Notes: generated by a model from the letters alone, not told the origin. A stretch of DNA of 64,000 bases from an uncultured Roseovarius sp. (GCA_947496175.1 CANMBU010000001.1:62001-126000); one strand, 5' to 3'; positions 1-64,000 are shown, counted from the first letter of the stretch. Numbers and translations: made by a program.

Positions 1-180
1 ATCCCGCAAGATCCAAACTAGCGGCAGACAGATGAGCGCAGGGATACCCGTGAAAAACGCCATCGCCCAGGGCGCGTCAAACCCGCCCTCTTCGACCAGC
101 CGCAAAGGCAGCCAGAAGATGCCCCAGCACATCCCCGCAAAGAGGCCAGCCCACACAGCCAGTCGGTTGCCGTCCGTCAT
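1..180 (-). CDS. DMT/EamA-family transporter, N-terminal part (cut by window start)
   Basis: Sixty codons read from an ATG at 180 down to the window edge with no stop; too short for the ORF track. The visible peptide begins MTDGNRLAVWAGLFAG and holds two hydrophobic stretches (about residues 8-20 and 38-57), the second ending in LPLVWIL, as in the first two helices of drug/metabolite transporters. Such proteins usually have ten helices in the inner membrane and export or import small metabolites. It starts 18 bases after the stop of the GcvT-family gene on the same strand, so it is probably the third gene of that operon and may move its substrate or product. Family call is from the N-terminus only; the substrate cannot be told. 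Confidence 0.6.
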   Translation of the reverse strand, partial: MTDGNRLAVWAGLFAGMCWGIFWLPLRLVEEGGFDAPWAMAFFTGIPALICLPLVWILRD

Positions 181-198
181 GTAACGCTTTCGCAGATG

Positions 199-1383
199 TT
201 AGGGGCGCTCCGGAATATCCACCAGTTTGCCACGCGGAATTTCACAAGCCTTATCATAAAGCGGCGTTTCCGCCAGCATCGCAGGATAAAGCTGACCATC
301 ATTGCCCTCGATTATAACCTCGGTGCCGGGTCCGGCTTCGGGGCTATCCATCAACACATAGCCAATCCCGTTTTGAAGATAGGGCGAGAAGGCCCCGGCG
401 GTCACGCGCCCGGCCACCGCCCCGTTCCACTCCACGCGCCCATGAATGCGTGGTGTCGCCTCTGGGCAGAGGATGCCGTGCAGGCGTTGGCGTTTGTCGG
501 CTTTTTCTAGTGCCGCTTTTCCGATGAAATCATCCTTGTCCATCGCCACGAAACCACCCAACCCCACATCGTAAGGCGTTGTTGTTTCGTCGAAATCCGA
601 ATTGGCGTTGAGAATTCCGGCCTCCAGCCGCCGTATGTTCATGGAATCCAGCCCAAACATGCGCATCCCATGCGGCGCGCCCGCCTTTTCCAGATGCGCC
701 CAGAGCGCGGGCGCATCATGATGCGGCTCGGTGTAGAACTCCCAGCCCAGCTCATTGGTGTATCCCGTGCGCGTGATCAGCACCCGCTGACCACCGAAAT
801 CGACCCAGGCACTGCCGAAATACCCAAAGGGCGATGGAATGCCGTCTTTGGCCGCCGCTTCGAGGATCTCCATAGAGGTCGGGCCCTGAATTTGGCTCAC
901 GTTGATATATGTGCCGATGATCTGCACATCCATACCCCTGGCATGCGCGCGCGCCCAGTTGATGAAATCGCCATCGGCCTGCACGTACCAATACCGGTTT
1001 TCCTCTAGCCGGGCAAAAACCCCATCCACAAGCAGCCCGCCATTGTCAAAACACGCGATCCCATAGCCGCACCGCCCCACCTTGACCTTGGCCACATTAT
1101 TCACAAAAAGCAGGTCCATCAGTTTGGTCGCGTCGGGGCCGACAATCTCAATGGGCCATTCCCCGGTGTGCAGGCATGCGGCCTTGGTCCGCAGCAGCCA
1201 ATAGCCCTCATCGGTGTCCAGATCATCCATGTAAACGCACATGAACCGGCGGTTATAGACTGTGTAATGCGGGCCGTGTTTGGCCTCGAGATCGTGATAT
1301 ACATGCCGGTGCATATTAAAATCCCACCCCGACCCGGGGCGGGACGTGATCAGATCACGGGTTTTGCCATCGCTCGACATCAT
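199..1383 (-). CDS. GcvT-family aminomethyltransferase-like protein
   Basis: A 394-residue protein with the glycine-cleavage T-protein fold: a folate-binding domain (about 40-290) followed by a GCV_T C-terminal barrel (about 300-385). Members move a methyl or methylene group from an amine or sulfonium substrate to tetrahydrofolate in the cytoplasm. The ATG overlaps the stop of the upstream Rieske gene (ATGA), which indicates translational coupling. A glycine-cleavage role is unlikely because gcvH and gcvP are absent. The DMSP demethylase DmdA belongs to the same fold, but the N-terminus here (Asp/His-rich, MHRHVYHDLEAKHG) and the Rieske partner do not match what I recall of DmdA. My inference is folate-dependent handling of the one-carbon unit released from a methylated amine. 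Fold is confident, substrate is not. Confidence 0.85.
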   Translation of the reverse strand: MMSSDGKTRDLITSRPGSGWDFNMHRHVYHDLEAKHGPHYTVYNRRFMCVYMDDLDTDEGYWLLRTKAACLHTGEWPIEIVGPDATKLMDLLFVNNVAKVKVGRCGYGIACFDNGGLLVDGVFARLEENRYWYVQADGDFINWARAHARGMDVQIIGTYINVSQIQGPTSMEILEAAAKDGIPSPFGYFGSAWVDFGGQRVLITRTGYTNELGWEFYTEPHHDAPALWAHLEKAGAPHGMRMFGLDSMNIRRLEAGILNANSDFDETTTPYDVGLGGFVAMDKDDFIGKAALEKADKRQRLHGILCPEATPRIHGRVEWNGAVAGRVTAGAFSPYLQNGIGYVLMDSPEAGPGTEVIIEGNDGQLYPAMLAETPLYDKACEIPRGKLVDIPERP

Positions 1384-2534
1384 GTGCCTGTCTCCGGATC
1401 CAGATTGGCGCCCAGCGCTTCGGCCACCAGATTTTGAAAATGATGCACCGCATGTTCACTCAACTCGGTTTTGCCTGCATCCACGACGAACCGGCCCTGA
1501 TTGTATCCGCTTGATTTCAAACCTTTTTGCACGCTTTCACAGAGACCAATATCCTCTGGTTGCAGCACGTCGATCTGATAATTGATCGCATCGCGCAGCT
1601 GATCGGTGACTTTGCCATCCTTCACAAACCAGTCCTGAAACTCGACGCAGCGCTCTGGCGCGGTCGGGTTCATCTGCAGCACCGACAGGTTGGCCTCTCC
1701 AGGATAGGCCCAGATGGTGAAATTCGGCCAGACATACCATCCTGCATAGCCGAAATCGACGTCACCGGGCTGGAATGAAAAGGCGCGGTTGCTCAGCGAT
1801 TTGGGGTTCCCCGCGCATTGGCTGGAGTAATATTTCGACGTGACCGTGCGGTAGCTGTCCATGTCCACCAAGTCGACGAAGTCCTTATGCGCCGGGTGGC
1901 AGTGGTAGCATTCCAGGAAATTGTCCACGAGCACCTTCCAGTTCGCCTCGACCTCATAGCTATCGCGCTGCGCAAACTGCAGATCATCCACTGACGGGAC
2001 ATAATGACGAATTTCAGACTCCAGATCGCCCATTTGTTCGGCAAATGGCATGGCATCAGCATCCAGATTGACCAAAACCAGACCACAGAACACCTCAACC
2101 CGCACCTCCTTGAGCGAGAATTGCGATTTGTCGAAGCCTTTCACGGTTTCGGTATTCCGCGCTGATTTCAGTGTACCGTCAAAGTCAAACGCCCAGGCAT
2201 GATAGGGGCACGTGATCACGTTCTTGCGCCCCGTGCCCGAGACAAGCTCATGCCCCCGATGTGGGCAGACATTGTAAAACGCCTTGAGATCGCCAGCCCG
2301 CGTCCGCGCAACAAAGACGTTTTGCTCGTGAATACGCACCGTAAGGAACGCCCCCGGCTCGGCCACCTGGCTGACATGCCCCGCATAGTTCCAGCTGCGA
2401 TAAAAAATCGCCTGTTTCTCATGCGCCCAGATCGCGGGATCATGATAGAAACGGGCGGGCAAGGTGTAGCTGTCGCTGGGGTCGGCCCGAAACGGCAGAT
2501 CACCTGGCATCAGGTTGAGAATCGGAAGGGTCAT
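1380..2534 (-). CDS. Rieske non-heme iron oxygenase, alpha subunit (GbcA-like)
   Basis: A 384-residue oxygenase. The Rieske [2Fe-2S] ligands are Cys90-x-His92 and Cys109-x2-His112; the mononuclear iron site follows in the segment NFLECYHCHPAH (Glu208, His211, His216). These enzymes insert oxygen or N-demethylate with electrons from a separate reductase, and none is encoded nearby. The LECYHC type of iron motif is the one I associate with glycine-betaine, choline and related quaternary-amine monooxygenases. I placed the start at the ATG at 2534, preceded by AGGAGG at good spacing, not at the track's upstream start. It is first in an operon with the GcvT-like and DMT genes and divergent from a LysR gene. 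The substrate is inferred to be a methylated amine. Confidence 0.88.
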   Translation of the reverse strand: MTLPILNLMPGDLPFRADPSDSYTLPARFYHDPAIWAHEKQAIFYRSWNYAGHVSQVAEPGAFLTVRIHEQNVFVARTRAGDLKAFYNVCPHRGHELVSGTGRKNVITCPYHAWAFDFDGTLKSARNTETVKGFDKSQFSLKEVRVEVFCGLVLVNLDADAMPFAEQMGDLESEIRHYVPSVDDLQFAQRDSYEVEANWKVLVDNFLECYHCHPAHKDFVDLVDMDSYRTVTSKYYSSQCAGNPKSLSNRAFSFQPGDVDFGYAGWYVWPNFTIWAYPGEANLSVLQMNPTAPERCVEFQDWFVKDGKVTDQLRDAINYQIDVLQPEDIGLCESVQKGLKSSGYNQGRFVVDAGKTELSEHAVHHFQNLVAEALGANLDPETGT

Positions 2535-2626
2535 GGCATCCTCCTGTTGGCGCTGTTGACAGATCAACACATTATTTTGATTATTGGCAAACGCTCTTTT
2601 CTACGCCATTTGACCAAGAATTTCTT
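2535..2626. promoter_or_regulatory. Divergent promoter region, Rieske operon / LysR gene
   Basis: Ninety-two bases between two divergent start codons. An imperfect dyad, TTTG-N8-CAAA at 2576-2591, has the T-N11-A form bound by LysR-type regulators and sits midway, so the flanking LysR protein may act here. No clear sigma-70 boxes were assigned. Confidence 0.4.
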
Positions 2627-3514
2627 ATGCAAAAGCCATCCACGCCACCGCTCGACCTGCTGGAACCGTTCGAGGCCTCGGCCCGGCTTGGCAGTTTTAC
2701 CCGCGCCGCCAAAGAACTTTCGGTCACGCAATCGGCCATCAGCCAACGGGTGCGCAAGCTCGAAGACCTGCTCAACACAAAGCTTTTTGAGCGCGGTCAC
2801 CGCACCATCACGCTCACGCCTGAAGGCCGCGAGTTGCTCAACGGGGTCAGTGTCGCGCTACAACACCTCACCTCTGCCACCCATTCCCTGCGCCAAAGGG
2901 AATCGCGCCCCATCGTGCGTCTGTCGGCGGACACGTCCATTGCGCAGCTCTGGCTGATGCCCCGGCTGGAAAGCTTTCTTCTGGGCGCACACGGGCTTGC
3001 CGTGGACCTGACGGTGTCAGACACCGAAGACGAGGTGCTCAATGCCGATGTGGCGATCCTTCACGGGGCCGGAGACTGGCCCGGCTTTACCGCAGAGCTG
3101 CTCTTTCCGGACGAAATTTATCCCGTATGCTCAAAAAGTTACCTCGCCAGACATCCCATGCGCGATCCTTCCGATCTGCTGGAGACCGAACTCATTGATC
3201 TCGATTACATTCGCTGGAACTGGATCAACTGGGGCATCTGGCTGACCGAAGCCGGGCTTGACCCGGCCCGCGCCCGCACGCTTTTGCGCACCAACAGTTA
3301 TATGGCCCTTCTGGATGCCGCGCGTGCAGGGCTTGGGGTGGCCCTGGGATGGGGCCCATTGATGGATCAGGACCTGGCCGATGGCCTGCTGATCCGCCCC
3401 CTGCCCATCTCTGTGCGACCTGACTATGGCTATTATCTTCTGGTGCGCGACAATTCCGGTGACAGCCCGCACAAGCTTGCCCGGCATCTGAAATCCGCTA
3501 CTTTGAACCGATAA
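2627..3514 (+). CDS. LysR-family transcriptional regulator (GcvA-like)
   Basis: A 295-residue LysR-type regulator. The N-terminal winged helix-turn-helix (about 10-68) contains GSFTRAAKELSVTQSAISQRV; the remainder is a two-lobed effector-binding domain. The length and the long spaced N-terminus resemble the GcvA subgroup. It is transcribed away from the Rieske/GcvT operon with a 92-base shared promoter region, the usual arrangement for a LysR activator of the neighbouring operon. The start at 2627 has no strong ribosome-binding site but gives the expected N-terminus. The effector is presumably the operon's substrate, which is unknown. Confidence 0.9.
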   Translation: MQKPSTPPLDLLEPFEASARLGSFTRAAKELSVTQSAISQRVRKLEDLLNTKLFERGHRTITLTPEGRELLNGVSVALQHLTSATHSLRQRESRPIVRLSADTSIAQLWLMPRLESFLLGAHGLAVDLTVSDTEDEVLNADVAILHGAGDWPGFTAELLFPDEIYPVCSKSYLARHPMRDPSDLLETELIDLDYIRWNWINWGIWLTEAGLDPARARTLLRTNSYMALLDAARAGLGVALGWGPLMDQDLADGLLIRPLPISVRPDYGYYLLVRDNSGDSPHKLARHLKSATLNR

Positions 3515-3629
3515 GGCGACCATAGAGCCGCGGTGTCGGTTTCAGACCTATCAAAGTCGATTGAAGCTTGGGCAGGTTTGGTGTTTGCTGCTTTTGTAGG
3601 ATAGAGACAAATAACCTGGGAGACGGCCG

Positions 3630-4487
3630 ATGCGCTATCATGCGCCTGCGACCCTTGAGGCTGCAACACAATTGCTTGGATCGGATCTGGGAGACTGCCG
3701 AATTTTGGCCGGGGGCACGGACCTTTTGGTGCGGATGCGCTCGGGCTTTGCCGAACCGGACAACATCCTGGACATCAAACGCATAGACGGAATGCGCGAC
3801 ATCACGGCAGAAGATGGCGGATGGCGTCTTGGTGCGGCAGTATCGGGGGCCGAGATGGGCGAGCATGTGGGCCTGACCGCCGACTGGCCCGGTGTGGTAG
3901 AAGCCGCAGGTCTCATCGGCTCGACGCAAATTCAGGGACGCTGCACCGTTGTGGGCAACCTCTGCAACGCCTCCCCTGCCGCCGATAGTGTACCGGCCCT
4001 TGTGGCCGCACGCGCCACAGCGCGGATTGCCGGCCCGAACGGCACGCGCGATGTTCCTGTTGAGGACGTGCCCACAGGGCCCGGCAAGACCTCTTTGGCC
4101 AGGGACGAATTCGTCGCCTCGGTCTTCCTGCCAGCCCGCCCAGACACCTCAGGCGATGCCTACCTGCGGTTCATCCCGCGCACGGAAATGGATATTGCCG
4201 TGGTGGGCTGTGGTCTGTCGCTGACGCTTGATGGCGATGGCACCTGCACAGATGCCTGTGTGGCGCTCGGCGCGGTCGGCCCTAAAGTCATCATCGTCGA
4301 GGACGCCGCCAAGGCCCTGATGGGCACCAAGGTGGACGAGGCCGCGCTGGACGCGTTGGCTGCCGCCTGTTCCGCCGCCGCCACCCCCATCGCCGACAAA
4401 CGCGGCACGGTCGAGTTCCGCACGCATGTCTCCGGCGTGCTGGCCAAACGCGCCGCCAAAATCGCCGCATCCCGCGCAGGAGCCTAA
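3630..4487 (+). CDS. Xanthine dehydrogenase family, FAD-binding (medium) subunit
   Basis: A 285-residue FAD subunit of a molybdenum hydroxylase. The FAD pyrophosphate motif AGGTDLL is at about 27-33, and the second FAD segment, GSTQIQGRCTVVGNLCNASP, is at about 97-116. The subunit passes electrons from the 2Fe-2S small subunit to an acceptor. A GGAG sequence precedes the ATG. It is the first of three subunit genes in the order medium-small-large, the order also found in CO dehydrogenase operons, and the next gene starts 4 bases after its stop. There is no coxD/E/F or xdhC maturation gene in the window. The substrate is unknown. Confidence 0.9.
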   Translation: MRYHAPATLEAATQLLGSDLGDCRILAGGTDLLVRMRSGFAEPDNILDIKRIDGMRDITAEDGGWRLGAAVSGAEMGEHVGLTADWPGVVEAAGLIGSTQIQGRCTVVGNLCNASPAADSVPALVAARATARIAGPNGTRDVPVEDVPTGPGKTSLARDEFVASVFLPARPDTSGDAYLRFIPRTEMDIAVVGCGLSLTLDGDGTCTDACVALGAVGPKVIIVEDAAKALMGTKVDEAALDALAAACSAAATPIADKRGTVEFRTHVSGVLAKRAAKIAASRAGA

Positions 4488-4491
4488 GACC

Positions 4492-4971
4492 ATGAGCAAA
4501 ATTCACGTTTCCACCAAGATCAACGGTGACCCGACCGAGTTCCTTTGCGAACCTGACGAGACGCTTCTCGATGTGCTCCGCGATCAGCTTGGCATGACCG
4601 GCTCAAAAGAAGGTTGCGGCACGGGCGACTGTGGGGCCTGTTCGGTCACTGTGAATGGCCGTCTGGTCTGTTCCTGCCTTGTGCTGGGGGCCGAGGCCGA
4701 GGGGGCTGAGGTTGCCACCATCGAAGGCATGGCCGAGGGCGATCAACTGCACCCGCTGCAGCGGCACTTCATCGAACACGCCGCCCTGCAATGTGGCATC
4801 TGCACGCCTGGTATCCTTGTGGCGGCCAAATCGCTTTTGGAGCACAACCCCAACCCCACCGAGGAAGAAACCCGGTACTGGCTGGCAGGCAACCTCTGCC
4901 GCTGCACGGGCTATGACAAAATCATCCGCGCCGTCATGGCCGCGGGCAAGGAAATGCGGGAGGCATCCTAA
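4492..4971 (+). CDS. Xanthine dehydrogenase family, [2Fe-2S] small subunit
   Basis: A 159-residue iron-sulfur subunit. The ferredoxin-type cluster ligands are Cys42, Cys47, Cys50 and Cys62, in the usual C-x4-C-x2-C-x11-C spacing. The second cluster is in the helical domain, with CGICTPG and CRCTGY. It carries electrons between the molybdenum site and FAD. I chose the ATG at 4492, preceded by AGGAG, rather than the track's start at 4426, which would run inside the medium-subunit gene. The stop overlaps the next start (TAATG), so all three subunits are translated together. Confidence 0.93.
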   Translation: MSKIHVSTKINGDPTEFLCEPDETLLDVLRDQLGMTGSKEGCGTGDCGACSVTVNGRLVCSCLVLGAEAEGAEVATIEGMAEGDQLHPLQRHFIEHAALQCGICTPGILVAAKSLLEHNPNPTEEETRYWLAGNLCRCTGYDKIIRAVMAAGKEMREAS

Positions 4972-7223
4972 TGGCACTCGACAGCAAACAGGTTCTGGAC
5001 ACACGGGAATTCAAGGTTGTCGGCACGCGGGTGCTGCGCCCCGATGGGGTTGACAAGGTCACCGGCAAGGCCCGGTTTGGCGCGGATATCACAGCGCCAG
5101 GCATGCTGGTGGGTTTGGTGCTGCGCTCTCCACACGCGCATGCGCGGATCAAGTCGATAGACACCTCCGCCGCTGAGGCCATGGACGGCGTGCATGCGGT
5201 GGTCACAGCCGCCGATTTTGCGCCCATCGAAGAGGATGATTTCACCGCTGACGTGCTCGACAACTGCATGGCCCGCGATAAAGCCCTCTATGACGGGCAT
5301 GCCGTCGCTGCGGTTGCGGCCAGTTCCAACCACATCGCCAAAAAGGCGCTGAAAGCGATCAAGATCGACTATGAAGTTCTGGATCACGTCACCGATGTGG
5401 ATGAGGCGATCAAGCCCGGCGCACCGATCCTGCATGAGGGCGGCGGCAATGAATCCGTGCCAGAGGGCAGCAGCAAGAACATCATGGCGCGCTATGAGTT
5501 CGGCCATGGTGATGTCGAGGCCGGGCTGAAGAAAGCCGACCGCGTGCTGGAGCGCAGCTACAAGACCGAGGCCACGCATCAGGGTTATATCGAGCCACAT
5601 GCCTGTCTGGCGCAGATGGGTCCTGATGGGCAAGCCGATCTGTGGTGCTGCACCCAAGGGCATTACATGGTGCGCAACACCTGTGCGGCCATTCTGGGCC
5701 TCGATCAGGGACAGTTGCGCGTCACCGCGTCTGAGATTGGCGGCGGCTTTGGCGGCAAGACAACGGTGTTCTTGGAACCTGTGGCGCTCATGCTGGCCAA
5801 GAAATCCTCGCGCCCTGTGAAAATGGTCATGACCCGCTCTGAGGTGCTTCGGGCCACGGGGCCAACCGCCTCAAGTTCGGTTGATGTCCGCATTGGCATG
5901 ACCAAAGACGGTCAAATCACCGCCGCAAGCGCCGAGCTGCGTTACCAGGGCGGGGCCTATGCCGGGTCGCCTGTGGAATTCGGCTCAATGTCGGCCTTCG
6001 CGCCTTATGATCTTGAAAACGTGCAAACAATCGGCTGGGATGTTGTGACCAACCGCCCCAAGCAAGCCGCCTATCGCGCTCCCGGCGCGCCTATGGCCGC
6101 ATTTGCGGTGGAGTCAGCGATTGATGAACTGGCCAAGGGCTTTGACCTTGATCCGCTTGAGGTGCGCCTGAAGAACGCCGCGCGCGAAGGTACGGTGGCC
6201 TCTTATGGCCCCACCTACCCCGCCATTGGCCTTGAAGCGACGTTGCGCACGGCCAAGGACCATCCGCACTGGACAGCCCCATTGGGCGAGAACCAGGGCC
6301 GCGGCGTGGCCTGTGGCTTCTGGTTCAACTTTGGCGGTGACACCTGCGTGTCGCTCAACATCACACCCGATGGCACGGTGACCGTGTCGGAAGGCAACCC
6401 CGATATCGGCGGCTCTCGCGCGTCCATGTCGATGATGGCCGCCGAAGAGCTGGGCATTCCTTATGAGAAGGTCCGCACCATTGTGGCCGACACCGGCAGC
6501 CTTGGTCAGAATGAGGTCACAGACGGCTCTCGGGTGACATTCGCCGTGGGTCTGGCCACCATCGAGGCCGCCCGCGCCGCCAAGCGTGAGATGTGCAAGC
6601 GCGCCGCCATGGTCTGGGGCATTGAGCCCGAGGCGGTGGAATGGAAAGACGGGGCCGCGCATCCCGCTGGCCCCAATGCGGGTACACACCCGCCCATGTC
6701 CCTCGCCGAGATTGCCGAGATTGCGTCCAACACCGGCGGGCCAATCGCGGGCCATCACGAGGCCAACCCAGAAGGCGCCGGTGTCAGCTTTGCCACGCAT
6801 ATGGTCGACACCGAGGTGGATCCGGACACAGGTGCGGTAAAAATCCTGCGCTATACGGTGTTTCAGGACGCAGGCAAGGCCGTGCATCCCGATTATGTCG
6901 AGGGTCAGTTTCAGGGTGGTGCGGTGCAGGGCATCGGCTGGGCTTTGAACGAGGAATATATCTATGGCGAGGATGGCATCCTGCAGAATGCCGGGTTCCT
7001 GGATTACCGCATCCCTGTGGCCTCTGACCTGCCGATGATCGACACGGTGATTTTGGAAATCCCCAATCCGGGCCATCCTTACGGGGTGCGTGGTGTGGGC
7101 GAGACATCCATCGTGCCGCCCCTGGCCGCAATCGCCAACTCGGTGAGCGCGGCTTCGGGTGTACGGATGCAGGATTTGCCAATGTCACCCCCCAAGGTGT
7201 TGAAAGCCATACAAGATCAGTGA
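4971..7223 (+). CDS. Xanthine dehydrogenase family, molybdopterin-binding (large) subunit
   Basis: A 750-residue catalytic subunit that binds the molybdenum-pyranopterin cofactor and hydroxylates or dehydrogenates its substrate. Cofactor-binding landmarks include GGGFGGKT, the segment QGGAVQGIGWALNEE and the catalytic glutamate in GVRGVGETS near residue 711. The active-site loop near residue 366 reads AYRAPGAP. This is neither the AYxCSFR loop of true (form I) CO dehydrogenase nor the AYRGAGR of form II, so the enzyme should not be called CoxL. Loops of this kind occur in hydroxylases of N-heterocycles and aromatic acyl-CoA thioesters. The actual substrate cannot be told. Confidence 0.9.
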   Translation: MALDSKQVLDTREFKVVGTRVLRPDGVDKVTGKARFGADITAPGMLVGLVLRSPHAHARIKSIDTSAAEAMDGVHAVVTAADFAPIEEDDFTADVLDNCMARDKALYDGHAVAAVAASSNHIAKKALKAIKIDYEVLDHVTDVDEAIKPGAPILHEGGGNESVPEGSSKNIMARYEFGHGDVEAGLKKADRVLERSYKTEATHQGYIEPHACLAQMGPDGQADLWCCTQGHYMVRNTCAAILGLDQGQLRVTASEIGGGFGGKTTVFLEPVALMLAKKSSRPVKMVMTRSEVLRATGPTASSSVDVRIGMTKDGQITAASAELRYQGGAYAGSPVEFGSMSAFAPYDLENVQTIGWDVVTNRPKQAAYRAPGAPMAAFAVESAIDELAKGFDLDPLEVRLKNAAREGTVASYGPTYPAIGLEATLRTAKDHPHWTAPLGENQGRGVACGFWFNFGGDTCVSLNITPDGTVTVSEGNPDIGGSRASMSMMAAEELGIPYEKVRTIVADTGSLGQNEVTDGSRVTFAVGLATIEAARAAKREMCKRAAMVWGIEPEAVEWKDGAAHPAGPNAGTHPPMSLAEIAEIASNTGGPIAGHHEANPEGAGVSFATHMVDTEVDPDTGAVKILRYTVFQDAGKAVHPDYVEGQFQGGAVQGIGWALNEEYIYGEDGILQNAGFLDYRIPVASDLPMIDTVILEIPNPGHPYGVRGVGETSIVPPLAAIANSVSAASGVRMQDLPMSPPKVLKAIQDQ

Positions 7224-7229
7224 AGCGAC

Positions 7230-7250
7230 GTCCCGGGCCAGCCCCGGGAC
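7230..7250. repeat. Perfect 8-bp inverted repeat, GTCCCGGG-N5-CCCGGGAC
   Basis: A 21-base palindromic element between the large-subunit stop and the MoaD-like start. Its GC-only stem could fold as a stable RNA hairpin but lacks a T tract, so it is not a typical terminator. Small CCCGGG-rich palindromes of this look are dispersed in many alphaproteobacterial intergenic regions. It may weaken or protect the message between the two genes. Confidence 0.55.
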
Positions 7251-7268
7251 CTCCACCCGAGGCGCGCC

Positions 7269-7514
7269 ATGGTCAAAGTGAAAATCTGGGGCTCTCTGGC
7301 CGCCTTTACCGAGGATCAGCGCGAGGTTGAGGTTGAGGCCAGCACGCTGCGCGAGTTGCTGGAGGGGCTGGGGCAGAGCTACCCGGGCCTCAAACCGCAA
7401 CTTGACCGCGGCGTGTCCGTCTCAATTGACGGACGCATCTACAATGACAGCTGGTTTCAACCTATTCAGCCCGACAGCGAGGTGGTCCTCTTGGCGCGGT
7501 TGAAGGGGGGTTAG
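7269..7514 (+). CDS. MoaD/ThiS-like sulfur-carrier protein
   Basis: An 81-residue beta-grasp protein ending in Gly-Gly, the tail that MoaD and ThiS use as a thiocarboxylate for sulfur transfer. The family ending LLARLKGG and the small size fit. It lies 45 bases after a molybdenum hydroxylase large subunit, across a strong palindrome. Housekeeping moaD normally sits with moaE, which is absent, so this may be a second copy serving the neighbouring enzyme's cofactor or another thiolation. No MoeB/E1-like partner is visible. Confidence 0.75.
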   Translation: MVKVKIWGSLAAFTEDQREVEVEASTLRELLEGLGQSYPGLKPQLDRGVSVSIDGRIYNDSWFQPIQPDSEVVLLARLKGG

Positions 7515-7649
7515 CCAAAGACAGTTTGTCCTGCTTAGAATAAGCCTGTGCGTTCTGTTGTTTTCCATTGCACTATGGCGGAATACGATCTGGCACCGAA
7601 CAGCCAGCCATTGGACTGGCAGCGCGCTGCAAATCGTAAGGAGGTTCTT

Positions 7650-8759
7650 GTGATACGGTTTTTACTTTTGCCTGTGTTGTGCTGCCTTGCTTTATCTGCT
7701 GCGGCCAAAGACCACATCGTGAAGGCCGGCCCCGGTCAGGCGCAGAGCCTGTTTGCATCCGGCCAAGTGTCCTCTGGGGATCGCATCGTGCTGGAGGATG
7801 GCTATCATGGCACACTTACGATCGCCGGCTATGCGTTCAACCCTCCTGTGACACTCACACGACGCAACGGACAACGACCACAATTTGACCAACTCAGCAT
7901 TATCAACAGCCACGGATTGCGGATTGTTGGGCTGACGGTCATTCCCCAAAAGCCCGAGTTGGTGTCCAAAACGATGGTCCGTGTGCAGGACTCAAAGCAT
8001 GTGCATCTTTCACAACTGTCTGTTGCGACCACCCGGAATTCAAAGGGGTGGACAGCCCGCCAATGGGTCCGTCGCGCACGAGACGGTGTCTTGCTTTCGG
8101 GGCAGGATGTCTCAATCACCAACAGCTTTATAAAGAATACGCGACACGGAATTATCGCATCTGCCAATAGAGCAAATGTCGAGAACAATGTTGTCGATAC
8201 GTTCAGCGGCGATGGAATGAGAGGTCTGGGTGATAACTCTCTGTATATTGGTAATACGATCAGGACATGTGTTGATGTTGATGACAATCACGATGATGGA
8301 TTTCAATCGTGGTCCGTCAACAAGGCAGGTCAAGTCGCAAAAGGCGTTGTGCGGAACGTCCGCCTGGAGCGCAACCTGATCGAAAACGGCAATCATCCTT
8401 TGAAATGCAGTTTGCAAGGCATTGGCCTATTCGGCGGCTTTTATGAAGATTGGGTTATTCGCCACAACACGGTTATCGTCGATCATTGGCATGGCATTAC
8501 CGTAATGGGTGCTCGAAATGTCGTTATCTCACAGAACGTCGTGGTCGATTCCCGTCCTGGTAAGCCTGGTGCACCCTGGATTGCCATCACAGCCCATCGC
8601 GACGGGCGTTTGTCCAAAAACAGCGTGATTAAGAACAACATCTCGCAACAAAAACTCAAACAGTCCGGCTCTAAATTCGTAACAGAACAGCCCGGTGTAC
8701 GCCGTCAGGGCAATGTGGTGGCAAACTCACCGCAAGACGCCTTGCGGTATACACGGTAA
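7650..8759 (+). CDS. Secreted right-handed parallel beta-helix protein
   Basis: A 369-residue exported protein. I start it at the GTG at 7650 because AAGGAGG lies just upstream and the resulting N-terminus, IRFLLLPVLCCLALSAAAKD, is a clean signal peptide; the track's start adds 34 residues with no export signal. The body has the short, repeated strand pattern of the pectate-lyase-like beta-helix (for example NRANVENNVVDTFSGDGM, RHNTVIVDHWHGITVMG). Such proteins are carbohydrate lyases, epimerases or adhesins acting outside the cytoplasm. No lyase catalytic set could be assigned. It has no obvious operon partner and is less GC-rich than its neighbours, so late acquisition is possible. Confidence 0.8.
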   Translation: MIRFLLLPVLCCLALSAAAKDHIVKAGPGQAQSLFASGQVSSGDRIVLEDGYHGTLTIAGYAFNPPVTLTRRNGQRPQFDQLSIINSHGLRIVGLTVIPQKPELVSKTMVRVQDSKHVHLSQLSVATTRNSKGWTARQWVRRARDGVLLSGQDVSITNSFIKNTRHGIIASANRANVENNVVDTFSGDGMRGLGDNSLYIGNTIRTCVDVDDNHDDGFQSWSVNKAGQVAKGVVRNVRLERNLIENGNHPLKCSLQGIGLFGGFYEDWVIRHNTVIVDHWHGITVMGARNVVISQNVVVDSRPGKPGAPWIAITAHRDGRLSKNSVIKNNISQQKLKQSGSKFVTEQPGVRRQGNVVANSPQDALRYTR

Positions 8760-8800
8760 AAAAGCGTCGTTCTCCGCACCCAAAGCTGAAGCGTGTCGCC

Positions 8801-9592
8801 TTACCAACTACAATTTTGCAAAAACTCCAACACAGCCCCGGAAAACACCTTAGGGCGCTCCACCAACCCCAGATGCCGCAGGTCCGGGACAATCTCGACC
8901 TGGGTCTCGGTCATTTCATGCGCGATGGCCCAGCTCATGGCGGGGGTTGAGCCGCTGTCATGTTCGCAGGTCATGACCAATGCAGGTGCATCTATTGGCG
9001 GATCGGGGCGAATAAGCTCGGTCACTCCGGCGGCGAGAACATAGCGGTGGGCGGCATAGTTCGCCGGGTCATTGGCCACGACGATCCGGCGCACACGCGC
9101 CACCATATCGGGGTTTTCGGCATGAAATTCGTCGGTGAACCAGCGTTTAAGCGCAGCATCCACAGTGGCCTCTGGGCCTCCTGATGCACTGTCGCGGGCG
9201 GCTTGTTCATACATCGCCTGCGCTTCGGCTTCCCGCTCATGCGGGGAATTCAGAATGGCCAGCGCCGACACCCGGTCCGGGTGATCCAGCGCGACGCGCC
9301 GGTTGATCATCCCACCCAGCGAAAAACCCACAATCGCGGCTTTTGCGATATCCAAATGATCCAGCAGATCAACGAGTTGTTCAGAGAGCGCCGTGAGGCT
9401 CACCTCGCCCGCCGGCACCGCACTCTCACCATGACCCAAAAGATCATAGCTGAGCACACGATACCGGGCGCCAAGTACGGGCAGCATCCCCTCCCAAGTG
9501 ATCTGACGATTGAGCCCCAGCCCGTGAATCAGCGCCACAACGGGCGCATCTTCGGGACCGCTCAGCTCAAAAGCAGTGCCGTTCCACATCAT
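8801..9592 (-). CDS. Alpha/beta-fold hydrolase
   Basis: A 263-residue alpha/beta hydrolase. The oxyanion segment HGLG is at about 23-26 and the nucleophile elbow GFSLGG puts the catalytic Ser at 91; the acid is likely the Asp in CEHDSG, and the His lies in RHLGLVERP near the C-terminus. It resembles 3-oxoadipate enol-lactonase and related C-C, ester or amide hydrolases. The ATG overlaps the DUF1185 gene's stop, so it is the last gene of the five-gene operon and probably hydrolyses a ring-opened or acyl intermediate made by the two oxygenases upstream. Confidence 0.88.
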   Translation of the reverse strand: MMWNGTAFELSGPEDAPVVALIHGLGLNRQITWEGMLPVLGARYRVLSYDLLGHGESAVPAGEVSLTALSEQLVDLLDHLDIAKAAIVGFSLGGMINRRVALDHPDRVSALAILNSPHEREAEAQAMYEQAARDSASGGPEATVDAALKRWFTDEFHAENPDMVARVRRIVVANDPANYAAHRYVLAAGVTELIRPDPPIDAPALVMTCEHDSGSTPAMSWAIAHEMTETQVEIVPDLRHLGLVERPKVFSGAVLEFLQNCSW

Positions 9593-10185
9593 ACACCCGC
9601 CGGATTATCCAGATCATGACCCATTTCTTTGAGGTCCGCATAACGATCCCCGATCCGATGGTTGGGATGACCGCCTACTGAGGCCCCCAGAGCAATTATG
9701 ATCTCGTCCTCGGCTGGCGCATCCGGTACGCTGGCATGGATTGTCTGATAATGTGAACGCCTGCCACCATCATCCTTGTCCATCAAGGGAATGACGAGCG
9801 ACGTGCCCGCCCCACCCCGCGTGTTGGCAAACACCATATAGCTCTTGGCCTTTACCGCATCACGATACTGATTGCCGAACCAAAGCGTGTGCGTCAGCCC
9901 CTGTCCGTGCTCCTGTTCACCCCCCATGCCGACCACGGACGCCTTGCCGTAGCCCTCAACCGCACCGCCCGTGGCCTGCATGATCATATCGGTGAGCAAT
10001 TTGCCCAGTACGGGGCCGTGTTCGCGGATCTCGGGGCCCATATCCTCGACATGCCCGCGCCCGAACCACGGGTTGCGGATGATACCCAGCGCCGCAATCA
10101 GCTTGGTCGGCTCGACCACCTCTTTCCAGCCTTCCCGATAGGTGGTCTGCTCAATGAGAAGCGTGCGTCTTATCTCAACCGGCAT
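9589..10185 (-). CDS. DUF1185 / 'amino acid synthesis' family protein
   Basis: A 198-residue protein recognised from its opening PVEIRRTLL and the body (EPTKLIAALGIIRNPWFG, ALGASVGGHPNHRIGDRYAD) as the DUF1185 'amino acid synthesis' family. The family name does not correspond to a proven reaction that I can cite. It is about half polar with no membrane segment, so it is cytoplasmic. I use the ATG at 10185, which has AGGAG nearby, and not the track start seven codons earlier. It overlaps the luciferase-like gene by 11 bases and is coupled to the hydrolase. Its repeated position next to oxygenases and hydrolases suggests a catabolic role. Confidence 0.8.
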   Translation of the reverse strand: MPVEIRRTLLIEQTTYREGWKEVVEPTKLIAALGIIRNPWFGRGHVEDMGPEIREHGPVLGKLLTDMIMQATGGAVEGYGKASVVGMGGEQEHGQGLTHTLWFGNQYRDAVKAKSYMVFANTRGGAGTSLVIPLMDKDDGGRRSHYQTIHASVPDAPAEDEIIIALGASVGGHPNHRIGDRYADLKEMGHDLDNPAGV

Positions 10186-11233
10186 GAGCCAACTCCTGCG
10201 CTGCAAATTCCGGCATCACCTTGTCGATGAAAAGCTGCAGGCTGCGCTTTTGCAGGTCCATGTCCGCCCCCATCGAGGCATAGTAGACAAAGGCATCTGC
10301 GCCATGGGCCTGATGCGCCTTGAGCTTTTCGACCACCTGTGCGGGGCTTCCGAACATGAGATTGGTTTCCAGCATTTTGGGATCAACCCGCGCGTTGCCG
10401 TCCAGCTCGCCCAAAGGCACCTGTTCCGGGAACCCGTTCAGCACCTCGCCACGCTGCATCATCAGGTTGCCGAACTGCCCCAACACATGGCGGATGGCAC
10501 CCAGCGCCCCGGCCCGGTCCGCTTCATCCTCGTAAACCGCCGTGTGACGCATGACAGCCCAGGTGCCATTGAATGGCTTACCTGCCTTTTCCACCGCATC
10601 CTTGAGCCGCTTGGCATAGGTTTCCACCTCGCTCATCGGCATGGTAAGCGGCCAGCTGAGGATATTGCACTCGTGTTCAACCGCATAGTCAAAGGTAATT
10701 GGCGCACGCGCGGCCACCCAGACAGGGACATCCGACTGCACCGGTTTGGGGCAGGACGTGGCGCTTGGAAATTGCCAGAATTCGCCGTCATGGGCATAGT
10801 CGCCATCCCACAGCTTTTGCACCACGGGCAGCATTTCCTGCATGTAGCGCCAGCTGTCTTTCTGGTCGAGACCGGGCTTCATCCGGTCGAACTCCCGCTG
10901 GTAAGCCCCTGATCCGATGCCAAATTCCAGACGCCCGTCGCTGAGCAAGTCGAGCATCGCCGCCTCACCGGCCAGGTTGATGGGATGCCAGTAGGCCGCG
11001 TTCACCACGCCCACACCCAGACGGATGTTTTTGGCATGCTCACCCCACCATCCTAGGATCTGAAACGGGTTGGGCGCGATGGTCATCTCCAGCGCGTGAT
11101 GCTCAGCGGCCCAGGCGATTTCAAACCCGGCGGCATCGGCCATTTTGACCATATCCAGCGTATGATCGCGCACCGCTTTCATATCTGTGTCCGGGGTCAT
11201 CCGCTCCAGATTGATGGCAAGATGAAATTTCAT
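10175..11233 (-). CDS. LLM-class flavin-dependent monooxygenase (luciferase-like)
   Basis: A 352-residue bacterial-luciferase-type TIM-barrel enzyme. Family segments include AWAAEHHALEM after strand 2, NIRLGVGVVNAAYWHP and LSDGRLEFGIGSGAYQREF. Such enzymes use reduced flavin and oxygen to hydroxylate, cleave C-N or C-S bonds, or do Baeyer-Villiger chemistry. They need a flavin reductase, and none is visible here. The start at 11233 follows GGGGAGA; the track's start is 14 codons too early. ATGA overlap with the Rieske gene upstream shows coupling. An LLM oxygenase plus an alpha/beta hydrolase recalls RutA/RutD of pyrimidine cleavage, but no other rut gene is present. Confidence 0.87.
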   Translation of the reverse strand: MKFHLAINLERMTPDTDMKAVRDHTLDMVKMADAAGFEIAWAAEHHALEMTIAPNPFQILGWWGEHAKNIRLGVGVVNAAYWHPINLAGEAAMLDLLSDGRLEFGIGSGAYQREFDRMKPGLDQKDSWRYMQEMLPVVQKLWDGDYAHDGEFWQFPSATSCPKPVQSDVPVWVAARAPITFDYAVEHECNILSWPLTMPMSEVETYAKRLKDAVEKAGKPFNGTWAVMRHTAVYEDEADRAGALGAIRHVLGQFGNLMMQRGEVLNGFPEQVPLGELDGNARVDPKMLETNLMFGSPAQVVEKLKAHQAHGADAFVYYASMGADMDLQKRSLQLFIDKVMPEFAAQELAHAG

Positions 11234-12387
11234 GTCTTCTCCCCTTTCGAGTGCAAAAGTGTGTCGGAATACCACGCGGCGAACCGCGCGACATTGGCCT
11301 CTAGAAGTGGTTGGAACCGCCCTTGCGCCGCATCGGGCGAGGCAAGACCGCGTTGTTGGTTTTCCAACGCCGGAATGTCCTCATCAATCGCGGCATCGAG
11401 CCGAATATGGTAGCCGGCAAGAGCCTCATCCGCGCCGGGAAGGTCCAGCGTTTCGCGCGGGAAACACGCGCTTTGAATGACACGGCATTGATTTGGCCCC
11501 AGCGGATAAGCCTCATAGACCCAAAGCGCATCGCGCCCTGCGGCGAATGTCATGTTGGGAAAGACCCACGTGTAGCGTACGCCCTGCGCCGCGCGGCCCG
11601 AAAGTCCCGGCATCGGCGGCAGCGCCTTGTCCTGTTCATCCTGCAAAAGCCCGCCGGTGCCCTCGGTCGGGCCGAACTGCGTGGCAAAGGCCCCCTGCAC
11701 CGGGTCGGGCGCGTCGGGCGGCAGATAGACATCGTCAATCGAGTCTGCATGCACGAATGGCAGGTGGTAATATTCGTTAAAGACCTCCAGAAAGGCCTTC
11801 CAGTTGCAGCCCACGACCATCTCCCGGCGGCGCGTGGTGACAAGGTTCTCCAGTGGCCAGGGCGCATGAACAGCTGCAAATTCAGCAAGTTCTGCGTCTA
11901 AGGGCGGTGCGGCAGGGTTCAGGCAGACGAAAGCAAATCCCAGACGCTCCTCGGTGAGATAGGTTTTGAGACCATAATCAGCCTTATCAAACCCCTCTGC
12001 CGCATCCATCTCAGGCGCCGCGACGAGCCGCCCGTCCAGCCCATAAAACCACGAATGAAACGGGCAACGCAGACCACGACAGGTGCCCTGCCCCTCGACA
12101 AGTCGCGCGCTGCGATGGCGGCAGGTATTGGCAAAGGCGCGCAAGCCGCCATCTGCGTCGCGCAACAGGATGATCGCCTGCCCTGCCAGATCGAGCGCAA
12201 CATAGTCCCCAGGCGCTTTCACCAGATCCGCGCGGCCAACCCCGATCCACCCTTGGCGAAAGAGCTGCTCAACCTCCAGCGCCTCAACGGTCGCATCGGT
12301 ATAGCAGTGTGGCGGGATTGAATACGCCTCTGCCGCAGGCGCACAGCAGGCTTGCAAAGCATGTTGGAGCGTGTCGCCGAGGGCCAT
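11230..12387 (-). CDS. Rieske non-heme iron oxygenase, alpha subunit
   Basis: A 385-residue oxygenase and the second Rieske alpha subunit of the window. Rieske ligands are Cys89-x-His91 and Cys108-x2-His111 (CRHRSARL, CPFHSW). The catalytic iron site is in FNEYYHLPFVH with His208 and His213. It differs strongly from the first Rieske protein, which has LECYHC at this place, so the two probably act on different substrates. No ferredoxin or reductase gene lies in the operon. It begins 3 bases after the aldehyde dehydrogenase stop, and its own stop overlaps the next start. Confidence 0.9.
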   Translation of the reverse strand: MALGDTLQHALQACCAPAAEAYSIPPHCYTDATVEALEVEQLFRQGWIGVGRADLVKAPGDYVALDLAGQAIILLRDADGGLRAFANTCRHRSARLVEGQGTCRGLRCPFHSWFYGLDGRLVAAPEMDAAEGFDKADYGLKTYLTEERLGFAFVCLNPAAPPLDAELAEFAAVHAPWPLENLVTTRRREMVVGCNWKAFLEVFNEYYHLPFVHADSIDDVYLPPDAPDPVQGAFATQFGPTEGTGGLLQDEQDKALPPMPGLSGRAAQGVRYTWVFPNMTFAAGRDALWVYEAYPLGPNQCRVIQSACFPRETLDLPGADEALAGYHIRLDAAIDEDIPALENQQRGLASPDAAQGRFQPLLEANVARFAAWYSDTLLHSKGEKT

Positions 12388-12390
12388 CGC

Positions 12391-13866
12391 TCACCTCATC
12401 TGAAACGGGTTGGCCATAGGTGCATCAGACAGGTTCACCCAGACCATTTTGGGGCGGGTGTAGTCATAGACCGCCTGAAACCCGCTCTCGCGGCCGTAGC
12501 CAGAGCCTTTGACGCCGCCAAACTCGGCAATAGGAGAGATCACGCGATAGGTGTTCACCCAGACAATCCCGGCCCGGACCTTGCGTGCCATGCGCACCGA
12601 GCGCGCGGAATCGCGGGTGAATATCCCCGCCGCCAGGCCGTGCTTGGTCTGGTTGGCCAACGCCAATGCCTCTGCTTCAGTTTTGAACCGCAACACACTG
12701 AGAACCGGACCAAAAAGCTCTGTGTCCACGATGGTCAAATCAGGCGACGGGCAATCAAGAATCGTGGGTTGAAAGAACATGTCGCTTGCCGCATCCGCCC
12801 GCGCGCCACCACAAACCAGACGCGCGCCCTCATCCACAGCGCCTTTGACCTGCGCCTCGATATGCTCAAGCTGCCCGTAGGTGCAAAGCGGGCCCATTTC
12901 GGTTTCTTCCGCCATGGGATCGCCAATGCGAATGCCAGCAGCAATTTCTGACATCTTTTCAAGGAATTGGTCGGCGACATTCTCGTGCACAATAAGGCGG
13001 CTACCCGCCACACAGGATTGCCCGGACGCGCCAAAAATACCCGCCACACTGGCGTTAACAGCACTCTCTATGTTCGCGTCGTCGAACACGATAAAGGGCG
13101 ATTTGCCACCCAGTTCCAGGCTGACTTCTGCAAAGTTTTCCGCAGAGTTGTGAATGACATGCCGCGCGGCCATGGGGCCACCGGTGAAACTCACCCGCGC
13201 CACCAAAGGATGCGATGTGAGGACCTTACCGCAGGGATCGCCATGGCCGGTGAGGATATTGACCACCCCATCAGGAATGCCCGCCTCGGCAATCAGCTTG
13301 CCAAATTCCAGGATCACCGCAGGCGCATGCTCAGACGTCTTCAACACCACGGTGTTGCCCGCCGCCAGAGCCGGGCCGATTTTGACCGCTGTAAGGAAAA
13401 GCTGACTGTTCCAGGGGACAATGGCCGCAATCACGCCCAAGGGTTCACGTTCGGTAAAGGCGAACATGTCGGGCTTGTCGATGGGCAGGGTCTTGCCCTC
13501 GATCTTATCCGCAGCACCGGCATAAAAGTAAAAGAATTCAGCGATATACTTGGCCTGCCAGCGGGTTTCCTTGAACATCTTGCCACTGTCGCGCGTCTCG
13601 ATCTCTCCAAGCGCCTCCGAGCGATCGGCCAGCAAATCTCCCAGCTTACGCAGGCACGCCCCGCGTTGGGTGGCCGTCATGGATGCCCATGGCCCTTCAT
13701 AGCATGCGGCATGCGCCACCTGCACAGCGCGATCCACGTCCTCCGCCGTGGCCTCGGGCACACGCGCCCAAACAGCGCCAGTGGCCGGGTTGAACGTCTC
13801 AAACGTGCCGCCATCGCTGGCCTGCACCCATTCCCCACCGATCAACATGGAATAGCTCTCGACCAT
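12391..13866 (-). CDS. Aldehyde dehydrogenase
   Basis: A 491-residue NAD(P)-dependent aldehyde dehydrogenase, normal length. The general base is Glu251 in LELGGKSP and the nucleophile is Cys285 in SGQSCVAGSR; the oxyanion-region Asn is in PWNSQL. GGGAGGAG precedes the ATG. It is the first gene of a five-gene minus-strand operon ending in the alpha/beta hydrolase and is divergent from a LysR gene. It probably oxidises an aldehyde released in the pathway, which may also be the source of inducer. The segment IVWVNTYR is shared with the betaine-aldehyde and hydroxymuconic-semialdehyde subfamilies, so the subfamily remains open. Confidence 0.92.
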   Translation of the reverse strand: MVESYSMLIGGEWVQASDGGTFETFNPATGAVWARVPEATAEDVDRAVQVAHAACYEGPWASMTATQRGACLRKLGDLLADRSEALGEIETRDSGKMFKETRWQAKYIAEFFYFYAGAADKIEGKTLPIDKPDMFAFTEREPLGVIAAIVPWNSQLFLTAVKIGPALAAGNTVVLKTSEHAPAVILEFGKLIAEAGIPDGVVNILTGHGDPCGKVLTSHPLVARVSFTGGPMAARHVIHNSAENFAEVSLELGGKSPFIVFDDANIESAVNASVAGIFGASGQSCVAGSRLIVHENVADQFLEKMSEIAAGIRIGDPMAEETEMGPLCTYGQLEHIEAQVKGAVDEGARLVCGGARADAASDMFFQPTILDCPSPDLTIVDTELFGPVLSVLRFKTEAEALALANQTKHGLAAGIFTRDSARSVRMARKVRAGIVWVNTYRVISPIAEFGGVKGSGYGRESGFQAVYDYTRPKMVWVNLSDAPMANPFQMR

Positions 13867-14002
13867 CGTATCCTCCTCCCAAAGGCTGTAACGAGGGTCG
13901 ATCCCCTCAGCACAGCCAGTCTGGCATGGATTTACAATTCTTGAAATCGAATTGTTTTGCAGATTAAGTTCGGATTATTCGAATTATTGACTGAGCCACT
14001 TT
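13867..14002. promoter_or_regulatory. Divergent promoter with LysR-type dyad ACAATTC-N8-GAATTGT
   Basis: 136 bases between aldehyde dehydrogenase and LysR starts. A perfect 7-bp inverted repeat lies at 13934-13955. A second imperfect one, TTCG-N7-CGAA, lies closer to the LysR gene. A paired recognition and activation site is the usual LysR arrangement, so these are the likely operators for the five-gene operon. Confidence 0.5.
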
Positions 14003-14848
14003 ATGAACCTTGCCGCCGTCCAAACCTTTCTGTCCATCGTCGACACCGGAAGCCTCGTGCGGGCCTCACAAGAGCTGAACGTCACGCAATCAACCGTCAC
14101 AGCCCGGCTCAAGACGTTGGAAGACGCGTTGGGCCAGCAGCTTCTCAACCGGCAGAAATCCGGCACGACCCTGACCCCTGCGGGCGCGAAATTCCTGCGC
14201 TATGCGCGCACCATGACCGGGCTGTGGCGGCAGGCGAAATATGAAACCGCCCTGCCCGCGGGCCTCGCCTCGGTCTGCACCTTTGGCTGTGACCGCGAGC
14301 TGTGGCACGGGCCGGGACGGGCGTTTTTCAACGGCGTGGTGGGCGGGCGCGATGACATGGCCGTGGCGGTGCGCCAGGGCAGTGCGACGGAACTCGAAAG
14401 CTGGTTGGCCGAAGGGATGGTGGACGTGATCCTGACCTATGATCAGGTGGCGCGCGGGTCGCAGACGGTGCATCCGCTTCCTCCTGAAGAGCTGGTGCTC
14501 TACTCCGACCGGCCTGACACGCCAATCGACAACGATCCGCTTTACATCTTCGTCGATCACGGTGCGGAGTATCGCCAGCAGCATGATGAATTTTACCACC
14601 ATGCCGGGGTGGCACGGATCAGCTTTGACAGCTCCTGGTGGGCGTTGCAGCACATGCTGGAACATGGCGGGTCTGCCTATCTCCCGCGCGCTTTGGCTGC
14701 GCCCTATGTCGGTCAAATGCGTTTGCATCTACCAGCGGAGGCGCCGGTGTTTTACCGCAAGAAAAGCCTGATTGTGCGGGATACGGCGGCGCGCAACTGG
14801 ATATGGTTTGCGCCACTGGTAGAGGCCTTGTCCGCGCCTGTGGCCTAA
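14003..14848 (+). CDS. LysR-family transcriptional regulator
   Basis: A 281-residue LysR regulator. The helix-turn-helix (about 2-60) contains LVRASQELNVTQSTVTARL; the effector domain follows. It is transcribed divergently from the five-gene oxygenase operon across a 136-base region holding a perfect dyad, so it is very likely that operon's regulator. Its effector domain differs clearly from those of the other two LysR proteins in the window. The ATG at 14003 gives the standard short LysR N-terminus. Downstream, glpK begins 68 bases later on the same strand, but a shared transcript is not evident. Confidence 0.9.
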   Translation: MNLAAVQTFLSIVDTGSLVRASQELNVTQSTVTARLKTLEDALGQQLLNRQKSGTTLTPAGAKFLRYARTMTGLWRQAKYETALPAGLASVCTFGCDRELWHGPGRAFFNGVVGGRDDMAVAVRQGSATELESWLAEGMVDVILTYDQVARGSQTVHPLPPEELVLYSDRPDTPIDNDPLYIFVDHGAEYRQQHDEFYHHAGVARISFDSSWWALQHMLEHGGSAYLPRALAAPYVGQMRLHLPAEAPVFYRKKSLIVRDTAARNWIWFAPLVEALSAPVA

Positions 14849-14916
14849 GTGCGTGCATCTTGCTTTGACTCTACCGCGCCTGCATGGTTCGCTGCGCGCG
14901 ACAAAGGACCAAGACC

Positions 14917-16404
14917 ATGACCCATATCCTTGCCATTGATCAGGGCACAACCTCCAGCCGGGCCATTTTGTTTGACGACACGCTCACCGTGACCGCCACT
15001 GCGCAAGAGGAATTTGCCCAGCATTTCCCCAATTCCGGCTGGGTCGAGCATGATCCGGATGACATCTGGGCGACAACCGCCGCCACCTGCCGCGGCGTGA
15101 TTGAACGTGCAGGCATCAATGCAACCGATATTGCCGCCATCGGCATCACCAATCAGCGTGAAACGACACTGGTCTGGGATCGCACGACTGGCAGGGCCAT
15201 TCACAACGCCATTGTCTGGCAAGACCGGCGCACGGCGGAGTTTTGTCGTACTCTGAAAGAGGCCGGCCACGAAGAGATGGTGACCGAGCGGACGGGGCTT
15301 TTGCTTGACCCTTATTTCTCGGGCACAAAACTGGCCTGGATCCTGGATCAGGTTGAGGGCGCACGCGCCAAGGCGAAGGCGGGCGATCTGCTTTTCGGGA
15401 CGGTGGATTGCTATCTCATCTGGAAGCTGACGGGCGGCAAGGTGCATGCCACAGACGCCACCAATGCCGCGCGCACGCTGCTGTATGACATTCGCAAAGG
15501 GGCATGGAGCGAAGAGATTTGTGCGCTTTTGGATGTGCCGATGCAGATGCTGCCCGAGGTGCGCGATAGTGCTGCTGATTATGGTAGCACACGCGCCGAT
15601 CTTTTTGGCCGCGAAATCCCGATCCTGGGGGTCGCAGGGGACCAACAGGCGGCGACGGTCGGACAGGCGTGTTTTTCTCCGGGCATGATGAAATCGACCT
15701 ATGGCACGGGATGTTTCGCGCTTTTGAACACCGGCGGCACGCCGGTGCGCTCGCAAAACCGGTTGCTCACGACTATCGCGTATCAGTTAGACGGCAAGCC
15801 AACCTATGCGCTGGAAGGGTCGATCTTTATCGCGGGGGCCGTTGTGCAATGGCTGCGGGACGAACTGAAAGTCATCCAGGAGGCGGGCGAGACCCAAAGC
15901 CTTGCCGATGTCGCGGACCCTCATCAGTCGCCCATTCTTGTCCCGGCCTTTACCGGTCTGGGGGCTCCCTATTGGAACCCAGACTGTCGCGGGGCCCTGT
16001 TCGGGATTACCCGTGGCACCGGCCCGGCAGAGTTGTCGCGGGCCGCACTGGAAAGCGTGGGGTTTCAGACCCGCGACCTGTTGGAAGCGATGACCGCGGA
16101 TTGGAATGCCTCGGATGCCGATCAGGTGCTGCGCGTGGATGGCGGGATGAGTGCATCGAACTGGACCATGCAGTTTTTGGCCGATATCAGCGGCGCACCT
16201 GTGGACCGGCCCAAAGTGTTGGAGACCACAGCTCTTGGGGCCGCCTGGCTCGCGGGGATGCAGGCTGGAGTTTACCCGGATCAAGCAGGTTTTGCGAAGG
16301 CCTGGGCGCTGGATGAGCGATTTGAACCCGCGATGGACAATGAACTGCGCGAGACACGCTATGCCGCGTGGAAGCGCGCTGTGGCGGCGACTATGGCTGT
16401 TTGA
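14917..16404 (+). CDS. glpK: Glycerol kinase
   Basis: A 495-residue kinase that phosphorylates glycerol to sn-glycerol 3-phosphate with ATP. The opening [19 protein letters not shown] is the phosphate-1 loop of FGGY kinases, and [13 protein letters not shown] and the C-terminal [18 protein letters not shown] are characteristic of GlpK. Length matches the family. The ATG at 14917 is used; the track's start adds 11 residues. No glpF, glpD or ABC glycerol transporter adjoins it, so it is a stand-alone gene here. Recognition is secure because glycerol-specific motifs are intact, although related xylulokinases share the fold. Confidence 0.95.
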
Positions 16405-16461
16405 CCGCAAAACAGTTCAGCCTGACTTGAATTTTGCTTCTAATTTTCAGATAAAGTGAAA

Positions 16462-17343
16462 ATGGCAATCAAAATTGACATGCTTCGCTGTTTTCTAACT
16501 GTGGCTGACCGCGGCAACCTGAGTGATGCGGCCAAAGAGCTTGGGCGAACGCCCTCTGCGGTGTCGATGATGTTGCAACAACTGGAAGATCACATCGGCG
16601 CGCCGCTGTTCAAACCGGGGCGCAAGTCGCACCTGACCCGGCTGGGCGATTTGGTGCGCATTGAAGCCAAACGAGAGCTCAATCATTTCGACCGCACTGT
16701 GGCTGCGATTGAGGGCCTGTCGCGCGCCGAGGCGGGTCATGTGCGATTGGCTGTGACGCCCTCTGTGGCCAAAGTTTTGATGCCGCATGTCCTGCGCAGC
16801 TTTGCCAATCACCATCCGGATGTGCGCATCGACATGCGCGACATTGACAGCGCCAGCATCGGCCACGAGCTTCAGGCTGGGCGCGTCGATATTGCGCTGG
16901 CCAGCCTGCGCCCACTGCCACGGTTTGAACGACACTTGCTGTTCTCTGACCGGTTTGGTGTCATCTGTCCCGCAGATCATCCTTTGACAAAAAACTGGGA
17001 CGATCTGGGTTGGTCCGACCTTCGGGACACGCCATTCATTGCCAATGATCTGGGGCAATTGATCCCTGATCCAGAATTTCGCCGCATTCAGGATAGCGCC
17101 ACGCTACATGTCCGAAACACAGCTTCGATCCTGAGCCTTGTGCGCGCAGGCATGGGCGTGACCGTCTTGCCGGAATTGGCCGCGTTTGATGCCGGGGATG
17201 ATCTGGCATTCTTGCCGCTATCGGACAAAACACTCCGGCGCGAGATTTGGATGCTGACACCGCAGGATCAGGATATGTCCCCTGCCGCTGTGGCTTTGGC
17301 AGAGGTTATTCGCAATCAGAACATTCGCCTTGCGCATGACTGA
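16462..17343 (+). CDS. LysR-family transcriptional regulator
   Basis: A 293-residue LysR regulator with an N-terminal helix-turn-helix (about 4-62; NLSDAAKELGRTPSAVSMML) and an effector-binding domain. I take the ATG at 16462; a GTG two codons earlier (the track's choice) is equally possible and no ribosome-binding site decides. It precedes the aldehyde dehydrogenase/M19/proline-racemase cluster in the same direction, separated by 97 bases that hold a perfect dyad. It probably controls that cluster and may respond to its amino-acid-like substrate. Confidence 0.88.
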   Translation: MAIKIDMLRCFLTVADRGNLSDAAKELGRTPSAVSMMLQQLEDHIGAPLFKPGRKSHLTRLGDLVRIEAKRELNHFDRTVAAIEGLSRAEAGHVRLAVTPSVAKVLMPHVLRSFANHHPDVRIDMRDIDSASIGHELQAGRVDIALASLRPLPRFERHLLFSDRFGVICPADHPLTKNWDDLGWSDLRDTPFIANDLGQLIPDPEFRRIQDSATLHVRNTASILSLVRAGMGVTVLPELAAFDAGDDLAFLPLSDKTLRREIWMLTPQDQDMSPAAVALAEVIRNQNIRLAHD

Positions 17344-17356
17344 ATACAGAAAACCT

Positions 17357-17376
17357 GAAATTATCTAAACAATTTC
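17357..17376. promoter_or_regulatory. Candidate LysR operator GAAATT-N8-AATTTC
   Basis: A perfect 6-bp inverted repeat in the 97-base gap between the LysR gene and the aldehyde dehydrogenase. It has the same arm-spacer-arm plan (8-base spacer) as the dyad at 13934-13955. It lies about 65 bases upstream of the gene start, a usual position for a LysR site. Confidence 0.45.
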
Positions 17377-17440
17377 TCGTTTGCCTTAATTCACAGGATA
17401 AGAAAAAAGTGAAACTCCACCATTCACGGGATGACATCAC

Positions 17441-18892
17441 ATGGCTGAGCCGAAACAGAACTATATTGCAGGCGAATGGGTCAGTGGCCCGTCTGAAGTC
17501 GAAAACCGCAATCCTTCTGATCTGAGCGACGTGATCGGCCACTTTACGCAGGCCAGCCGCGCGCAGTTGAATGATGCGATTGCCGCCGCCAAGGAGGCGC
17601 AAATCACCTGGGCCAGCTATGGGCTGGAGCGCAAACAGGCCGTGTTGCATGCCATCGGTTCCGAGATGATGGCGCGGGCCGAAGAACTGGGCACGCTTTT
17701 GAGCCGCGAGGAAGGCAAGCCTTTGGCCGAGGGCAAAGGCGAGGTTTATCGCGCGGGGCAGTTTTTTACCTATTACGCACATGAAGTGCTGCGCCAGTTG
17801 GGCGAGAATGCCGACTCGGTGCGTCCCGATATTGAGATTGACGTGCGCCGCGAGCCGGTGGGCACCGTGGCGATCATCAGCCCCTGGAATTTCCCAACAG
17901 CCACAGCGAGTTGGAAGATTGCTCCGGCTCTGGCCTATGGCAATGCGGTGATCTGGAAGCCGGCCAATATCACGCCGGCCTCGGCTGTAGCCCTGACCGA
18001 GATTATTGCCAAGCAGGACATCCCGCCTGGCCTCTTTCAGCTTGTGATGGGCGCGGGCGGCGAGATTGGTCAGGCACTGATTGAAAGCCCTGACATTCAG
18101 GCGATTTCCTTTACCGGCTCCGTGCCAGTAGGCCGCCAGATTGCGTCGACAGCAGCAGCGAATTTCACTCGGCTCCAGCTTGAGATGGGCTCCAAGAATG
18201 CACTGGCCGTGATGGAGGACGCCGAACTTGATCTGGCGGTCACTCTGGCATTGGGCGGCGCATTTGGCGGCACCGGACAAAAGTGCACGGCCTCCTCGCG
18301 CCTTGTGGTGCATGAGGGCATCCACGACGCGTTTGTCGAGAAACTCGTGGCCGGGGCCAAGGCGATGAAAGTCGGCCATGCGCTGGAAGAAGGCACACAA
18401 ATGGGGCCGGTGGTTTCCGAACAGCAACTGAATGAGAACCTGGCCTATGTTGATCTGGGCAAATCCGAAGGGGCAGAACTGGCCTGCGGCGGGGCACGGC
18501 TGGAGATGCCGCATGAGGGCTATTACATGTCCCCCGGTGTTTTCCTGAACAGCACCAACGACATGCGCATCAACCGCGAAGAGATGTTCGCGCCGCTCAC
18601 CGCAGTGATCAAAGTCTCGGGCTATGACGAGGCGCTCAGCGTTGTGAATGACACGAATTTCGGCCTGACCTCAGGAATTGTCACGACATCCCTCGCCCGC
18701 GCCAACCACTTCCGCCGCAACGCACAAACCGGTGTGGTCACAGTGAACCTGCCCACCGCCGGCACGGATTATCACGTGCAGTTCGGCGGGCGCGGCGACA
18801 GCTCTTATGGCCCGCGCGAACAGGGCATTCATGCGCGCGAATTCTATACGGTGGTCAAGACTGCCTATATTTCCTCCGGGGTGCCAAAATGA
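17441..18892 (+). CDS. Aldehyde dehydrogenase (possible 2-oxoglutarate-semialdehyde type)
   Basis: A 483-residue aldehyde dehydrogenase. The catalytic Cys is about residue 282 (GGTGQKCTASSR) and the general base Glu is in LQLEMGSKNA; PWNFPTATASWKIAPALAYGN is the cofactor region. The GQKCTAxSR form and the length fit 2-oxoglutarate (or succinate) semialdehyde dehydrogenases, which end the bacterial hydroxyproline and pentose-acid pathways. A proline-racemase homologue in the same operon makes that reading attractive. The stop overlaps the M19-like start (ATGA), so the two are coupled. Substrate assignment is inference. Confidence 0.88.
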   Translation: MAEPKQNYIAGEWVSGPSEVENRNPSDLSDVIGHFTQASRAQLNDAIAAAKEAQITWASYGLERKQAVLHAIGSEMMARAEELGTLLSREEGKPLAEGKGEVYRAGQFFTYYAHEVLRQLGENADSVRPDIEIDVRREPVGTVAIISPWNFPTATASWKIAPALAYGNAVIWKPANITPASAVALTEIIAKQDIPPGLFQLVMGAGGEIGQALIESPDIQAISFTGSVPVGRQIASTAAANFTRLQLEMGSKNALAVMEDAELDLAVTLALGGAFGGTGQKCTASSRLVVHEGIHDAFVEKLVAGAKAMKVGHALEEGTQMGPVVSEQQLNENLAYVDLGKSEGAELACGGARLEMPHEGYYMSPGVFLNSTNDMRINREEMFAPLTAVIKVSGYDEALSVVNDTNFGLTSGIVTTSLARANHFRRNAQTGVVTVNLPTAGTDYHVQFGGRGDSSYGPREQGIHAREFYTVVKTAYISSGVPK

Positions 18893-19872
18893 CTTATCGC
18901 ATCGACTGCCTTCAATATTGCAACTGGTCGGAAGACATCTTTCGCCAGATGCGCGAGGGCGGGCTTGATGCGGTGCATGTCACCATCTCCTATCATGAGA
19001 ATTTCCGCGAAACGGTTCTGAATGTTGAGCAATGGAACCGGTGGTTTGAAACCTATCCAGACCTCATCATGAAAGGCCGCTGGGCCAGTGATGTGAAACT
19101 GGCCCGTGACACCGGGCGCACGGCAATTTTCTTTGGCTTTCAGAACCCCTCGCCGATTGAGGATGACATCGGCCTCGTTGAGGTCTGGCATGATCTTGGC
19201 GCACGGTTCATGCAGTTGACCTATAACAACCAATCATTGCTGGCGACGGGCTGTTACGAAGAAGAAGACCCCGGGCTGACGCGCATGGGGCGTCAGGTGA
19301 TCCGAGAGATGAACCGCGTAGGGCTCGTCGTGGACATGTCGCATTCCGCCGACCGCTCAACCATTGAGGCGGCGGACCATTCCGAGCGACCTATTGCAAT
19401 CACTCATGCCAACCCGTTTGACTGGCATGCCGCGCGGCGCAACAAACCCGATGACGTGATCCGTGCTGTGGTGCAAAATGGCGGGATGATGGGCTTTTCG
19501 ATTTATCCGCATCACCTGGCAGGCGGCAGTGATTGCACGCTCAAAGGGTTTTGCCAGATGATTGCCGACACGGCAGAACGCTATGGCGTCACGCATTTCG
19601 GCATCGGCTCGGACCTTTGCCAGGGCCAACCAGATAGCGTGGTGGAATGGATGCGCGTGGGGCGCTGGACCAAGGAAATCGACTATGGAGAAGGCTCTGC
19701 CTCCAATCCGGGCTTTCCAAAGCAACCCTACTGGTTCCACACAAACGCAGACTTTCCACGCCTCGAAGATGGCCTGAAAGAGGTGGGCTTTAACGCGCGG
19801 GAAATTGCGGACATTATGGGCGATAACTGGTTCCGCTTTTTTGAGAAAAACTTTGTGGCATCAGATGGTTGA
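18889..19872 (+). CDS. Peptidase M19 (membrane dipeptidase) family protein with altered metal site
   Basis: A 327-residue M19-fold protein. Landmarks in order: VVDMSHSADRS (His152), ITHANP (His173) and FGIGSDLCQG (Asp242), matching three metal or substrate ligands of renal dipeptidase. The N-terminal HxD pair is absent (the strand reads IDCLQYCNW), and the bridging Glu is replaced, with GFQNP (Gln85) at its position. A normal two-zinc dipeptidase site therefore cannot form as in the classical enzyme. There is no signal peptide, so it should be cytoplasmic. It is coupled to the aldehyde dehydrogenase upstream and overlaps the next gene by 8 bases. It may hydrolyse or rearrange a cyclic or N-linked imino-acid compound. 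Confidence 0.82.
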   Translation: MTYRIDCLQYCNWSEDIFRQMREGGLDAVHVTISYHENFRETVLNVEQWNRWFETYPDLIMKGRWASDVKLARDTGRTAIFFGFQNPSPIEDDIGLVEVWHDLGARFMQLTYNNQSLLATGCYEEEDPGLTRMGRQVIREMNRVGLVVDMSHSADRSTIEAADHSERPIAITHANPFDWHAARRNKPDDVIRAVVQNGGMMGFSIYPHHLAGGSDCTLKGFCQMIADTAERYGVTHFGIGSDLCQGQPDSVVEWMRVGRWTKEIDYGEGSASNPGFPKQPYWFHTNADFPRLEDGLKEVGFNAREIADIMGDNWFRFFEKNFVASDG

Positions 19873-21544
19873 AGCGATCCCACCCCGCGACCCCAATGAG
19901 GTCATGACCCTGGCCCGACTCGGCTCGGCACATCAATGTCGGCTGAGCTTTATGCGGCAATTGTTGCGGCGGCTGAGCCGTGAGGCGTGGGAATTTGACG
20001 TCCCTGTCTTCAACATTGACGCCAATGGCGTGGGCCACGCGGTCTACACGGCCAAGGGGCCGGACCGCAGCTATTCTTTGGTGGCTTTTGCCCATGATCT
20101 GCCCCCCGAACAGCGCTCTGACCGGGTGATTGCGACCGCTTGGGATGCCACGTTCACTCTGTTTGACGGCGTACCAACGCAAGATGATATCACGCGGCTG
20201 TCGCAGAACGTGCCCTTGCAAGAGGCCGGGCGCGTCAGTGATCGCGAGTTGAGTCTGTCGCGTGCCAACCGGTCTGTACGGTTGTGGGATCATGTGGTTG
20301 AGGCGCTGGCGTCAGGGCAACAGCCGGATGAGACCAAAGTGGGCGATGTCGGCTATTTGATGCGCACCACCGCTGTGTACGGTTCGGGCAAGTTCGGCGC
20401 GGCGGACCGTGAGCAGACACGCCACCGTCCGGAATGTGCTGGACCCTTTCAGATCGAGATGCTTTCGGTGTTTCTGACCCGCGCTTTCGTGATGGATCTC
20501 GTCGAGCATATGGCGCGTATGAAAGCGCCAGATAGGGCTGTGCCGCTGGACCCTGCCCTGCGGCGGCGGTTCGGCATTGGCAATTCCACCGGGCTCGGCA
20601 TGGCGCCGTTTCTGGTCACACACCCCGCCTTGCTCAATGCGTGGATTGCGGCGCGCGAAGAGGCGCTGTCACGGGTGCGGTCCCTGCCCGAGGCCAAAGA
20701 GACAGACGTTCAGGCCTTTCGTCGGTTTGTTGCGCGCGCCAAAATTCATGCGGATGCATGGACGTCAGAACATTCGCTTCAAATCAATAAGTTAACCGCA
20801 TTGCGCGCGGATATGACGGCGCTACAGGCGCATGTGCAAGCGGCTGATCTGACCTTGGATCTGCCCTGGAACCGGCTTTGGATCTGGGCACAGGAGGCGC
20901 TGTCCATTGAAGGTCAGGAACAGCTGGCCGCGCTTCTGTTGGAACCCTACGGTGACCTTGTTGACGGACTGACCGAGTGCATGTCCACCGACGAGCATAT
21001 GACCTTTCCGATTGATGGGACGATGTCGGTCGAGGCGCTTCAAGCCATCCTTGAGGATGTCTATGGCTGGGCGCTGGATACTGACTGGGACACGCCCGAA
21101 AGCCACGCGCGTGTCTGGTATGTCTCCGAGGCCAAGTTGGAGCCGCGCCTTGGCGAACGGTTTGAAGAGCCGATTGAGCCCTATGAACAGCCCTTGGGCC
21201 CCGGGCGGGATGCCGCGCGGCTCTATGCGGCGCTGAAGCAGACCGACGAGACCACCGTGGCGGCCCTTCTTCTGGCCCATCCCGAGCATCGGCATGTGGC
21301 TCGCCGGGCGCAAATCGCAGCACGCCTGCCCTATGCCGAAATCCGCGACAACACATTGAGTGCTGAGATGCTGCCCATCGACATGCTGCGCCTCAAGCTT
21401 AGCTTTTTCGGGGCCTGTCATTTCGACCCGCGCTCGGACCGCTGGCTCAGGATCAACATGTACCAGCACGCGCCCTTCCCCCACGAACTGGCGCAGACAA
21501 GCGACGACTGGACCTTGCCGCCTTTGCCCATTGCAGCGCAATGA
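19865..21544 (+). CDS. Unrecognised 559-residue protein of the racemase cluster
   Basis: I do not recognise this family. It is a soluble-looking protein of 559 residues with no signal peptide, no membrane segment and no nucleotide-binding loop that I can see. It begins near MTLARLGSAHQCRLSFMRQL, has a middle block FGIGNSTGLGMAPFLVTHP that is probably functional, and a C-terminal part rich in Asp, Trp and Tyr. I use the ATG at 19865, which overlaps the M19-like stop by 8 bases; the track's start lies inside that gene. The next gene starts 3 bases before its stop ends, so it is firmly part of the operon and presumably a pathway enzyme or scaffold working with the DUF3726-like protein. Confidence 0.8.
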   Translation: MVEAIPPRDPNEVMTLARLGSAHQCRLSFMRQLLRRLSREAWEFDVPVFNIDANGVGHAVYTAKGPDRSYSLVAFAHDLPPEQRSDRVIATAWDATFTLFDGVPTQDDITRLSQNVPLQEAGRVSDRELSLSRANRSVRLWDHVVEALASGQQPDETKVGDVGYLMRTTAVYGSGKFGAADREQTRHRPECAGPFQIEMLSVFLTRAFVMDLVEHMARMKAPDRAVPLDPALRRRFGIGNSTGLGMAPFLVTHPALLNAWIAAREEALSRVRSLPEAKETDVQAFRRFVARAKIHADAWTSEHSLQINKLTALRADMTALQAHVQAADLTLDLPWNRLWIWAQEALSIEGQEQLAALLLEPYGDLVDGLTECMSTDEHMTFPIDGTMSVEALQAILEDVYGWALDTDWDTPESHARVWYVSEAKLEPRLGERFEEPIEPYEQPLGPGRDAARLYAALKQTDETTVAALLLAHPEHRHVARRAQIAARLPYAEIRDNTLSAEMLPIDMLRLKLSFFGACHFDPRSDRWLRINMYQHAPFPHELAQTSDDWTLPPLPIAAQ

Positions 21545-22206
21545 CCTGGTCTCTTAACGAGGTGGAAAACCTGTCGCGCAAAGCAGCGCGAGGCGCAGGA
21601 TATAGCTGGGGGCTGGCAGAAGAGGCAGGCAAGGCCACACGCTGGACCTCTGCCGCAGGATGGCCGAGCGCTGCAGCGCTGGCCCAGCTTTTGACGCAGA
21701 CCGATGGCATTGCCCCATCCGAGTTGGGACCTGCTTCACTTTCAGGAACCTGGACGGCCAAAAGTGGCGCGCTCTGCCCAATTACGACCGGCGCCGTGTT
21801 GTGTGATCTTGCTGCCAATTGGGCCAACGGCACCACCGCCTCTCTTGGCTCTGTCCGGCAGCCCATGCTCATCATTCCCTACGTGGTTTGGGCCGCTGAT
21901 CAGACTGGTGCGGCTCTTTCGGTAAGTTGGGAGGGTTTGACGCTCACCCGCGCGGGCGGAGAGACCTATCTCGACGATCCCAATATCGCGCGCCAGGTGT
22001 TCAAGGCGAACTGGGTGCGCCTTTCACCAGCGAGCATTCCGGCGGTCAAACCAACACTGGGCGCGCGTTTGACCCGCTGCTACCGCGCGGACATGTCAGC
22101 AGAAACGACCGCCACCCTGACGGCCTTTGCCCAGCGCACCTATGCGCCGGAAACCGAAGAAAGCAGGCTCGGTGGCGCGGGCGCCGGCCTGACCGACAAT
22201 GACTGA
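21541..22206 (+). CDS. DUF3726-like protein
   Basis: A 221-residue protein whose start, WSLNEVENLSRKAARGAGYSW, is the one I associate with DUF3726. No reaction is known to me for this family. It contains no signal peptide or clear membrane helix. It overlaps the unknown 559-residue protein (ATGA) and is followed after 12 bases by the proline-racemase homologue. Coupling to both suggests that the two unknown proteins work as a pair, for example as subunits of one enzyme. Confidence 0.72.
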   Translation: MTWSLNEVENLSRKAARGAGYSWGLAEEAGKATRWTSAAGWPSAAALAQLLTQTDGIAPSELGPASLSGTWTAKSGALCPITTGAVLCDLAANWANGTTASLGSVRQPMLIIPYVVWAADQTGAALSVSWEGLTLTRAGGETYLDDPNIARQVFKANWVRLSPASIPAVKPTLGARLTRCYRADMSAETTATLTAFAQRTYAPETEESRLGGAGAGLTDND

Positions 22207-22218
22207 GCGAGGGGACAT

Positions 22219-23274
22219 ATGCGCACATCTCGTATGATCACCGCTGTTGAGGCCCATGCCGAGGGCGAACCGGGGCGTGTCATCACCGCTGGTGCGCCGC
22301 CCCTTGAGGGAGAGACAGTGTTTGCGCAGATGCAATACATGCAAAAGCATGTAGATGATCTTCGCAAGCTCATGCTGCGCGAGCCGCGTGGGCAACCCGC
22401 ACTCTGCGCCAATCTCATCGTGCCGCCTTGTCACCCCGAGGCCGATGCCGGGTTCATCATCATGGAGCAGACCGAATATCCGCCCATGTCCGGCTCAAAC
22501 ACGATTTGCGTGGTCACAGTGCTCTTGGAAACCGGCATGCTTCCGATGGTCGAGCCTGTGACTGAGCTAACCCTCGAAGCGCCAGCAGGGTTGATCCGCG
22601 TCAGAGCGGACTGCGCAGATGGCAAAGTCACGCGTGTCACGTTCAGGAACGTCCCGGCCTTTGCCATACATCTTGATGCGCCGCTGGAGGTCGAGAGGCT
22701 GGGGCGGATCACAGTTGATATCGGTTGGGGCGGGATGTTTTACGTTATGGCTGATGCCGATGCGCTTGGGGTATCGCTGGAGGCAGAGAACGGCGCGCAG
22801 ATTGTGCAAACCTCCGAGCGCATATTGGCCGCCGCACGTGCGCAGTTGCCGGTGACACACCCCGAAAACCCCGACATCACCGGCCCCACGATCAGCCAGC
22901 TTTACGGTGCGCCCACTGACCCCGGCACAGATGGGAAGAACGCCGTCACCGTGTCCACCGGCGGGTTTGATCCGAAGCGGCCTCATGCGCTGCCCGGAAC
23001 GCTGGATCGGTCGCCTTGCGGGACGGGCACCTGCGCACGCATGGCCGTTCTGCACAAACGCGGGTTGCTTGAGCCAGGACAGGACTATGTGCATGCCGGG
23101 CCATTGAGCACGACCTTTGCAGGGCGGATCGAGGAAGTCACAGACGTGGCCGGATATGAGGCCATCGTGCCGACACTCTCCGGCCAGGGGTGGATCTATG
23201 GCATGTCGAACTACACGCTTGATCCGACCGATCCGTTTCAGGAAGGCTTCACAATCGGGGATATCTGGGCCTAA
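22219..23274 (+). CDS. Proline racemase family protein with Ser/Cys catalytic pair
   Basis: A 351-residue member of the proline racemase fold. The first catalytic position, Cys in proline racemase (MCGHG), is Ser91 here in MSGSNTIC; the second is Cys267 in DRSPCGTGTCA. Cys/Cys enzymes are racemases or epimerases and Cys/Thr enzymes are trans-3-hydroxyproline dehydratases. Ser/Cys members were, as I recall, linked to 4-hydroxyproline 2-epimerisation. Length is normal. It is the last gene of the LysR-controlled operon and stops 10 bases from the convergent riboflavin synthase gene. An epimerase for a hydroxyproline-like imino acid is the leading reading. Confidence 0.85.
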   Translation: MRTSRMITAVEAHAEGEPGRVITAGAPPLEGETVFAQMQYMQKHVDDLRKLMLREPRGQPALCANLIVPPCHPEADAGFIIMEQTEYPPMSGSNTICVVTVLLETGMLPMVEPVTELTLEAPAGLIRVRADCADGKVTRVTFRNVPAFAIHLDAPLEVERLGRITVDIGWGGMFYVMADADALGVSLEAENGAQIVQTSERILAAARAQLPVTHPENPDITGPTISQLYGAPTDPGTDGKNAVTVSTGGFDPKRPHALPGTLDRSPCGTGTCARMAVLHKRGLLEPGQDYVHAGPLSTTFAGRIEEVTDVAGYEAIVPTLSGQGWIYGMSNYTLDPTDPFQEGFTIGDIWA

Positions 23275-23284
23275 ACCTTTGTGT

Positions 23285-23872
23285 TCACGACATTTCCGCA
23301 AGGCGTGCCACATAGCGTGCCAGCGTGTCGATCTCCAGATTGACCTGATCCCCCACGGCCACTCGGCCCCAGGTTGTGACCTCTTTGGTATGCGGAATAA
23401 AGTTGATCCCGAACACCAGACCCTCAACCTCATTCACGGTCAGAGAGGTTCCATTCAGCGCCACCGACCCTTTGGGGGCGATGAACCGCGCGAGGCTATC
23501 GGGCGCGCGTAGGCTGACGCGGGTGCTGTCGCCTTCGTCGCGGACCTCCACCACTTCGGCCAAGCCATCCACATGCCCTGACACAATGTGCCCGCCAAGC
23601 TCATCGCCAACGCGCAGAGCACGTTCAAGATTGACAGTGCGCCCCGCCGCCCATGTGCCGAGATTGGTCTTCGACACGGTTTCCGCCGAGACATCCACGT
23701 CAAACCAATCCGCGCCCTTGGCCACCACGGTCAGGCACACACCATCGCAGGCAATCGACGCGCCGATATCAACGCCATTCATGTCATAGCGCGTGGCGAT
23801 GCGGGCCCGCAGATCACCACGTTGCTCAACCTGCCGGATTTCTCCCATATCGGTCACAATGCCTGTAAACAT
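23285..23872 (-). CDS. ribE: Riboflavin synthase, alpha chain
   Basis: A 195-residue enzyme that dismutates two molecules of 6,7-dimethyl-8-ribityllumazine to riboflavin. It has two homologous barrels, starting MFTGIVTDMGEI and, in the second half, GGHIVSGHVDG. The start MFTGIV at 23872, after GGGAGA, is the family's; the track's start is 24 codons too early. It would be expected next to ribD, but a capsule block on the other strand lies between them. The downstream lumazine synthase and ribBA genes are not in the window. It converges on the racemase-family gene. Confidence 0.94.
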   Translation of the reverse strand: MFTGIVTDMGEIRQVEQRGDLRARIATRYDMNGVDIGASIACDGVCLTVVAKGADWFDVDVSAETVSKTNLGTWAAGRTVNLERALRVGDELGGHIVSGHVDGLAEVVEVRDEGDSTRVSLRAPDSLARFIAPKGSVALNGTSLTVNEVEGLVFGINFIPHTKEVTTWGRVAVGDQVNLEIDTLARYVARLAEMS

Positions 23873-24037
23873 CGCATGTCTCCCAACTTGCCCCTTTGCA
23901 CCTAAAGCGCGGGAACTGGCATGACAAGACATGTTGACAGGCAACCGTCCATGGATTCAGCCTTAATTTTGCCTTAATCCTGCTGTAATAATGACAAAAA
24001 AGAGCAGCGTGTGAAGCGTGACAAGAGGCGAGTGTTT

Positions 24038-25330
24038 ATGAGTGTGCCCTCTGTAGGCCAACGAACCTTCCTGTTTTTACAGGGTCCGCATGGGCCCTTT
24101 TTTGCGCGTTTGGGCGATATGCTCAAACGAACCGGCGCGTCGGTGTGGCGCGTGGGGTTCAACGCGGGCGATGCGCTCTTCTGGCGCGACAAGGACAGCT
24201 ACATCGCTTTCAATGGCACGCAGACCGACTGGCGCCCCACGTTCCGGAACCTGGTGGCAGAAAAAGGTGTGACCGACATTGTCATTTACGGTGACACGCG
24301 CCCCATCCATGCCCACGCCGTGCAAGAGGCCAAGGCGCTTGGTCTGGCTGTGCATGTCTTTGAAGAAGGGTACATGCGCCCCTATTGGGTGACTTATGAG
24401 CGCGACGGCTCGAACGGGCATTCACGGCTGATGCATATGAGCGTGGACGATATGCGCACCGCCCTGAAAAATTCAGATATGGACAGCGCCCTGCCCCCGG
24501 CCTCCTGGGGCGATATGCGCCAGCACGTGTTTTATGGCGCTGTTTATCACGGTGCCGTTTTGCTTTTGAACGGAAACTACCGCAATTTCCGCCCCCATCG
24601 CGCGTTGAGCGTCGGGCAGGAGTTCAAGCTCTATCTCAAACGTCTGTTGCTGATGCCAGCGCAGGCGATGGAACGCCGTATCGCCACATCGCGCATTCGA
24701 CATGGTGGGTTCCCCTATCACCTGGCGCTGTTGCAGCTGGAGCATGACGCGTCGTTCCAGATGCATTCGCCCTTTACGACGATGACCGATTTTCTGGAAA
24801 CGGTGACCGAAAGCTTTGCCGAGGGTGCGCCGCAGCATCACCATCTCGTGGTCAAGGCGCATCCTCTGGAAGACGGGCGTGCACCGATCCAGCCAGAGCT
24901 TAAGAGGCTGGCAAAAAAGTATAATATCGAGGATCGCGTGCATTATGTGCGTGGCGGCAAGCTGGCGCAGCTCCTGGATGAAGCGCGCAGCGCCGTGACG
25001 GTTAATTCCACGGCCGCCCAACAGGTTCTGTGGCGCGGTATTCCACTTAAAACCTTTGGTCAGGCGGTCTATGCCAAGCCGGAATTCACCTCGACCAAAC
25101 CCTTGCGCGACTTCTTTGCCGGAGCTGAGCGGCCGGATCGCAAAGCCTATGCCGATTACCGGCGTTATCTGCTGGAAACCAGCCAGGTTGCGGGCGGGTT
25201 TTACTCCGCGCGCGGACGCCGGCAGCTTTTGCGCCAAACCGTCGATATGATGCTAAGCCCCGATGATCCCTACGATGCGCTGGTCTCGGGCACCGCGGCA
25301 CCCCGGCAACAGTTTTATGTCGTAAAATAG
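24038..25330 (+). CDS. kpsS: Capsule polysaccharide Kdo transferase, KpsS-like
   Basis: A 430-residue protein of the KpsS/LipB family, which adds the first beta-Kdo to the lysophosphatidylglycerol anchor of group-2-type capsules on the inner face of the cytoplasmic membrane. It carries the family features FLFLQGPHGPFFARLGDML, VHVFEEGYMRPYWVTYE and DRVHYVRGGKLAQLLDEA. I use the ATG at 24038 because a purine-rich AGAGGCGAG lies upstream; the track starts nine codons earlier at a GTG. It is followed by a polysaccharide exporter and KpsC. No KpsMT/E transport genes are in view, so they must lie elsewhere. Confidence 0.85.
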   Translation: MSVPSVGQRTFLFLQGPHGPFFARLGDMLKRTGASVWRVGFNAGDALFWRDKDSYIAFNGTQTDWRPTFRNLVAEKGVTDIVIYGDTRPIHAHAVQEAKALGLAVHVFEEGYMRPYWVTYERDGSNGHSRLMHMSVDDMRTALKNSDMDSALPPASWGDMRQHVFYGAVYHGAVLLLNGNYRNFRPHRALSVGQEFKLYLKRLLLMPAQAMERRIATSRIRHGGFPYHLALLQLEHDASFQMHSPFTTMTDFLETVTESFAEGAPQHHHLVVKAHPLEDGRAPIQPELKRLAKKYNIEDRVHYVRGGKLAQLLDEARSAVTVNSTAAQQVLWRGIPLKTFGQAVYAKPEFTSTKPLRDFFAGAERPDRKAYADYRRYLLETSQVAGGFYSARGRRQLLRQTVDMMLSPDDPYDALVSGTAAPRQQFYVVK

Positions 25331-25426
25331 CCGACGGCGCGGCACAGGCTGGATTTTTTCAAAAGACCCCACTACCTTAGGCCAAAATACTGAGGCAGTA
25401 ATAAAACAGGTCGAGGAGACCGGGCA

Positions 25427-26575
25427 GTGAAAATCCAATCCAAACGATGGGCGAAGTCCGTCGCCATTGTGCTTGTGGCAAGTACTGTGGCGTCTTGTAG
25501 TTTTCTGCCCCGCTCTGGCCCAAACAAGAGCGAAATCTTTGCAGGCTCGGTGCAGCAATCCGGCGACGCCTTTGTTGTCAGCGTGAATGACCGGGTGACG
25601 CGGGCCACCGCTGTGCAGCCGACACTGGGCTTTTCGGATGAATTCAAGAATGCGGGTCTTGTCGGTTCTGACACAATTCGCCCTGGCGATACGCTGGGTC
25701 TGACGATCTGGGAAAATGTCGATGACGGTCTTCTGGCCGGAGAAGGCGTCAACCAGACGATCCTGCAAGAGGTACAAGTGGATGGCGCGGGCTTTATCTT
25801 TGTACCTTATGCCGGACGCATTCGCGCAGCGGGCAACACGCCTGAGGCCATTCGCCGTGTGATCACCTCAAAACTTGATGAGCAAACGCCCGATCCTCAG
25901 GTCGAAGTGCGTCGTCTTGCCGGTGACGGGGCCTCTGTGTCGCTGATTGGTGCGGTCGGTGGTCAGGGGGTCTATCCGATCGAGCGCCCCACACGGACCT
26001 TGTCGACAATGCTGGCCAATGCCGGTGGCGTGACAATTCAGCCTGAAATTGCGCAAGTCACTGTTATTCGGGGCAATATGCGCTCCAAAGTGTGGTTCCA
26101 GGATCTGTTCAACCACCCCGAATTCGACATCGCCCTGCGCGATGGCGACCGCATTCTTGTCGAAGAAGACACCCGCGCCTTTACCGCTTTGGGGGCCACA
26201 GGAGGTCAGGCGCGCCTGCCCTTCCCGTCTCCTACCATTTCCGCCGTGGAAGCGCTGGCTCAGGTGGGTGGTCTGAACACCAACACGGCTGATCCCACCG
26301 GTGTCTTCGTGATGCGCAACGAACCTGCCGAGATTGCCAATCAGGTGCTGGGCCGGACCGATCTCATCGGCGCGCAGCGTGTGGTCTATGTGCTTGATCT
26401 GACGCAGCCCAACGGGCTTTTCATGGCGCGTGACTTTGCCATTCGCGACGAGGACACGCTTTACGTGACAGAAGCGCCATTCACCCAATGGAGCAAGGTG
26501 ATCAGCGCATTGACAGGCACATTGGGCGCTGTGGGGTCTGTCTCGACCGCAGGCGATACGCTTAGCGGCAACTGA
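25427..26575 (+). CDS. Outer-membrane polysaccharide export lipoprotein, Wza/KpsD-like
   Basis: A 382-residue lipoprotein. The signal peptide ends in the lipobox STVASC, so Cys24 would be lipidated. It has the Poly_export domain (GDTLGLTIWENV) followed by SLBB-type beta-grasp domains (SLIGAVGGQGVYPIERPTRTL; ALGATGGQARLPFP). Such proteins form the outer-membrane channel for capsule or exopolysaccharide. The start is a GTG at 25427 preceded by GAGGAG. It sits between KpsS- and KpsC-like genes and overlaps kpsC by one base (TGATG). Confidence 0.88.
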   Translation: MKIQSKRWAKSVAIVLVASTVASCSFLPRSGPNKSEIFAGSVQQSGDAFVVSVNDRVTRATAVQPTLGFSDEFKNAGLVGSDTIRPGDTLGLTIWENVDDGLLAGEGVNQTILQEVQVDGAGFIFVPYAGRIRAAGNTPEAIRRVITSKLDEQTPDPQVEVRRLAGDGASVSLIGAVGGQGVYPIERPTRTLSTMLANAGGVTIQPEIAQVTVIRGNMRSKVWFQDLFNHPEFDIALRDGDRILVEEDTRAFTALGATGGQARLPFPSPTISAVEALAQVGGLNTNTADPTGVFVMRNEPAEIANQVLGRTDLIGAQRVVYVLDLTQPNGLFMARDFAIRDEDTLYVTEAPFTQWSKVISALTGTLGAVGSVSTAGDTLSGN

Positions 26576-28614
26576 TGCCACAACCCGACGTCCAAGACCC
26601 CGCCCAAGACGCAAGACCTGGGCGGGTTGTCTATTTTAACGCAGGTTTTCTGCGCCAAAAGCAAATTCGCCGGATCATGGAACTGGCTGGGCTTTCCTTG
26701 CAACTTGGCAAACCCGGACCAGAGGACAGGATTGCTGTTTGGGGTCGCTCTCCGTATGCCCGGCGCGGTGAGGCCGTGGCCGAAGCCACCGGCGCTGCGC
26801 TGATCCGGGTGGAAGACGCGTTTTTGCGATCCTTGCACCCCGGCCGCGACGGCGAGCCGCCACTGGGCCTCAACATCGACCATACCGGCGTGCATTTTGA
26901 CTGTTCGGGGCCTTCCGACCTGGAAACCCTGCTGGCCACCCATCCTCTGGATGACACCGCGCTTATGAACCGCGCACGCGCCGCCATTGCTCGGCTGCAA
27001 GAAGCACATCTGACAAAATACAGCGGCTTTGCGCTGGATACCCCTGCACCTGAACCAGGTTATGTGCTTGTGATCGACCAGACCCATGGCGATGCCTCGG
27101 TTGCGCATGGCAGGGCAGATGCAAATTCATTCCGTGAAATGCTGTTTTGCGCGCAAGAAGATCATCCAGGCGCGCGCATCCTGATCAAGACCCATCCCGA
27201 AACGCTGGCAGGTCATCGTCCGGGTTACTTTAGCACAGAGGATGAGACGGACCGGATTTCGCTTTTCGCAGACCCGATCAGTCCCTGGACGCTCTTTGAA
27301 GGAGCGATTGGCGTCTACACGGTGTCCTCGCAACTGGGATTTGAGGCAATCTATGCCGACCACAAACCGCGCGTGTTTGGGCAACCTTTTTATGCAGGCT
27401 GGGGGCTAACGGAAGATCGGCATCCTCTGGAACTGGCCCGGCGCGGTCGAAACCTGAGCAAGGCACAACTCTTTGCCGCCGCGATGATCCTCTATCCGGT
27501 TTGGTACGATCCTTACCGGGACCGTCTGTGCGAGTTGGAAGATGTGCTTGCAACGTTGGAAGCCCGAACCAGAGCTTGGCGTGAGGACCATAAGGGGTGG
27601 ATCGCGACGGGTATGCGACTGTGGAAACGCAAGCCGTTGCAGCATATTTTCGGATCACAAAAGAGCATTATCTTTCAAAATGATGCAGAGCGCGCTTCAC
27701 GCAAAGCTCTTGCCACAGGTCGCGCCCATATGGTCTGGGCCAGTCAGGCGGTCGCGACCCCAGAGGCCATCTGCGTAGAGGACGGGTTTCTGCGCTCACG
27801 CGGGTTAGGCGCGGAACTTGTCCCTGCCTTGTCGTTGGTTTGCGATGATCTGGGCATCTACTACGATCCCTCCAGCGAAAGCCGCTTGGAACGCTGGATT
27901 GCCAAGCGCGCAGAGCTGCGCCCGGATCAGGACCGACGCGCAGAACGTCTGATCGCGCGTATCTGCGAAGGGGGCTTGAGCAAATACAATCTCTCTGGCG
28001 ATGCGCCGGACCTGCCTGAAGGACACCGCATTCTGGTGCCCGGCCAGGTCGAAGATGACGCGTCGATCCTCAAGGGGGCCGGTGACATCAACACCAATCT
28101 TGCGCTGCTGCAAAAGGTACGTGCCGACAATCCTGATGCCGTCTTGCTCTACAAACCTCATCCAGATGTCGAGGCGGGGCTGCGGGATGGGCAGGTGCCG
28201 CAAACCTCACTTGATGCGCTTGGAGCCGTTGTTTTGCCCAAAACCGGTCCGGACGCGGTTCTGAAAGAGGTTCAGGAGGTCTGGACCATGACGTCGCTTA
28301 TGGGATTTGAGGCGTTGCTCAGAGGAGTCGCGGTCACGACCACCGGTGCACCCTTCTACGCCGGTTGGGGGCTGACGAATGATCTGGGGGAGGTCCCTGC
28401 CCGCCGAAGCGCGCGTCCCAATCTGCATGGGCTCGTGCATGCGGCTCTCATCGACTATCCGCGCTACTTTGATCCGGTCACGGATCAGGCCTGCCCGGTT
28501 GAGATTGTGCTGGATCGGCTCGCCAAGGGCGATATCCCGAATCCCGGCCCTGCCAACCGGCTTTTGTCAAAGCTGCAAGGTGTGTTTGCGACCTATGCGG
28601 GGCTGTGGCGCTGA
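26575..28614 (+). CDS. kpsC: Capsule polysaccharide Kdo transferase, KpsC-like (two-module)
   Basis: A 679-residue protein made of two homologous glycosyltransferase modules (about 15-330 and 355-650). Each has the doublet ED.FLRS near its start and FYAGWGLT near its end (QPFYAGWGLTED, APFYAGWGLTND), showing an internal duplication. KpsC extends the poly-Kdo linker of capsules started by KpsS, at the cytoplasmic membrane. Length matches E. coli KpsC. It is last in the three-gene capsule operon and stops 10 bases from a convergent gene. Confidence 0.9.
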   Translation: MPQPDVQDPAQDARPGRVVYFNAGFLRQKQIRRIMELAGLSLQLGKPGPEDRIAVWGRSPYARRGEAVAEATGAALIRVEDAFLRSLHPGRDGEPPLGLNIDHTGVHFDCSGPSDLETLLATHPLDDTALMNRARAAIARLQEAHLTKYSGFALDTPAPEPGYVLVIDQTHGDASVAHGRADANSFREMLFCAQEDHPGARILIKTHPETLAGHRPGYFSTEDETDRISLFADPISPWTLFEGAIGVYTVSSQLGFEAIYADHKPRVFGQPFYAGWGLTEDRHPLELARRGRNLSKAQLFAAAMILYPVWYDPYRDRLCELEDVLATLEARTRAWREDHKGWIATGMRLWKRKPLQHIFGSQKSIIFQNDAERASRKALATGRAHMVWASQAVATPEAICVEDGFLRSRGLGAELVPALSLVCDDLGIYYDPSSESRLERWIAKRAELRPDQDRRAERLIARICEGGLSKYNLSGDAPDLPEGHRILVPGQVEDDASILKGAGDINTNLALLQKVRADNPDAVLLYKPHPDVEAGLRDGQVPQTSLDALGAVVLPKTGPDAVLKEVQEVWTMTSLMGFEALLRGVAVTTTGAPFYAGWGLTNDLGEVPARRSARPNLHGLVHAALIDYPRYFDPVTDQACPVEIVLDRLAKGDIPNPGPANRLLSKLQGVFATYAGLWR

Positions 28615-28624
28615 TCTTGGATGG

Positions 28625-29668
28625 TCACTTGTAAAGCGCGCGTTCCGCTGCCACGAGATCCGCGGCGCAAGACGAGATTTCCGCAATCTGCTCAGTTGTC
28701 GCCAGCGCACGCGTGTTCGCCTCAACCCGCGCCAAGGCCGCGCGGCGCAATGTCATGATGCGCGCCCGGGGGCTCTCTAGAAACTGTTTCTGCGAGATGA
28801 GTGATTGATAGGGTGTGTCCAGACGAATGACTTCAAAATAACCGCCCGAAAGCGCAAGAAACGCAAAGGCGCAAGCGCCGCGCTCTTGTGGGCATGCCTC
28901 GTTGCACAAGTCAGCAATCGGTTTGGTCGCTGGGTTCTCCAAAACCCATCGCTCCACATCCTCGCGATACGCGTTGTCAGGCGATGCGTCGCCAAAGCCA
29001 AACCCTAGCGCAAGAAAGCCTGCCATGCCAAAGGCTTGTGGATTGTAGGGGTTGATGTCGGTTTTGTTTTCCCCTGTAATCAACCGAAGTGCCGCCAAAC
29101 CATCACCACGCGGCTCAGGTTCGCTGGATAAATATTCAAGAAACGGGGCAAGGCCATCCATAACAAGCCCGCTTTCCAGCAAGGCCTGTTTTTGTTCCGC
29201 ATTTCCGTAAAGTGCGATAACGCGTGTTGGATAGTCCGTCGCCTGCCCTTCTCCAGCATCCCAGAGGTCCTTGATCAGACCCAGATCCGGCGTGGGGTGG
29301 CGTGATTTCAAAAATCTCTCTGCCAATTTGTTGCCGCGCTCGGCCTCAACTTTAAGCCAGCTTTTGCCGAAGATTTCATTCGGCGGCACCTGCCGGAAAA
29401 GCGCGCGCCGCTCTGCCCCGCTGAGCGAAAAGCGAAACGGGGATGGGCCGCGATCGAATGTTTCGATTCGGGCCAGCAAAATGCGTGCGTTTCTGTTTCC
29501 GGCCTGTGCCAAAACTGCGAGTGCCGGCAGGCTGTCACGGTCATTGCCCTGCAACCAAAGCTCAACCGCCTCGTTGAAGCTGGTCTGCGCGATTGCTGGT
29601 GCCGAAACACCCAACAGGACCGGTCCTGCCAGTAAGCCAGCAAGGAGCAATGCGCGCAAAACCCTCAT
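28625..29668 (-). CDS. Secreted hypothetical protein with helical repeats
   Basis: A 347-residue protein with a typical signal peptide (LRALLLAGLLAGPVLLGVSAPAIAQ, cleaved near 28), so it is periplasmic or secreted. The mature part has repeated alpha-helical units with Ala-rich pairs (ALAVLAQAGNRNARILLARIE, SWLKVEAERGNKLAERFL) similar to Sel1/TPR-like repeats, and four Cys in its last third. I do not recognise a specific function. It begins 11 bases after ribD on the same strand, so it is probably cotranscribed with nrdR-ribD. Confidence 0.75.
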   Translation of the reverse strand: MRVLRALLLAGLLAGPVLLGVSAPAIAQTSFNEAVELWLQGNDRDSLPALAVLAQAGNRNARILLARIETFDRGPSPFRFSLSGAERRALFRQVPPNEIFGKSWLKVEAERGNKLAERFLKSRHPTPDLGLIKDLWDAGEGQATDYPTRVIALYGNAEQKQALLESGLVMDGLAPFLEYLSSEPEPRGDGLAALRLITGENKTDINPYNPQAFGMAGFLALGFGFGDASPDNAYREDVERWVLENPATKPIADLCNEACPQERGACAFAFLALSGGYFEVIRLDTPYQSLISQKQFLESPRARIMTLRRAALARVEANTRALATTEQIAEISSCAADLVAAERALYK

Positions 29669-29679
29669 TTTTCCGTTCC

Positions 29680-30786
29680 CTATTCGCTCTCGTTTTGAAC
29701 GACCCAGCGATGCATGACATCACCACCAACAGCACGGCTTTCCACCAATCGAAAGCGCCGCGCGTTGTCCAGCCGATCCAGTCCCAGCGCCCCCACGCCA
29801 GGCCGTCCTTCAGCCCCGATGGCAAGACCTGCAGTGAAGCCCACCAATTCGTCCACCAGCCCCTCGGCCAGAAGTGAGGCGGCCAATGCTCCGCCCCCCT
29901 CGCAGAACACGCGCGTCAGCCCTTTTTGGCCAAGCTCCATCAAAACTGATGTCAGATTGAGCTGTCTGCCGGTCAATTGACAAGTCAAAAGTTCGGCCCC
30001 GACGCCATTCCACGCCTCGACCAGCGAGGCATCTGCATCCGGTCCGTGGCACAGCCAGACCGGCACATCGCGCGCCGTGCGCGCCAGGTTGCTCATCAGG
30101 GGCAGGTCGAGACGGCGCGACACAGCGATCCGCACCGGTTGATGTGTCACGCCGAGGTCTCGCACGGTCAAGGATGGGTCATCGGCCCGTACCGTGCCCG
30201 CCCCCACCATCACGGCGTCATGGCGTGCGCGCATGGCATGCACCCACCGTCTTGCCTCTGGCCCCGTGATCCACTGACTGTGCCCGCTTGCAGTTGCAAT
30301 CCGACCGTCAAACGACGTGGCAAGCTTGAGCGTTACCCAAGGTCGCCCAAGACGCACCCGCGTCAGGAAGCCTGATAATACGTCTTCCGCCTCTTGCGCC
30401 AAAAGACCGGTTTCGACAATGAGCCCGGCAGTGCGCAGAGCCTCAAACCCACCCCCGGATACGTTCGGGTGCGGATCGACAATAGGCACCACGACGCGCG
30501 CGATGCCGGCTTCAACCAGCGCATCTGCACAAGGCGGTGTTTGACCATGATGACAGCAAGGTTCAAGGCTGACATAGGCGGTGGCGCCGCGCGCCGCGGT
30601 GCCAGCCTGATCCAGGGCCGCGCGTTCAGCATGTGGTCGCCCTCCGGGCGCGGTGCGGCCACGCCCCACAATGCGCCCGTCTTTGACGATGACACAACCA
30701 ACGCTTGGATTGGGCCAACATGCGCCGGTGCCCTGGCGCGCCAGCGCCAGAGCCAGTTTCAGAAACCGGGTATCGGCCTCATGCAC
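29680..30786 (-). CDS. ribD: Riboflavin biosynthesis deaminase/reductase
   Basis: A 368-residue bifunctional enzyme. The N-terminal deaminase has zinc ligands His52, Cys77 and Cys86 (PHAERAAL, EPCCHHGQTPPC) with proton-shuttle Glu54. The C-terminal reductase domain begins around 150 (PWVTLKLATSFDGRIATASG). It carries out the second and third steps of riboflavin synthesis in the cytoplasm. The start is a GTG at 30786, five bases after nrdR's stop, with GGAGG about 13 bases upstream. It is coupled with nrdR and followed by a secreted hypothetical protein; ribE is 5.8 kb further along, past the capsule block. Confidence 0.95.
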   Translation of the reverse strand: MHEADTRFLKLALALARQGTGACWPNPSVGCVIVKDGRIVGRGRTAPGGRPHAERAALDQAGTAARGATAYVSLEPCCHHGQTPPCADALVEAGIARVVVPIVDPHPNVSGGGFEALRTAGLIVETGLLAQEAEDVLSGFLTRVRLGRPWVTLKLATSFDGRIATASGHSQWITGPEARRWVHAMRARHDAVMVGAGTVRADDPSLTVRDLGVTHQPVRIAVSRRLDLPLMSNLARTARDVPVWLCHGPDADASLVEAWNGVGAELLTCQLTGRQLNLTSVLMELGQKGLTRVFCEGGGALAASLLAEGLVDELVGFTAGLAIGAEGRPGVGALGLDRLDNARRFRLVESRAVGGDVMHRWVVQNESE

Positions 30787-30791
30787 GTGAC

Positions 30792-31262
30792 CTAAGATTC
30801 CTCCGCGGTCGTGTTCGGACGCAATTCACTCACAAACTTATCGAAATCATCTGCGGCCTGGAAGTTCTTGTAAACACTGGCAAACCTGACATAGGCCACG
30901 GTGTCAATTCGGGCCAGACTTTCCATCACGATCTCGCCCACGGTTTTCGATGGAATGTCGGTTTCCCCAAGGCTCTCCAACCGCCTTACAATGCCGGAAA
31001 TCATTTGTTCTACACGCTCAGGTTCAACCGGGCGCTTCTGCAGCGCGATGCGGATCGAGCGCTCCAGCTTGTCGCGGTCAAAATCTTCACGGCGTCCATT
31101 GGATTTCACCACAACAAGATCACGCAGTTGCACGCGCTCATAGGTGGTGAATCGTCCCCCACAGGCCGGACAAAACCGCCGCCGCCGGATCGAAACATGA
31201 TCCTCCGCGGGCCGCGAATCCTTTACCTGAGTGTCAATATTTCCACAAAACGGGCAGCGCAT
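30792..31262 (-). CDS. nrdR: Transcriptional repressor of ribonucleotide reductase genes
   Basis: A 156-residue NrdR. Zinc-ribbon ligands Cys3, Cys6, Cys31 and Cys34 (CPFC, CPAC) bind DNA; the ATP-cone domain (about 49-139) senses ATP and dATP. It represses ribonucleotide reductase genes, which are not in this window. The nrdR-ribD order is widespread in proteobacteria. The gene is the first of the block, with a 136-base leader to the amidohydrolase. Recognition is secure. Confidence 0.97.
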
Positions 31263-31398
31263 TGGCCGTTCCCCTTTTCTTCTCTGCCTCTGTCGGTCAT
31301 GGGTCTGTCGCCCAAGTATCCACAGTCACTATAGGGGGTCCGCAAGGTTTTGGGTAGAGGGGAAATGACACCGCTGCATATAGCGGAAATTTCGCGAC

Positions 31399-32937
31399 TT
31401 ATCCGGGAATATGCCAATGGCGGCCCCGAATTGTTTCGACGTATTCGGGCCAGGCAAAATCCACCGGTGGCGCGTAGTCACAAAGCGGCGGTATGATGGT
31501 GCCGCCATCAGTACGAGCTTCAAATTCGTCCCATGCTGCGTGTCGCACCACATCATCCTGCAGAACCCGCAAAGCAGCGCGCGCCAGAATACGCGCTGCG
31601 GTACGCACCATAGGATCGATTGTCGCTGGCATCCCGCCCAAAGCGTTCATTGCCCAAGTTGGATAGCGGCCACCTCTCAGCGTGGGCCGCGCCACATAAA
31701 ACCGGGCAGTCGGTGCGTGCCATGTCATGTCGGTGTAATCATCAGATGTCGCATGGGTTTGCTTGGGTGGCAGCGTCTCGCGCAAAAGTGTCTCGGCAAC
31801 TTTCGGAGCGACCAATTGCGTGCAGGCGTCTAATAACGGCATATCTGACGGCTCTGTCTCACAGGCCTTTTGCACCTGCCGCATCACTTCCAACGCCGCC
31901 TCATCCCAATGAGGCGGACCCACGGCCTGCATCTCGTGCCACACAACAGAAGCCATCGCGTGATTGGTCACGCCGGGACGGGATTTGCTGACCCAATGCT
32001 TTTCCCACCGACATCCACACAACGTCGCGGACGCCTCTGCAATGCGATCCAACGCAGCCGTCACACGCTCGGCCATGTCCAGATCAGGCACCCGGATCAT
32101 ATATTGCAAATCGGCCTGCTGTGCGGGAAGGTTATCTGCCGTGGCCTGCCCGGCACCCAGAATTGCCTCAGAGATCGACCACCCACCTTGGTGCGGCAGC
32201 ATCGCATCTCGCTGTGTGCGGGCTGTTTGATACATCATCATCAGCGCGTCATTTGCGCCCGGCGCACGGGTGTCGCTATGGGCCTGCGGTATGGGTGTAC
32301 CGTCAGACATACCCCACATTTCAGGTGCATCACAAATGAACCTATAGACCATTGCATAGGCCGCACCACATTGCGTATCCCAACGCACCGTGTTGCAGAG
32401 CGGCAGCATATAGAAAGGGTGAAAGGACAGCATCGCGGCCAGACCATCATAGTATCCTTTGGCCGCATGAATAGGTTTTGAACCGCGCAATTTCTCGGCT
32501 GGCTCTCCGGTGAACCGTAACCCACCCTTGATCCCGTGACACTCCATCGCCGCCTTTGTGGCCAGAAGTCCGCCAAGCCCGGACATACCCAGCGCCGAAT
32601 GTGGGTCTGTGTGCCCTGCAGCGAGAAACCCCAAACCCTCGCGCGGTGCTTTCTCTGCTCTCGCCGCCTGACAATTGCCGGGCACCGCGTCGTATTCGGC
32701 ATACATGCCCACCACCGGCCCCGGTCCATTTGACCACGTGGCGCAAAACGCCGTGGGCATACCGCCCGAGCCCTCCTCGACCGAGAACCCCTCGGCCCTT
32801 AATCGCTCAACATACCAGGCAGCGGATTGGTATTCGCGCCAGGCGGGTTCACCAAACGCGAATATCTGCGCGCACCCCTTTGAAAGATCTTGGTGATGCG
32901 CCTTGACCCACGCCTCTGCAGTATCCGCCGCACTCAC
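31399..32937 (-). CDS. M20-family amidohydrolase (AbgB/HmrA-like)
   Basis: A 512-residue metal-dependent amidohydrolase. Segments include GMYAEYDAVPGNCQ and AGHTDPHSALGMSG (first metal-binding stretch), GGLRFTGEPAEKLRGSKPIH, and a dimerisation insert. It resembles AbgB, the p-aminobenzoyl-glutamate hydrolase subunit, though a specific substrate cannot be given. There is no export signal, so it is cytoplasmic. The start is GTG, overlapping the YjbQ stop (GTGA). The partner AbgA is absent. Confidence 0.85.
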   Translation of the reverse strand: MSAADTAEAWVKAHHQDLSKGCAQIFAFGEPAWREYQSAAWYVERLRAEGFSVEEGSGGMPTAFCATWSNGPGPVVGMYAEYDAVPGNCQAARAEKAPREGLGFLAAGHTDPHSALGMSGLGGLLATKAAMECHGIKGGLRFTGEPAEKLRGSKPIHAAKGYYDGLAAMLSFHPFYMLPLCNTVRWDTQCGAAYAMVYRFICDAPEMWGMSDGTPIPQAHSDTRAPGANDALMMMYQTARTQRDAMLPHQGGWSISEAILGAGQATADNLPAQQADLQYMIRVPDLDMAERVTAALDRIAEASATLCGCRWEKHWVSKSRPGVTNHAMASVVWHEMQAVGPPHWDEAALEVMRQVQKACETEPSDMPLLDACTQLVAPKVAETLLRETLPPKQTHATSDDYTDMTWHAPTARFYVARPTLRGGRYPTWAMNALGGMPATIDPMVRTAARILARAALRVLQDDVVRHAAWDEFEARTDGGTIIPPLCDYAPPVDFAWPEYVETIRGRHWHIPG

Positions 32938-33353
32938 GCCAGATGTCCCACGACCTGCCGGGTGTGCGGCTTGTCTCTATGTTCGAAAAGATAGAGACCC
33001 TGCCATGTTCCCAAAGTTAAACGCCCGTCTGTAATCGGGATGTTCAGGCTCACCGGCATCATTGCCGCCTTGATATGGGCGGGCATATCATCGGGGCCTT
33101 CATAGGTGTGGGTGAGGTAAGACATGCTGGGATCTGTAGTCGGCGGCACCAGCCGGGCAAAGTAATTCCGCAGATCACTCTGCACCTCGGGGTCAGCGTT
33201 TTCCTGAATGAGCAGGCTGGCCGAGGTGTGACGGATGAAGAGTGTGAGCAGGCCGGTGGAAACCCCCTGCTCCGCCACCCAGTCTGTGACCTCGCGGGTG
33301 AATTCATAGAGACCCTGACCATGGGTCGAGAGGGTGAAGGTGGTTTGGGGCAT
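32934..33353 (-). CDS. YjbQ family protein (UPF0047)
   Basis: A 139-residue UPF0047/YjbQ protein: signature stretches VSTGLLTLFIRHTSASLLIQ and TLGTWQGLYLFEHRD, with the conserved His residues. Some members show weak thiamine-phosphate synthase activity, which is where the database name comes from, but the real role is unsettled. The ATG at 33353 is used (MPQTTFTL); the track starts 11 codons earlier. It is followed by the M20 amidohydrolase with a 4-base overlap. Confidence 0.9.
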   Translation of the reverse strand: MPQTTFTLSTHGQGLYEFTREVTDWVAEQGVSTGLLTLFIRHTSASLLIQENADPEVQSDLRNYFARLVPPTTDPSMSYLTHTYEGPDDMPAHIKAAMMPVSLNIPITDGRLTLGTWQGLYLFEHRDKPHTRQVVGHLA

Positions 33354-33367
33354 GGGCGTCCGTTCGT

Positions 33368-33622
33368 TCAGTAGTGATAACGGCACTGTACGATGATCAG
33401 CGCCTCATCGGTCACTTTATAGACCAGCCTGTGTTCGCGGTTAATCCGGCGTGACCAATAACCAGACAGATCGCCACGCAAAGGCTCTGGCTTGCCAGTA
33501 CCTTCAAACGGATGGCGCAGGCATTCCTTGATCAGCGTGTTGATTTTCTTGACGATGGCTTTGTCCTGGGACTGCCAGCCCACATATTGATCCCATGCGG
33601 CGGGATCAAAACAGATGATCAT
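33368..33622 (-). CDS. yoeB: Toxin YoeB (ribosome-dependent mRNA interferase)
   Basis: An 84-residue YoeB homologue, exactly the length of the E. coli toxin. The catalytic residues all align: Glu46 (GKPEPL), Arg65 (REHRLVYK), His83 and Tyr84 (CRYHY at the C-terminus). YoeB cuts mRNA in the ribosomal A site when freed from its antitoxin. Its start overlaps the antitoxin's stop (ATGA), so translation is coupled. It appears intact and active. It lies between yjbQ and rpoD. Confidence 0.95.
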   Translation of the reverse strand: MIICFDPAAWDQYVGWQSQDKAIVKKINTLIKECLRHPFEGTGKPEPLRGDLSGYWSRRINREHRLVYKVTDEALIIVQCRYHY

Positions 33623-33891
33623 TCGCCGGTCTGCGCCTCAAGCTTTTCGATGGACGTCGTGACAAACTGGCTGGCCTCTACCCGCGCCACTGCCTCTTGC
33701 AGGGCTTTAGCATTGGCCGGGCTGGCCAAGAGATAGGCCGTTTCGTCCATCGCCTCATAGTCTTCGAGCGAGATCATGACGACGGGCTTGCCTTGGGCGC
33801 GCGTCACAACAATCGGCTCATGATCCTCATTCACCCGATCCATCATGGCCGAGAGGTTCTTGCGCAGGTCGGTGGAGGTTGTGTGTTTCAT
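33619..33891 (-). CDS. yefM: Antitoxin, YefM/Phd family
   Basis: A 90-residue antitoxin of the Phd/YefM fold; the N-terminal DNA-binding part (TTSTDLRKNLSAMMDRVNEDHEPIVVTR) matches and the C-terminus is the toxin-binding arm. I start it at the ATG at 33891, because the 26 codons added by the track run through the promoter. A sigma-70-like promoter lies so close that the message would begin at or beside this ATG, with no ribosome-binding site. It neutralises YoeB and should repress its own operon. Confidence 0.92.
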   Translation of the reverse strand: MKHTTSTDLRKNLSAMMDRVNEDHEPIVVTRAQGKPVVMISLEDYEAMDETAYLLASPANAKALQEAVARVEASQFVTTSIEKLEAQTGE

Positions 33892-33897
33892 GAGGGA

Positions 33898-33926
33898 TAT
33901 GTACGTGTTTGCGTACGTAAATTCAA
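33898..33926 (-). promoter_or_regulatory. yefM-yoeB promoter with overlapping GTACGT operator
   Basis: Read on the minus strand: -35 TTGAAT (33926-33921), 17-base spacer, -10 TACATA (33903-33898), then six bases to the ATG, implying a leaderless transcript. Two GTACGT copies (plus-strand 33901-33906 and 33912-33917), 11 bases or one helical turn apart, overlap the spacer and -10. They are a likely YefM-YoeB autorepression site. Confidence 0.65.
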
Positions 33927-33931
33927 GCGCT

Positions 33932-33960
33932 CCAAAAGAAAACGGCGCCCGAAGGCGCCG
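33932..33960 (-). terminator. Rho-independent terminator of rpoD
   Basis: On the minus strand: CGGCGCC, UUCG loop, GGCGCCG, then TTTTCTTTT. A 7-bp GC stem with the very stable UUCG tetraloop and a T tract, six bases after the rpoD stop. It ends just before the yefM promoter's -35 box. Confidence 0.9.
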
Positions 33961-33965
33961 ATTGA

Positions 33966-35951
33966 TCACTGATCCAGGAACGACCTCAACTTCCTTGACC
34001 GGCTCGGATGTTTCAGCTTGCGCAGCGCCTTCGCCTCAATCTGGCGGATACGTTCGCGCGTCACGCTGAATTGCTGGCCCACCTCTTCCAAAGTGTGGTC
34101 GGTGTTCATGCCGATGCCAAAGCGCATGCGCAGCACGCGTTCTTCGCGGGGTGTGAGTGAGCTGAGCACCCGGGTTGTGGTTTCCTTCAGGTTGTCCTGA
34201 ATGGCGCTGTCGAGAGGCAGGATAACATTCTTGTCCTCAATGAAATCCCCAAGCTGGCTGTCTTCCTCGTCGCCAATCGGCGTCTCAAGAGAAATCGGCT
34301 CCTTGGCAATTTTCATCACCTTGCGGACCTTCTCAAGCGGCATTTGCAGCTTTTCTGCCAGTTCTTCCGGCGTCGGCTCACGGCCGATCTCGTGCAACAT
34401 CTGGCGGCCCGTGCGTACCAGTTTGTTGATCGTCTCGATCATGTGAACCGGAATACGGATCGTGCGGGCCTGATCGGCAATCGACCGGGTGATCGCCTGG
34501 CGGATCCACCATGTGGCATAGGTCGAGAATTTGTAGCCGCGGCGGTACTCAAACTTGTCCACGGCCTTCATCAGGCCAATGTTGCCTTCCTGAATAAGAT
34601 CAAGGAATTGCAGGCCACGGTTCGTGTACTTTTTGGCAATCGAAATCACCAGACGCAGGTTGGCCTCGACCATTTCCTTCTTGGCCTGACGCGCCTCTTT
34701 CTCGCCCTTCTGCACCTGATTCACGATGCGGCGGAACTCAGGAATGTCCAGGCCTACATACTGACCCACCTGGGCCATATCACCGCGCAGTTCTTCCACT
34801 TTCTCAGGGCTGCGCTCCATAAACATCTTCCAGCCGCGCCCATCCTTCTTGGCCATATCTTCCAGCCAGTTTGGATCAAGCTCACGCCCACGGTATTCCT
34901 CGATGAATTCCTTGCGGTTGATACGCGCCTGATCGGCGAGTTTCACCATGGCGCTGTCAATGGCCATGATCCGGCGGTTGATGCCATAGAGCTGGTCAAT
35001 CAAAGCTTCGATACGATTGTTGTGCAAGTGAAGCTCATTCACCAACTCGACAATCTCAGCGCGCAGCTTTTGATAGGTCTTTTCCTGTTTATCCGAGAAA
35101 GATCCATCTTCGTTCAGTGTCGCCGAAATCCGGCTGTCCTGCATCTCGGAGAGCTTCTCGTAATCCGCCGCGATGCGATCCAGCGTTTCAAGCACACGCG
35201 GCTTGAGCGCGGCCTCCATCGCGGCCAGGCTCATATTGGCCTGTTCGTCATCATCATCATCGTCGTCATTGGCAATCGGATTGCCATCAGCGTCCAGTTC
35301 CGGCTCAGAGCTGGCTTCAGGCTTGGCCGCAGGCGCGCTTGTCATATTGGCGGCTTCCACCACCGGTTCGCCCTCTTCGTCGCCCATCTGGTTGCCGAAG
35401 GTGGTCTCAAGATCGATCACATCGCGCAGCAGGATGTCTTCGCCCAAAAGTTCGTCACGCCAGATTGTAATTGCCTGGAATGTCAGGGGGCTTTCGCAGA
35501 GGCCCGCAATCATCGTGTTGCGGCCCGCCTCGATGCGTTTGGCAATGGCAATCTCGCCTTCGCGACTCAAAAGCTCGACTGACCCCATCTCGCGCAGGTA
35601 CATGCGCACCGGGTCGTCCGTGCGGTCGAGCTTTTCTTCCTTGCCCGAGCCAAGCGTGATCTCGCCCTTGCGGCCAATCTCGGCCACGGCGGTGGATTTG
35701 GCCTCTTCTTCTTCGGCCTCTTCTTCCTCGATGATGTTGATACCCATCTCGCTGAGCATCGACATGACGTCTTCGATTTGCTCAGAAGACACCTGATCCG
35801 GCGGCAAAACCTTGTTCAGCTGGTCATAGGTGATAAAGCCGCGCTCACGCGCCTCGGCGATCATTTTCTTGACCGCAGTCTGGCTCATATCAAGAGAGAT
35901 TTCCGAGTCCTGGTCTTCAGGCTTCGAGTCGTCATTATCTTTGGCGGCCAT
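33966..35951 (-). CDS. rpoD: RNA polymerase primary sigma factor (sigma-70)
   Basis: A 661-residue housekeeping sigma factor. Region 1.1 is near the N-terminus ([23 protein letters not shown]). An acidic non-conserved linker with a run of Asp follows at about 220-235. Region 2 ([27 protein letters not shown]) binds core and melts the -10 box. Regions 3 and 4 follow, with the -35 recognition helix in [22 protein letters not shown] at the C-terminus. It is downstream of dnaG on the same strand, as in the bacterial macromolecular-synthesis operon. Two dyads occupy the dnaG-rpoD gap. Confidence 0.98.
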
Positions 35952-35981
35952 TCAGCTCTCCTGCATCCCGTTGCGCAAGGG

Positions 35982-36025
35982 TGATTCGCATAATCCGAAT
36001 CAATAGTGCGAATGAGTGATTCGCA
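35982..36025. promoter_or_regulatory. Twin GATTCG/CGAATC dyads upstream of rpoD
   Basis: Two inverted repeats: TGATTCG-N7-CGAATCA (35982-36002) and TGCGAAT-N5-ATTCGCA (36007-36025), centres about 24 bp apart. They sit 31-74 bases upstream of the rpoD start and 41 bases after dnaG ends. They share a core, which suggests one dimeric regulator or an RNA hairpin. The right dyad could also slow transcription leaving dnaG, though no T tract follows. Confidence 0.5.
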
Positions 36026-36065
36026 AACAGATATCCCTTATTTTTCGAATAATCCTAGCGAATCG

Positions 36066-38003
36066 TTACCGATCAGACGCTTTTCCAAACCCAATTTGCT
36101 CAAGCAGCGCATCAAATCGTTCCTTTTCCGACCGGCTGATCTGGGCGCCATTGTCGCTCTTGTCATACTCGGTGCGGTCCTCATTCTGGCTTTTCCAAGC
36201 CTTGTTGCGCGCCTCCGCGGCTTCACTCAGACGCCAGGTGACTGCCTCATCCGCCACGCCAGCCAGATCCTGTTCCGCCTCGGAAACCTCGGCCGCAAGC
36301 CCTTGCTCTGTCACGAGCTTGGCAAGGGTTTCGGTCACTGTCATACGCGCAATATCAACATCCCCCGGTCGACGCACGGAGGGCACCAAGGCGACATGGG
36401 GAAGCGTGAGAAGCTTTTCAACCGCCTCTTCGCCTAAATCAGCGGTCAGATGATCAAAAAGTTCCTTAGGCCCATGCGGGTCATAACGAAGCATCACGCT
36501 GCGGATCTGCGTCAGATGCGGTGCTGCACAGCTTAGACCCTCCAGTGCGCTTTCGAACTCCTCGAAAATCGAAGGTGTCCGAATGAGCGTGGCCAGGATC
36601 ACCGCCTCGCGAAGTTCAATTTGGTTTTCCTCGCGAGATGCGGCCAGCAAAGAGGATTTGGTGCTGGCACGTACCGGCTCTTGTTTCTTCCAGCGGCCCG
36701 CGCCCCCACCCTGACGGCGGGGATTGAAGAGCTGCCAGCGCAAATCCTTGATCGCCTGTCCGTAATGGCTTCGGATGGATGGATCGCGAATGAGTTTGAT
36801 CTTTTCGCGCAGCGCCTTGTCGAGGGCGGCCTTGCGTTCGGGGCTGTCGAAGTTCTGCCCTTCGGTCTCGCGCCGCCACAAAAGCTGCACCATCGGAAGC
36901 GCCTGATCGAGCAGCTTTTGCACGGCCCCTGCCCCGTCAGACCGCAAGAGATCATCTGGGTCCTTACCCTCAGGCATGATGGCAAAGCGCAGGCTCTTGC
37001 CCGCCTCTAGGAGCGGCAGCGCAAGGTCAATCACCCGGTGCGCCGCGCGTAGACCGGCCGTATCCCCATCCAGCGCGATGATCGGCTCATCCGCAATCCG
37101 CCAGAGCATGGCGAGCTGATGCTCGGTCACAGCCGTGCCCAGAGGGGCGACGCTGGCGCCAAACCCGGCTTGGGCCAGGGCAATGACATCCATATACCCC
37201 TCAGCCACGACCAAAGGCTGGCCTTTGCCTGCTGCCTCACGCGCAGGTCCGTGGTTGTAAAGCGTGCGGGATTTGTCAAAAAGCTCGGTCTCGGGGCTGT
37301 TGAGATACTTGGCGTTGTCGTTGGGGTCCATCGCGCGGCCACCAAAGGCAATGCACCGCCCCCGAGGATCGCGGATCGGATACATGATCCGCCCCCGGAA
37401 TGTGTCATAGGGCTTGCCCCCCTTCTGGCTTGGCTTGGCCAGACCACAGCCCAGGATCAGGTCATCCTCGATGCCCTTCCCCTTCAGCGCGTCCCAAAGC
37501 CCCTGCCAGGCATCCGGCGCGAAGCCGATCTCAAAGCGCTCATGCGCGGCCTCATCCAGCCCCCGGCCCGCAAGGTAATCCCGCGCCGCGGCCCCTGCGC
37601 CAGCGTTCAGCATCAGCCGGAAGTGACGCACAGCCGCCTCCATGACCTCCGCGAGTTGGGTGCGCCTGTCTGCCTTTTCCTGCGCTTGCGGATCCCGCTC
37701 GGGCATTTGCATGCCCGCCTCTCCGGCCAGAATGCGCACCGCTTCCATGAACTCGACATTCTCGGTTTCGCGTATGAAAGAAATCGCATCACCCTTGGCA
37801 TGACAGCCAAAGCAATAATAATAGCCCTTGCGATCATCGACGTGAAAGCTGGCGGTTTTTTCCTGATGGAAGGGGCACGGTGCCCACATATCGCCCTTGC
37901 CCTGATTGGACTTGCGCGTATCCCACATGACCTTGCGGCCCACGACCTGCACGATCGACGTGCGGGTGCGCAACTCTTCAAGGAATCCGGGTGGCAGGCT
38001 CAT
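36066..38003 (-). CDS. dnaG: DNA primase
   Basis: A 645-residue primase that makes RNA primers for replication. The N-terminal zinc-binding domain has Cys43, His46, Cys64 and Cys67 (CPFH, CFGCH). The central TOPRIM core includes VVAEGYMDVIALAQAG and IIALDGDTAG. The C-terminal helicase-binding domain (about 430-645) contacts DnaB. A segment of low complexity near 400-420 (RRQGGGAGRWKKQ) links the domains. The ATG at 38003 is standard. rpoD follows after 114 bases. Confidence 0.97.
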   Translation of the reverse strand: MSLPPGFLEELRTRTSIVQVVGRKVMWDTRKSNQGKGDMWAPCPFHQEKTASFHVDDRKGYYYCFGCHAKGDAISFIRETENVEFMEAVRILAGEAGMQMPERDPQAQEKADRRTQLAEVMEAAVRHFRLMLNAGAGAAARDYLAGRGLDEAAHERFEIGFAPDAWQGLWDALKGKGIEDDLILGCGLAKPSQKGGKPYDTFRGRIMYPIRDPRGRCIAFGGRAMDPNDNAKYLNSPETELFDKSRTLYNHGPAREAAGKGQPLVVAEGYMDVIALAQAGFGASVAPLGTAVTEHQLAMLWRIADEPIIALDGDTAGLRAAHRVIDLALPLLEAGKSLRFAIMPEGKDPDDLLRSDGAGAVQKLLDQALPMVQLLWRRETEGQNFDSPERKAALDKALREKIKLIRDPSIRSHYGQAIKDLRWQLFNPRRQGGGAGRWKKQEPVRASTKSSLLAASREENQIELREAVILATLIRTPSIFEEFESALEGLSCAAPHLTQIRSVMLRYDPHGPKELFDHLTADLGEEAVEKLLTLPHVALVPSVRRPGDVDIARMTVTETLAKLVTEQGLAAEVSEAEQDLAGVADEAVTWRLSEAAEARNKAWKSQNEDRTEYDKSDNGAQISRSEKERFDALLEQIGFGKASDR

Positions 38004-38058
38004 GGACTATATATGCGGCAAGACTGGCCGCTCGCCAAGGCGCATCCGCAGAGTATTC

Positions 38059-38391
38059 TCAGGGATCGTAGCCCAAACAGCTTTTCTCGTAAGTCGCGCT
38101 GATGCTTTTGTCAGCGCCATCTTCGGCAATGATCTCTGCCTCAAGCGTATACACCCAATCCACCAATGGTCCGACAGTGGGTTGATATTTCTCCGCCACG
38201 GCTGAGTCGCCACTCATGAATCCGTCTTTGACGGCGTTGACATCTGCCCCGCCAGCACGTTCAGCGACAGCCTGCGACACGATACCGGCCGTCACAGCGC
38301 AGGTTTCTTTTTGTTTTTCGTCACTTGCCAATGCAGGGCTTATCGCACCGATAAGCACCCCCACGCCAAGCGCGATTGTGATACGTGGCAT
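38059..38391 (-). CDS. Small secreted hypothetical protein
   Basis: A 110-residue protein with a signal peptide (ITIALGVGVLIGAISPALAS, cut near 23). The mature part contains only two Cys (TCAVTAG, KSCLGYDP), spaced to form a disulfide, so it is probably periplasmic. It is Ala/Glu/Asp-rich. I do not recognise a family. It stands between dnaG and soxG on the same strand, 55 bases upstream of dnaG and 43 bases after soxG. The tight spacing suggests no dedicated promoter, but none was proved. Confidence 0.65.
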   Translation of the reverse strand: MPRITIALGVGVLIGAISPALASDEKQKETCAVTAGIVSQAVAERAGGADVNAVKDGFMSGDSAVAEKYQPTVGPLVDWVYTLEAEIIAEDGADKSISATYEKSCLGYDP

Positions 38392-38434
38392 ATTACTGGT
38401 CCCTCACGCCTCATTTTTTGCGACTTTGGCAGGC

Positions 38435-38983
38435 TCAGCCACGCGCCGCAACCCCTTCCATGGCGTCAGTGATCTCATGCAGCGCTGTGCGGGCAAAGGC
38501 CCGGAAGATCATCAGCTGGAACTCGGTCTCAGACATCCGGGTGAGCGAGCTCATCATATGCGCCACTTCCGTGCGGGCCGTGCTGTTGATCGGGAATTGC
38601 TTCAGTCGCGTGTCGATCGGGCAAAGCCGCGCCAGCGCCGCTTCGATTCCGTCGCCGCGCAGCGAAAGCACCGCCCAGGCATCCGACTGATCCGTCAACG
38701 CGGCCTCCCTGGCCAGTGCCGGGTCCGGTACCACCCCGATCAAAAGCGCCATGTCGCGTCCAAACCATAGGCAGCTCGCCTCTTTGCCCGGCAAAAACAT
38801 GTTTGGCTTGGGAAAGGTGATCCCATGTGCCTTTTTCAACAAATCGGACACCGCTTTCTGTCGCCCCGGATAAGGCGCAATCGAGGTAACTGGCCTAAGG
38901 TCGCCCACCTCTTGCACCACCATCGTGCCCACCTCGACGGGCGTCGCGCCCTGCAAGGGCGTAGTCGGCTCAAGCTTAACCAC
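38435..38983 (-). CDS. soxG: Sarcosine oxidase, gamma subunit
   Basis: A 182-residue gamma subunit of heterotetrameric sarcosine oxidase. The C-terminal half (ALARLCPIDTRLKQFPINSTARTEVAHMMSSLTRM) is the recognisable part; gamma is divergent across the family. I start it at the GTG at 38983, with GGAGG eight bases upstream, which overlaps the soxA stop by 8 bases; the track's start is 38 codons inside soxA. Gamma stabilises the complex and has a GcvT-like domain. It is last in the soxBDAG operon. Confidence 0.85.
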   Translation of the reverse strand: MVKLEPTTPLQGATPVEVGTMVVQEVGDLRPVTSIAPYPGRQKAVSDLLKKAHGITFPKPNMFLPGKEASCLWFGRDMALLIGVVPDPALAREAALTDQSDAWAVLSLRGDGIEAALARLCPIDTRLKQFPINSTARTEVAHMMSSLTRMSETEFQLMIFRAFARTALHEITDAMEGVAARG

Positions 38984-41906
38984 GCATCCGCCCTCCTTTG
39001 GCATCGAACTGCACCGGGTCCACCACCTCGCAGAGCGTCGAGATGCCGTTGAGATGCTCGACCATGCGCACCTGCTCCCCAAGCCGTGCGCGACCATTTT
39101 TCAAAAAACCCAGCCCAATCATATGCCCAAGCTCCGGGGAAAACCCAACTGAGGTGATGTAGCCCTGATCGTTTTCGCTCTGCGCCTCGGCATCGGGATT
39201 AAAAAGATGCGCTCCGGAAATGAGTTGCTTGACCGTGCCAATGGGCTTCAGCCCGACCATCTGCTCACGCGCCTCATCCACCAATCCGGGACGGGCGGCC
39301 ATCGTTTTGCCGATGAAATCCTTCTTGCGGCTCATCATCCCCTGCATGCCGATATCTAACGCGGTCACGCGGCCATGAATCTCGGCGTGCGTAATGAACC
39401 CTTTTTCAATGCGCATGACATTGAGGGCTTCCATCCCGTATGGACCTCCCTCCAGCGCCTCGGCGCGGGAAAGAAGCGCATCAAAGAGCGCCGCCCCGTA
39501 GCGCGCGGGCACGGCCAGTTCATACGCCAGCTCGCCGGAAAACGAGATACGGAAGAGCCGCGCAGGTACATCGCCGATTGAGACATGTCCGCAGGCCATA
39601 AAGGGCCAGGTGGTATCATCGAGCTTCTGCCCCAGCATGTCTTCCAGCAATGTACGTGATTTGGGTCCCGCCACGGCGAACTGCGCCCATTGCTCCGAGA
39701 CCGAGACAAAGCGCACCGCCATTTTGGCGCAAAACGCCTGTTGCACGAAGTCGAGATGTCGCATCACCTGTCCGGCCGCGGCCGTGGTGGTTGTGACGAG
39801 AAAATGATCTGGCCCAAGCCGCGCGCAGGTGCCGTCATCCATGACATGCCCGTCTTCGCGCAGCATCAGGCCATATTTCACCCGGCCCTCTTTCAAAGTT
39901 GACATCATGCCCGTGTAGACAAAATCGAGGAAAGCTCCGGCATCCGGCCCCTGCACGTCAATCTTGCCCAAGGTCGAGACATCGCAAACACCGACCGCGT
40001 CGCGGACCATTCGCACCTCGCGGTCACAAGACTGCCGCCAATGCGTTTCACCAACCTGCGGGAAATAGCTTGGCCGATACCACAACCCGGCTTCAATCAT
40101 CGGCGCGCCCAAGGCGATGGTGCGGTCATGCGAGGTGGTGAACCGCTCGGGCGCAAAACCTTTGCCCTGCCCACCCGCGCCCAACGCCGCGATGGGCACC
40201 GGGATGAAGGGCGGACGATAAGTCGTTGTGCCTGTTTCAGGAATCCCCTGCCCCGTGGAATCCGCCAGAACAGCCAGCGCCGCGATGTTGGAGTTCTTGC
40301 CCTGATCCGGTGCCATACCCTGCGTGGTGTAGCGTTTCATATGCTCGACGGACCGGAAGTTCTCGGTCGCGGCCTGTGTCACGTCCTTGACGGTCACGTC
40401 ATTCTGAAAATCCAGCCACGCGCGCCCCTTGCCCGGCACAGACCACAGCGGTGTGATTTCGTAGCTGCCATCCTCAGCCTTGGGCAGGCTCACCTTCGCA
40501 CGCTTGATCCCAAGATCATCAAGTACAGCCTGCGCCGCCTCAACCCCGCTTTGCAGACAGCCCGCAGTCGAGAAAACACCTTTCGCGGCACCTGCCACGG
40601 TCATGCCAGGAATGGTGCCGTCTGCTGGGACAAAGGCCACGATGCGCTCGTCCCAAACCGGACGCCCGCCCATGTGACAACTGAGATGCAGGGAGGGGTT
40701 CCATCCACCTGACATCGCGAGACAATCCGCCTGGATTTTCTCAACATCGCCATCTTGCTTGATGGTGATGGCCTCCAGCGCACGACGGCCTTCGGTATTG
40801 CTCACCTGCGCGCCCGGATAAAACGGGATGCCCAGGGTGCACTCCGCCTCAGGACGCACGTCGATTAGGGCCGCGACATGAACGCCCGCCGCCTGCAAAT
40901 CCGCCACAGTCCGGTGGCCCGCATCAGAATTGGCAAAGACCGCCACCCGCTGACCCGGGCAAACCCGCCAGCGATTGACATAGGCGCGCAAGGCCCCCGC
41001 CATCATGATACCGGGCCGATCGTTGTTCTGAAACGCGATGGGGCGTTCAAGCGCGCCTGCTGCCAAAATGCTGCGTCTGGCCACGATCCGCCAAAACGTC
41101 GCCTTTGGCGCTCCGGATCGCGCGGCCACCTCAGGGGCCATGCGTTCCAGCGCGCCATAGGTGCCCTGATCATAAGCCCCGACCACGGCGGTGCGCGTCA
41201 TCGCGCGCACATTAGGCATCTCGCATAAACGCTTGAAAATCTTTTGCACCCAGGCGCTTCCAGATTGATCTTCAACCTCTTCACGTTCGGCATTCAGACG
41301 CCCGCCGACGCGCGTATCTTCCTCAGCGAGGATCACATCCGCCCCTGCCTCTGCCGCGCTCAACGCCGCCATAAGCCCCGCAGGTCCCGCCCCGACGACC
41401 AGAAGGTCGCAGAACGTATAGGCCTTGTCATACTTCTGCCGTGCAGCCTCTGGACTGAGCGCGCCCAGCCCCGCCGCGCGACGGATTACCGGCTCATAGA
41501 TCCTTTCCCAGAAGGCCTTGGGCCACATGAAGGTTTTGTAATAGAACCCTGCGCCCAGAAAGGGCGCAAAGAGGTCGTTGACCGACATCACATCGAAATC
41601 AACGTTGGGCCAGCAATTCTGGCTATATGCCTCTAGACCTTCAGCCAGTTCCACCATCGTGGCGCGCGCATTCGGCTCCTGGCCCGGACCATGCCCCAGA
41701 GTGACCAGCGCATTGGGTTCTTCACTCCCCGCGCTAAATACACCACGCGGTCGATGGTACTTAAAAGAGCGCCCCACAACCTTGATATCATTGGCCAAAA
41801 GCGCAGAGGCCAGCGTGTCTCCGGAAAACCCGAGATACCGTCGCCCATCATAGGAGAAACCGATCCGCCGGCTGCGGTCAAGCAAGCCCTGTCCCTCCAG
41901 CCTCAT
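38976..41906 (-). CDS. soxA: Sarcosine oxidase, alpha subunit
   Basis: A 976-residue alpha subunit. The N-terminal domain holds the cofactor-binding region (GRSFKYHRPRGVFSAGSEEP), the middle is a pyridine-nucleotide oxidoreductase module (VVGAGPAGLMAALSAAEAG), and the C-terminal third is a GcvT-like folate domain (CDVSTLGKIDVQGPDAGAFLD). The complex oxidises sarcosine to glycine, passing the one-carbon unit to tetrahydrofolate as 5,10-methylene-THF and making peroxide. Its ATG overlaps the soxD stop (ATGA) and its stop overlaps soxG. Length and domain order are typical. Confidence 0.97.
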   Translation of the reverse strand: MRLEGQGLLDRSRRIGFSYDGRRYLGFSGDTLASALLANDIKVVGRSFKYHRPRGVFSAGSEEPNALVTLGHGPGQEPNARATMVELAEGLEAYSQNCWPNVDFDVMSVNDLFAPFLGAGFYYKTFMWPKAFWERIYEPVIRRAAGLGALSPEAARQKYDKAYTFCDLLVVGAGPAGLMAALSAAEAGADVILAEEDTRVGGRLNAEREEVEDQSGSAWVQKIFKRLCEMPNVRAMTRTAVVGAYDQGTYGALERMAPEVAARSGAPKATFWRIVARRSILAAGALERPIAFQNNDRPGIMMAGALRAYVNRWRVCPGQRVAVFANSDAGHRTVADLQAAGVHVAALIDVRPEAECTLGIPFYPGAQVSNTEGRRALEAITIKQDGDVEKIQADCLAMSGGWNPSLHLSCHMGGRPVWDERIVAFVPADGTIPGMTVAGAAKGVFSTAGCLQSGVEAAQAVLDDLGIKRAKVSLPKAEDGSYEITPLWSVPGKGRAWLDFQNDVTVKDVTQAATENFRSVEHMKRYTTQGMAPDQGKNSNIAALAVLADSTGQGIPETGTTTYRPPFIPVPIAALGAGGQGKGFAPERFTTSHDRTIALGAPMIEAGLWYRPSYFPQVGETHWRQSCDREVRMVRDAVGVCDVSTLGKIDVQGPDAGAFLDFVYTGMMSTLKEGRVKYGLMLREDGHVMDDGTCARLGPDHFLVTTTTAAAGQVMRHLDFVQQAFCAKMAVRFVSVSEQWAQFAVAGPKSRTLLEDMLGQKLDDTTWPFMACGHVSIGDVPARLFRISFSGELAYELAVPARYGAALFDALLSRAEALEGGPYGMEALNVMRIEKGFITHAEIHGRVTALDIGMQGMMSRKKDFIGKTMAARPGLVDEAREQMVGLKPIGTVKQLISGAHLFNPDAEAQSENDQGYITSVGFSPELGHMIGLGFLKNGRARLGEQVRMVEHLNGISTLCEVVDPVQFDAKGGRMRG

Positions 41907-42166
41907 GACGCCGCCTCTTCTGCCAGCTTGGTAGCAATCACCTCATGCGTAGCGGTGTTGCGCGTGACCACGACCCAGGCGCCACAACCCATCTCGTGAT
42001 ACCAAAGATCCTGCATCTCGCCGCAGGTGTTGTCGCGGTTGTGTAGGTAATCGTCCCAAGCGTCAGATCCGGCATCCTCGGTCGGACGGTCCAGCGCCAT
42101 CGCATGACCAGAGTAATAGAACTCTCGCCGGTCGCGTTCGCCGCAGATAGGGCATGTGATCCTCAT
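41903..42166 (-). CDS. soxD: Sarcosine oxidase, delta subunit
   Basis: An 87-residue delta subunit. The zinc-binding residues Cys5, Cys8, His57 and Cys61 (CPICGERDRREF; YHEMGC) match the fold of this small structural subunit. The ATG at 42166 is preceded by purine-rich AGGTAGGGGG; the track starts 15 codons earlier. It comes between soxB and soxA, the standard gene order BDAG. Confidence 0.95.
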   Translation of the reverse strand: MRITCPICGERDRREFYYSGHAMALDRPTEDAGSDAWDDYLHNRDNTCGEMQDLWYHEMGCGAWVVVTRNTATHEVIATKLAEEAAS

Positions 42167-42216
42167 CTCACAACCCCCTACCTCTTCTGGGAAAAGCACT
42201 CGAACATACAAACGCT

Positions 42217-43473
42217 TTAATGCAAGTTATGCTGCGCACCGGTGCCCTCCTCATCCATGAGGCCAAAACCCGTCTTGAAGCGGTCCAGCCTTAGACGTGC
42301 CGCTGCTTTATGCGGCGTGCCTGTTGCGACCAGGTGCGCCATGCAATGGCCCGAGCCTGGCACCGCCTTGAACCCGCCGTAGCACCAGCCGCAATTCAGG
42401 TAGAGCCCGTCGATATGCGTCTTGTCGATGATGGGAGAGCCATCCGGGCTCATATCCATGATCCCGCCCCAGCTGCGCAGCACCTTGGCCTGCCCGATCA
42501 TCGGCATAAGCGTCATGCCCGCTTCCATCACATGTTCGACCAAAGGCAGGTTCCCCCGCGCGGCATAGGACGCGTACATGTCCAGATCCCCGCCAAAGAC
42601 CAGCCCGCCCTTGTCCGACTGGCTGATGTAGAAATGCCCCATGCCGAAGCTGATCACATGGTCGATGCAGGGTTTTAACCCTTCAGTGACAAAGGCTTGC
42701 AACACATGGCTTTCAATCGGCAGGCGCATCCCGGCCATGGCGGCGGTCTGGCTGGAACGTCCGGCAGTGATCAGCGCGACTTTCTTGGCGAGAATGGCTC
42801 CCCGCGAGGTTTGAACGCCCGTGACATGGCCATTCTCCACATCAATGCCGGTGACTTCGCAATTCTGGATCAGGTCCACACCCCGGTCGCTCGCCCCGCG
42901 CGCATAGCCCCAGGCCACAGCATCGTGGCGCGCCGTGCCCGCGCGCCGCTGCAACAGCCCGCCATAGATCGGAAAACGCGCCTGATCATAGTCGAGATAA
43001 GGCACCATGCGTTTGAGCTGTGCGACGCTGAGCAATTCGGCATCATCGCCTTGATTGCGCATTGCATTGCCACGCCGGATGGCCGCGTCACGCTGACCAT
43101 CCGAGTGAAACAGCACAATCTGGCCCCTCTGCGAGTGCATCACGTTGTAGTTCAGGTCCTCTTCGAGCCCCTCCCAAAGCTTTAAGGAATGGCTGTAGAA
43201 TTCTGAATTTCCTGGAAGAAAGTAATTCGCACGCACAATCGTCGTGTTCCGTCCGACATTCCCACCGCCAAGATAGCCTTTTTCAAGAACGGCGACATTG
43301 GTGATCCCATGTTCCTTGGCCAAATAATAGGCCGTCGACAGGCCATGCCCACCACCGCCGATAATCACCACATCATAGGCATCCTTGGGGCTGGCATCAC
43401 GCCAATGCGCCGACCAGCCCTTGTTGCCAGTCAGCCCTTCCTTGATCACACGCAGCCCCGAAAACCGCATCAT
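42217..43473 (-). CDS. soxB: Sarcosine oxidase, beta subunit
   Basis: A 418-residue FAD-containing beta subunit, the site of sarcosine oxidation. The dinucleotide-binding motif VVIIGGGGHGLSTAYYLA is near residue 35, and FAD-attachment and substrate segments follow. I start at the first of two adjacent ATGs (43473) after GGGAG; the second is possible. The track's start adds 22 residues. It is the first gene of soxBDAG. No glyA or purU gene is nearby, unlike in many actinobacterial clusters. It feeds glycine and methylene-THF from sarcosine. Confidence 0.95.
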   Translation of the reverse strand: MMRFSGLRVIKEGLTGNKGWSAHWRDASPKDAYDVVIIGGGGHGLSTAYYLAKEHGITNVAVLEKGYLGGGNVGRNTTIVRANYFLPGNSEFYSHSLKLWEGLEEDLNYNVMHSQRGQIVLFHSDGQRDAAIRRGNAMRNQGDDAELLSVAQLKRMVPYLDYDQARFPIYGGLLQRRAGTARHDAVAWGYARGASDRGVDLIQNCEVTGIDVENGHVTGVQTSRGAILAKKVALITAGRSSQTAAMAGMRLPIESHVLQAFVTEGLKPCIDHVISFGMGHFYISQSDKGGLVFGGDLDMYASYAARGNLPLVEHVMEAGMTLMPMIGQAKVLRSWGGIMDMSPDGSPIIDKTHIDGLYLNCGWCYGGFKAVPGSGHCMAHLVATGTPHKAAARLRLDRFKTGFGLMDEEGTGAQHNLH

Positions 43474-43596
43474 ATTCTCCCTTGGTGTGTAGACCGGAGT
43501 GAACCAATTTGCGCGAGTGGGCGCAATCAGTTGCGGCAAATGAAAGATAAGAAACCGACATTTGCCGGGTTTTGACCTGCAGAACAGCCGCTAAGC

Positions 43597-43630
43597 CAAA
43601 AAACAAACGGCATCCACAAAATGGATGCCG
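43597..43630 (-). terminator. Rho-independent terminator of glutamate dehydrogenase gene
   Basis: On the minus strand: a 9-bp perfect stem CGGCATCCA / TGGATGCCG with a TTTTG loop, then TTTGTTTTTT. It lies 24 bases after the gdhA stop and upstream of the soxB leader, so it separates the two transcripts. Confidence 0.9.
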
Positions 43631-43653
43631 CCTGAAACTGCTAATGCTTTGCT

Positions 43654-45087
43654 TTAAAGGCCCAGCGCGCGATAGCTGGCTGCAACCTTGTCAATCGCCA
43701 CGAGGTACGCCGCCGTGCGCAAATCGGTCACATCGTCTCGCTCATGCCAGACCTCGCGCATTGACTGATAGGCCGTGCGCATTGTGTCATCGAGACCCGA
43801 GCGCACGAGCTCAAGCTCCCCTGCGCCACGCAGATACTTCTGTTTAAAGCCCGGTGTCAGGGTCCAACCAAGCTCTTTATCGGCACTCAGTTGCTCCAGC
43901 TCGTCCACGATCAACTGGTGACGCGCCTCTTCCTGGCGGCGGCCCATCCGGCCAAAGCGGATATGGCTGAGGTTTTTGACCCACTCAAAGTAGGACACGG
44001 TCACACCCCCGGCATTGGCATACATGTCGGGAATGATAACGGTGCCTTTTTCGCGCAGCACATCATCGGCACCCGCCGTCACAGGGCCGTTTGCGGCCTC
44101 AATGATCAGCGGCGCCTTGATCCGGTCTGCATTCCCCATGTTGATCACGCCCTCAAGCGCAGCCGGGATTAGGATATCGCATTCCTGCTCCAAAACTGCA
44201 GACCCCTCGGCCTGATGCGCCGCATCGGGAAAGCCCGTCACACCGCCATGCTTCATGATCCAGTTGCGCACCGCTTCGACGTCGAGACCCTTTTCATTGA
44301 ACAGCGCGCCGTCGCGCTCGATGATCCCGGTGATGACACAGCCATCTTCCTCCTGCAGGAATTTGGCGGCGTGATAGCCCACATTGCCAAGCCCCTGCAC
44401 AATCACTCGTTTGCCATCCAGCGTCCCGCTCAACTTAGCGGCTTTGATGTCTTCGGGATGACGGAAGAATTCCTGCAATGCATATTGCACGCCGCGCCCT
44501 GTAGCCTCTGTGCGGCCCTGAATGCCCCCGGCGTTAACGGGTTTGCCAGTAACACATGCGCGGCTGTTGATATCGGTGGTGTTCATGCGCCGATACTGAT
44601 CCGCGATCCACGCCATCTCACGCTCACCGGTGCCCATATCGGGGGCCGGGACGTTTTGCGACGGGTGAATAAGGTCACGTTTGGCCAGTTCATAGGCAAA
44701 CCGGCGTGTGATCAGCTCTAGCTCGTGGTCGTCCCATTCGCGCGGGTCAATGCGCAAGCCGCCCTTGGAGCCGCCAAAGGGAGCCTCAACAAGAGAACAT
44801 TTGTAAGTCATAAGCGCAGCGAGCGCCTCAACCTCGTCCTGGTTTACGCCCATGGCATACCGGATGCCGCCCTTGACCGGCTCCATATGCTCCGAATGCA
44901 CGCTGCGATACCCCGTGAACGTATGGATCTGACCGCGCAATCGAACACCGAACCGCACGGTGTAAGTCGCGTTGCACACTCGAATTTTCTCTTCCAAGCC
45001 AGGTGGCAAGTCCATCAGCGACACGGCGCGGTTGAACATGAGATCCACACTTTCTCGGAAGCTTGGTTCTTTGATAGGCGCGTTCAT
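43654..45087 (-). CDS. gdhA: Glu/Leu/Phe/Val dehydrogenase (glutamate dehydrogenase)
   Basis: A 477-residue amino-acid dehydrogenase. The substrate-binding stretch EAPFGGSKGGLRIDP holds the conserved Lys, NVPAPDMGTGEREMAWI is the catalytic region, and VIVQGLGNVGYHAAKFL is the Rossmann motif. It interconverts glutamate and 2-oxoglutarate plus ammonium in the cytoplasm. The gene has an AGGGAGGAG site and its own terminator. It lies upstream of, but is not coupled to, soxBDAG. With sarcosine oxidase it would help route amine nitrogen. Specificity for glutamate is the likely reading; a leucine or phenylalanine preference is not excluded. Confidence 0.9.
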   Translation of the reverse strand: MNAPIKEPSFRESVDLMFNRAVSLMDLPPGLEEKIRVCNATYTVRFGVRLRGQIHTFTGYRSVHSEHMEPVKGGIRYAMGVNQDEVEALAALMTYKCSLVEAPFGGSKGGLRIDPREWDDHELELITRRFAYELAKRDLIHPSQNVPAPDMGTGEREMAWIADQYRRMNTTDINSRACVTGKPVNAGGIQGRTEATGRGVQYALQEFFRHPEDIKAAKLSGTLDGKRVIVQGLGNVGYHAAKFLQEEDGCVITGIIERDGALFNEKGLDVEAVRNWIMKHGGVTGFPDAAHQAEGSAVLEQECDILIPAALEGVINMGNADRIKAPLIIEAANGPVTAGADDVLREKGTVIIPDMYANAGGVTVSYFEWVKNLSHIRFGRMGRRQEEARHQLIVDELEQLSADKELGWTLTPGFKQKYLRGAGELELVRSGLDDTMRTAYQSMREVWHERDDVTDLRTAAYLVAIDKVAASYRALGL

Positions 45088-45403
45088 TGGGTCTCCTCCC
45101 TTCGCGGTATGTTGATAAGCTGCTTCTATCCGGCGCTTTTCACTACATGGTTAAAGGAGAACGGAAATTTGTCCAGCAACACAAAACAGGGATTCGAAGA
45201 ATACTTGCTGGACAGCCTTGATTGAAAGGTTTGTCTCCGGACGGAAAACAAAAACAGGTATGAACTCTGTTTGTAGAGCAGAGACACTTCAATCCAGCCT
45301 ATTTTGAAGGCCTTGCGCCATAATTTGAACACAGACCTCTACGATAAACGCTACGTCGAATTCCGTTTTCTGTGGGCGTAGTCCGCCCAATTGAGGTGTC
45401 ATT
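45088..45403. other. Geneless stretch between gdhA and the Tad-type genes
   Basis: 316 bases between divergent genes, so it must contain both promoters. It holds a perfect 10-bp inverted repeat, TGTCCAGCAA at 45170-45179 and TTGCTGGACA at 45205-45214, 25 bases apart. A 24-codon ORF (45148-45222) runs through it but its status is unsupported. No tRNA or known RNA family was recognised. Confidence 0.5.
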
Positions 45404-47350
45404 ATGATGGTTTATACTGGACCAACCAAAAAGGGACGTAAGGGTGCGTGTGCCCGGTCGGCCTTTAATCCGAAATCCACTGCTCGACTTCTACGAGTTT
45501 TCCGCAAGGCCGAAGACGGCGCAGCGACGGTGCTGACGCTGTTTATCTTCATTATGATGCTGGTCATGGGCGGTATCGGTATCGACATGATGCGGTTTGA
45601 GATGGAACGCGCCCGTCTTCAGGCCACACTCGATGCCGCTGTTCTCGCCGGTGCGGGTGCACCATTTGGCGAAGATCCTGAAGCCATTGTGCGGGATTAC
45701 TTCGTGAAGGCTGAGATGTCTGAATTCCTCAGCGAATTTGAGGAAGGTGACGTTGTAACCTCACTGAACGCATCGAGCGTCCATGCAAACGCCGAAATGA
45801 CCATGGACACATTTCTGATGCGGTTGTCCGGTGTTGAAAACCTGACGGCTGTGGCCTCTGCAACGGCCGAAACACGCATTCCAAAACTGGAAATCGCGCT
45901 GGTGCTCGACGTATCGAATTCGATGAACAACAACAACAAAATCGGTAACCTTCAAACTGCCGCGAAGGATTTTGTGACCACGATCATTAATTCGGCTGAG
46001 GAAAACAACGCGGTCATCTCGATTGTACCGTTCAGCACGTCAGTGGCTCCTTCAGACGAAATTTTCGACGCCTTGCTCGTAAATGAAACGCATACATACT
46101 CTAATTGTCTTGTGTTTGATGACGACGATTACAACAGCACTGCCCTGCTAACCGATGCTGCGGCTTCAAGCTCTTCGATTACTTTGCAGCCGATTGACCA
46201 GGCGATCTATACATCGCGCTTTGACAACTCAAACGGGTTCGGCACCGAGTTTGGGATTGATAGCCTGAACCAATCCTGGCGGTCTTGCTACACAGAAGAC
46301 GGCTACCGGATCAGGCCCTTCTCGGCGAACGAAGCTCAGCTGCATGGTTACATCGACGACATGATCGCCGACGGCAACACCACAGGTAGCCTTGGGGTGA
46401 AATGGGGTGCTGCCCTGCTCGACCCGACATTCAATGATGTGACAACGGCTCTGATTGCGTCGGGCAGCATGGACAGTGCGCTCAGCAACGTGCCCGTCGC
46501 TTACAACGAAAACGACACTGTGAAGGCCATTGTGATGATGGGCGACGGACAGAACACGACGACGTACTTCCTGCCGGAAAACAGCGACTACCGCGGACCA
46601 AATTCCACAGTGTTCAAACTCAGCTACACTGAAGACCAGTTTCTGTATGTCTATAACCGTTTCAACGCGAATATCCGATCATCAAACTCGGTCTATGAGT
46701 ATCTTTGCTCCTCCGCTTATCCCAACTGGTTGTGTGAATACCAGTCCGTGGATCGCGAGAACTACTACATCCGCGACGAAGACGCAGAGTATGGACCGGG
46801 ATTGAACAACACGAATTCTGGCAACGATGCAGATAACCTGTCCGAATATGACAGCTGCGATTCCATTCTCGATGTGGATTGCGATGATGTTCAGGATGAT
46901 CGTAACTTTGATGGACGTTGGTATATTAATGCCTTCACCGGTCAACGGATCGATGGTTTCGAATTCGTAAATCTCGAAGAAGAGATTGGTGATGGTTTCG
47001 TGGCGCGCTATCGCATGACCTGGGAAGAGGCGTGGGGCCAGATGACACCGGATGAGTATGGCGATCTCACTGGCGACCGCGGCCCAGACAACGAGTATGA
47101 GAACTCCGACAGCAACGTTACCGGTTCGCAAAAAGATACGCGGATGGGCAATGTCTGCACAGCCGCCAAGTCAAACGGTGTGGTGATCTACACTATTGGT
47201 TTTGAGATTGCGGAAGGCGGCATTGCGGAGACTGCGTTGCAAGGCTGTGCATCCTCCTTGACCAACTACTATCGTGTAGAAGGGGTCGACATCACAGGCG
47301 CGTTCAGCTCAATCGCGGGCAACGTGCAATCGCTGAGGTTGACACAATGA
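45404..47350 (+). CDS. TadG-like pilus assembly protein with VWA domain
   Basis: A 648-residue protein. An N-terminal TadE/TadG-type membrane segment (GAATVLTLFIFIMMLVMGGIG) is followed by a von Willebrand A domain with the metal-ion site DVSNSM near 170 and a long acidic Asp/Asn/Ser-rich insert. TadG proteins belong to Tad (Flp) pilus systems and act in the periplasm. It is the first of three coupled genes: its stop overlaps the next start (ATGA). The rest of the Tad machinery (CpaA-F, TadB/C) is not in the window. The protein is markedly acidic, as in marine bacteria. Confidence 0.8.
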   Translation: MMVYTGPTKKGRKGACARSAFNPKSTARLLRVFRKAEDGAATVLTLFIFIMMLVMGGIGIDMMRFEMERARLQATLDAAVLAGAGAPFGEDPEAIVRDYFVKAEMSEFLSEFEEGDVVTSLNASSVHANAEMTMDTFLMRLSGVENLTAVASATAETRIPKLEIALVLDVSNSMNNNNKIGNLQTAAKDFVTTIINSAEENNAVISIVPFSTSVAPSDEIFDALLVNETHTYSNCLVFDDDDYNSTALLTDAAASSSSITLQPIDQAIYTSRFDNSNGFGTEFGIDSLNQSWRSCYTEDGYRIRPFSANEAQLHGYIDDMIADGNTTGSLGVKWGAALLDPTFNDVTTALIASGSMDSALSNVPVAYNENDTVKAIVMMGDGQNTTTYFLPENSDYRGPNSTVFKLSYTEDQFLYVYNRFNANIRSSNSVYEYLCSSAYPNWLCEYQSVDRENYYIRDEDAEYGPGLNNTNSGNDADNLSEYDSCDSILDVDCDDVQDDRNFDGRWYINAFTGQRIDGFEFVNLEEEIGDGFVARYRMTWEEAWGQMTPDEYGDLTGDRGPDNEYENSDSNVTGSQKDTRMGNVCTAAKSNGVVIYTIGFEIAEGGIAETALQGCASSLTNYYRVEGVDITGAFSSIAGNVQSLRLTQ

Positions 47351-47907
47351 TTTGGCCATTTCGTTCACTCCTGGGCCGTTTCGCCCAGGAGGAAGATGGC
47401 AACTCTACCGTAGAGTTTGTCATAATCGTCCCAGTCTACCTTTCCATGATGGTGTTCTCGGTCGAGCTTGGCCTGATTACCATGCGCAACACCATGCTCG
47501 AGAGAGGTTTGGACATAGCCGTGCGCGACCTTCGCCTGGGAACGGGTACGTTTCAATCAAACACTGAAGAAGAACAAGAAGCCACACATAACTTGATCAA
47601 ACAGACTGTTTGTAACAACTCCATTGTTTTGGTGAATTGCGAGAACAAGCTACAGCTTGAGATGGTCGTTGCTGATCCTTTTGCGTTCAATTCTCTGGAC
47701 ACGGAAGTGCAATGTACAGACCGCCCCGAGGATGCCGCGCCCGTACGGTTTAGCACCGGGACGGCCAATCAGCTGATGCTTCTGCGTGCGTGTTACAAGT
47801 ATGAGCCGCTTTTCCCCGAAGGTGTGCTGGGCTCGGCGCTGAGTACAAACGCTGATGGCGAAGCAGCAGTCGTGTCTTTGACTGCTTTTGTACAGGAGCC
47901 ACTCTGA
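47347..47907 (+). CDS. TadE-like pseudopilin-family protein
   Basis: A 186-residue TadE-family protein. The N-terminus contains the prepilin-like stretch EDGNSTVEFVIIVPVYLSMMVFSVEL followed by a membrane helix, then a periplasmic part with four Cys. It sits second in the TadG-E-E operon, overlapping both neighbours. TadE proteins are minor pseudopilins of Flp pili; here only the accessory subunits are present, so a role in another envelope structure is possible. Confidence 0.82.
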   Translation: MIWPFRSLLGRFAQEEDGNSTVEFVIIVPVYLSMMVFSVELGLITMRNTMLERGLDIAVRDLRLGTGTFQSNTEEEQEATHNLIKQTVCNNSIVLVNCENKLQLEMVVADPFAFNSLDTEVQCTDRPEDAAPVRFSTGTANQLMLLRACYKYEPLFPEGVLGSALSTNADGEAAVVSLTAFVQEPL

Positions 47908-48557
47908 TGTTGATCTATGCACGTATCAAAACAGCTTTGGAAAGTTTTGCGAAAGAAACACGCGGCTCCTTCACGGTTGAAGCCGTGATCACGATCCCTC
48001 TGCTCTTTTGGGGGATCGCCGCCACATACGAATTCTTTGAGGTGCACCGCTACAAAAGCGTACGTGAAAAAGCCACTTACACCGTAGCGGATATGATCTC
48101 GCGTGAAACCCGCGAAGAAGGTCTGAACGTAGCTTATCTGGACAACGCCATGACGTTGTTCAACGAGATGTCCAATGACACGGGCACGAACCTGATGCGG
48201 GTTTCGGTTGTTCAATACGATGAGATCAACGACATCTACGAGGTGGTCTGGTCACAGCTGCGCGGCACGGGAACAACGCTTGATCCGCTTGAGACCGATG
48301 ATGTGCGGAACGCTCATGACACACTTCCCATTGTCGACAATGGAGATCAGATCATTTTGGTCGAATCCAATTCGTTCTATGAGCCATTTTTGGGGCTTGC
48401 ATTGGACCGGTTCTTGGTTGACACGCGCATGTTCACAGCGATCCGTTTCGCATCTCAGGTATGTTATGAGGGTGTTTGCGGCCCTGATGACGGCACGCCA
48501 CCGGATGCCAGCGACGATGACGACTCAACTGCAAACAACAACGACGGCGGTACGTGA
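47907..48557 (+). CDS. TadE-like pseudopilin-family protein
   Basis: A 216-residue protein with the TadE/F-type N-terminus GSFTVEAVITIPLLFWGIAATYEFF and an acidic, Asp/Asn-rich tail ending in a low-complexity stretch (DASDDDDSTANNNDGG). It starts one base into the stop of the previous gene (TGATG). It probably forms a minor pilin complex with the previous protein. The acidic tail is unusual and may be exposed. Confidence 0.8.
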   Translation: MLIYARIKTALESFAKETRGSFTVEAVITIPLLFWGIAATYEFFEVHRYKSVREKATYTVADMISRETREEGLNVAYLDNAMTLFNEMSNDTGTNLMRVSVVQYDEINDIYEVVWSQLRGTGTTLDPLETDDVRNAHDTLPIVDNGDQIILVESNSFYEPFLGLALDRFLVDTRMFTAIRFASQVCYEGVCGPDDGTPPDASDDDDSTANNNDGGT

Positions 48558-48578
48558 TCTATCAACCGTGCCCCAAGT

Positions 48579-49058
48579 CTATATGTCATCGCGCATCAGC
48601 GCTGTGACGATATCGGCCATGGCCCGTGATTGCGCACCCGGTGTGACACCTCCGACGCCGATCCGCTTGCCAAAACGCCACCAAAGCCCCGGCCGCCATC
48701 GCGCCGGGGCTTTCTTTTTGAGCTTGATCAGAAACCCATTGGACGGCTTGAAGGCAAATATCCCACGATCCAGCGTCTCGATCTGATCCAGCGGCGCAAT
48801 CACCTCTCCGTCGCTGGTCCGCAATCCGTCTCGCGTGAGCTCTACCGCAAGCGCCGTGGCCCGGCGCATCGCATCAGCCAGCCAAAGAGATAGTCCGCCG
48901 ATCAAGAGTAAAAACGCCTGCCAGACCAATGCATCTGGCGGCCGTGCCAGAGCCACATAGACCGTCAGCAGTCCCAAAATTCCCATTGCGCCGACTCCAA
49001 GCACACGACGTCCGGGTGAAGCGCGCACAATCGCCAGAATCTCTGAATCAGACGTCAT
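48579..49058 (-). CDS. Small membrane protein of unknown function
   Basis: A 159-residue protein with two hydrophobic helices (about 20-37 and 44-60) and a C-terminal soluble part that is PH-domain-like in pattern (TRDGLRTSDGEVIAPLDQIETLD). I do not recognise a family. It runs convergent to the Tad-type operon and is followed on the same strand by a TetR-family regulator. It is possibly anchored in the inner membrane. Confidence 0.65.
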   Translation of the reverse strand: MTSDSEILAIVRASPGRRVLGVGAMGILGLLTVYVALARPPDALVWQAFLLLIGGLSLWLADAMRRATALAVELTRDGLRTSDGEVIAPLDQIETLDRGIFAFKPSNGFLIKLKKKAPARWRPGLWWRFGKRIGVGGVTPGAQSRAMADIVTALMRDDI

Positions 49059-49088
49059 TTTGTTTCCTGCCCGGCTCTCGTTTTGGGC

Positions 49089-49685
49089 CTACGCGCCCAC
49101 GGTCTGTCGCACCATGTTCCAATATAGCGTTTCCACCTCAGGCAGCGAAAGCCGTCCTTGCTCACGAAACCAGGTGTTAACCCCGGTCAGCATCGCAATC
49201 AACGCCATCGCTGTGATGCGCGGTTCTTGGACCGAGAACACCCCCGAATGCGCGCCTTGTGCAAGAATGTCTTCCAAAGACGACTCATAGCTTCGCCGCA
49301 AGGCGCCTATCGCCTCAAAATTCTCAGGACTCAGATTGCGCAGTTCCATATAGGAAATGAACACCGCATCGGCCCTTTGCGTATTGAAACGAATATGAAA
49401 CCGCGTGAACGCCTCCAGCGCCGCGCACGGGTCTGAGGCCTCTGACCGGACTGCTTCCTGATTCCAGCCTGCCAACAGGTCATCCATATGTGCCTTCAGC
49501 AAATCAAACAAAAGGCTTTGTTTATCAGAGGTATAGTTATAGAGCGCCCCAGCCTGCACTCCGACCTCGGTTGCAATTTGGCGCATCGACACAGCAGCAA
49601 ACCCGTGCTGCGCGAAGAGTCTGAGCGCGGCCTCGCGGACCTTGGGGCCGGTGATATCGGAATGAGATCCCTGTGTACGTGCCAT
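49089..49685 (-). CDS. TetR-family transcriptional regulator
   Basis: A 198-residue TetR regulator. The helix-turn-helix is in MRQIATEVGVQAGALYNYTSDKQSLL (about 34-60); the C-terminal ligand-binding helices follow. I use the ATG at 49685 and drop the track's 71-residue extension, which crosses the operator. A perfect TGAACA-AA-TGTTCA palindrome lies 16-29 bases upstream of the start, suggesting autorepression. The gene upstream on the other strand encodes a small lipoprotein, which may share the operator. Confidence 0.92.
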   Translation of the reverse strand: MARTQGSHSDITGPKVREAALRLFAQHGFAAVSMRQIATEVGVQAGALYNYTSDKQSLLFDLLKAHMDDLLAGWNQEAVRSEASDPCAALEAFTRFHIRFNTQRADAVFISYMELRNLSPENFEAIGALRRSYESSLEDILAQGAHSGVFSVQEPRITAMALIAMLTGVNTWFREQGRLSLPEVETLYWNMVRQTVGA

Positions 49686-49700
49686 ACCGAAAGACTTAAC

Positions 49701-49714
49701 TGAACAAATGTTCA
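49701..49714. promoter_or_regulatory. TetR-type operator TGAACA-AA-TGTTCA
   Basis: A perfect 14-base palindrome between the tetR gene and the divergent lipoprotein gene. It is in the right place for autoregulation and for control of the lipoprotein gene, whose start is 51 bases away. Confidence 0.6.
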
Positions 49715-49764
49715 TATAAAAGCCCTGCTTGCCTGTGCCCCCGAAGTAATGGCATGAGGTTGTT

Positions 49765-50100
49765 ATGCGTTCTGACTTGCAAAGCCGTCTGTCTTTCGCG
49801 CCGCTGCGCCGGGGCATCCTTCTTTTGGGCGGCATCGCCCTTGCGGCCTGCACGCAGTTTCCAGAGTTGGACCAAAGTGTCAGCGCCGAGGCGCGCAACG
49901 GAGCTTTTCCCGCCCTCGTTCCGGTCGAAGTCCTTCTGGCAGACGCTCCTCAGCAACAAGCGAGCGACACGACCACAACCTCGCTGGAGGCCCGCGCCGC
50001 AGCTCTGCGCAGCCGAGCAGCCCGCCTCAAGGGCACCGTGCTCAATAGCTCGGCACGCGAGCGGCTTGAACAAAAGCCCGACATCCCCGCCGAAGGCTAG
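49765..50100 (+). CDS. Small lipoprotein of unknown function
   Basis: A 111-residue protein with a lipoprotein signal: Arg-rich start, hydrophobic core (GILLLGGIALA) and lipobox LAAC (Cys29). The mature part is helical and Ala/Arg-rich (LEARAAALRSRAARLKG). GAGG precedes the ATG. It is conserved in appearance but unrecognised by me. It is upstream of hom, separated by a 9-bp inverted repeat (50104-50134) that may end its transcript. Confidence 0.7.
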   Translation: MRSDLQSRLSFAPLRRGILLLGGIALAACTQFPELDQSVSAEARNGAFPALVPVEVLLADAPQQQASDTTTTSLEARAAALRSRAARLKGTVLNSSARERLEQKPDIPAEG

Positions 50101-50103
50101 ACG

Positions 50104-50134
50104 CGCAGGTTTCAAACCACAGCAAAAACCTGCG
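50104..50134 (+). terminator. Possible terminator hairpin after the lipoprotein gene
   Basis: Perfect 9-bp stem CGCAGGTTT / AAACCTGCG with a 13-base loop, starting three bases after the lipoprotein stop. No T tract follows, so termination is uncertain; it could be an RNA-stability element in the hom leader. Confidence 0.35.
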
Positions 50135-50201
50135 TTGCAAGCACGCGCGTGGCGCGGTACATCGCCCCCATCTGCAATACATCCAGCATATGGAGACTGC
50201 C

Positions 50202-51488
50202 ATGACCGCCCCTCTTCGTCTTGGGATTGCCGGATTGGGCACTGTTGGCACCGGCGTGGTGAAAATTGTGCGCCAAAAGGCAAACCTGCTGGCACAGCGT
50301 GCAGGACGCGCCATTGAGATAACCGCAGTTTCCGCCCGCTCCCGCGACAAAGATCGCGGCGTGTCGTTGACTGGTTACGCGTGGGAGGATGATCCCGTCA
50401 AACTGGCCACGCGCGACGATGTCGATGTGTTTGTGGAACTCATGGGCGGCTCGGATGGCCCGGCCAAAGCCGCGACCGAGGCGGCTATTGCGGCAGGCAA
50501 AGACGTGGTCACTGCCAACAAAGCGCTGCTTGCCCTGCACGGCAACGCCATCGCAAAAGCTGCTGAAGATGCTGGGCAAGTGCTGCGCTTTGAAGCGGCT
50601 GTTGCGGGCGGCATTCCTGTGATCAAGTCCCTGACCGAAGGTTTGGCCGGCAATGAGATCACCCGCGTCATGGGCGTGATGAACGGCACCTGTAACTATA
50701 TCCTGACCCGCATGCAAAGCGCGGGTTTGCCCTATGACGAGGTCTTTGAGGAAGCCAATCAGCTGGGCTATCTCGAAGCCGACCCCACCCTCGACGTGGG
50801 CGGCATTGATGCCGGGCACAAACTGGCACTACTGGCCTCGATCGCCTTTGGCACGCAGGTGGATTTCGACGGTGTCTCGCTCGAAGGCATTCAGAACATC
50901 ACCATTGAGGACATCCATCAGGCCGCCGATATGGGCTATCGCATCAAGCTTTTGGGCGTCGCACGCAAGACCGGACGCGGGCTGGAACAACGCATGTCCC
51001 CCTGCCTTGTGCCAGACAGCAGCCCTTTGGGTCAGCTCGAAGGCGGCACCAACATGGTCGTGCTCGAAGGCGACGCCGTCGAACAAGTTGTTTTGCGCGG
51101 TCCTGGCGCAGGCATGGGGCCGACTGCCAGCGCGGTTATGGGCGATGTGATGGACATCGCACGCGGATTGCGCATCTCGACTTTTGGCATCCCAGCCAAG
51201 GATCTGGCCGAAACCTCGCCTGCCACCGCCGCAACGCCGGTTCCCTATTACCTGCGCATGGCATTGCATGACAAACCCGGTGCGCTGGCCAAGGTGGCCA
51301 CCGTTCTGGGCAATGCCGGTGTCTCGATCGACCGTATGCGGCAGTACCGCCACGATAATGAAACCGCCCCTGTGCTGATCGTCACGCACAAAACCGCTCC
51401 CGCTGCATTGGACGAAGCCTTAACCGAGATGACCAGCCTGGATGTGCTCACAGGCGCGCCCGTGGCGCTTCGGATCGAAAGCGTTTAA
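50202..51488 (+). CDS. hom: Homoserine dehydrogenase
   Basis: A 428-residue enzyme reducing aspartate semialdehyde to homoserine for threonine and methionine synthesis. The Rossmann motif GIAGLGTVGTGVV is at the N-terminus, the catalytic region includes MNGTCNYILTRM, and a C-terminal ACT domain (ALHDKPGALAKVATVLGNAGVSIDRM) is the threonine-feedback site. GGAG lies seven bases before the ATG at 50202, so I prefer it to the track's start four codons earlier. It is followed by glpX and recJ, with 72 bases before glpX. Confidence 0.96.
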   Translation: MTAPLRLGIAGLGTVGTGVVKIVRQKANLLAQRAGRAIEITAVSARSRDKDRGVSLTGYAWEDDPVKLATRDDVDVFVELMGGSDGPAKAATEAAIAAGKDVVTANKALLALHGNAIAKAAEDAGQVLRFEAAVAGGIPVIKSLTEGLAGNEITRVMGVMNGTCNYILTRMQSAGLPYDEVFEEANQLGYLEADPTLDVGGIDAGHKLALLASIAFGTQVDFDGVSLEGIQNITIEDIHQAADMGYRIKLLGVARKTGRGLEQRMSPCLVPDSSPLGQLEGGTNMVVLEGDAVEQVVLRGPGAGMGPTASAVMGDVMDIARGLRISTFGIPAKDLAETSPATAATPVPYYLRMALHDKPGALAKVATVLGNAGVSIDRMRQYRHDNETAPVLIVTHKTAPAALDEALTEMTSLDVLTGAPVALRIESV

Positions 51489-51560
51489 CCCACCCTTTTC
51501 CTTGTGCAATTGCTGCCTGGCAGCTAATGATTTTCGCGATTTGAGCCCGAAGGAGCTTTT

Positions 51561-52520
51561 ATGACCCAAGACTTTGATGATGCCACGCTCTCGCTGGCTC
51601 TGGCCCGTGTATCAGAGCAGGCCGCGTTGGCCTGCCGCCCGCTGATTGGCCATGGCGACGAGAAAGCAGCCGATCAGGCCGCCGTAAACGCCATGCGCGA
51701 GGAACTGGGCAAGATGGACATCGCGGGCACCGTGGTCATCGGCGAAGGCGAACGCGATGAGGCGCCTATGCTCTATATCGGCGAAGAGGTCGGCAGCGGC
51801 ACAGGCCCAGCCGTCGACATCGCGCTCGATCCGCTGGAAGGCACCACCATCACCGCCAAAGCCATGCCCAACGCGCTGACCGTGATCTCTATGGCCCCGC
51901 GTGGCACGATGCTACACGCGCCGGATGTCTATATGGATAAGCTGGCTATCGGTCCGGGCTACCCCAAAGACGTTGTCTCGCTGGATATGTCGCCCGAAGA
52001 GCGCGTCACAGCCCTGGCCAAGGCCAAAGGCTGCGCGCCATCCGACATCACCGTCTGCGTTCTGGAACGCCCCCGCCACGAAGACACCATCGCAGCCCTG
52101 CGCAGCACGGGGGCCGCCGTCTATCTGATCGGTGATGGCGATGTGGCCGGTGTCATGCATTGCACCGACCCCGAAGCCACCGGCATCGACATGTATATGG
52201 GCTCTGGTGGCGCACCCGAAGGTGTTCTGGCCGCCGGCGCGTTGAAATGCCTGGGCGGACAGATCTGGGGACGGCTCTTGTTCCGCAATGACGACGAGCG
52301 AGGCCGCGCCGCCAAGGCGGGGATCACTGATCTTGACCGGGTCTATAGCCGCGATGAGTTGGTCTCGTCTGATGTCGTTTTTGCCGCCACGGGCGTGACC
52401 CAAGGCTCGCTTGTCGCCGGTTTGAAGCCCGGTGCGGGATATGTTGAGACACAAACGCTTCTCCTGCGTTCGTCCACCGGAGAACGCCGTGTCATGACCT
52501 GCCGCCACCCGGTCGCGTGA
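51561..52520 (+). CDS. glpX: Class II fructose-1,6-bisphosphatase
   Basis: A 319-residue GlpX-type, lithium-sensitive phosphatase of gluconeogenesis. The metal-site elements VIGEGERDEAPMLYIGE and DPLEGTTITAK are intact. Some members also act on sedoheptulose bisphosphate. AAGGAGC precedes the ATG. It is followed by recJ with an overlapping start (GTGA). The hom-glpX-recJ arrangement appears stable in relatives as far as I know. Confidence 0.95.
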   Translation: MTQDFDDATLSLALARVSEQAALACRPLIGHGDEKAADQAAVNAMREELGKMDIAGTVVIGEGERDEAPMLYIGEEVGSGTGPAVDIALDPLEGTTITAKAMPNALTVISMAPRGTMLHAPDVYMDKLAIGPGYPKDVVSLDMSPEERVTALAKAKGCAPSDITVCVLERPRHEDTIAALRSTGAAVYLIGDGDVAGVMHCTDPEATGIDMYMGSGGAPEGVLAAGALKCLGGQIWGRLLFRNDDERGRAAKAGITDLDRVYSRDELVSSDVVFAATGVTQGSLVAGLKPGAGYVETQTLLLRSSTGERRVMTCRHPVA

Positions 52521-54262
52521 CCGGCTTCCTCGGCGTTACTTCTTCCCTGACGGGCCGACAATGGGTTGGCCCCTCTCCCGAGACAGACCGGCTGGCCGAG
52601 GCCATGGCGCAGGCCACCGCCCTGCCCCGCGCTTTGTGCCAGACCCTGAGCCGCCTTGGTGTCTCCAGCGACGCAGCCGAGGCTTATCTTGCGCCCAAGC
52701 TGCGCGATCTGATGCCTGATCCGCGCAGTTTGAAGGATATGGAAGCTGCCGCTGCCCGGTTTTTGCAGGCTGCAGATGCAAAAGAAAAAATCGCTGTTTT
52801 TGCCGATTACGATGTCGATGGCGGCTCTTCCGCCGCGCTTCTCATCGACTGGCTGCGTCAGATGGGACGCATCGCCACCCTCTATGTGCCCGACCGCATC
52901 GACGAAGGCTATGGCCCCAACGCCCCGGCCATGGCCGAACTTGCGGCGACGCATGACCTGATCCTTTGCGTTGATTGCGGCACGCTCAGCCACGATGCGC
53001 TGGCCGCGGCAAAGGGCGCGGATGTGATCGTGCTGGATCACCACCTGGGGGGAGAAACCCTGCCGCCCGCTTTGGCCGTGGTGAACCCCAACCGCCAGGA
53101 CGAGAGCGGCGAGTTGGCCCATCTCTGCGCTGCGGCTGTCGTGTTTCTTATGCTGGTCGAGGCCGGCCGCCAACTGCGTGAGGCAGGCAAGGGAGGCCCC
53201 GACCTTATGGCCTTGCTCGACCTCGTGGCGCTGGCAACGGTCGCAGATGTGGCCCCGCTGCGCGATGTGAACCGCGCGTTTGTGCGCACCGGTCTGTCCG
53301 TGATGGCCAACCGCGCCCGCCCGGGGCTTGTGGCGCTGGCCGACGTGGCCCGGCTTGATGCCGCGCCCAATGCCTATCACCTAGGCTTTGTTCTTGGGCC
53401 GCGCGTGAATGCCGGGGGACGTGTTGGGCGCGCCGATCTGGGGGCGCGTCTTCTGGCATGCAATGACCTTCATGAAGCCAAGTCTCTGGCCGAAAAGCTC
53501 AACGAACTCAATGCGGAACGGCAAGATGTTGAAGCAGGTGTCCGCGCCGCTGCACTGGATCAGGCCGAAGAGCGCGGGCTGGACGCCCCGCTTGTCTGGG
53601 CCGCCGGAGACGGCTGGCATCCCGGGGTTGTCGGCATCGTCGCCTCACGCCTGAAAGAGGCCACCAACCGCCCTGCCATTGTCATCGGCTTCGACGGTGA
53701 TGAAGGCAAAGGTTCGGGGCGCTCAATCTCAGGCGTCGATTTAGGACATGCGATTCAGAAATTGGCCGCAGAGGGGCTTTTGATCAAAGGCGGCGGGCAC
53801 AAAATGGCCGCTGGTCTGACCGTGGCACGAGAAAAACTTGAGGCCGCCATGGACCGGCTCTCCGAGCTTCTGGCGAAACAGGGCGCGGGCCAATCCGGCC
53901 CGGCTGATTTGCGACTGGACGGGTTGCTGATGCCCGGCGGGGCCACAACCGAGCTTGTCGAACAGATTGAGGCCGCTGGCCCTTTCGGCGCAGGCGCGCC
54001 GGGCCCCCGCTATGCCTTTGCTGACCAAGGTATCAGCTTTGCCAAACGCGTGGGTGACAGCCATCTCAAACTGCGCTTTGGCGACGGCACCGGCCCAAGC
54101 CTCGACGCCATTGCCTTTGGGGCGTTTGACGGCCCACTGGGGCAAGCTCTGGAACAACATGGCGGTGCGCGCTTCCACCTCGCCGGACGACTGGACATCA
54201 ACACCTGGGGTGGCCGCCAGACCGTGCAACTGCGGCTGGAAGATGCTGCGCCTGTCGGATAA
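52517..54262 (+). CDS. recJ: Single-stranded-DNA-specific exonuclease RecJ
   Basis: A 581-residue 5'-3' exonuclease acting in recombination and mismatch repair. Motif I holds the metal Asp residues 97, 99 and 101 (DYDVDG), and the DHH signature is in VLDHHLGG. The DHHA1 domain (GAGAPGPRYAF) follows. The start is a GTG that overlaps the glpX stop. Length and domains are normal. The tRNA-Glu gene comes 104 bases downstream, so recJ is the last gene of the operon. Confidence 0.96.
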   Translation: MTGFLGVTSSLTGRQWVGPSPETDRLAEAMAQATALPRALCQTLSRLGVSSDAAEAYLAPKLRDLMPDPRSLKDMEAAAARFLQAADAKEKIAVFADYDVDGGSSAALLIDWLRQMGRIATLYVPDRIDEGYGPNAPAMAELAATHDLILCVDCGTLSHDALAAAKGADVIVLDHHLGGETLPPALAVVNPNRQDESGELAHLCAAAVVFLMLVEAGRQLREAGKGGPDLMALLDLVALATVADVAPLRDVNRAFVRTGLSVMANRARPGLVALADVARLDAAPNAYHLGFVLGPRVNAGGRVGRADLGARLLACNDLHEAKSLAEKLNELNAERQDVEAGVRAAALDQAEERGLDAPLVWAAGDGWHPGVVGIVASRLKEATNRPAIVIGFDGDEGKGSGRSISGVDLGHAIQKLAAEGLLIKGGGHKMAAGLTVAREKLEAAMDRLSELLAKQGAGQSGPADLRLDGLLMPGGATTELVEQIEAAGPFGAGAPGPRYAFADQGISFAKRVGDSHLKLRFGDGTGPSLDAIAFGAFDGPLGQALEQHGGARFHLAGRLDINTWGGRQTVQLRLEDAAPVG

Positions 54263-54366
54263 GGCACTGCAAAGTATAGGCGCTCATCCCGCAGAGGTAA
54301 GATTCTGCAATTTGCCCCTTGCGCAACGGCCCGGTTTTCCCTAGGAAACGCCTCACGCCAAGGCAT

Positions 54367-54441
54367 GGCCCGTTCGTCTATCGGTTAGGACGCCAGGTTT
54401 TCAACCTGGAAAGAGGGGTTCGATTCCCCTACGGGCTGCCA
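54367..54441 (+). tRNA. tRNA-Glu (anticodon TTC)
   Basis: 75 bases including an encoded CCA. Acceptor stem GGCCCGT pairs with ACGGGCT (first pair G·U), the anticodon stem CCAGG/CCTGG encloses the loop TTTTCAA with anticodon TTC at 54400-54402, and the T arm is GGGGTTCGATTCCCC. The discriminator base is G. It is not followed by an integrase gene. Confidence 0.97.
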
Positions 54442-54816
54442 AACCCTCCCAAACCATTTTAATCATTCACTTTTTGAGGGCTATCATCCTCCAATACAGG
54501 CATAAGATGGTCCAAAAAGGCGTGCTTAAGGTCCAAACCACCTCACCGGGCAAGGCAATTTATGGGCCGACCTCATCAGAACGACACGGATCTATCGATA
54601 AAGCGCTGCCCTCGCTCCAAGATCGGCAATGACACATACAGTTTTTTTCCAATCACAGCTAAGGCGCAGTTGAAAGGCCCATTGGCTTGGGGCCTGTGAA
54701 ACTCAAAGCTACCAGCTTGCGTATATCCTTTATACACTGGTCGCATATAACGGGGAATTTATGCGCCCTGGCAGTGCTTTTGATGTGGAGATCGGCCCAA
54801 CTATGAGGGACCTCAG
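54442..54816. other. Geneless stretch after tRNA-Glu
   Basis: 375 bases between the tRNA and the MATE gene. No integrase, RNA gene or clear terminator was seen. A short dyad GTATA-TCCTT-TATAC at 54721-54735 lies about 80 bases before the MATE start and may be a promoter-region operator. A 41-codon ORF from 54507 has no recognisable product. Confidence 0.5.
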
Positions 54817-56235
54817 ATGACGACCGGGAGCAACGCGAAATTTACGACCGGCAGTGTCATGCGGCACGTTACGGTTTCCTCTTTCACGGCCAGCATTGGC
54901 CTGATGGCGATCTATGCGGTCGATCTGATTGACCTGATTTTCATCTCGATGCTCGGGCACGAGGAGATGGCCGCTGCGGCGGGCTATGCCAGCGCTTTGA
55001 TGTTCTTTACCAGCGCAATCAATATTGGCCTGTCGGTTGCGGCGGGCGTTTTGGTGTCACGCTCGATCGGCGAGGAGGATGAGCTGGAGGCCCGCGAATA
55101 CGCCACAAGCACCGCGATGCTTGTTATGCTGACCGGGATTGCCATTCCTCTGATTTTATTGATTAATGTCGAATTTTTCGTGGGCCTTCTCGGGGCCACG
55201 GGTGAGGTGGCTGAGCTGGCGGCAACCTATCTTTGGATTGTTGTGCCATTCACTTGGGTATCAGGCCTGTCGATGGTCACGGTCGCATCGCTCAGATGCT
55301 ACGGTGAGCATCGGTTGGCGATGTACCCATCCCTTTTCGGGGCGCTGACCAATGCGGTGCTTGATCCGATTTTCATCTTCGCGCTTGGCATGGGTCTGCC
55401 GGGCGCAGCATGGGCCACAGTCGCAGCGCGGTTCGTCACGCTGGGCCTTGCCCTTTATCCCGCGTTGCGCAAACACAATGCGTTTGTCCGCCCTAACTTG
55501 CGCTTGCTCTGGCGTGATCTTCAGACGGTGACACATTTCGCCAGCCGGGCCGTGCTGGCCAGTGTGGCAACACCCATTGGCACGGCGATCGTGACACGCG
55601 AAATGTCGAAATTCGGGTCTGAGGCCGTGGCCGGGATGGCCGTGATCGGGAGAATGACGCCAGTGGCCTTCTCGGTCATTTGGGCTCTGTCGGGCGCCAT
55701 CGGGCCAATCATCGGACAGAATTTCGGGGCCGGCCATGTGGACCGGGTCAGACGCGCCTATCTCGATGCCATCAAGTTTGTTGCGATCTATGTGGTCTGT
55801 GTGACCATGATTTTGTTGGCCTTCCGGGGTCCGGTTGCTGATCTTTTCAATGCCGCGAACCTGACAAGGGAGTTAATTTTCCTCTACTGCTTTCCCATTG
55901 CGCTCTCGTCGTTCTTCAGTGGCGCCGTCTTTGTGGCGAGTGCGTCGTTCAATACGCTGGGTCGCCCGTCTTATTCGACCTGGTTGAATTGGGGGCAGAA
56001 CACCCTGGGCACATGGCCGTTTGTCGTCGCCGGTGGCGTCTTGATGGGGGCGCAGGGCGTTTTGATCGGACAGGCGCTTGGCAGCGTCATTTTTGCCTCA
56101 ATCGCGATTGTGTTGGGCTGGCGGCTGATCAAGAATCCGCCGCAGGAAAACATGCGCCATCGCAGCCACAGCGCGCTTTTTGGTCATGGCAGCCTCATTG
56201 CCCATACCCTCCAGAAACATATGGACGGCAAATGA
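54817..56235 (+). CDS. MATE-family multidrug/small-molecule efflux transporter
   Basis: A 472-residue inner-membrane transporter of the MATE family with about twelve helices in two MatE halves. The N-terminal motif AVDLIDLIFISMLGHEEMAAAAGYA and the central IIGQNFGAGHVDRVRRAY are typical. It exports cationic drugs or metabolites using a sodium or proton gradient. GAGGG precedes the ATG. It is not coupled to another gene; the cyclic-nucleotide-binding gene starts 115 bases downstream. Confidence 0.92.
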   Translation: MTTGSNAKFTTGSVMRHVTVSSFTASIGLMAIYAVDLIDLIFISMLGHEEMAAAAGYASALMFFTSAINIGLSVAAGVLVSRSIGEEDELEAREYATSTAMLVMLTGIAIPLILLINVEFFVGLLGATGEVAELAATYLWIVVPFTWVSGLSMVTVASLRCYGEHRLAMYPSLFGALTNAVLDPIFIFALGMGLPGAAWATVAARFVTLGLALYPALRKHNAFVRPNLRLLWRDLQTVTHFASRAVLASVATPIGTAIVTREMSKFGSEAVAGMAVIGRMTPVAFSVIWALSGAIGPIIGQNFGAGHVDRVRRAYLDAIKFVAIYVVCVTMILLAFRGPVADLFNAANLTRELIFLYCFPIALSSFFSGAVFVASASFNTLGRPSYSTWLNWGQNTLGTWPFVVAGGVLMGAQGVLIGQALGSVIFASIAIVLGWRLIKNPPQENMRHRSHSALFGHGSLIAHTLQKHMDGK

Positions 56236-56350
56236 CGCTGACGCCGACAAAAACTGTACAATTTTGCAGGGACGCGGCAACAAGACCTGAGCGATTTGCC
56301 AAATCCCTGATCTGATTTTGGTTCAGCTGGCGCCTTAGGAGAGTAAGCCA

Positions 56351-56974
56351 ATGGAATCCATCACCACACACCATATCATTGAAGCCGTTGGCTGGCTCGC
56401 AGTTGCCTTCAAGTTGGCGACGTTTTCGATGAATTCGATGATCTGGCTGCGTGTCCTCGTGATTTTGTCGTCGGTCTGCTTCATTATCTATAGCGCAGTG
56501 TTTCAGATCTGGCCGCTTCTGGCGATTGAGGTCATCCTGCTCGCCATCAACACCTACCGGCTCTATGAACTCATCGCACTTCGCAGACTGGTGACGCATA
56601 TGACGGACGAGTCCGAAGCTGATTTCTCCGCGGCTATGGCCTATGGCAAAAGACGGGACATCGAGGCGGGTGATGTCCTTTTCGAAAAGGGTGATGCGGT
56701 TGACTGCATGTATTACCTGGCCGAGGGGCTCGTCGAAATCGAAGGGCAGAATGTGACTGTCCCTGCGGGCAATATCTTTGGCGAAATGGCGTTCTTCAAC
56801 AGCAGTGCTGAGCGCATGGCGACGGTGCGGTGCGTAGAGGATACGGTTGTCTACGAAGTCAATGAGAAACGCTTTACGCGGTTGCAGTATGAAGACCCTA
56901 AATTTGCCATGTCCGTGATGCGCCTCGTCACCAAACGGCTCGTGGCCAACGCCGCACAAACGCAAGAGGCGTAG
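56351..56974 (+). CDS. Membrane protein with Popeye-like layout and cyclic-nucleotide-binding domain
   Basis: A 207-residue protein. Three predicted membrane helices (about 12-25, 31-51 and 53-70) are followed by a cytoplasmic cyclic-nucleotide-binding domain (about 90-195). The phosphate-binding cassette FGEMAFFNSSAERMATV has Glu145 and Arg155 in the expected places, so cAMP or cGMP binding is plausible. The layout (three helices plus one CNB domain) is that of eukaryotic Popeye proteins. TAGGAG precedes the ATG. Next to an adenylate cyclase, HD phosphohydrolase and DUF3095 protein, it is likely an effector of the same signal. Confidence 0.85.
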   Translation: MESITTHHIIEAVGWLAVAFKLATFSMNSMIWLRVLVILSSVCFIIYSAVFQIWPLLAIEVILLAINTYRLYELIALRRLVTHMTDESEADFSAAMAYGKRRDIEAGDVLFEKGDAVDCMYYLAEGLVEIEGQNVTVPAGNIFGEMAFFNSSAERMATVRCVEDTVVYEVNEKRFTRLQYEDPKFAMSVMRLVTKRLVANAAQTQEA

Positions 56975-57012
56975 CTGATGCAAAGCCAGGCGGCATCGTG
57001 ATCCGGTGCGCC

Positions 57013-57864
57013 TTACGGGCCAGAGAACGGTCCGGGTGTGTTTTCTCCGCCTGAGGCTTGGGACACATGGCTGTGGAGTTGTTCAATCAACCCTCTGCCG
57101 TCCTTCGTTTGCTGCAAATGCTCAAGCGCCGGGCCAATGAGTGGCTCTACCTGTTCATGGAAAAAGCTTGGAAAATGCTCGACCAAATCCATGGGGGAGT
57201 TGAAACCAAGCTCATGCGCAAAACCGGTTTCCAGGAATTCTTGATACAGCGCGCTTACTTTGGAAAAATAGCGAGGATCAGCAATTTGACCAATGAGGTC
57301 CGCGGCCCGCACCAGCGCCGGTTCGCTGTCAAACGACTGATAAGCTGGATCATCCGGCACCGGGAAACGCGTGTATTCGATCGCCTGTGCGATACGCTCT
57401 GCGTCTACGAAATCATGATCCGCAAAACGGTGACGGGCATAGATCTTGCCGCGGTCCACGTGGTAGGGCGCAAGGGAGGCATCCGTGGCCCCGCGCGGCG
57501 GGCTGACCTGCTCTCCTGCATCGTTGATCACCATCGCATGTAGTGTGTCACCCTCACATACGCCACGTGTGAAACCGATATCATGGAGCAAAAGCGCCAC
57601 GATGTAGTGCAGCCAATCTTCCGGGAGCACAGCGCTCGTTTTCTGCTTGCCAAGGATGATCTGCTGACCTGTCAGCGTGACAAGCATCGTGTGCTCTGCA
57701 TTGTGATAGGGTGCATCGCTGGCACCGATCCGGTTCAGGCTCTCGCGCGCCACGTCATTTAAGAAATCCGCGAAGTGTGGCTTTTGTTTCGGAAAGGCTT
57801 GCAGGTACGTTTCAGCAAGATGATCGCCAAAAGCAGCGGTCACCACTGCGGCGGGATTGAACAT
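57013..57864 (-). CDS. HD-domain metal-dependent phosphohydrolase
   Basis: A 283-residue HD-superfamily protein. The metal ligands appear in YHNAEHT (His54, His58), LLHDIGF (His94, Asp95) and AADLIGQ. HD enzymes hydrolyse phosphate esters of nucleotides; those near cyclases are often phosphodiesterases. It is cytoplasmic, with no signal peptide. It runs on the same strand as the DUF3095 and cyclase genes (135 bases after DUF3095) and converges on the membrane CNB gene. That it breaks down the cyclase product is an inference. Confidence 0.85.
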   Translation of the reverse strand: MFNPAAVVTAAFGDHLAETYLQAFPKQKPHFADFLNDVARESLNRIGASDAPYHNAEHTMLVTLTGQQIILGKQKTSAVLPEDWLHYIVALLLHDIGFTRGVCEGDTLHAMVINDAGEQVSPPRGATDASLAPYHVDRGKIYARHRFADHDFVDAERIAQAIEYTRFPVPDDPAYQSFDSEPALVRAADLIGQIADPRYFSKVSALYQEFLETGFAHELGFNSPMDLVEHFPSFFHEQVEPLIGPALEHLQQTKDGRGLIEQLHSHVSQASGGENTPGPFSGP

Positions 57865-57999
57865 TATTGCATCCCCAACATCGCTGAAAAGCCCTGAGTC
57901 AGTTTAGGCATAAGCTGTGGTCTTATCAACCAGACCAGACGTTCAACCGGGCCTGCCTGCTTCAATGTGAACAGATGTGAGGCCTTCACTCCCATCACG

Positions 58000-59136
58000 T
58001 CAGACTTTCAAAAACCGTGACGCTGCGGTGTACCCACCAGAGGCCCCATCAACGAAATGAACATGATTGTCCTCCATGATAGAGGGCACAATGCAAGTCA
58101 GCATGGCCTCGGACTGAGTATGTAGGCCAAACTGGATAATCCCGTCTTGCGCACCTTCTTCGAGCAAAGACCGCAAATCCGCTTCGGTTTCAGCGTCGCA
58201 ATCCAGCGTCATTTTGAGCCCGTCCTCGAATTTTCGAAAATCAGCGTTTTCCCCAACGATGCGACGATATCTGCGGGCATCAAAGCCTCTGACCTTGAGC
58301 CCGGTTTTAATGAGCACCCAGGCGACAAAACTCTCAAACAACGCCTTCCGACGCGCTTTGCCCAGCGATCCTGCCCCGCGCTGTGCGTGCGCCTCAAGCG
58401 TGGCGCCTGCAGGAGGCCACGAAACGCCCGGACCTTCCTTTGCGGACGGGTGGCCGAAGGACTCCAGGCGATTTGTCCGGTCAAGCACGCGCGAAACGAA
58501 TTCGGTGAATTTCGGCCAAGGGACATCGGCGTGCGGCATTACGATCATTGACAGGATGACACCATTTTTGCTGGGCATGTGGCTCCACCGGCAAGACAAC
58601 CCGGTTAGATCCGGCTGCGCCCCCTGGCTCGCCTCAGCAATCGGGTGATTGCCTGCTTTCATTTGCGTTTCCGCCCAGTTGAGCCCACCGCCGGTAAACA
58701 TCGCGTAGTCGACGCCTTCTGAGGCTTGGAACCGGGCGACCTTCACGTCAAACCCCGCTGCGCGAATGTGTGAAACGGGCACCATGCCGACGCGCAGGTG
58801 CATTTCAAATTCTTCCTGCGCCCAGAGCTTCACCGCAGCCAATGCATCGCTCGCGCGGTCCTTCCAAGAAGGCGGAACAGCAAAGCTTGCGCCATCACCG
58901 CCGAAAATATACGGGAAACAAGCCCCGCTATGCACATTGATTTGGGCCGAAATCACAGCGGCCCCGACCATGTTCACCGTTTTGTATTTTCCGTTTTGGA
59001 CGGCTTCGGTTGAACCCTTGACGTCGGACGTTCCGATCCACCAGTCGTCGGGCAAAGGGGAATAATGCCCCTCGTCGGACATGTCGGCGAAATCAGCGAA
59101 TTTGGGTAAACCTTCGTAAAATGAGAAGTCGGTCAT
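58000..59136 (-). CDS. DUF3095 protein, divergent cyclase-like
   Basis: A 378-residue protein of the family I know as DUF3095. The segments TSDVKGSTEAV and FGGDGASFAVP resemble the two metal-binding Asp loops of class III cyclases (here Asp38 and Asp81), so the fold looks like a divergent nucleotidyl cyclase. I cannot see the transition-state Asn and Arg. Start: ATG at 59136 (MTDFSFYEGL); the track's start is 26 codons earlier. It lies 115 bases after the adenylate cyclase on the same strand and probably belongs to the same signalling set. Confidence 0.8.
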   Translation of the reverse strand: MTDFSFYEGLPKFADFADMSDEGHYSPLPDDWWIGTSDVKGSTEAVQNGKYKTVNMVGAAVISAQINVHSGACFPYIFGGDGASFAVPPSWKDRASDALAAVKLWAQEEFEMHLRVGMVPVSHIRAAGFDVKVARFQASEGVDYAMFTGGGLNWAETQMKAGNHPIAEASQGAQPDLTGLSCRWSHMPSKNGVILSMIVMPHADVPWPKFTEFVSRVLDRTNRLESFGHPSAKEGPGVSWPPAGATLEAHAQRGAGSLGKARRKALFESFVAWVLIKTGLKVRGFDARRYRRIVGENADFRKFEDGLKMTLDCDAETEADLRSLLEEGAQDGIIQFGLHTQSEAMLTCIVPSIMEDNHVHFVDGASGGYTAASRFLKV

Positions 59137-59251
59137 TACATTGCCCATATTGCAACATAACGCTCTTGCAGAGCTGAGCCTAGAGCATTCACACCCAATG
59201 CCCTCAGGCTTCACAGTCCCTTACGTCGCTGGCCAGACCTTCCGTCTTTGC

Positions 59252-60451
59252 CTAATTCGACGGTTCGATAGGCGTGAACAACTCTATTGGATCCGCCAGT
59301 CCACGTATTTCGAAGGGACCACAAGAGGAAAACAAATCAGGCGTGGCAGCCGCCACAACTGCTGTCGCCAAAATCCGGTGGCCGGTGGTCTTGGTCAGCC
59401 CCTCGACACGACTTGCGACGTTCACCGCGCCGCCAAGCACTGTGAAATCCAGCCTGCCGGGACTTCCAATGTTGCCGTAACTGACCCGTCCCGCGTCGAT
59501 CCCGACACCGAAGTCTAAAGACGGCTGGCCTGCCTCGTTTCGATTGAGGTTGAGAGCTGCCAGTCCGGCCATCGCGCCTTGTGCCGCACACGCCGCGTTT
59601 CGACATTGTTTGGCGCGATCAGCTGGGTCTGAAATCGGGAAGATCGACAGAATGCCGTCGCCAATGAACTTGAGCACATCGCCACCATTTTCCTCGACCG
59701 ACTGCACAACAAGATCAAAGTACCCGTTCAATGCCTCGAAAACCCGCTCTTTAGACGAGCTACCGGACATCGCGGTGAAGCCACGTAGGTCTGAGAACAT
59801 GACGACCGCCTCGATGGTCGTGCGCTCACCGCGTTTGATCGTGCCGTTCCAAACGGCTTCAGACGGCCCATCCCCGAGATATGTACGCAACAGGCCTTTG
59901 GATGATTTGCGCATGGTAATGGGTTCCATAGCACAGGAAAGCGCCGGTAACGCCGCTTCGATCATATCCAGATGATGCGGCAGGAACCCATCGCGATCCC
60001 GTGTCACAAACGTGCAGCCATGCAGCGATCCGTCGCCATAATAGAGCAAGGTGGCGTAGTAATCCGTGCCGCCCATCTCAGCAAACTCCAGATACGAGAT
60101 ATGGTCGCTCTCAGTATCAAGCTGGCGCAGGCTTTTGTGCAGCGGCTTTTTGTGCTCCATGATGTACTCAAACGAGCTGCCGACATAGCTGTCGGTCAGC
60201 GTGACTTCATGCATCACGTCATAGACTTCAGTCTTTTCGGGTTTCCAAACCACTCCCCAGGCAATCAGCAAGGGATTGGCGAAACGCTGACCAATATTGG
60301 CACGCCAAAGCGGCACACCGGCGTCGATCAGCGAGGAGCAAAAATGCGACACGACTTTGACGGGGTCACCCGAGCGGCGACCTTCATTCATCATCCAGTT
60401 GGTAAGCTTGGCCAAGTGATCCATTACATCAAAATAGGTACTGAAATACAC
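59252..60451 (-). CDS. Adenylate cyclase, class III
   Basis: A 399-residue protein. The N-terminal half (about 20-200) is a sensor-like domain I could not name (LWRANIGQRFANPLLIAWG); the C-terminal cyclase domain starts about 212. The catalytic set is complete: metal Asp221 (FSDLRGFT) and Asp265 (FIGDG), adenine-specifying Lys261 and Asp335 (LDFTVLG), and Asn344 and Arg348 (NVASR). The Lys/Asp pair indicates cAMP rather than cGMP. The ATG at 60451 is used; an alternative at 60424 exists. No membrane helix is seen, so it should be cytoplasmic. Confidence 0.92.
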   Translation of the reverse strand: MYFSTYFDVMDHLAKLTNWMMNEGRRSGDPVKVVSHFCSSLIDAGVPLWRANIGQRFANPLLIAWGVVWKPEKTEVYDVMHEVTLTDSYVGSSFEYIMEHKKPLHKSLRQLDTESDHISYLEFAEMGGTDYYATLLYYGDGSLHGCTFVTRDRDGFLPHHLDMIEAALPALSCAMEPITMRKSSKGLLRTYLGDGPSEAVWNGTIKRGERTTIEAVVMFSDLRGFTAMSGSSSKERVFEALNGYFDLVVQSVEENGGDVLKFIGDGILSIFPISDPADRAKQCRNAACAAQGAMAGLAALNLNRNEAGQPSLDFGVGIDAGRVSYGNIGSPGRLDFTVLGGAVNVASRVEGLTKTTGHRILATAVVAAATPDLFSSCGPFEIRGLADPIELFTPIEPSN

Positions 60452-60710
60452 GGCGCATAGAATCTATTTCTTATGAAGTAATCCGTACTGCTCTCGTCAC
60501 CCCAGCCTCTGTTGCAACCAAATGACATTTAACTTCCCACGGCTCGGGTCACGAGGCGCATCAGTGTAATTGGAACAGTGCGACTTGGCTGTGAGCCTTT
60601 AGCCCGCCCATTGTCCAAAAGCGGCGCGAGGGGGCAAAGTCATCTCCGCTCGCACCGCTGTCGTTGAGCGCAAACAGCGGTTCGAAAGTCACGAAGGCCA
60701 GTCCGGCCCC

Positions 60711-61514
60711 TTAGTCGCTCAAGCTCTCGAGGGTTTTGTCGGCACGTTGCGTAGCGGCCTCGAAGCGAGACTCAAAATCAGCCAGGTTTTTGCGGGGCTC
60801 CTGGTAGAAGGCCGTCATTTTCAACGCGCGCATCAGAAGCCTATTCAAAAGTCTTCCGCGCCACTTCATGGGACGGTCAAAGTCGAAAAGTAGAACAACC
60901 CGTTCTTCGTCTGTGTCGTTCCAGACCTCATGCTCGTAGGTATCATCGAGCACGATAATCTTGCCTTTTTCCCAAGCGCGATACTCCTGATCAACGCGAA
61001 TACGGCATTTTTCGCGCTCCCGAGGGATAACCAGCCCCAAATGCGCCCGCACGATGCCCTTGGTCACACCTGTATGCGCAGGGATGTGGTAACCCGGCGC
61101 CAGAATCGAGAACCATGCAGTTTGTATGTTTGGCGTGCGCCCCAGAAGTTCAGCGGTTACCGGCGCGGATTTACAATTCTTGGGAAGCGCCTCTCCGAAC
61201 CCGTAAAGAACAAATGTCTTCCACTGTTTGGCCACCGCAATCCGATACTGATCAGGCGACACCTGCTCAAATCCCGGAATCGCCTCGCGATGTTCGAGTA
61301 TCCCCCGCAGCTCGGCGAGAATAGCATCTGACTGCTCTTCAAATTCCCGCAAAAACGGAAAAAATGCAGGGTCGATAAACGGAGTGTCCGGCACCAAGCT
61401 TTGACGCGATTGGAAATCGGCGGCCCAACGCATAATGCGTTTGCCCAGACGCTTTACAACTTTGCGTTTGGTCTTATTCAAACCCTCGGGTTTTATCGGC
61501 TGTTCTGCGTTCAT
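60711..61514 (-). CDS. Aspartyl/asparaginyl beta-hydroxylase-family protein
   Basis: A 267-residue 2-oxoglutarate/iron oxygenase of the AspH/LpxO type. The iron-binding His residues are in PAHTGVTKGIV and DDTYEHEVWN, and the 2-oxoglutarate-binding Arg/His is in RAHLGLVIP. Eukaryotic members hydroxylate Asp/Asn residues, and bacterial LpxO hydroxylates lipid A. A basic N-terminal stretch (KRKVVKRLGKRIMRW) may bind membrane. I use the ATG at 61514; the track uses a GTG four codons earlier. The next genes on its strand side belong to polysaccharide synthesis, which fits an envelope role. Confidence 0.88.
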   Translation of the reverse strand: MNAEQPIKPEGLNKTKRKVVKRLGKRIMRWAADFQSRQSLVPDTPFIDPAFFPFLREFEEQSDAILAELRGILEHREAIPGFEQVSPDQYRIAVAKQWKTFVLYGFGEALPKNCKSAPVTAELLGRTPNIQTAWFSILAPGYHIPAHTGVTKGIVRAHLGLVIPREREKCRIRVDQEYRAWEKGKIIVLDDTYEHEVWNDTDEERVVLLFDFDRPMKWRGRLLNRLLMRALKMTAFYQEPRKNLADFESRFEAATQRADKTLESLSD

Positions 61515-61685
61515 GCGGGACCCCACATATCCAATCTTCTAAATGCTTTATACCTGCTCGGCGTAACCCTCTTTGGCTGACCGACAGACCTTATGCAATG
61601 CGCCTCCTGAAAAGCCCAAAGCCTGTATTTGGATATTACTGCCAAAAATCAGCGAAGAATACATATCGGAATGGCAGGTTAAACT

Positions 61686-63032
61686 TTACGTGACTGAGCG
61701 CGCTATAGCGCGAAACTTGAACAGGATCAAAACCAGCAACAGAGCAGATGCCATAATTGCGGTGAAACCCGCACCAAAAATGCCAAATGCGGGCACCATC
61801 GTGGCCAGCAGACCTGCATAGGCCACGGCAATGATTGAGCGGATAGCCAACATTGCCTCCGGAAATCCGAGCGCGACGATGGCCGATTCAAGTGTCATCC
61901 CGCAAAGCTCGATCACCGTCGCTACGGCCAATATGATCAAAACAGGGTAAGCAAAATCGTAACCGTCCCCACCAAGCGCCCAAAGTGCCTGTTTTCCAAA
62001 CAGGATGGTCAGCAAAAGCGCGACAACGCCGACGATAGCAGAGGCAATACTTGTTTTGCGCACAACCATACCGATCTGGCCAGGTTCCGTTACTTTGAGC
62101 TTTGCCAGTTCGGGAAAAATTGCCCAGGACAGCACGGTTGAGGGTTTGCCCACAGCATTCACCAGATTGGTTGCGATCCGAAAGCCGCCTGCCGCCACCG
62201 CATCAACCCACCATCCCACGGCGAGAACCGGCAGATGTTTCCAGACTTGTTTGAGGGAAAAATCGAGATTGGTTGTCCAGGCAAATTTCCAAACCCCTGG
62301 ATTCTCCGCGCGAACGCCTACAACGTCAAAGACGGATGCCTTGAAAACCTCCTCGTTTTTCGCACGCAGTTCGCGCAGGGCAGTCCACCAAAGCGCCACG
62401 GCGGTGACCAGTTCGGCGATGACCCACACAAGAAGATACGAAAAGACCGTCGCGCCAATGGCCCAGGCGATTAACGCCCCAACCAGACGAACACTCGGCA
62501 ACACAGCCTCTGCAAAAGCAGCAATGTCAAATCGGTCAAACAGCCTCAATATGCCCAAAGGTGTGCCCCGAATGTTGAAAAGCAGGAAAACACAGGCGTA
62601 TGCCGCAATGGTTTGATCCCCCTCATTCCAGCCAAGTTGCGGCCCAATGATATAGACACCAGCCACCCCAATCGCGGTGCCAACCAGCGCAGACCCTAAA
62701 TCAAGTGCGGTACTGAAATTCATGATGCGTCGCAGCTTTTGGGGTTCCTGTTGTTCGAGATGTTGGGCACCGTAACGAATGACGGTTTGCCAGGATTCAA
62801 ATTTTGCCAATGCCGCAATAGCCTGAATATAAGACAAAATAAGTGCGAAAATACCAAACTGCTCAATACCCAGACTGCGCGCGACGAGGCCCATATAGAT
62901 GAGGCTGAACACACCGCCCAATCCCTTGCCCGCCAAAAGCCATCCTGCATTCTTAAGCGCTCTGCGTACAGGGCTGACAAGCTTCGGCGGCTTTTCTTCC
63001 CCGACCGATCTTTGTTGCTGAGTTTCAACCAC
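61686..63032 (-). CDS. Polysaccharide flippase, Wzx-like (MOP superfamily)
   Basis: A 448-residue integral membrane protein with about twelve to fourteen helices (NAGWLLAGKGLGGVFSLIYMGLVARSLG at the start) like Wzx lipid-linked-oligosaccharide flippases and MurJ/MATE relatives. The GTG at 63032, with GGAGAG nearby, avoids overlap with the upstream nucleotidyltransferase gene; the track's start at 63116 has no ribosome-binding site. It would move a lipid-linked repeat unit to the periplasmic face. The start is uncertain. Confidence 0.8.
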   Translation of the reverse strand: MVETQQQRSVGEEKPPKLVSPVRRALKNAGWLLAGKGLGGVFSLIYMGLVARSLGIEQFGIFALILSYIQAIAALAKFESWQTVIRYGAQHLEQQEPQKLRRIMNFSTALDLGSALVGTAIGVAGVYIIGPQLGWNEGDQTIAAYACVFLLFNIRGTPLGILRLFDRFDIAAFAEAVLPSVRLVGALIAWAIGATVFSYLLVWVIAELVTAVALWWTALRELRAKNEEVFKASVFDVVGVRAENPGVWKFAWTTNLDFSLKQVWKHLPVLAVGWWVDAVAAGGFRIATNLVNAVGKPSTVLSWAIFPELAKLKVTEPGQIGMVVRKTSIASAIVGVVALLLTILFGKQALWALGGDGYDFAYPVLIILAVATVIELCGMTLESAIVALGFPEAMLAIRSIIAVAYAGLLATMVPAFGIFGAGFTAIMASALLLVLILFKFRAIARSVT

Positions 63033-63090
63033 GACGCTCTCCGAACCGTTGCGAGAGCTATAATCAGAAAACTTCAAGAGTTGGTAGCAT

Positions 63091-63876
63091 TTACCGTCGG
63101 CGCTCGAAAATTCCACGCATCAGCGTCAGGTCGTCCAGCGTGTCGACATCCACCGCGGCGTCGGCGAACGGTAGGATAACCGGTTGGACATATGCGCCCA
63201 ATCGTTTGGACAGCAGCGAAAAGACCTGCGCCTCGGATCGCCGCATCAAAAAGAGCCGAAAAAGGAACCAAAGACCAAGACGTCGGGCCATGCGCCAGGG
63301 ATGCTTGCGCTCGGATTCTACCGTTTGCCAAAGATCGAGGACGCGTTTGGCGGTCGGGTTGGCGACATAGAACAGATTGCAGCTGGACAGATCACGCGCC
63401 CCAATCGGCAAGTACGTGCGACGTGTGTCCGGGAAGTTGGTCTCAATCACACCACGCCGCGCGAAGCCAACACAAAGGTCGGCCCCTGAACTCTGCGCCG
63501 CAGTTACGAAATGGGTGATGATTTCCGCGCTCAGAAGCGGATGGTCAGCTGTTGTCACAAGCAAAGGCGGACCGACGGGCCCGTCAAGCGCAGCGCACAG
63601 GCTGGCGGCCGGACCAGCGCCGCTGGCCTCCAGATGGGCCACATCATGGCCTGAAAGAGCTGGAGCAAGCGTTGTTTGATCGCCCCCCAAGACCCAGGTA
63701 TCGCCTTCGATATTCGCCATGTTAAGCGCGTCAAGCACATGGGTGATCATGGGCTTGCCGCCAATATCAAGGACCGCTTTGCTGGCAACGCCTTCCTGAG
63801 CACAAAGCGGATCGCCCGCATGCCGCGCACCAGCCAGCACCAAGGCCCCTATCGCGGTCGGTTTGGTATTGGTCAT
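63091..63876 (-). CDS. Nucleotidyltransferase (MobA/NTP-transferase-like)
   Basis: A 261-residue NTP-transferase-fold protein. The nucleotide-binding stretch GALVLAGARHAGDPLCAQEG and KAVLDIGGKPMITHVLDAL are typical of sugar-phosphate or alcohol-phosphate nucleotidyltransferases, and the metal Asp is in TTADHPLL. It probably activates a sugar or polyol phosphate for surface polysaccharide. The ATG at 63876 overlaps the stop of the upstream acetyltransferase-like gene (ATGA). The track's start is 20 codons earlier. Confidence 0.85.
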   Translation of the reverse strand: MTNTKPTAIGALVLAGARHAGDPLCAQEGVASKAVLDIGGKPMITHVLDALNMANIEGDTWVLGGDQTTLAPALSGHDVAHLEASGAGPAASLCAALDGPVGPPLLVTTADHPLLSAEIITHFVTAAQSSGADLCVGFARRGVIETNFPDTRRTYLPIGARDLSSCNLFYVANPTAKRVLDLWQTVESERKHPWRMARRLGLWFLFRLFLMRRSEAQVFSLLSKRLGAYVQPVILPFADAAVDVDTLDDLTLMRGIFERRR

Positions 63877-64000
63877 CCAAAGACCTTTTCGTAAATCCGA
63901 TAGGTTTTGTACGGCTGCAAACCGTAGGTCCGGCACATCGCAATCAGATCGTCGTTATCCTCAAGAACCCAGCTGGCTTCGATCTCTTCCACACCTTGCG
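63873..64000 (-). CDS. GNAT-like acetyltransferase, C-terminal end (cut by window end)
   Basis: Forty-one codons plus the stop, read on the minus strand from the window edge and too short for the ORF track. The tail (VEEIEASWVLEDNDDLIAMC, then YKTYRIYEKVFG) matches the C-terminal end of GNAT-type N-acetyltransferases, where a Tyr near the end interacts with CoA. Its stop overlaps the nucleotidyltransferase start, so the two form an operon. The family call is from the tail only. Confidence 0.6.
   Translation of the reverse strand, partial: QGVEEIEASWVLEDNDDLIAMCRTYGLQPYKTYRIYEKVFG

Follow-up and report, generated by a model that had tools for sequence, protein, structure and literature searches.

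The operon found behind a LysR-type regulator gene in the 64,000-nucleotide stretch of uncultured Roseovarius sp. DNA analyzed here (GCA_947496175.1, CANMBU010000001.1:62001-126000; henceforth the window) is, on a modest balance of probability, the form taken in this strain by a broadly distributed LysR-regulated operon that uses an N-methylated zwitterionic osmolyte, of the sort produced by marine algae, as a source of carbon and nitrogen. That the substrate is a zwitterion of the N-methyl or betaine type is very probable, and for its identity we lean, if not strongly, toward homarine (N-methylpicolinate). The homarine operon of a 2026 study is reportedly named homABCDER and composed of five genes and a regulator, a count that we take to equal that of the LysR gene plus the aldehyde dehydrogenase (ALDH), M19, X559, DUF3726, and Ldh genes described here; a literature search on the name homABCDER found nothing. 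The choice of homarine combines this gene count with the reported participation of N-methylglutamate dehydrogenase (Mgd) in homarine catabolism (PMC13390433) and the rapid drawdown of homarine by R. pomeroyi (PMC12817926). We infer that the operon probably corresponds to the hom pathway of the homarine study cited in PMC13390433 (Ferrer-Gonzalez et al. 2026, Nat Microbiol 11:1531-1546, doi 10.1038/s41564-026-02313-7), and that the window copy is probably a variant form of a pathway whose outline is already in print.

As would be expected of a hom operon, the operon family is conserved in marine Alpha- and Gammaproteobacteria and is linked there to a regulator and to uptake of zwitterions. The two systems would have in common environmental or marine bacterial hosts, an N-methylated zwitterion as the substrate, Mgd acting downstream (PMC13390433), and, reportedly, an operon of several genes with a regulator. 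The window copy differs from the homarine system, to which it is likened by description, in that a racemase replaces the reductase of the Ldh_2 family and no transporter gene is adjacent.

The ORF list and the sequence bear out every gene, overlap, and coordinate of the LysR gene and the five tightly packed plus-strand genes that the initial annotation had listed (Table 1). The ALDH and M19-like genes overlap by 4 bases, the M19-like and X559 genes by 8, and the X559 and DUF3726 genes by 4, with a gap of 12 bases between the DUF3726 and racemase genes; neither a transporter gene nor an Ldh_2 gene lies beside the window operon. The ALDH retains both its active-site motif GQKCT (279-283) and the motif EMGSK, and its closest NCBIfam models are those of 2,5-dioxovalerate and 2-oxoglutarate-semialdehyde dehydrogenases, with scores far below the respective cut-offs. 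Directly 3' of the operon are genes for capsule polysaccharide synthesis and export (24011-28614), a neighborhood kept in several Roseovarius loci.

Table 1. Genes and candidate regulatory elements of the operon, in window coordinates
Feature	Position	Strand	Description
Perfect dyad ATTTTCA-N7-TGAAAAT	16443-16463		Across the LysR start; contains TTCA-N7-TGAA
LysR-type regulator	Start GTG 16456 or ATG 16462, end 17343	+	Pfam PF00126 and PF03466
Putative LysR box TACAGAAAACCTGAA	17345-17359		One mismatch to TTCA-N7-TGAA; begins 96 bases 5' of the ALDH start
Aldehyde dehydrogenase (ALDH)	17441-18892	+	Pfam Aldedh
M19-like protein	18889-19872	+	Pfam PF01244 (Peptidase_M19)
X559 (559-aa protein)	19865-21544	+	Conserved, without a Pfam domain
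DUF3726 protein	21541-22206	+	Pfam PF12525
Proline-racemase-superfamily protein	22219-23274	+	Pfam Pro_racemase

The conserved operon is LysR-ALDH-M19-X559-DUF3726, an order that recurs more than by chance in Rhodobacterales, some Rhizobiales, and Gammaproteobacteria. Within 6 kb of X559 in 80 named loci there are DUF3726 genes in 78, M19 in 77, ALDH in 66, and LysR in 62, and a racemase gene in just 2; in the window's genus the racemase is part of the operon in 8 of 60 genomes. The co-occurrence across Rhodobacterales and Rhizobiales that the initial annotation had put forward as a check thus holds for four of its five genes and fails for the racemase, and its reading of a LysR-controlled catabolic operon is supported. 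Counting matches with E up to 1e-100 as presence, X559 occurs in 174 of the 397 Rhodobacteraceae genomes surveyed (~44%; 138 of 290 genera). It is found in 50/60 genomes of the window's genus (Roseovarius), in 52/54 genomes of one genus that contains Ruegeria, and in 29 of 399 genomes sampled phylum-wide. In Phaeobacter inhibens DSM 17395, a tractable marine laboratory strain, the operon is represented by the genes PGA1_RS19000-RS19015. In three genomes of the window's genus the X559 matches are fragmented or carry an in-frame stop and are possibly decaying copies. Rhodobacteraceae are one of the main marine consumers of algal products, and since nearly half of those sampled carry the core operon, its substrate matters to marine carbon and nitrogen flow.

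The regulatory signal is conserved along with the genes. In 60 of 82 homologous operons an exact TTCA-N7-TGAA lies at -87 to -143 of the ALDH start, where mononucleotide shuffles predict 0.2 such cases; the count overstates independence because these operons are related. Among 70 refined boxes from the 80 loci, 59 precede ALDH, LysR, or LysR together with ALDH or RidA, and 5 are intragenic. The window version, TACAGAAAACCTGAA, is a candidate LysR box backed by its position at the expected distance from ALDH; sites with one mismatch number 9 in the 64 kb against 6.4 expected, so that a single such site is not significant alone. The perfect dyad that the initial annotation had pointed out is present over the LysR start, where its inner part reads TTCAGATAAAGTGAA (16446-16460), and as its core is the same as that of the box kept 5' of ALDH in relatives, it is a candidate autoregulatory LysR box. 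A further window dyad 5' of ALDH, GAAATT-N8-AATTTC with 6-bp arms, was rejected as a conserved element, being kept in the nearest relative only; the conserved element is TTCA-N7-TGAA. In a search of 12 whole genomes for the LysR box, background matches were too numerous for defining a regulon. The conserved box and the transporter links together make the substrate directly testable.

Genes for betaine transporters lie within 6 kb in 41 of the 80 named loci (37 of the BCCT type and 4 of the ProV type), and as genomes carry about one or two BCCT genes each (61-genome sample), the chance of such adjacency is roughly 1%. Loci with the BCCT gene embedded in the operon come from Alpha-, Beta-, and Gammaproteobacteria, and one type separates M19 from X559 in Roseovarius, Pseudovibrio, Phaeobacter, and gamma- and betaproteobacterial loci. 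In Shinella and Aminobacter, ProU-type glycine-betaine ABC transporter genes directly follow DUF3726 and Ldh, and the Shinella cluster is also flanked by purU and a sarcosine oxidase operon; in several genomes soxBDAG with a GbdR-like regulator, or RidA, adjoins the LysR gene of the operon. The betaine transporters, RidA, and sarcosine-oxidase/GbdR-type genes indicate a quaternary or N-methylated zwitterion. An Ldh_2 gene, of which genomes carry about one, follows DUF3726 in 35 of the 80 loci, and its product has as its top PDB relative 1wtj, a Delta1-piperideine-2-carboxylate reductase (198 bits against 138 for the next). Enzymes of this DpkA family also use methylamine and keto acids to form N-methyl amino acids. 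An N-methylated zwitterion processed via an imine fits the transporters, the sarcosine oxidase genes, and the DpkA-like Ldh_2 alike, and the initial proposal of a probably cyclic, N-substituted substrate finds support here.

The triad of X559, DUF3726, and the M19-like protein stays together even where the other partners change. Sequence searches for X559 recovered no relative among Pfam, NCBIfam, PHROG, or PDB profiles. Its predicted structure is confident (pLDDT 87, pTM 0.90), and a fold search against the PDB and a viral library returned nothing under E 0.01, with TM-scores near 0.1; the modeled fold may thus be called new in the sense of being unmatched among solved structures. For the DUF3726 protein the model (pLDDT 91.6) has as its top 25 Foldseek matches in the PDB exclusively Ldh_2 enzymes (probability up to 1.00, E 2.7e-4 at best, TM-score on the query at most 0.57), pointing to a short Ldh_2-type fold. 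It shares this predicted fold with the family of DpkA, YiaK, and ureidoglycolate dehydrogenase, a full-length member of which is the gene that may follow it, but it is about 220 aa long and has no detectable sequence similarity to them: no Ldh_2 match was obtained by sequence in Pfam or the PDB, and the relation is visible in the fold alone. The initial annotation's description of two proteins of unknown function is supported, although DUF3726, with a model matching the Ldh_2 fold, is not entirely novel in kind.

The M19-like protein is altered as had been noted, with HxD absent and the Glu ligand replaced by Gln. It scores 237 bits to PF01244 (cut-off 26) and keeps two His, the Arg, and the Asp of the M19 site, and the loss of HxD and the Glu-to-Gln change are seen in 18/18 aligned family members. 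An ordinary M19 dipeptidase was ruled out because the binuclear zinc ligands, HxD and the bridging Glu, are gone in all 18. Its top PDB relative is 2i5g (amidohydrolase, E 8.5e-59), which we take to be PA5396 of P. aeruginosa, with which it aligns end to end and shares the motif GFQN; literature searches on DUF3726 and PA5396 found no papers. In Vibrio natriegens and P. aeruginosa, dgcAB has a predicted dipeptidase gene in front of it (PMC12093977), and the pepD-hp-dgcAB-fixAB cluster of Pseudomonas and Vibrio likewise places a degenerate M19-like protein beside N-methyl catabolism genes. However, the window operon lacks DgcAB and electron-transfer flavoprotein genes, and the published description of that cluster (PMC12093977) does not include X559 or DUF3726. 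X559 with its unmatched fold, DUF3726 with its hidden reductase fold, and the M19 protein as a metal-less dipeptidase relative appear to carry out undescribed chemistry.

Taking these observations together, we propose that the substrate might be imported via a BCCT- or ProU-type transporter, which in the window strain would be encoded elsewhere, and that the triad of X559, DUF3726, and the M19-like protein would then carry out an oxygenase-free opening of the N-methylpyridinium ring. The ALDH, of the 2-oxoglutarate-semialdehyde type, would oxidize the resulting open-chain N-methyl-enamine or imine aldehyde, and the DpkA-like Ldh_2, where present, would reduce the imine to N-methylglutamate. 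In Roseovarius, the Ser/Cys racemase might epimerize an alpha-carbon at the imine-reduction stage. Mgd- or sarcosine-oxidase-type flavoenzymes would finally oxidize N-methylglutamate to glutamate. The ring-opening role suggested for X559 and the order of the steps are extrapolated from the chemistry of the enzyme families. More tentatively, and with less confidence than in the substrate itself, we entertain the possibility that X559, DUF3726, and the metal-poor M19 constitute a new oxygen-free ring-opening machinery for N-methylpyridinium-type zwitterions, formed of a fold not seen before and a shortened subunit of reductase fold, with the rhizobial IclR/ABC sister systems taking another substrate and Roseovarius having swapped the final reductase for a racemase.

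The X559 tree (FastTree, 134 sequences, midpoint root) sets apart a distant group comprising rhizobia, Bosea, and Alloyangia; there, X559 precedes genes for a different short protein, for M19, and for a four-gene ABC transporter, and the regulator is usually of the IclR type. A profile comparison of DUF3726 with its positional counterpart in a locus of the rhizobial group gave no significant match. This distant IclR-type system is related and probably acts on another substrate, and its regulator and different transporter suggest that the X559/M19 machinery is probably not substrate-specific. In six loci of this type there are also RidA and, in places, GabT/GabD genes. The rest of the tree contains alphaproteobacterial operons as well as operons from Beta- and Gammaproteobacteria that have LysR, ALDH, and BCCT. 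Nested inside this operon-bearing group is a clade with M19-X559-DUF3726 only, which suggests a loss of partners; the 13 triad-only loci have no operon ALDH, LysR, or betaine transporter and lie among unrelated neighbors.

The initial annotation had read the operon as a pathway for a proline or hydroxyproline derivative; on this reading the racemase would act first, with the two unknown proteins standing in for the usual oxidase and deaminase. This reading, inferred from the racemase, the sole gene outside the conserved operon, is mostly wrong, most relatives having a DpkA-like Ldh_2 at that place or nothing. The catalytic pair of the racemase, Ser91/Cys267 (SGSN at 91, DRSPCGTG at 263), does speak for it, being that of the characterized two-base 4-hydroxyproline epimerase B9JQV3 (PDB 4LB0), which also has the SGSN motif, whereas Ser/Thr marks the dehydratases (PMC4113996). 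A role as an alpha-carbon epimerase is on this ground likelier than dehydration. Nevertheless, the window racemase is also close to the Ser/Thr dehydratases in sequence, and it clears no NCBIfam equivalog cut-off (best 369.9 bits to trans-3-hydroxyproline dehydratase, cut-off 550; 252.3 to 4HypE, cut-off 376). Also in favor of the proline reading, 8 of the 11 full-length close orthologs in the window's genus (69-100% identity, the window's own included) lie within 1.9 kb 3' of X559, with the other three elsewhere; the link of racemase to X559 is real but confined to part of one genus group. With so few of the named loci containing it, the racemase cannot define the substrate. Moreover, hydroxyproline catabolic genes are absent from the window operon by Pfam and do not recur around X559 in the named loci, and the recurring transporters are of the betaine type; we therefore set the proline pathway aside as the main reading and consider it very improbable. 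The racemase and Ldh_2 never occur together in the 80 named loci and both come after DUF3726, and the racemase is thus a Roseovarius-group add-on at the slot that Ldh_2 fills elsewhere.

A better candidate, though still a rather unlikely one, is another betaine or N-methyl amino acid (proline betaine or N-methylproline, trigonelline, or a carnitine-like compound) handled by the same logic of import, triad, semialdehyde, and imine. The links to BCCT, ProU, sarcosine oxidase, and GbdR are general to betaines, DpkA-type reductases such as 1wtj take cyclic imines of proline or pipecolate size, and a racemase would suit an imino acid. Against it, known genes for proline-betaine demethylase or trigonelline oxygenase do not recur beside the operon, and the near-universal presence of X559 in the Ruegeria-containing genus suggests a substrate that is very common at sea. 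Homarine has its own difficulties in the missing adjacent transporter and Ldh_2 gene of the window operon, in the derived triad-only clade without betaine-linked neighbors, and in the distant group where X559 and M19 are accompanied by IclR and another kind of ABC transporter. The triad-only clade could also be taken to mean that M19, X559, and DUF3726 serve in housekeeping or metabolite repair of an endogenous N-heterocycle and were recruited into catabolic operons in some lineages, since one Rhodobacteraceae clade keeps them alone beside unrelated genes. However, this clade is nested, LysR, ALDH, and BCCT are already part of the beta- and gammaproteobacterial copies, partner loss is simpler, and presence in under half of the genomes is unlike housekeeping; we accordingly rate this the least probable of the readings.

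Several further features accompany the operon in Roseovarius and in the window. Nine loci, in several Roseovarius operons, have a DUF2189-type membrane protein of about 290-316 aa encoded 3' of DUF3726, and where it co-occurs with the racemase its gene lies between DUF3726 and the racemase. On the minus strand of the window, 15 kb from the operon, is a soxB-D-A-G-type set (38435-43539; sarcosine oxidase or possibly N-methylglutamate dehydrogenase), which carries one of the three SoxA-like copies of the genome and is adjoined by a glutamate dehydrogenase gene (43654-45087). The region 1383-14848 resembles another ring-degradation cluster, with two Rieske oxygenase genes (1383-2570 and 11233-12387), a molybdopterin hydroxylase subunit (4971-7220), a luciferase-like monooxygenase, an AA_synth protein, an alpha/beta hydrolase, a second ALDH, and a second LysR.
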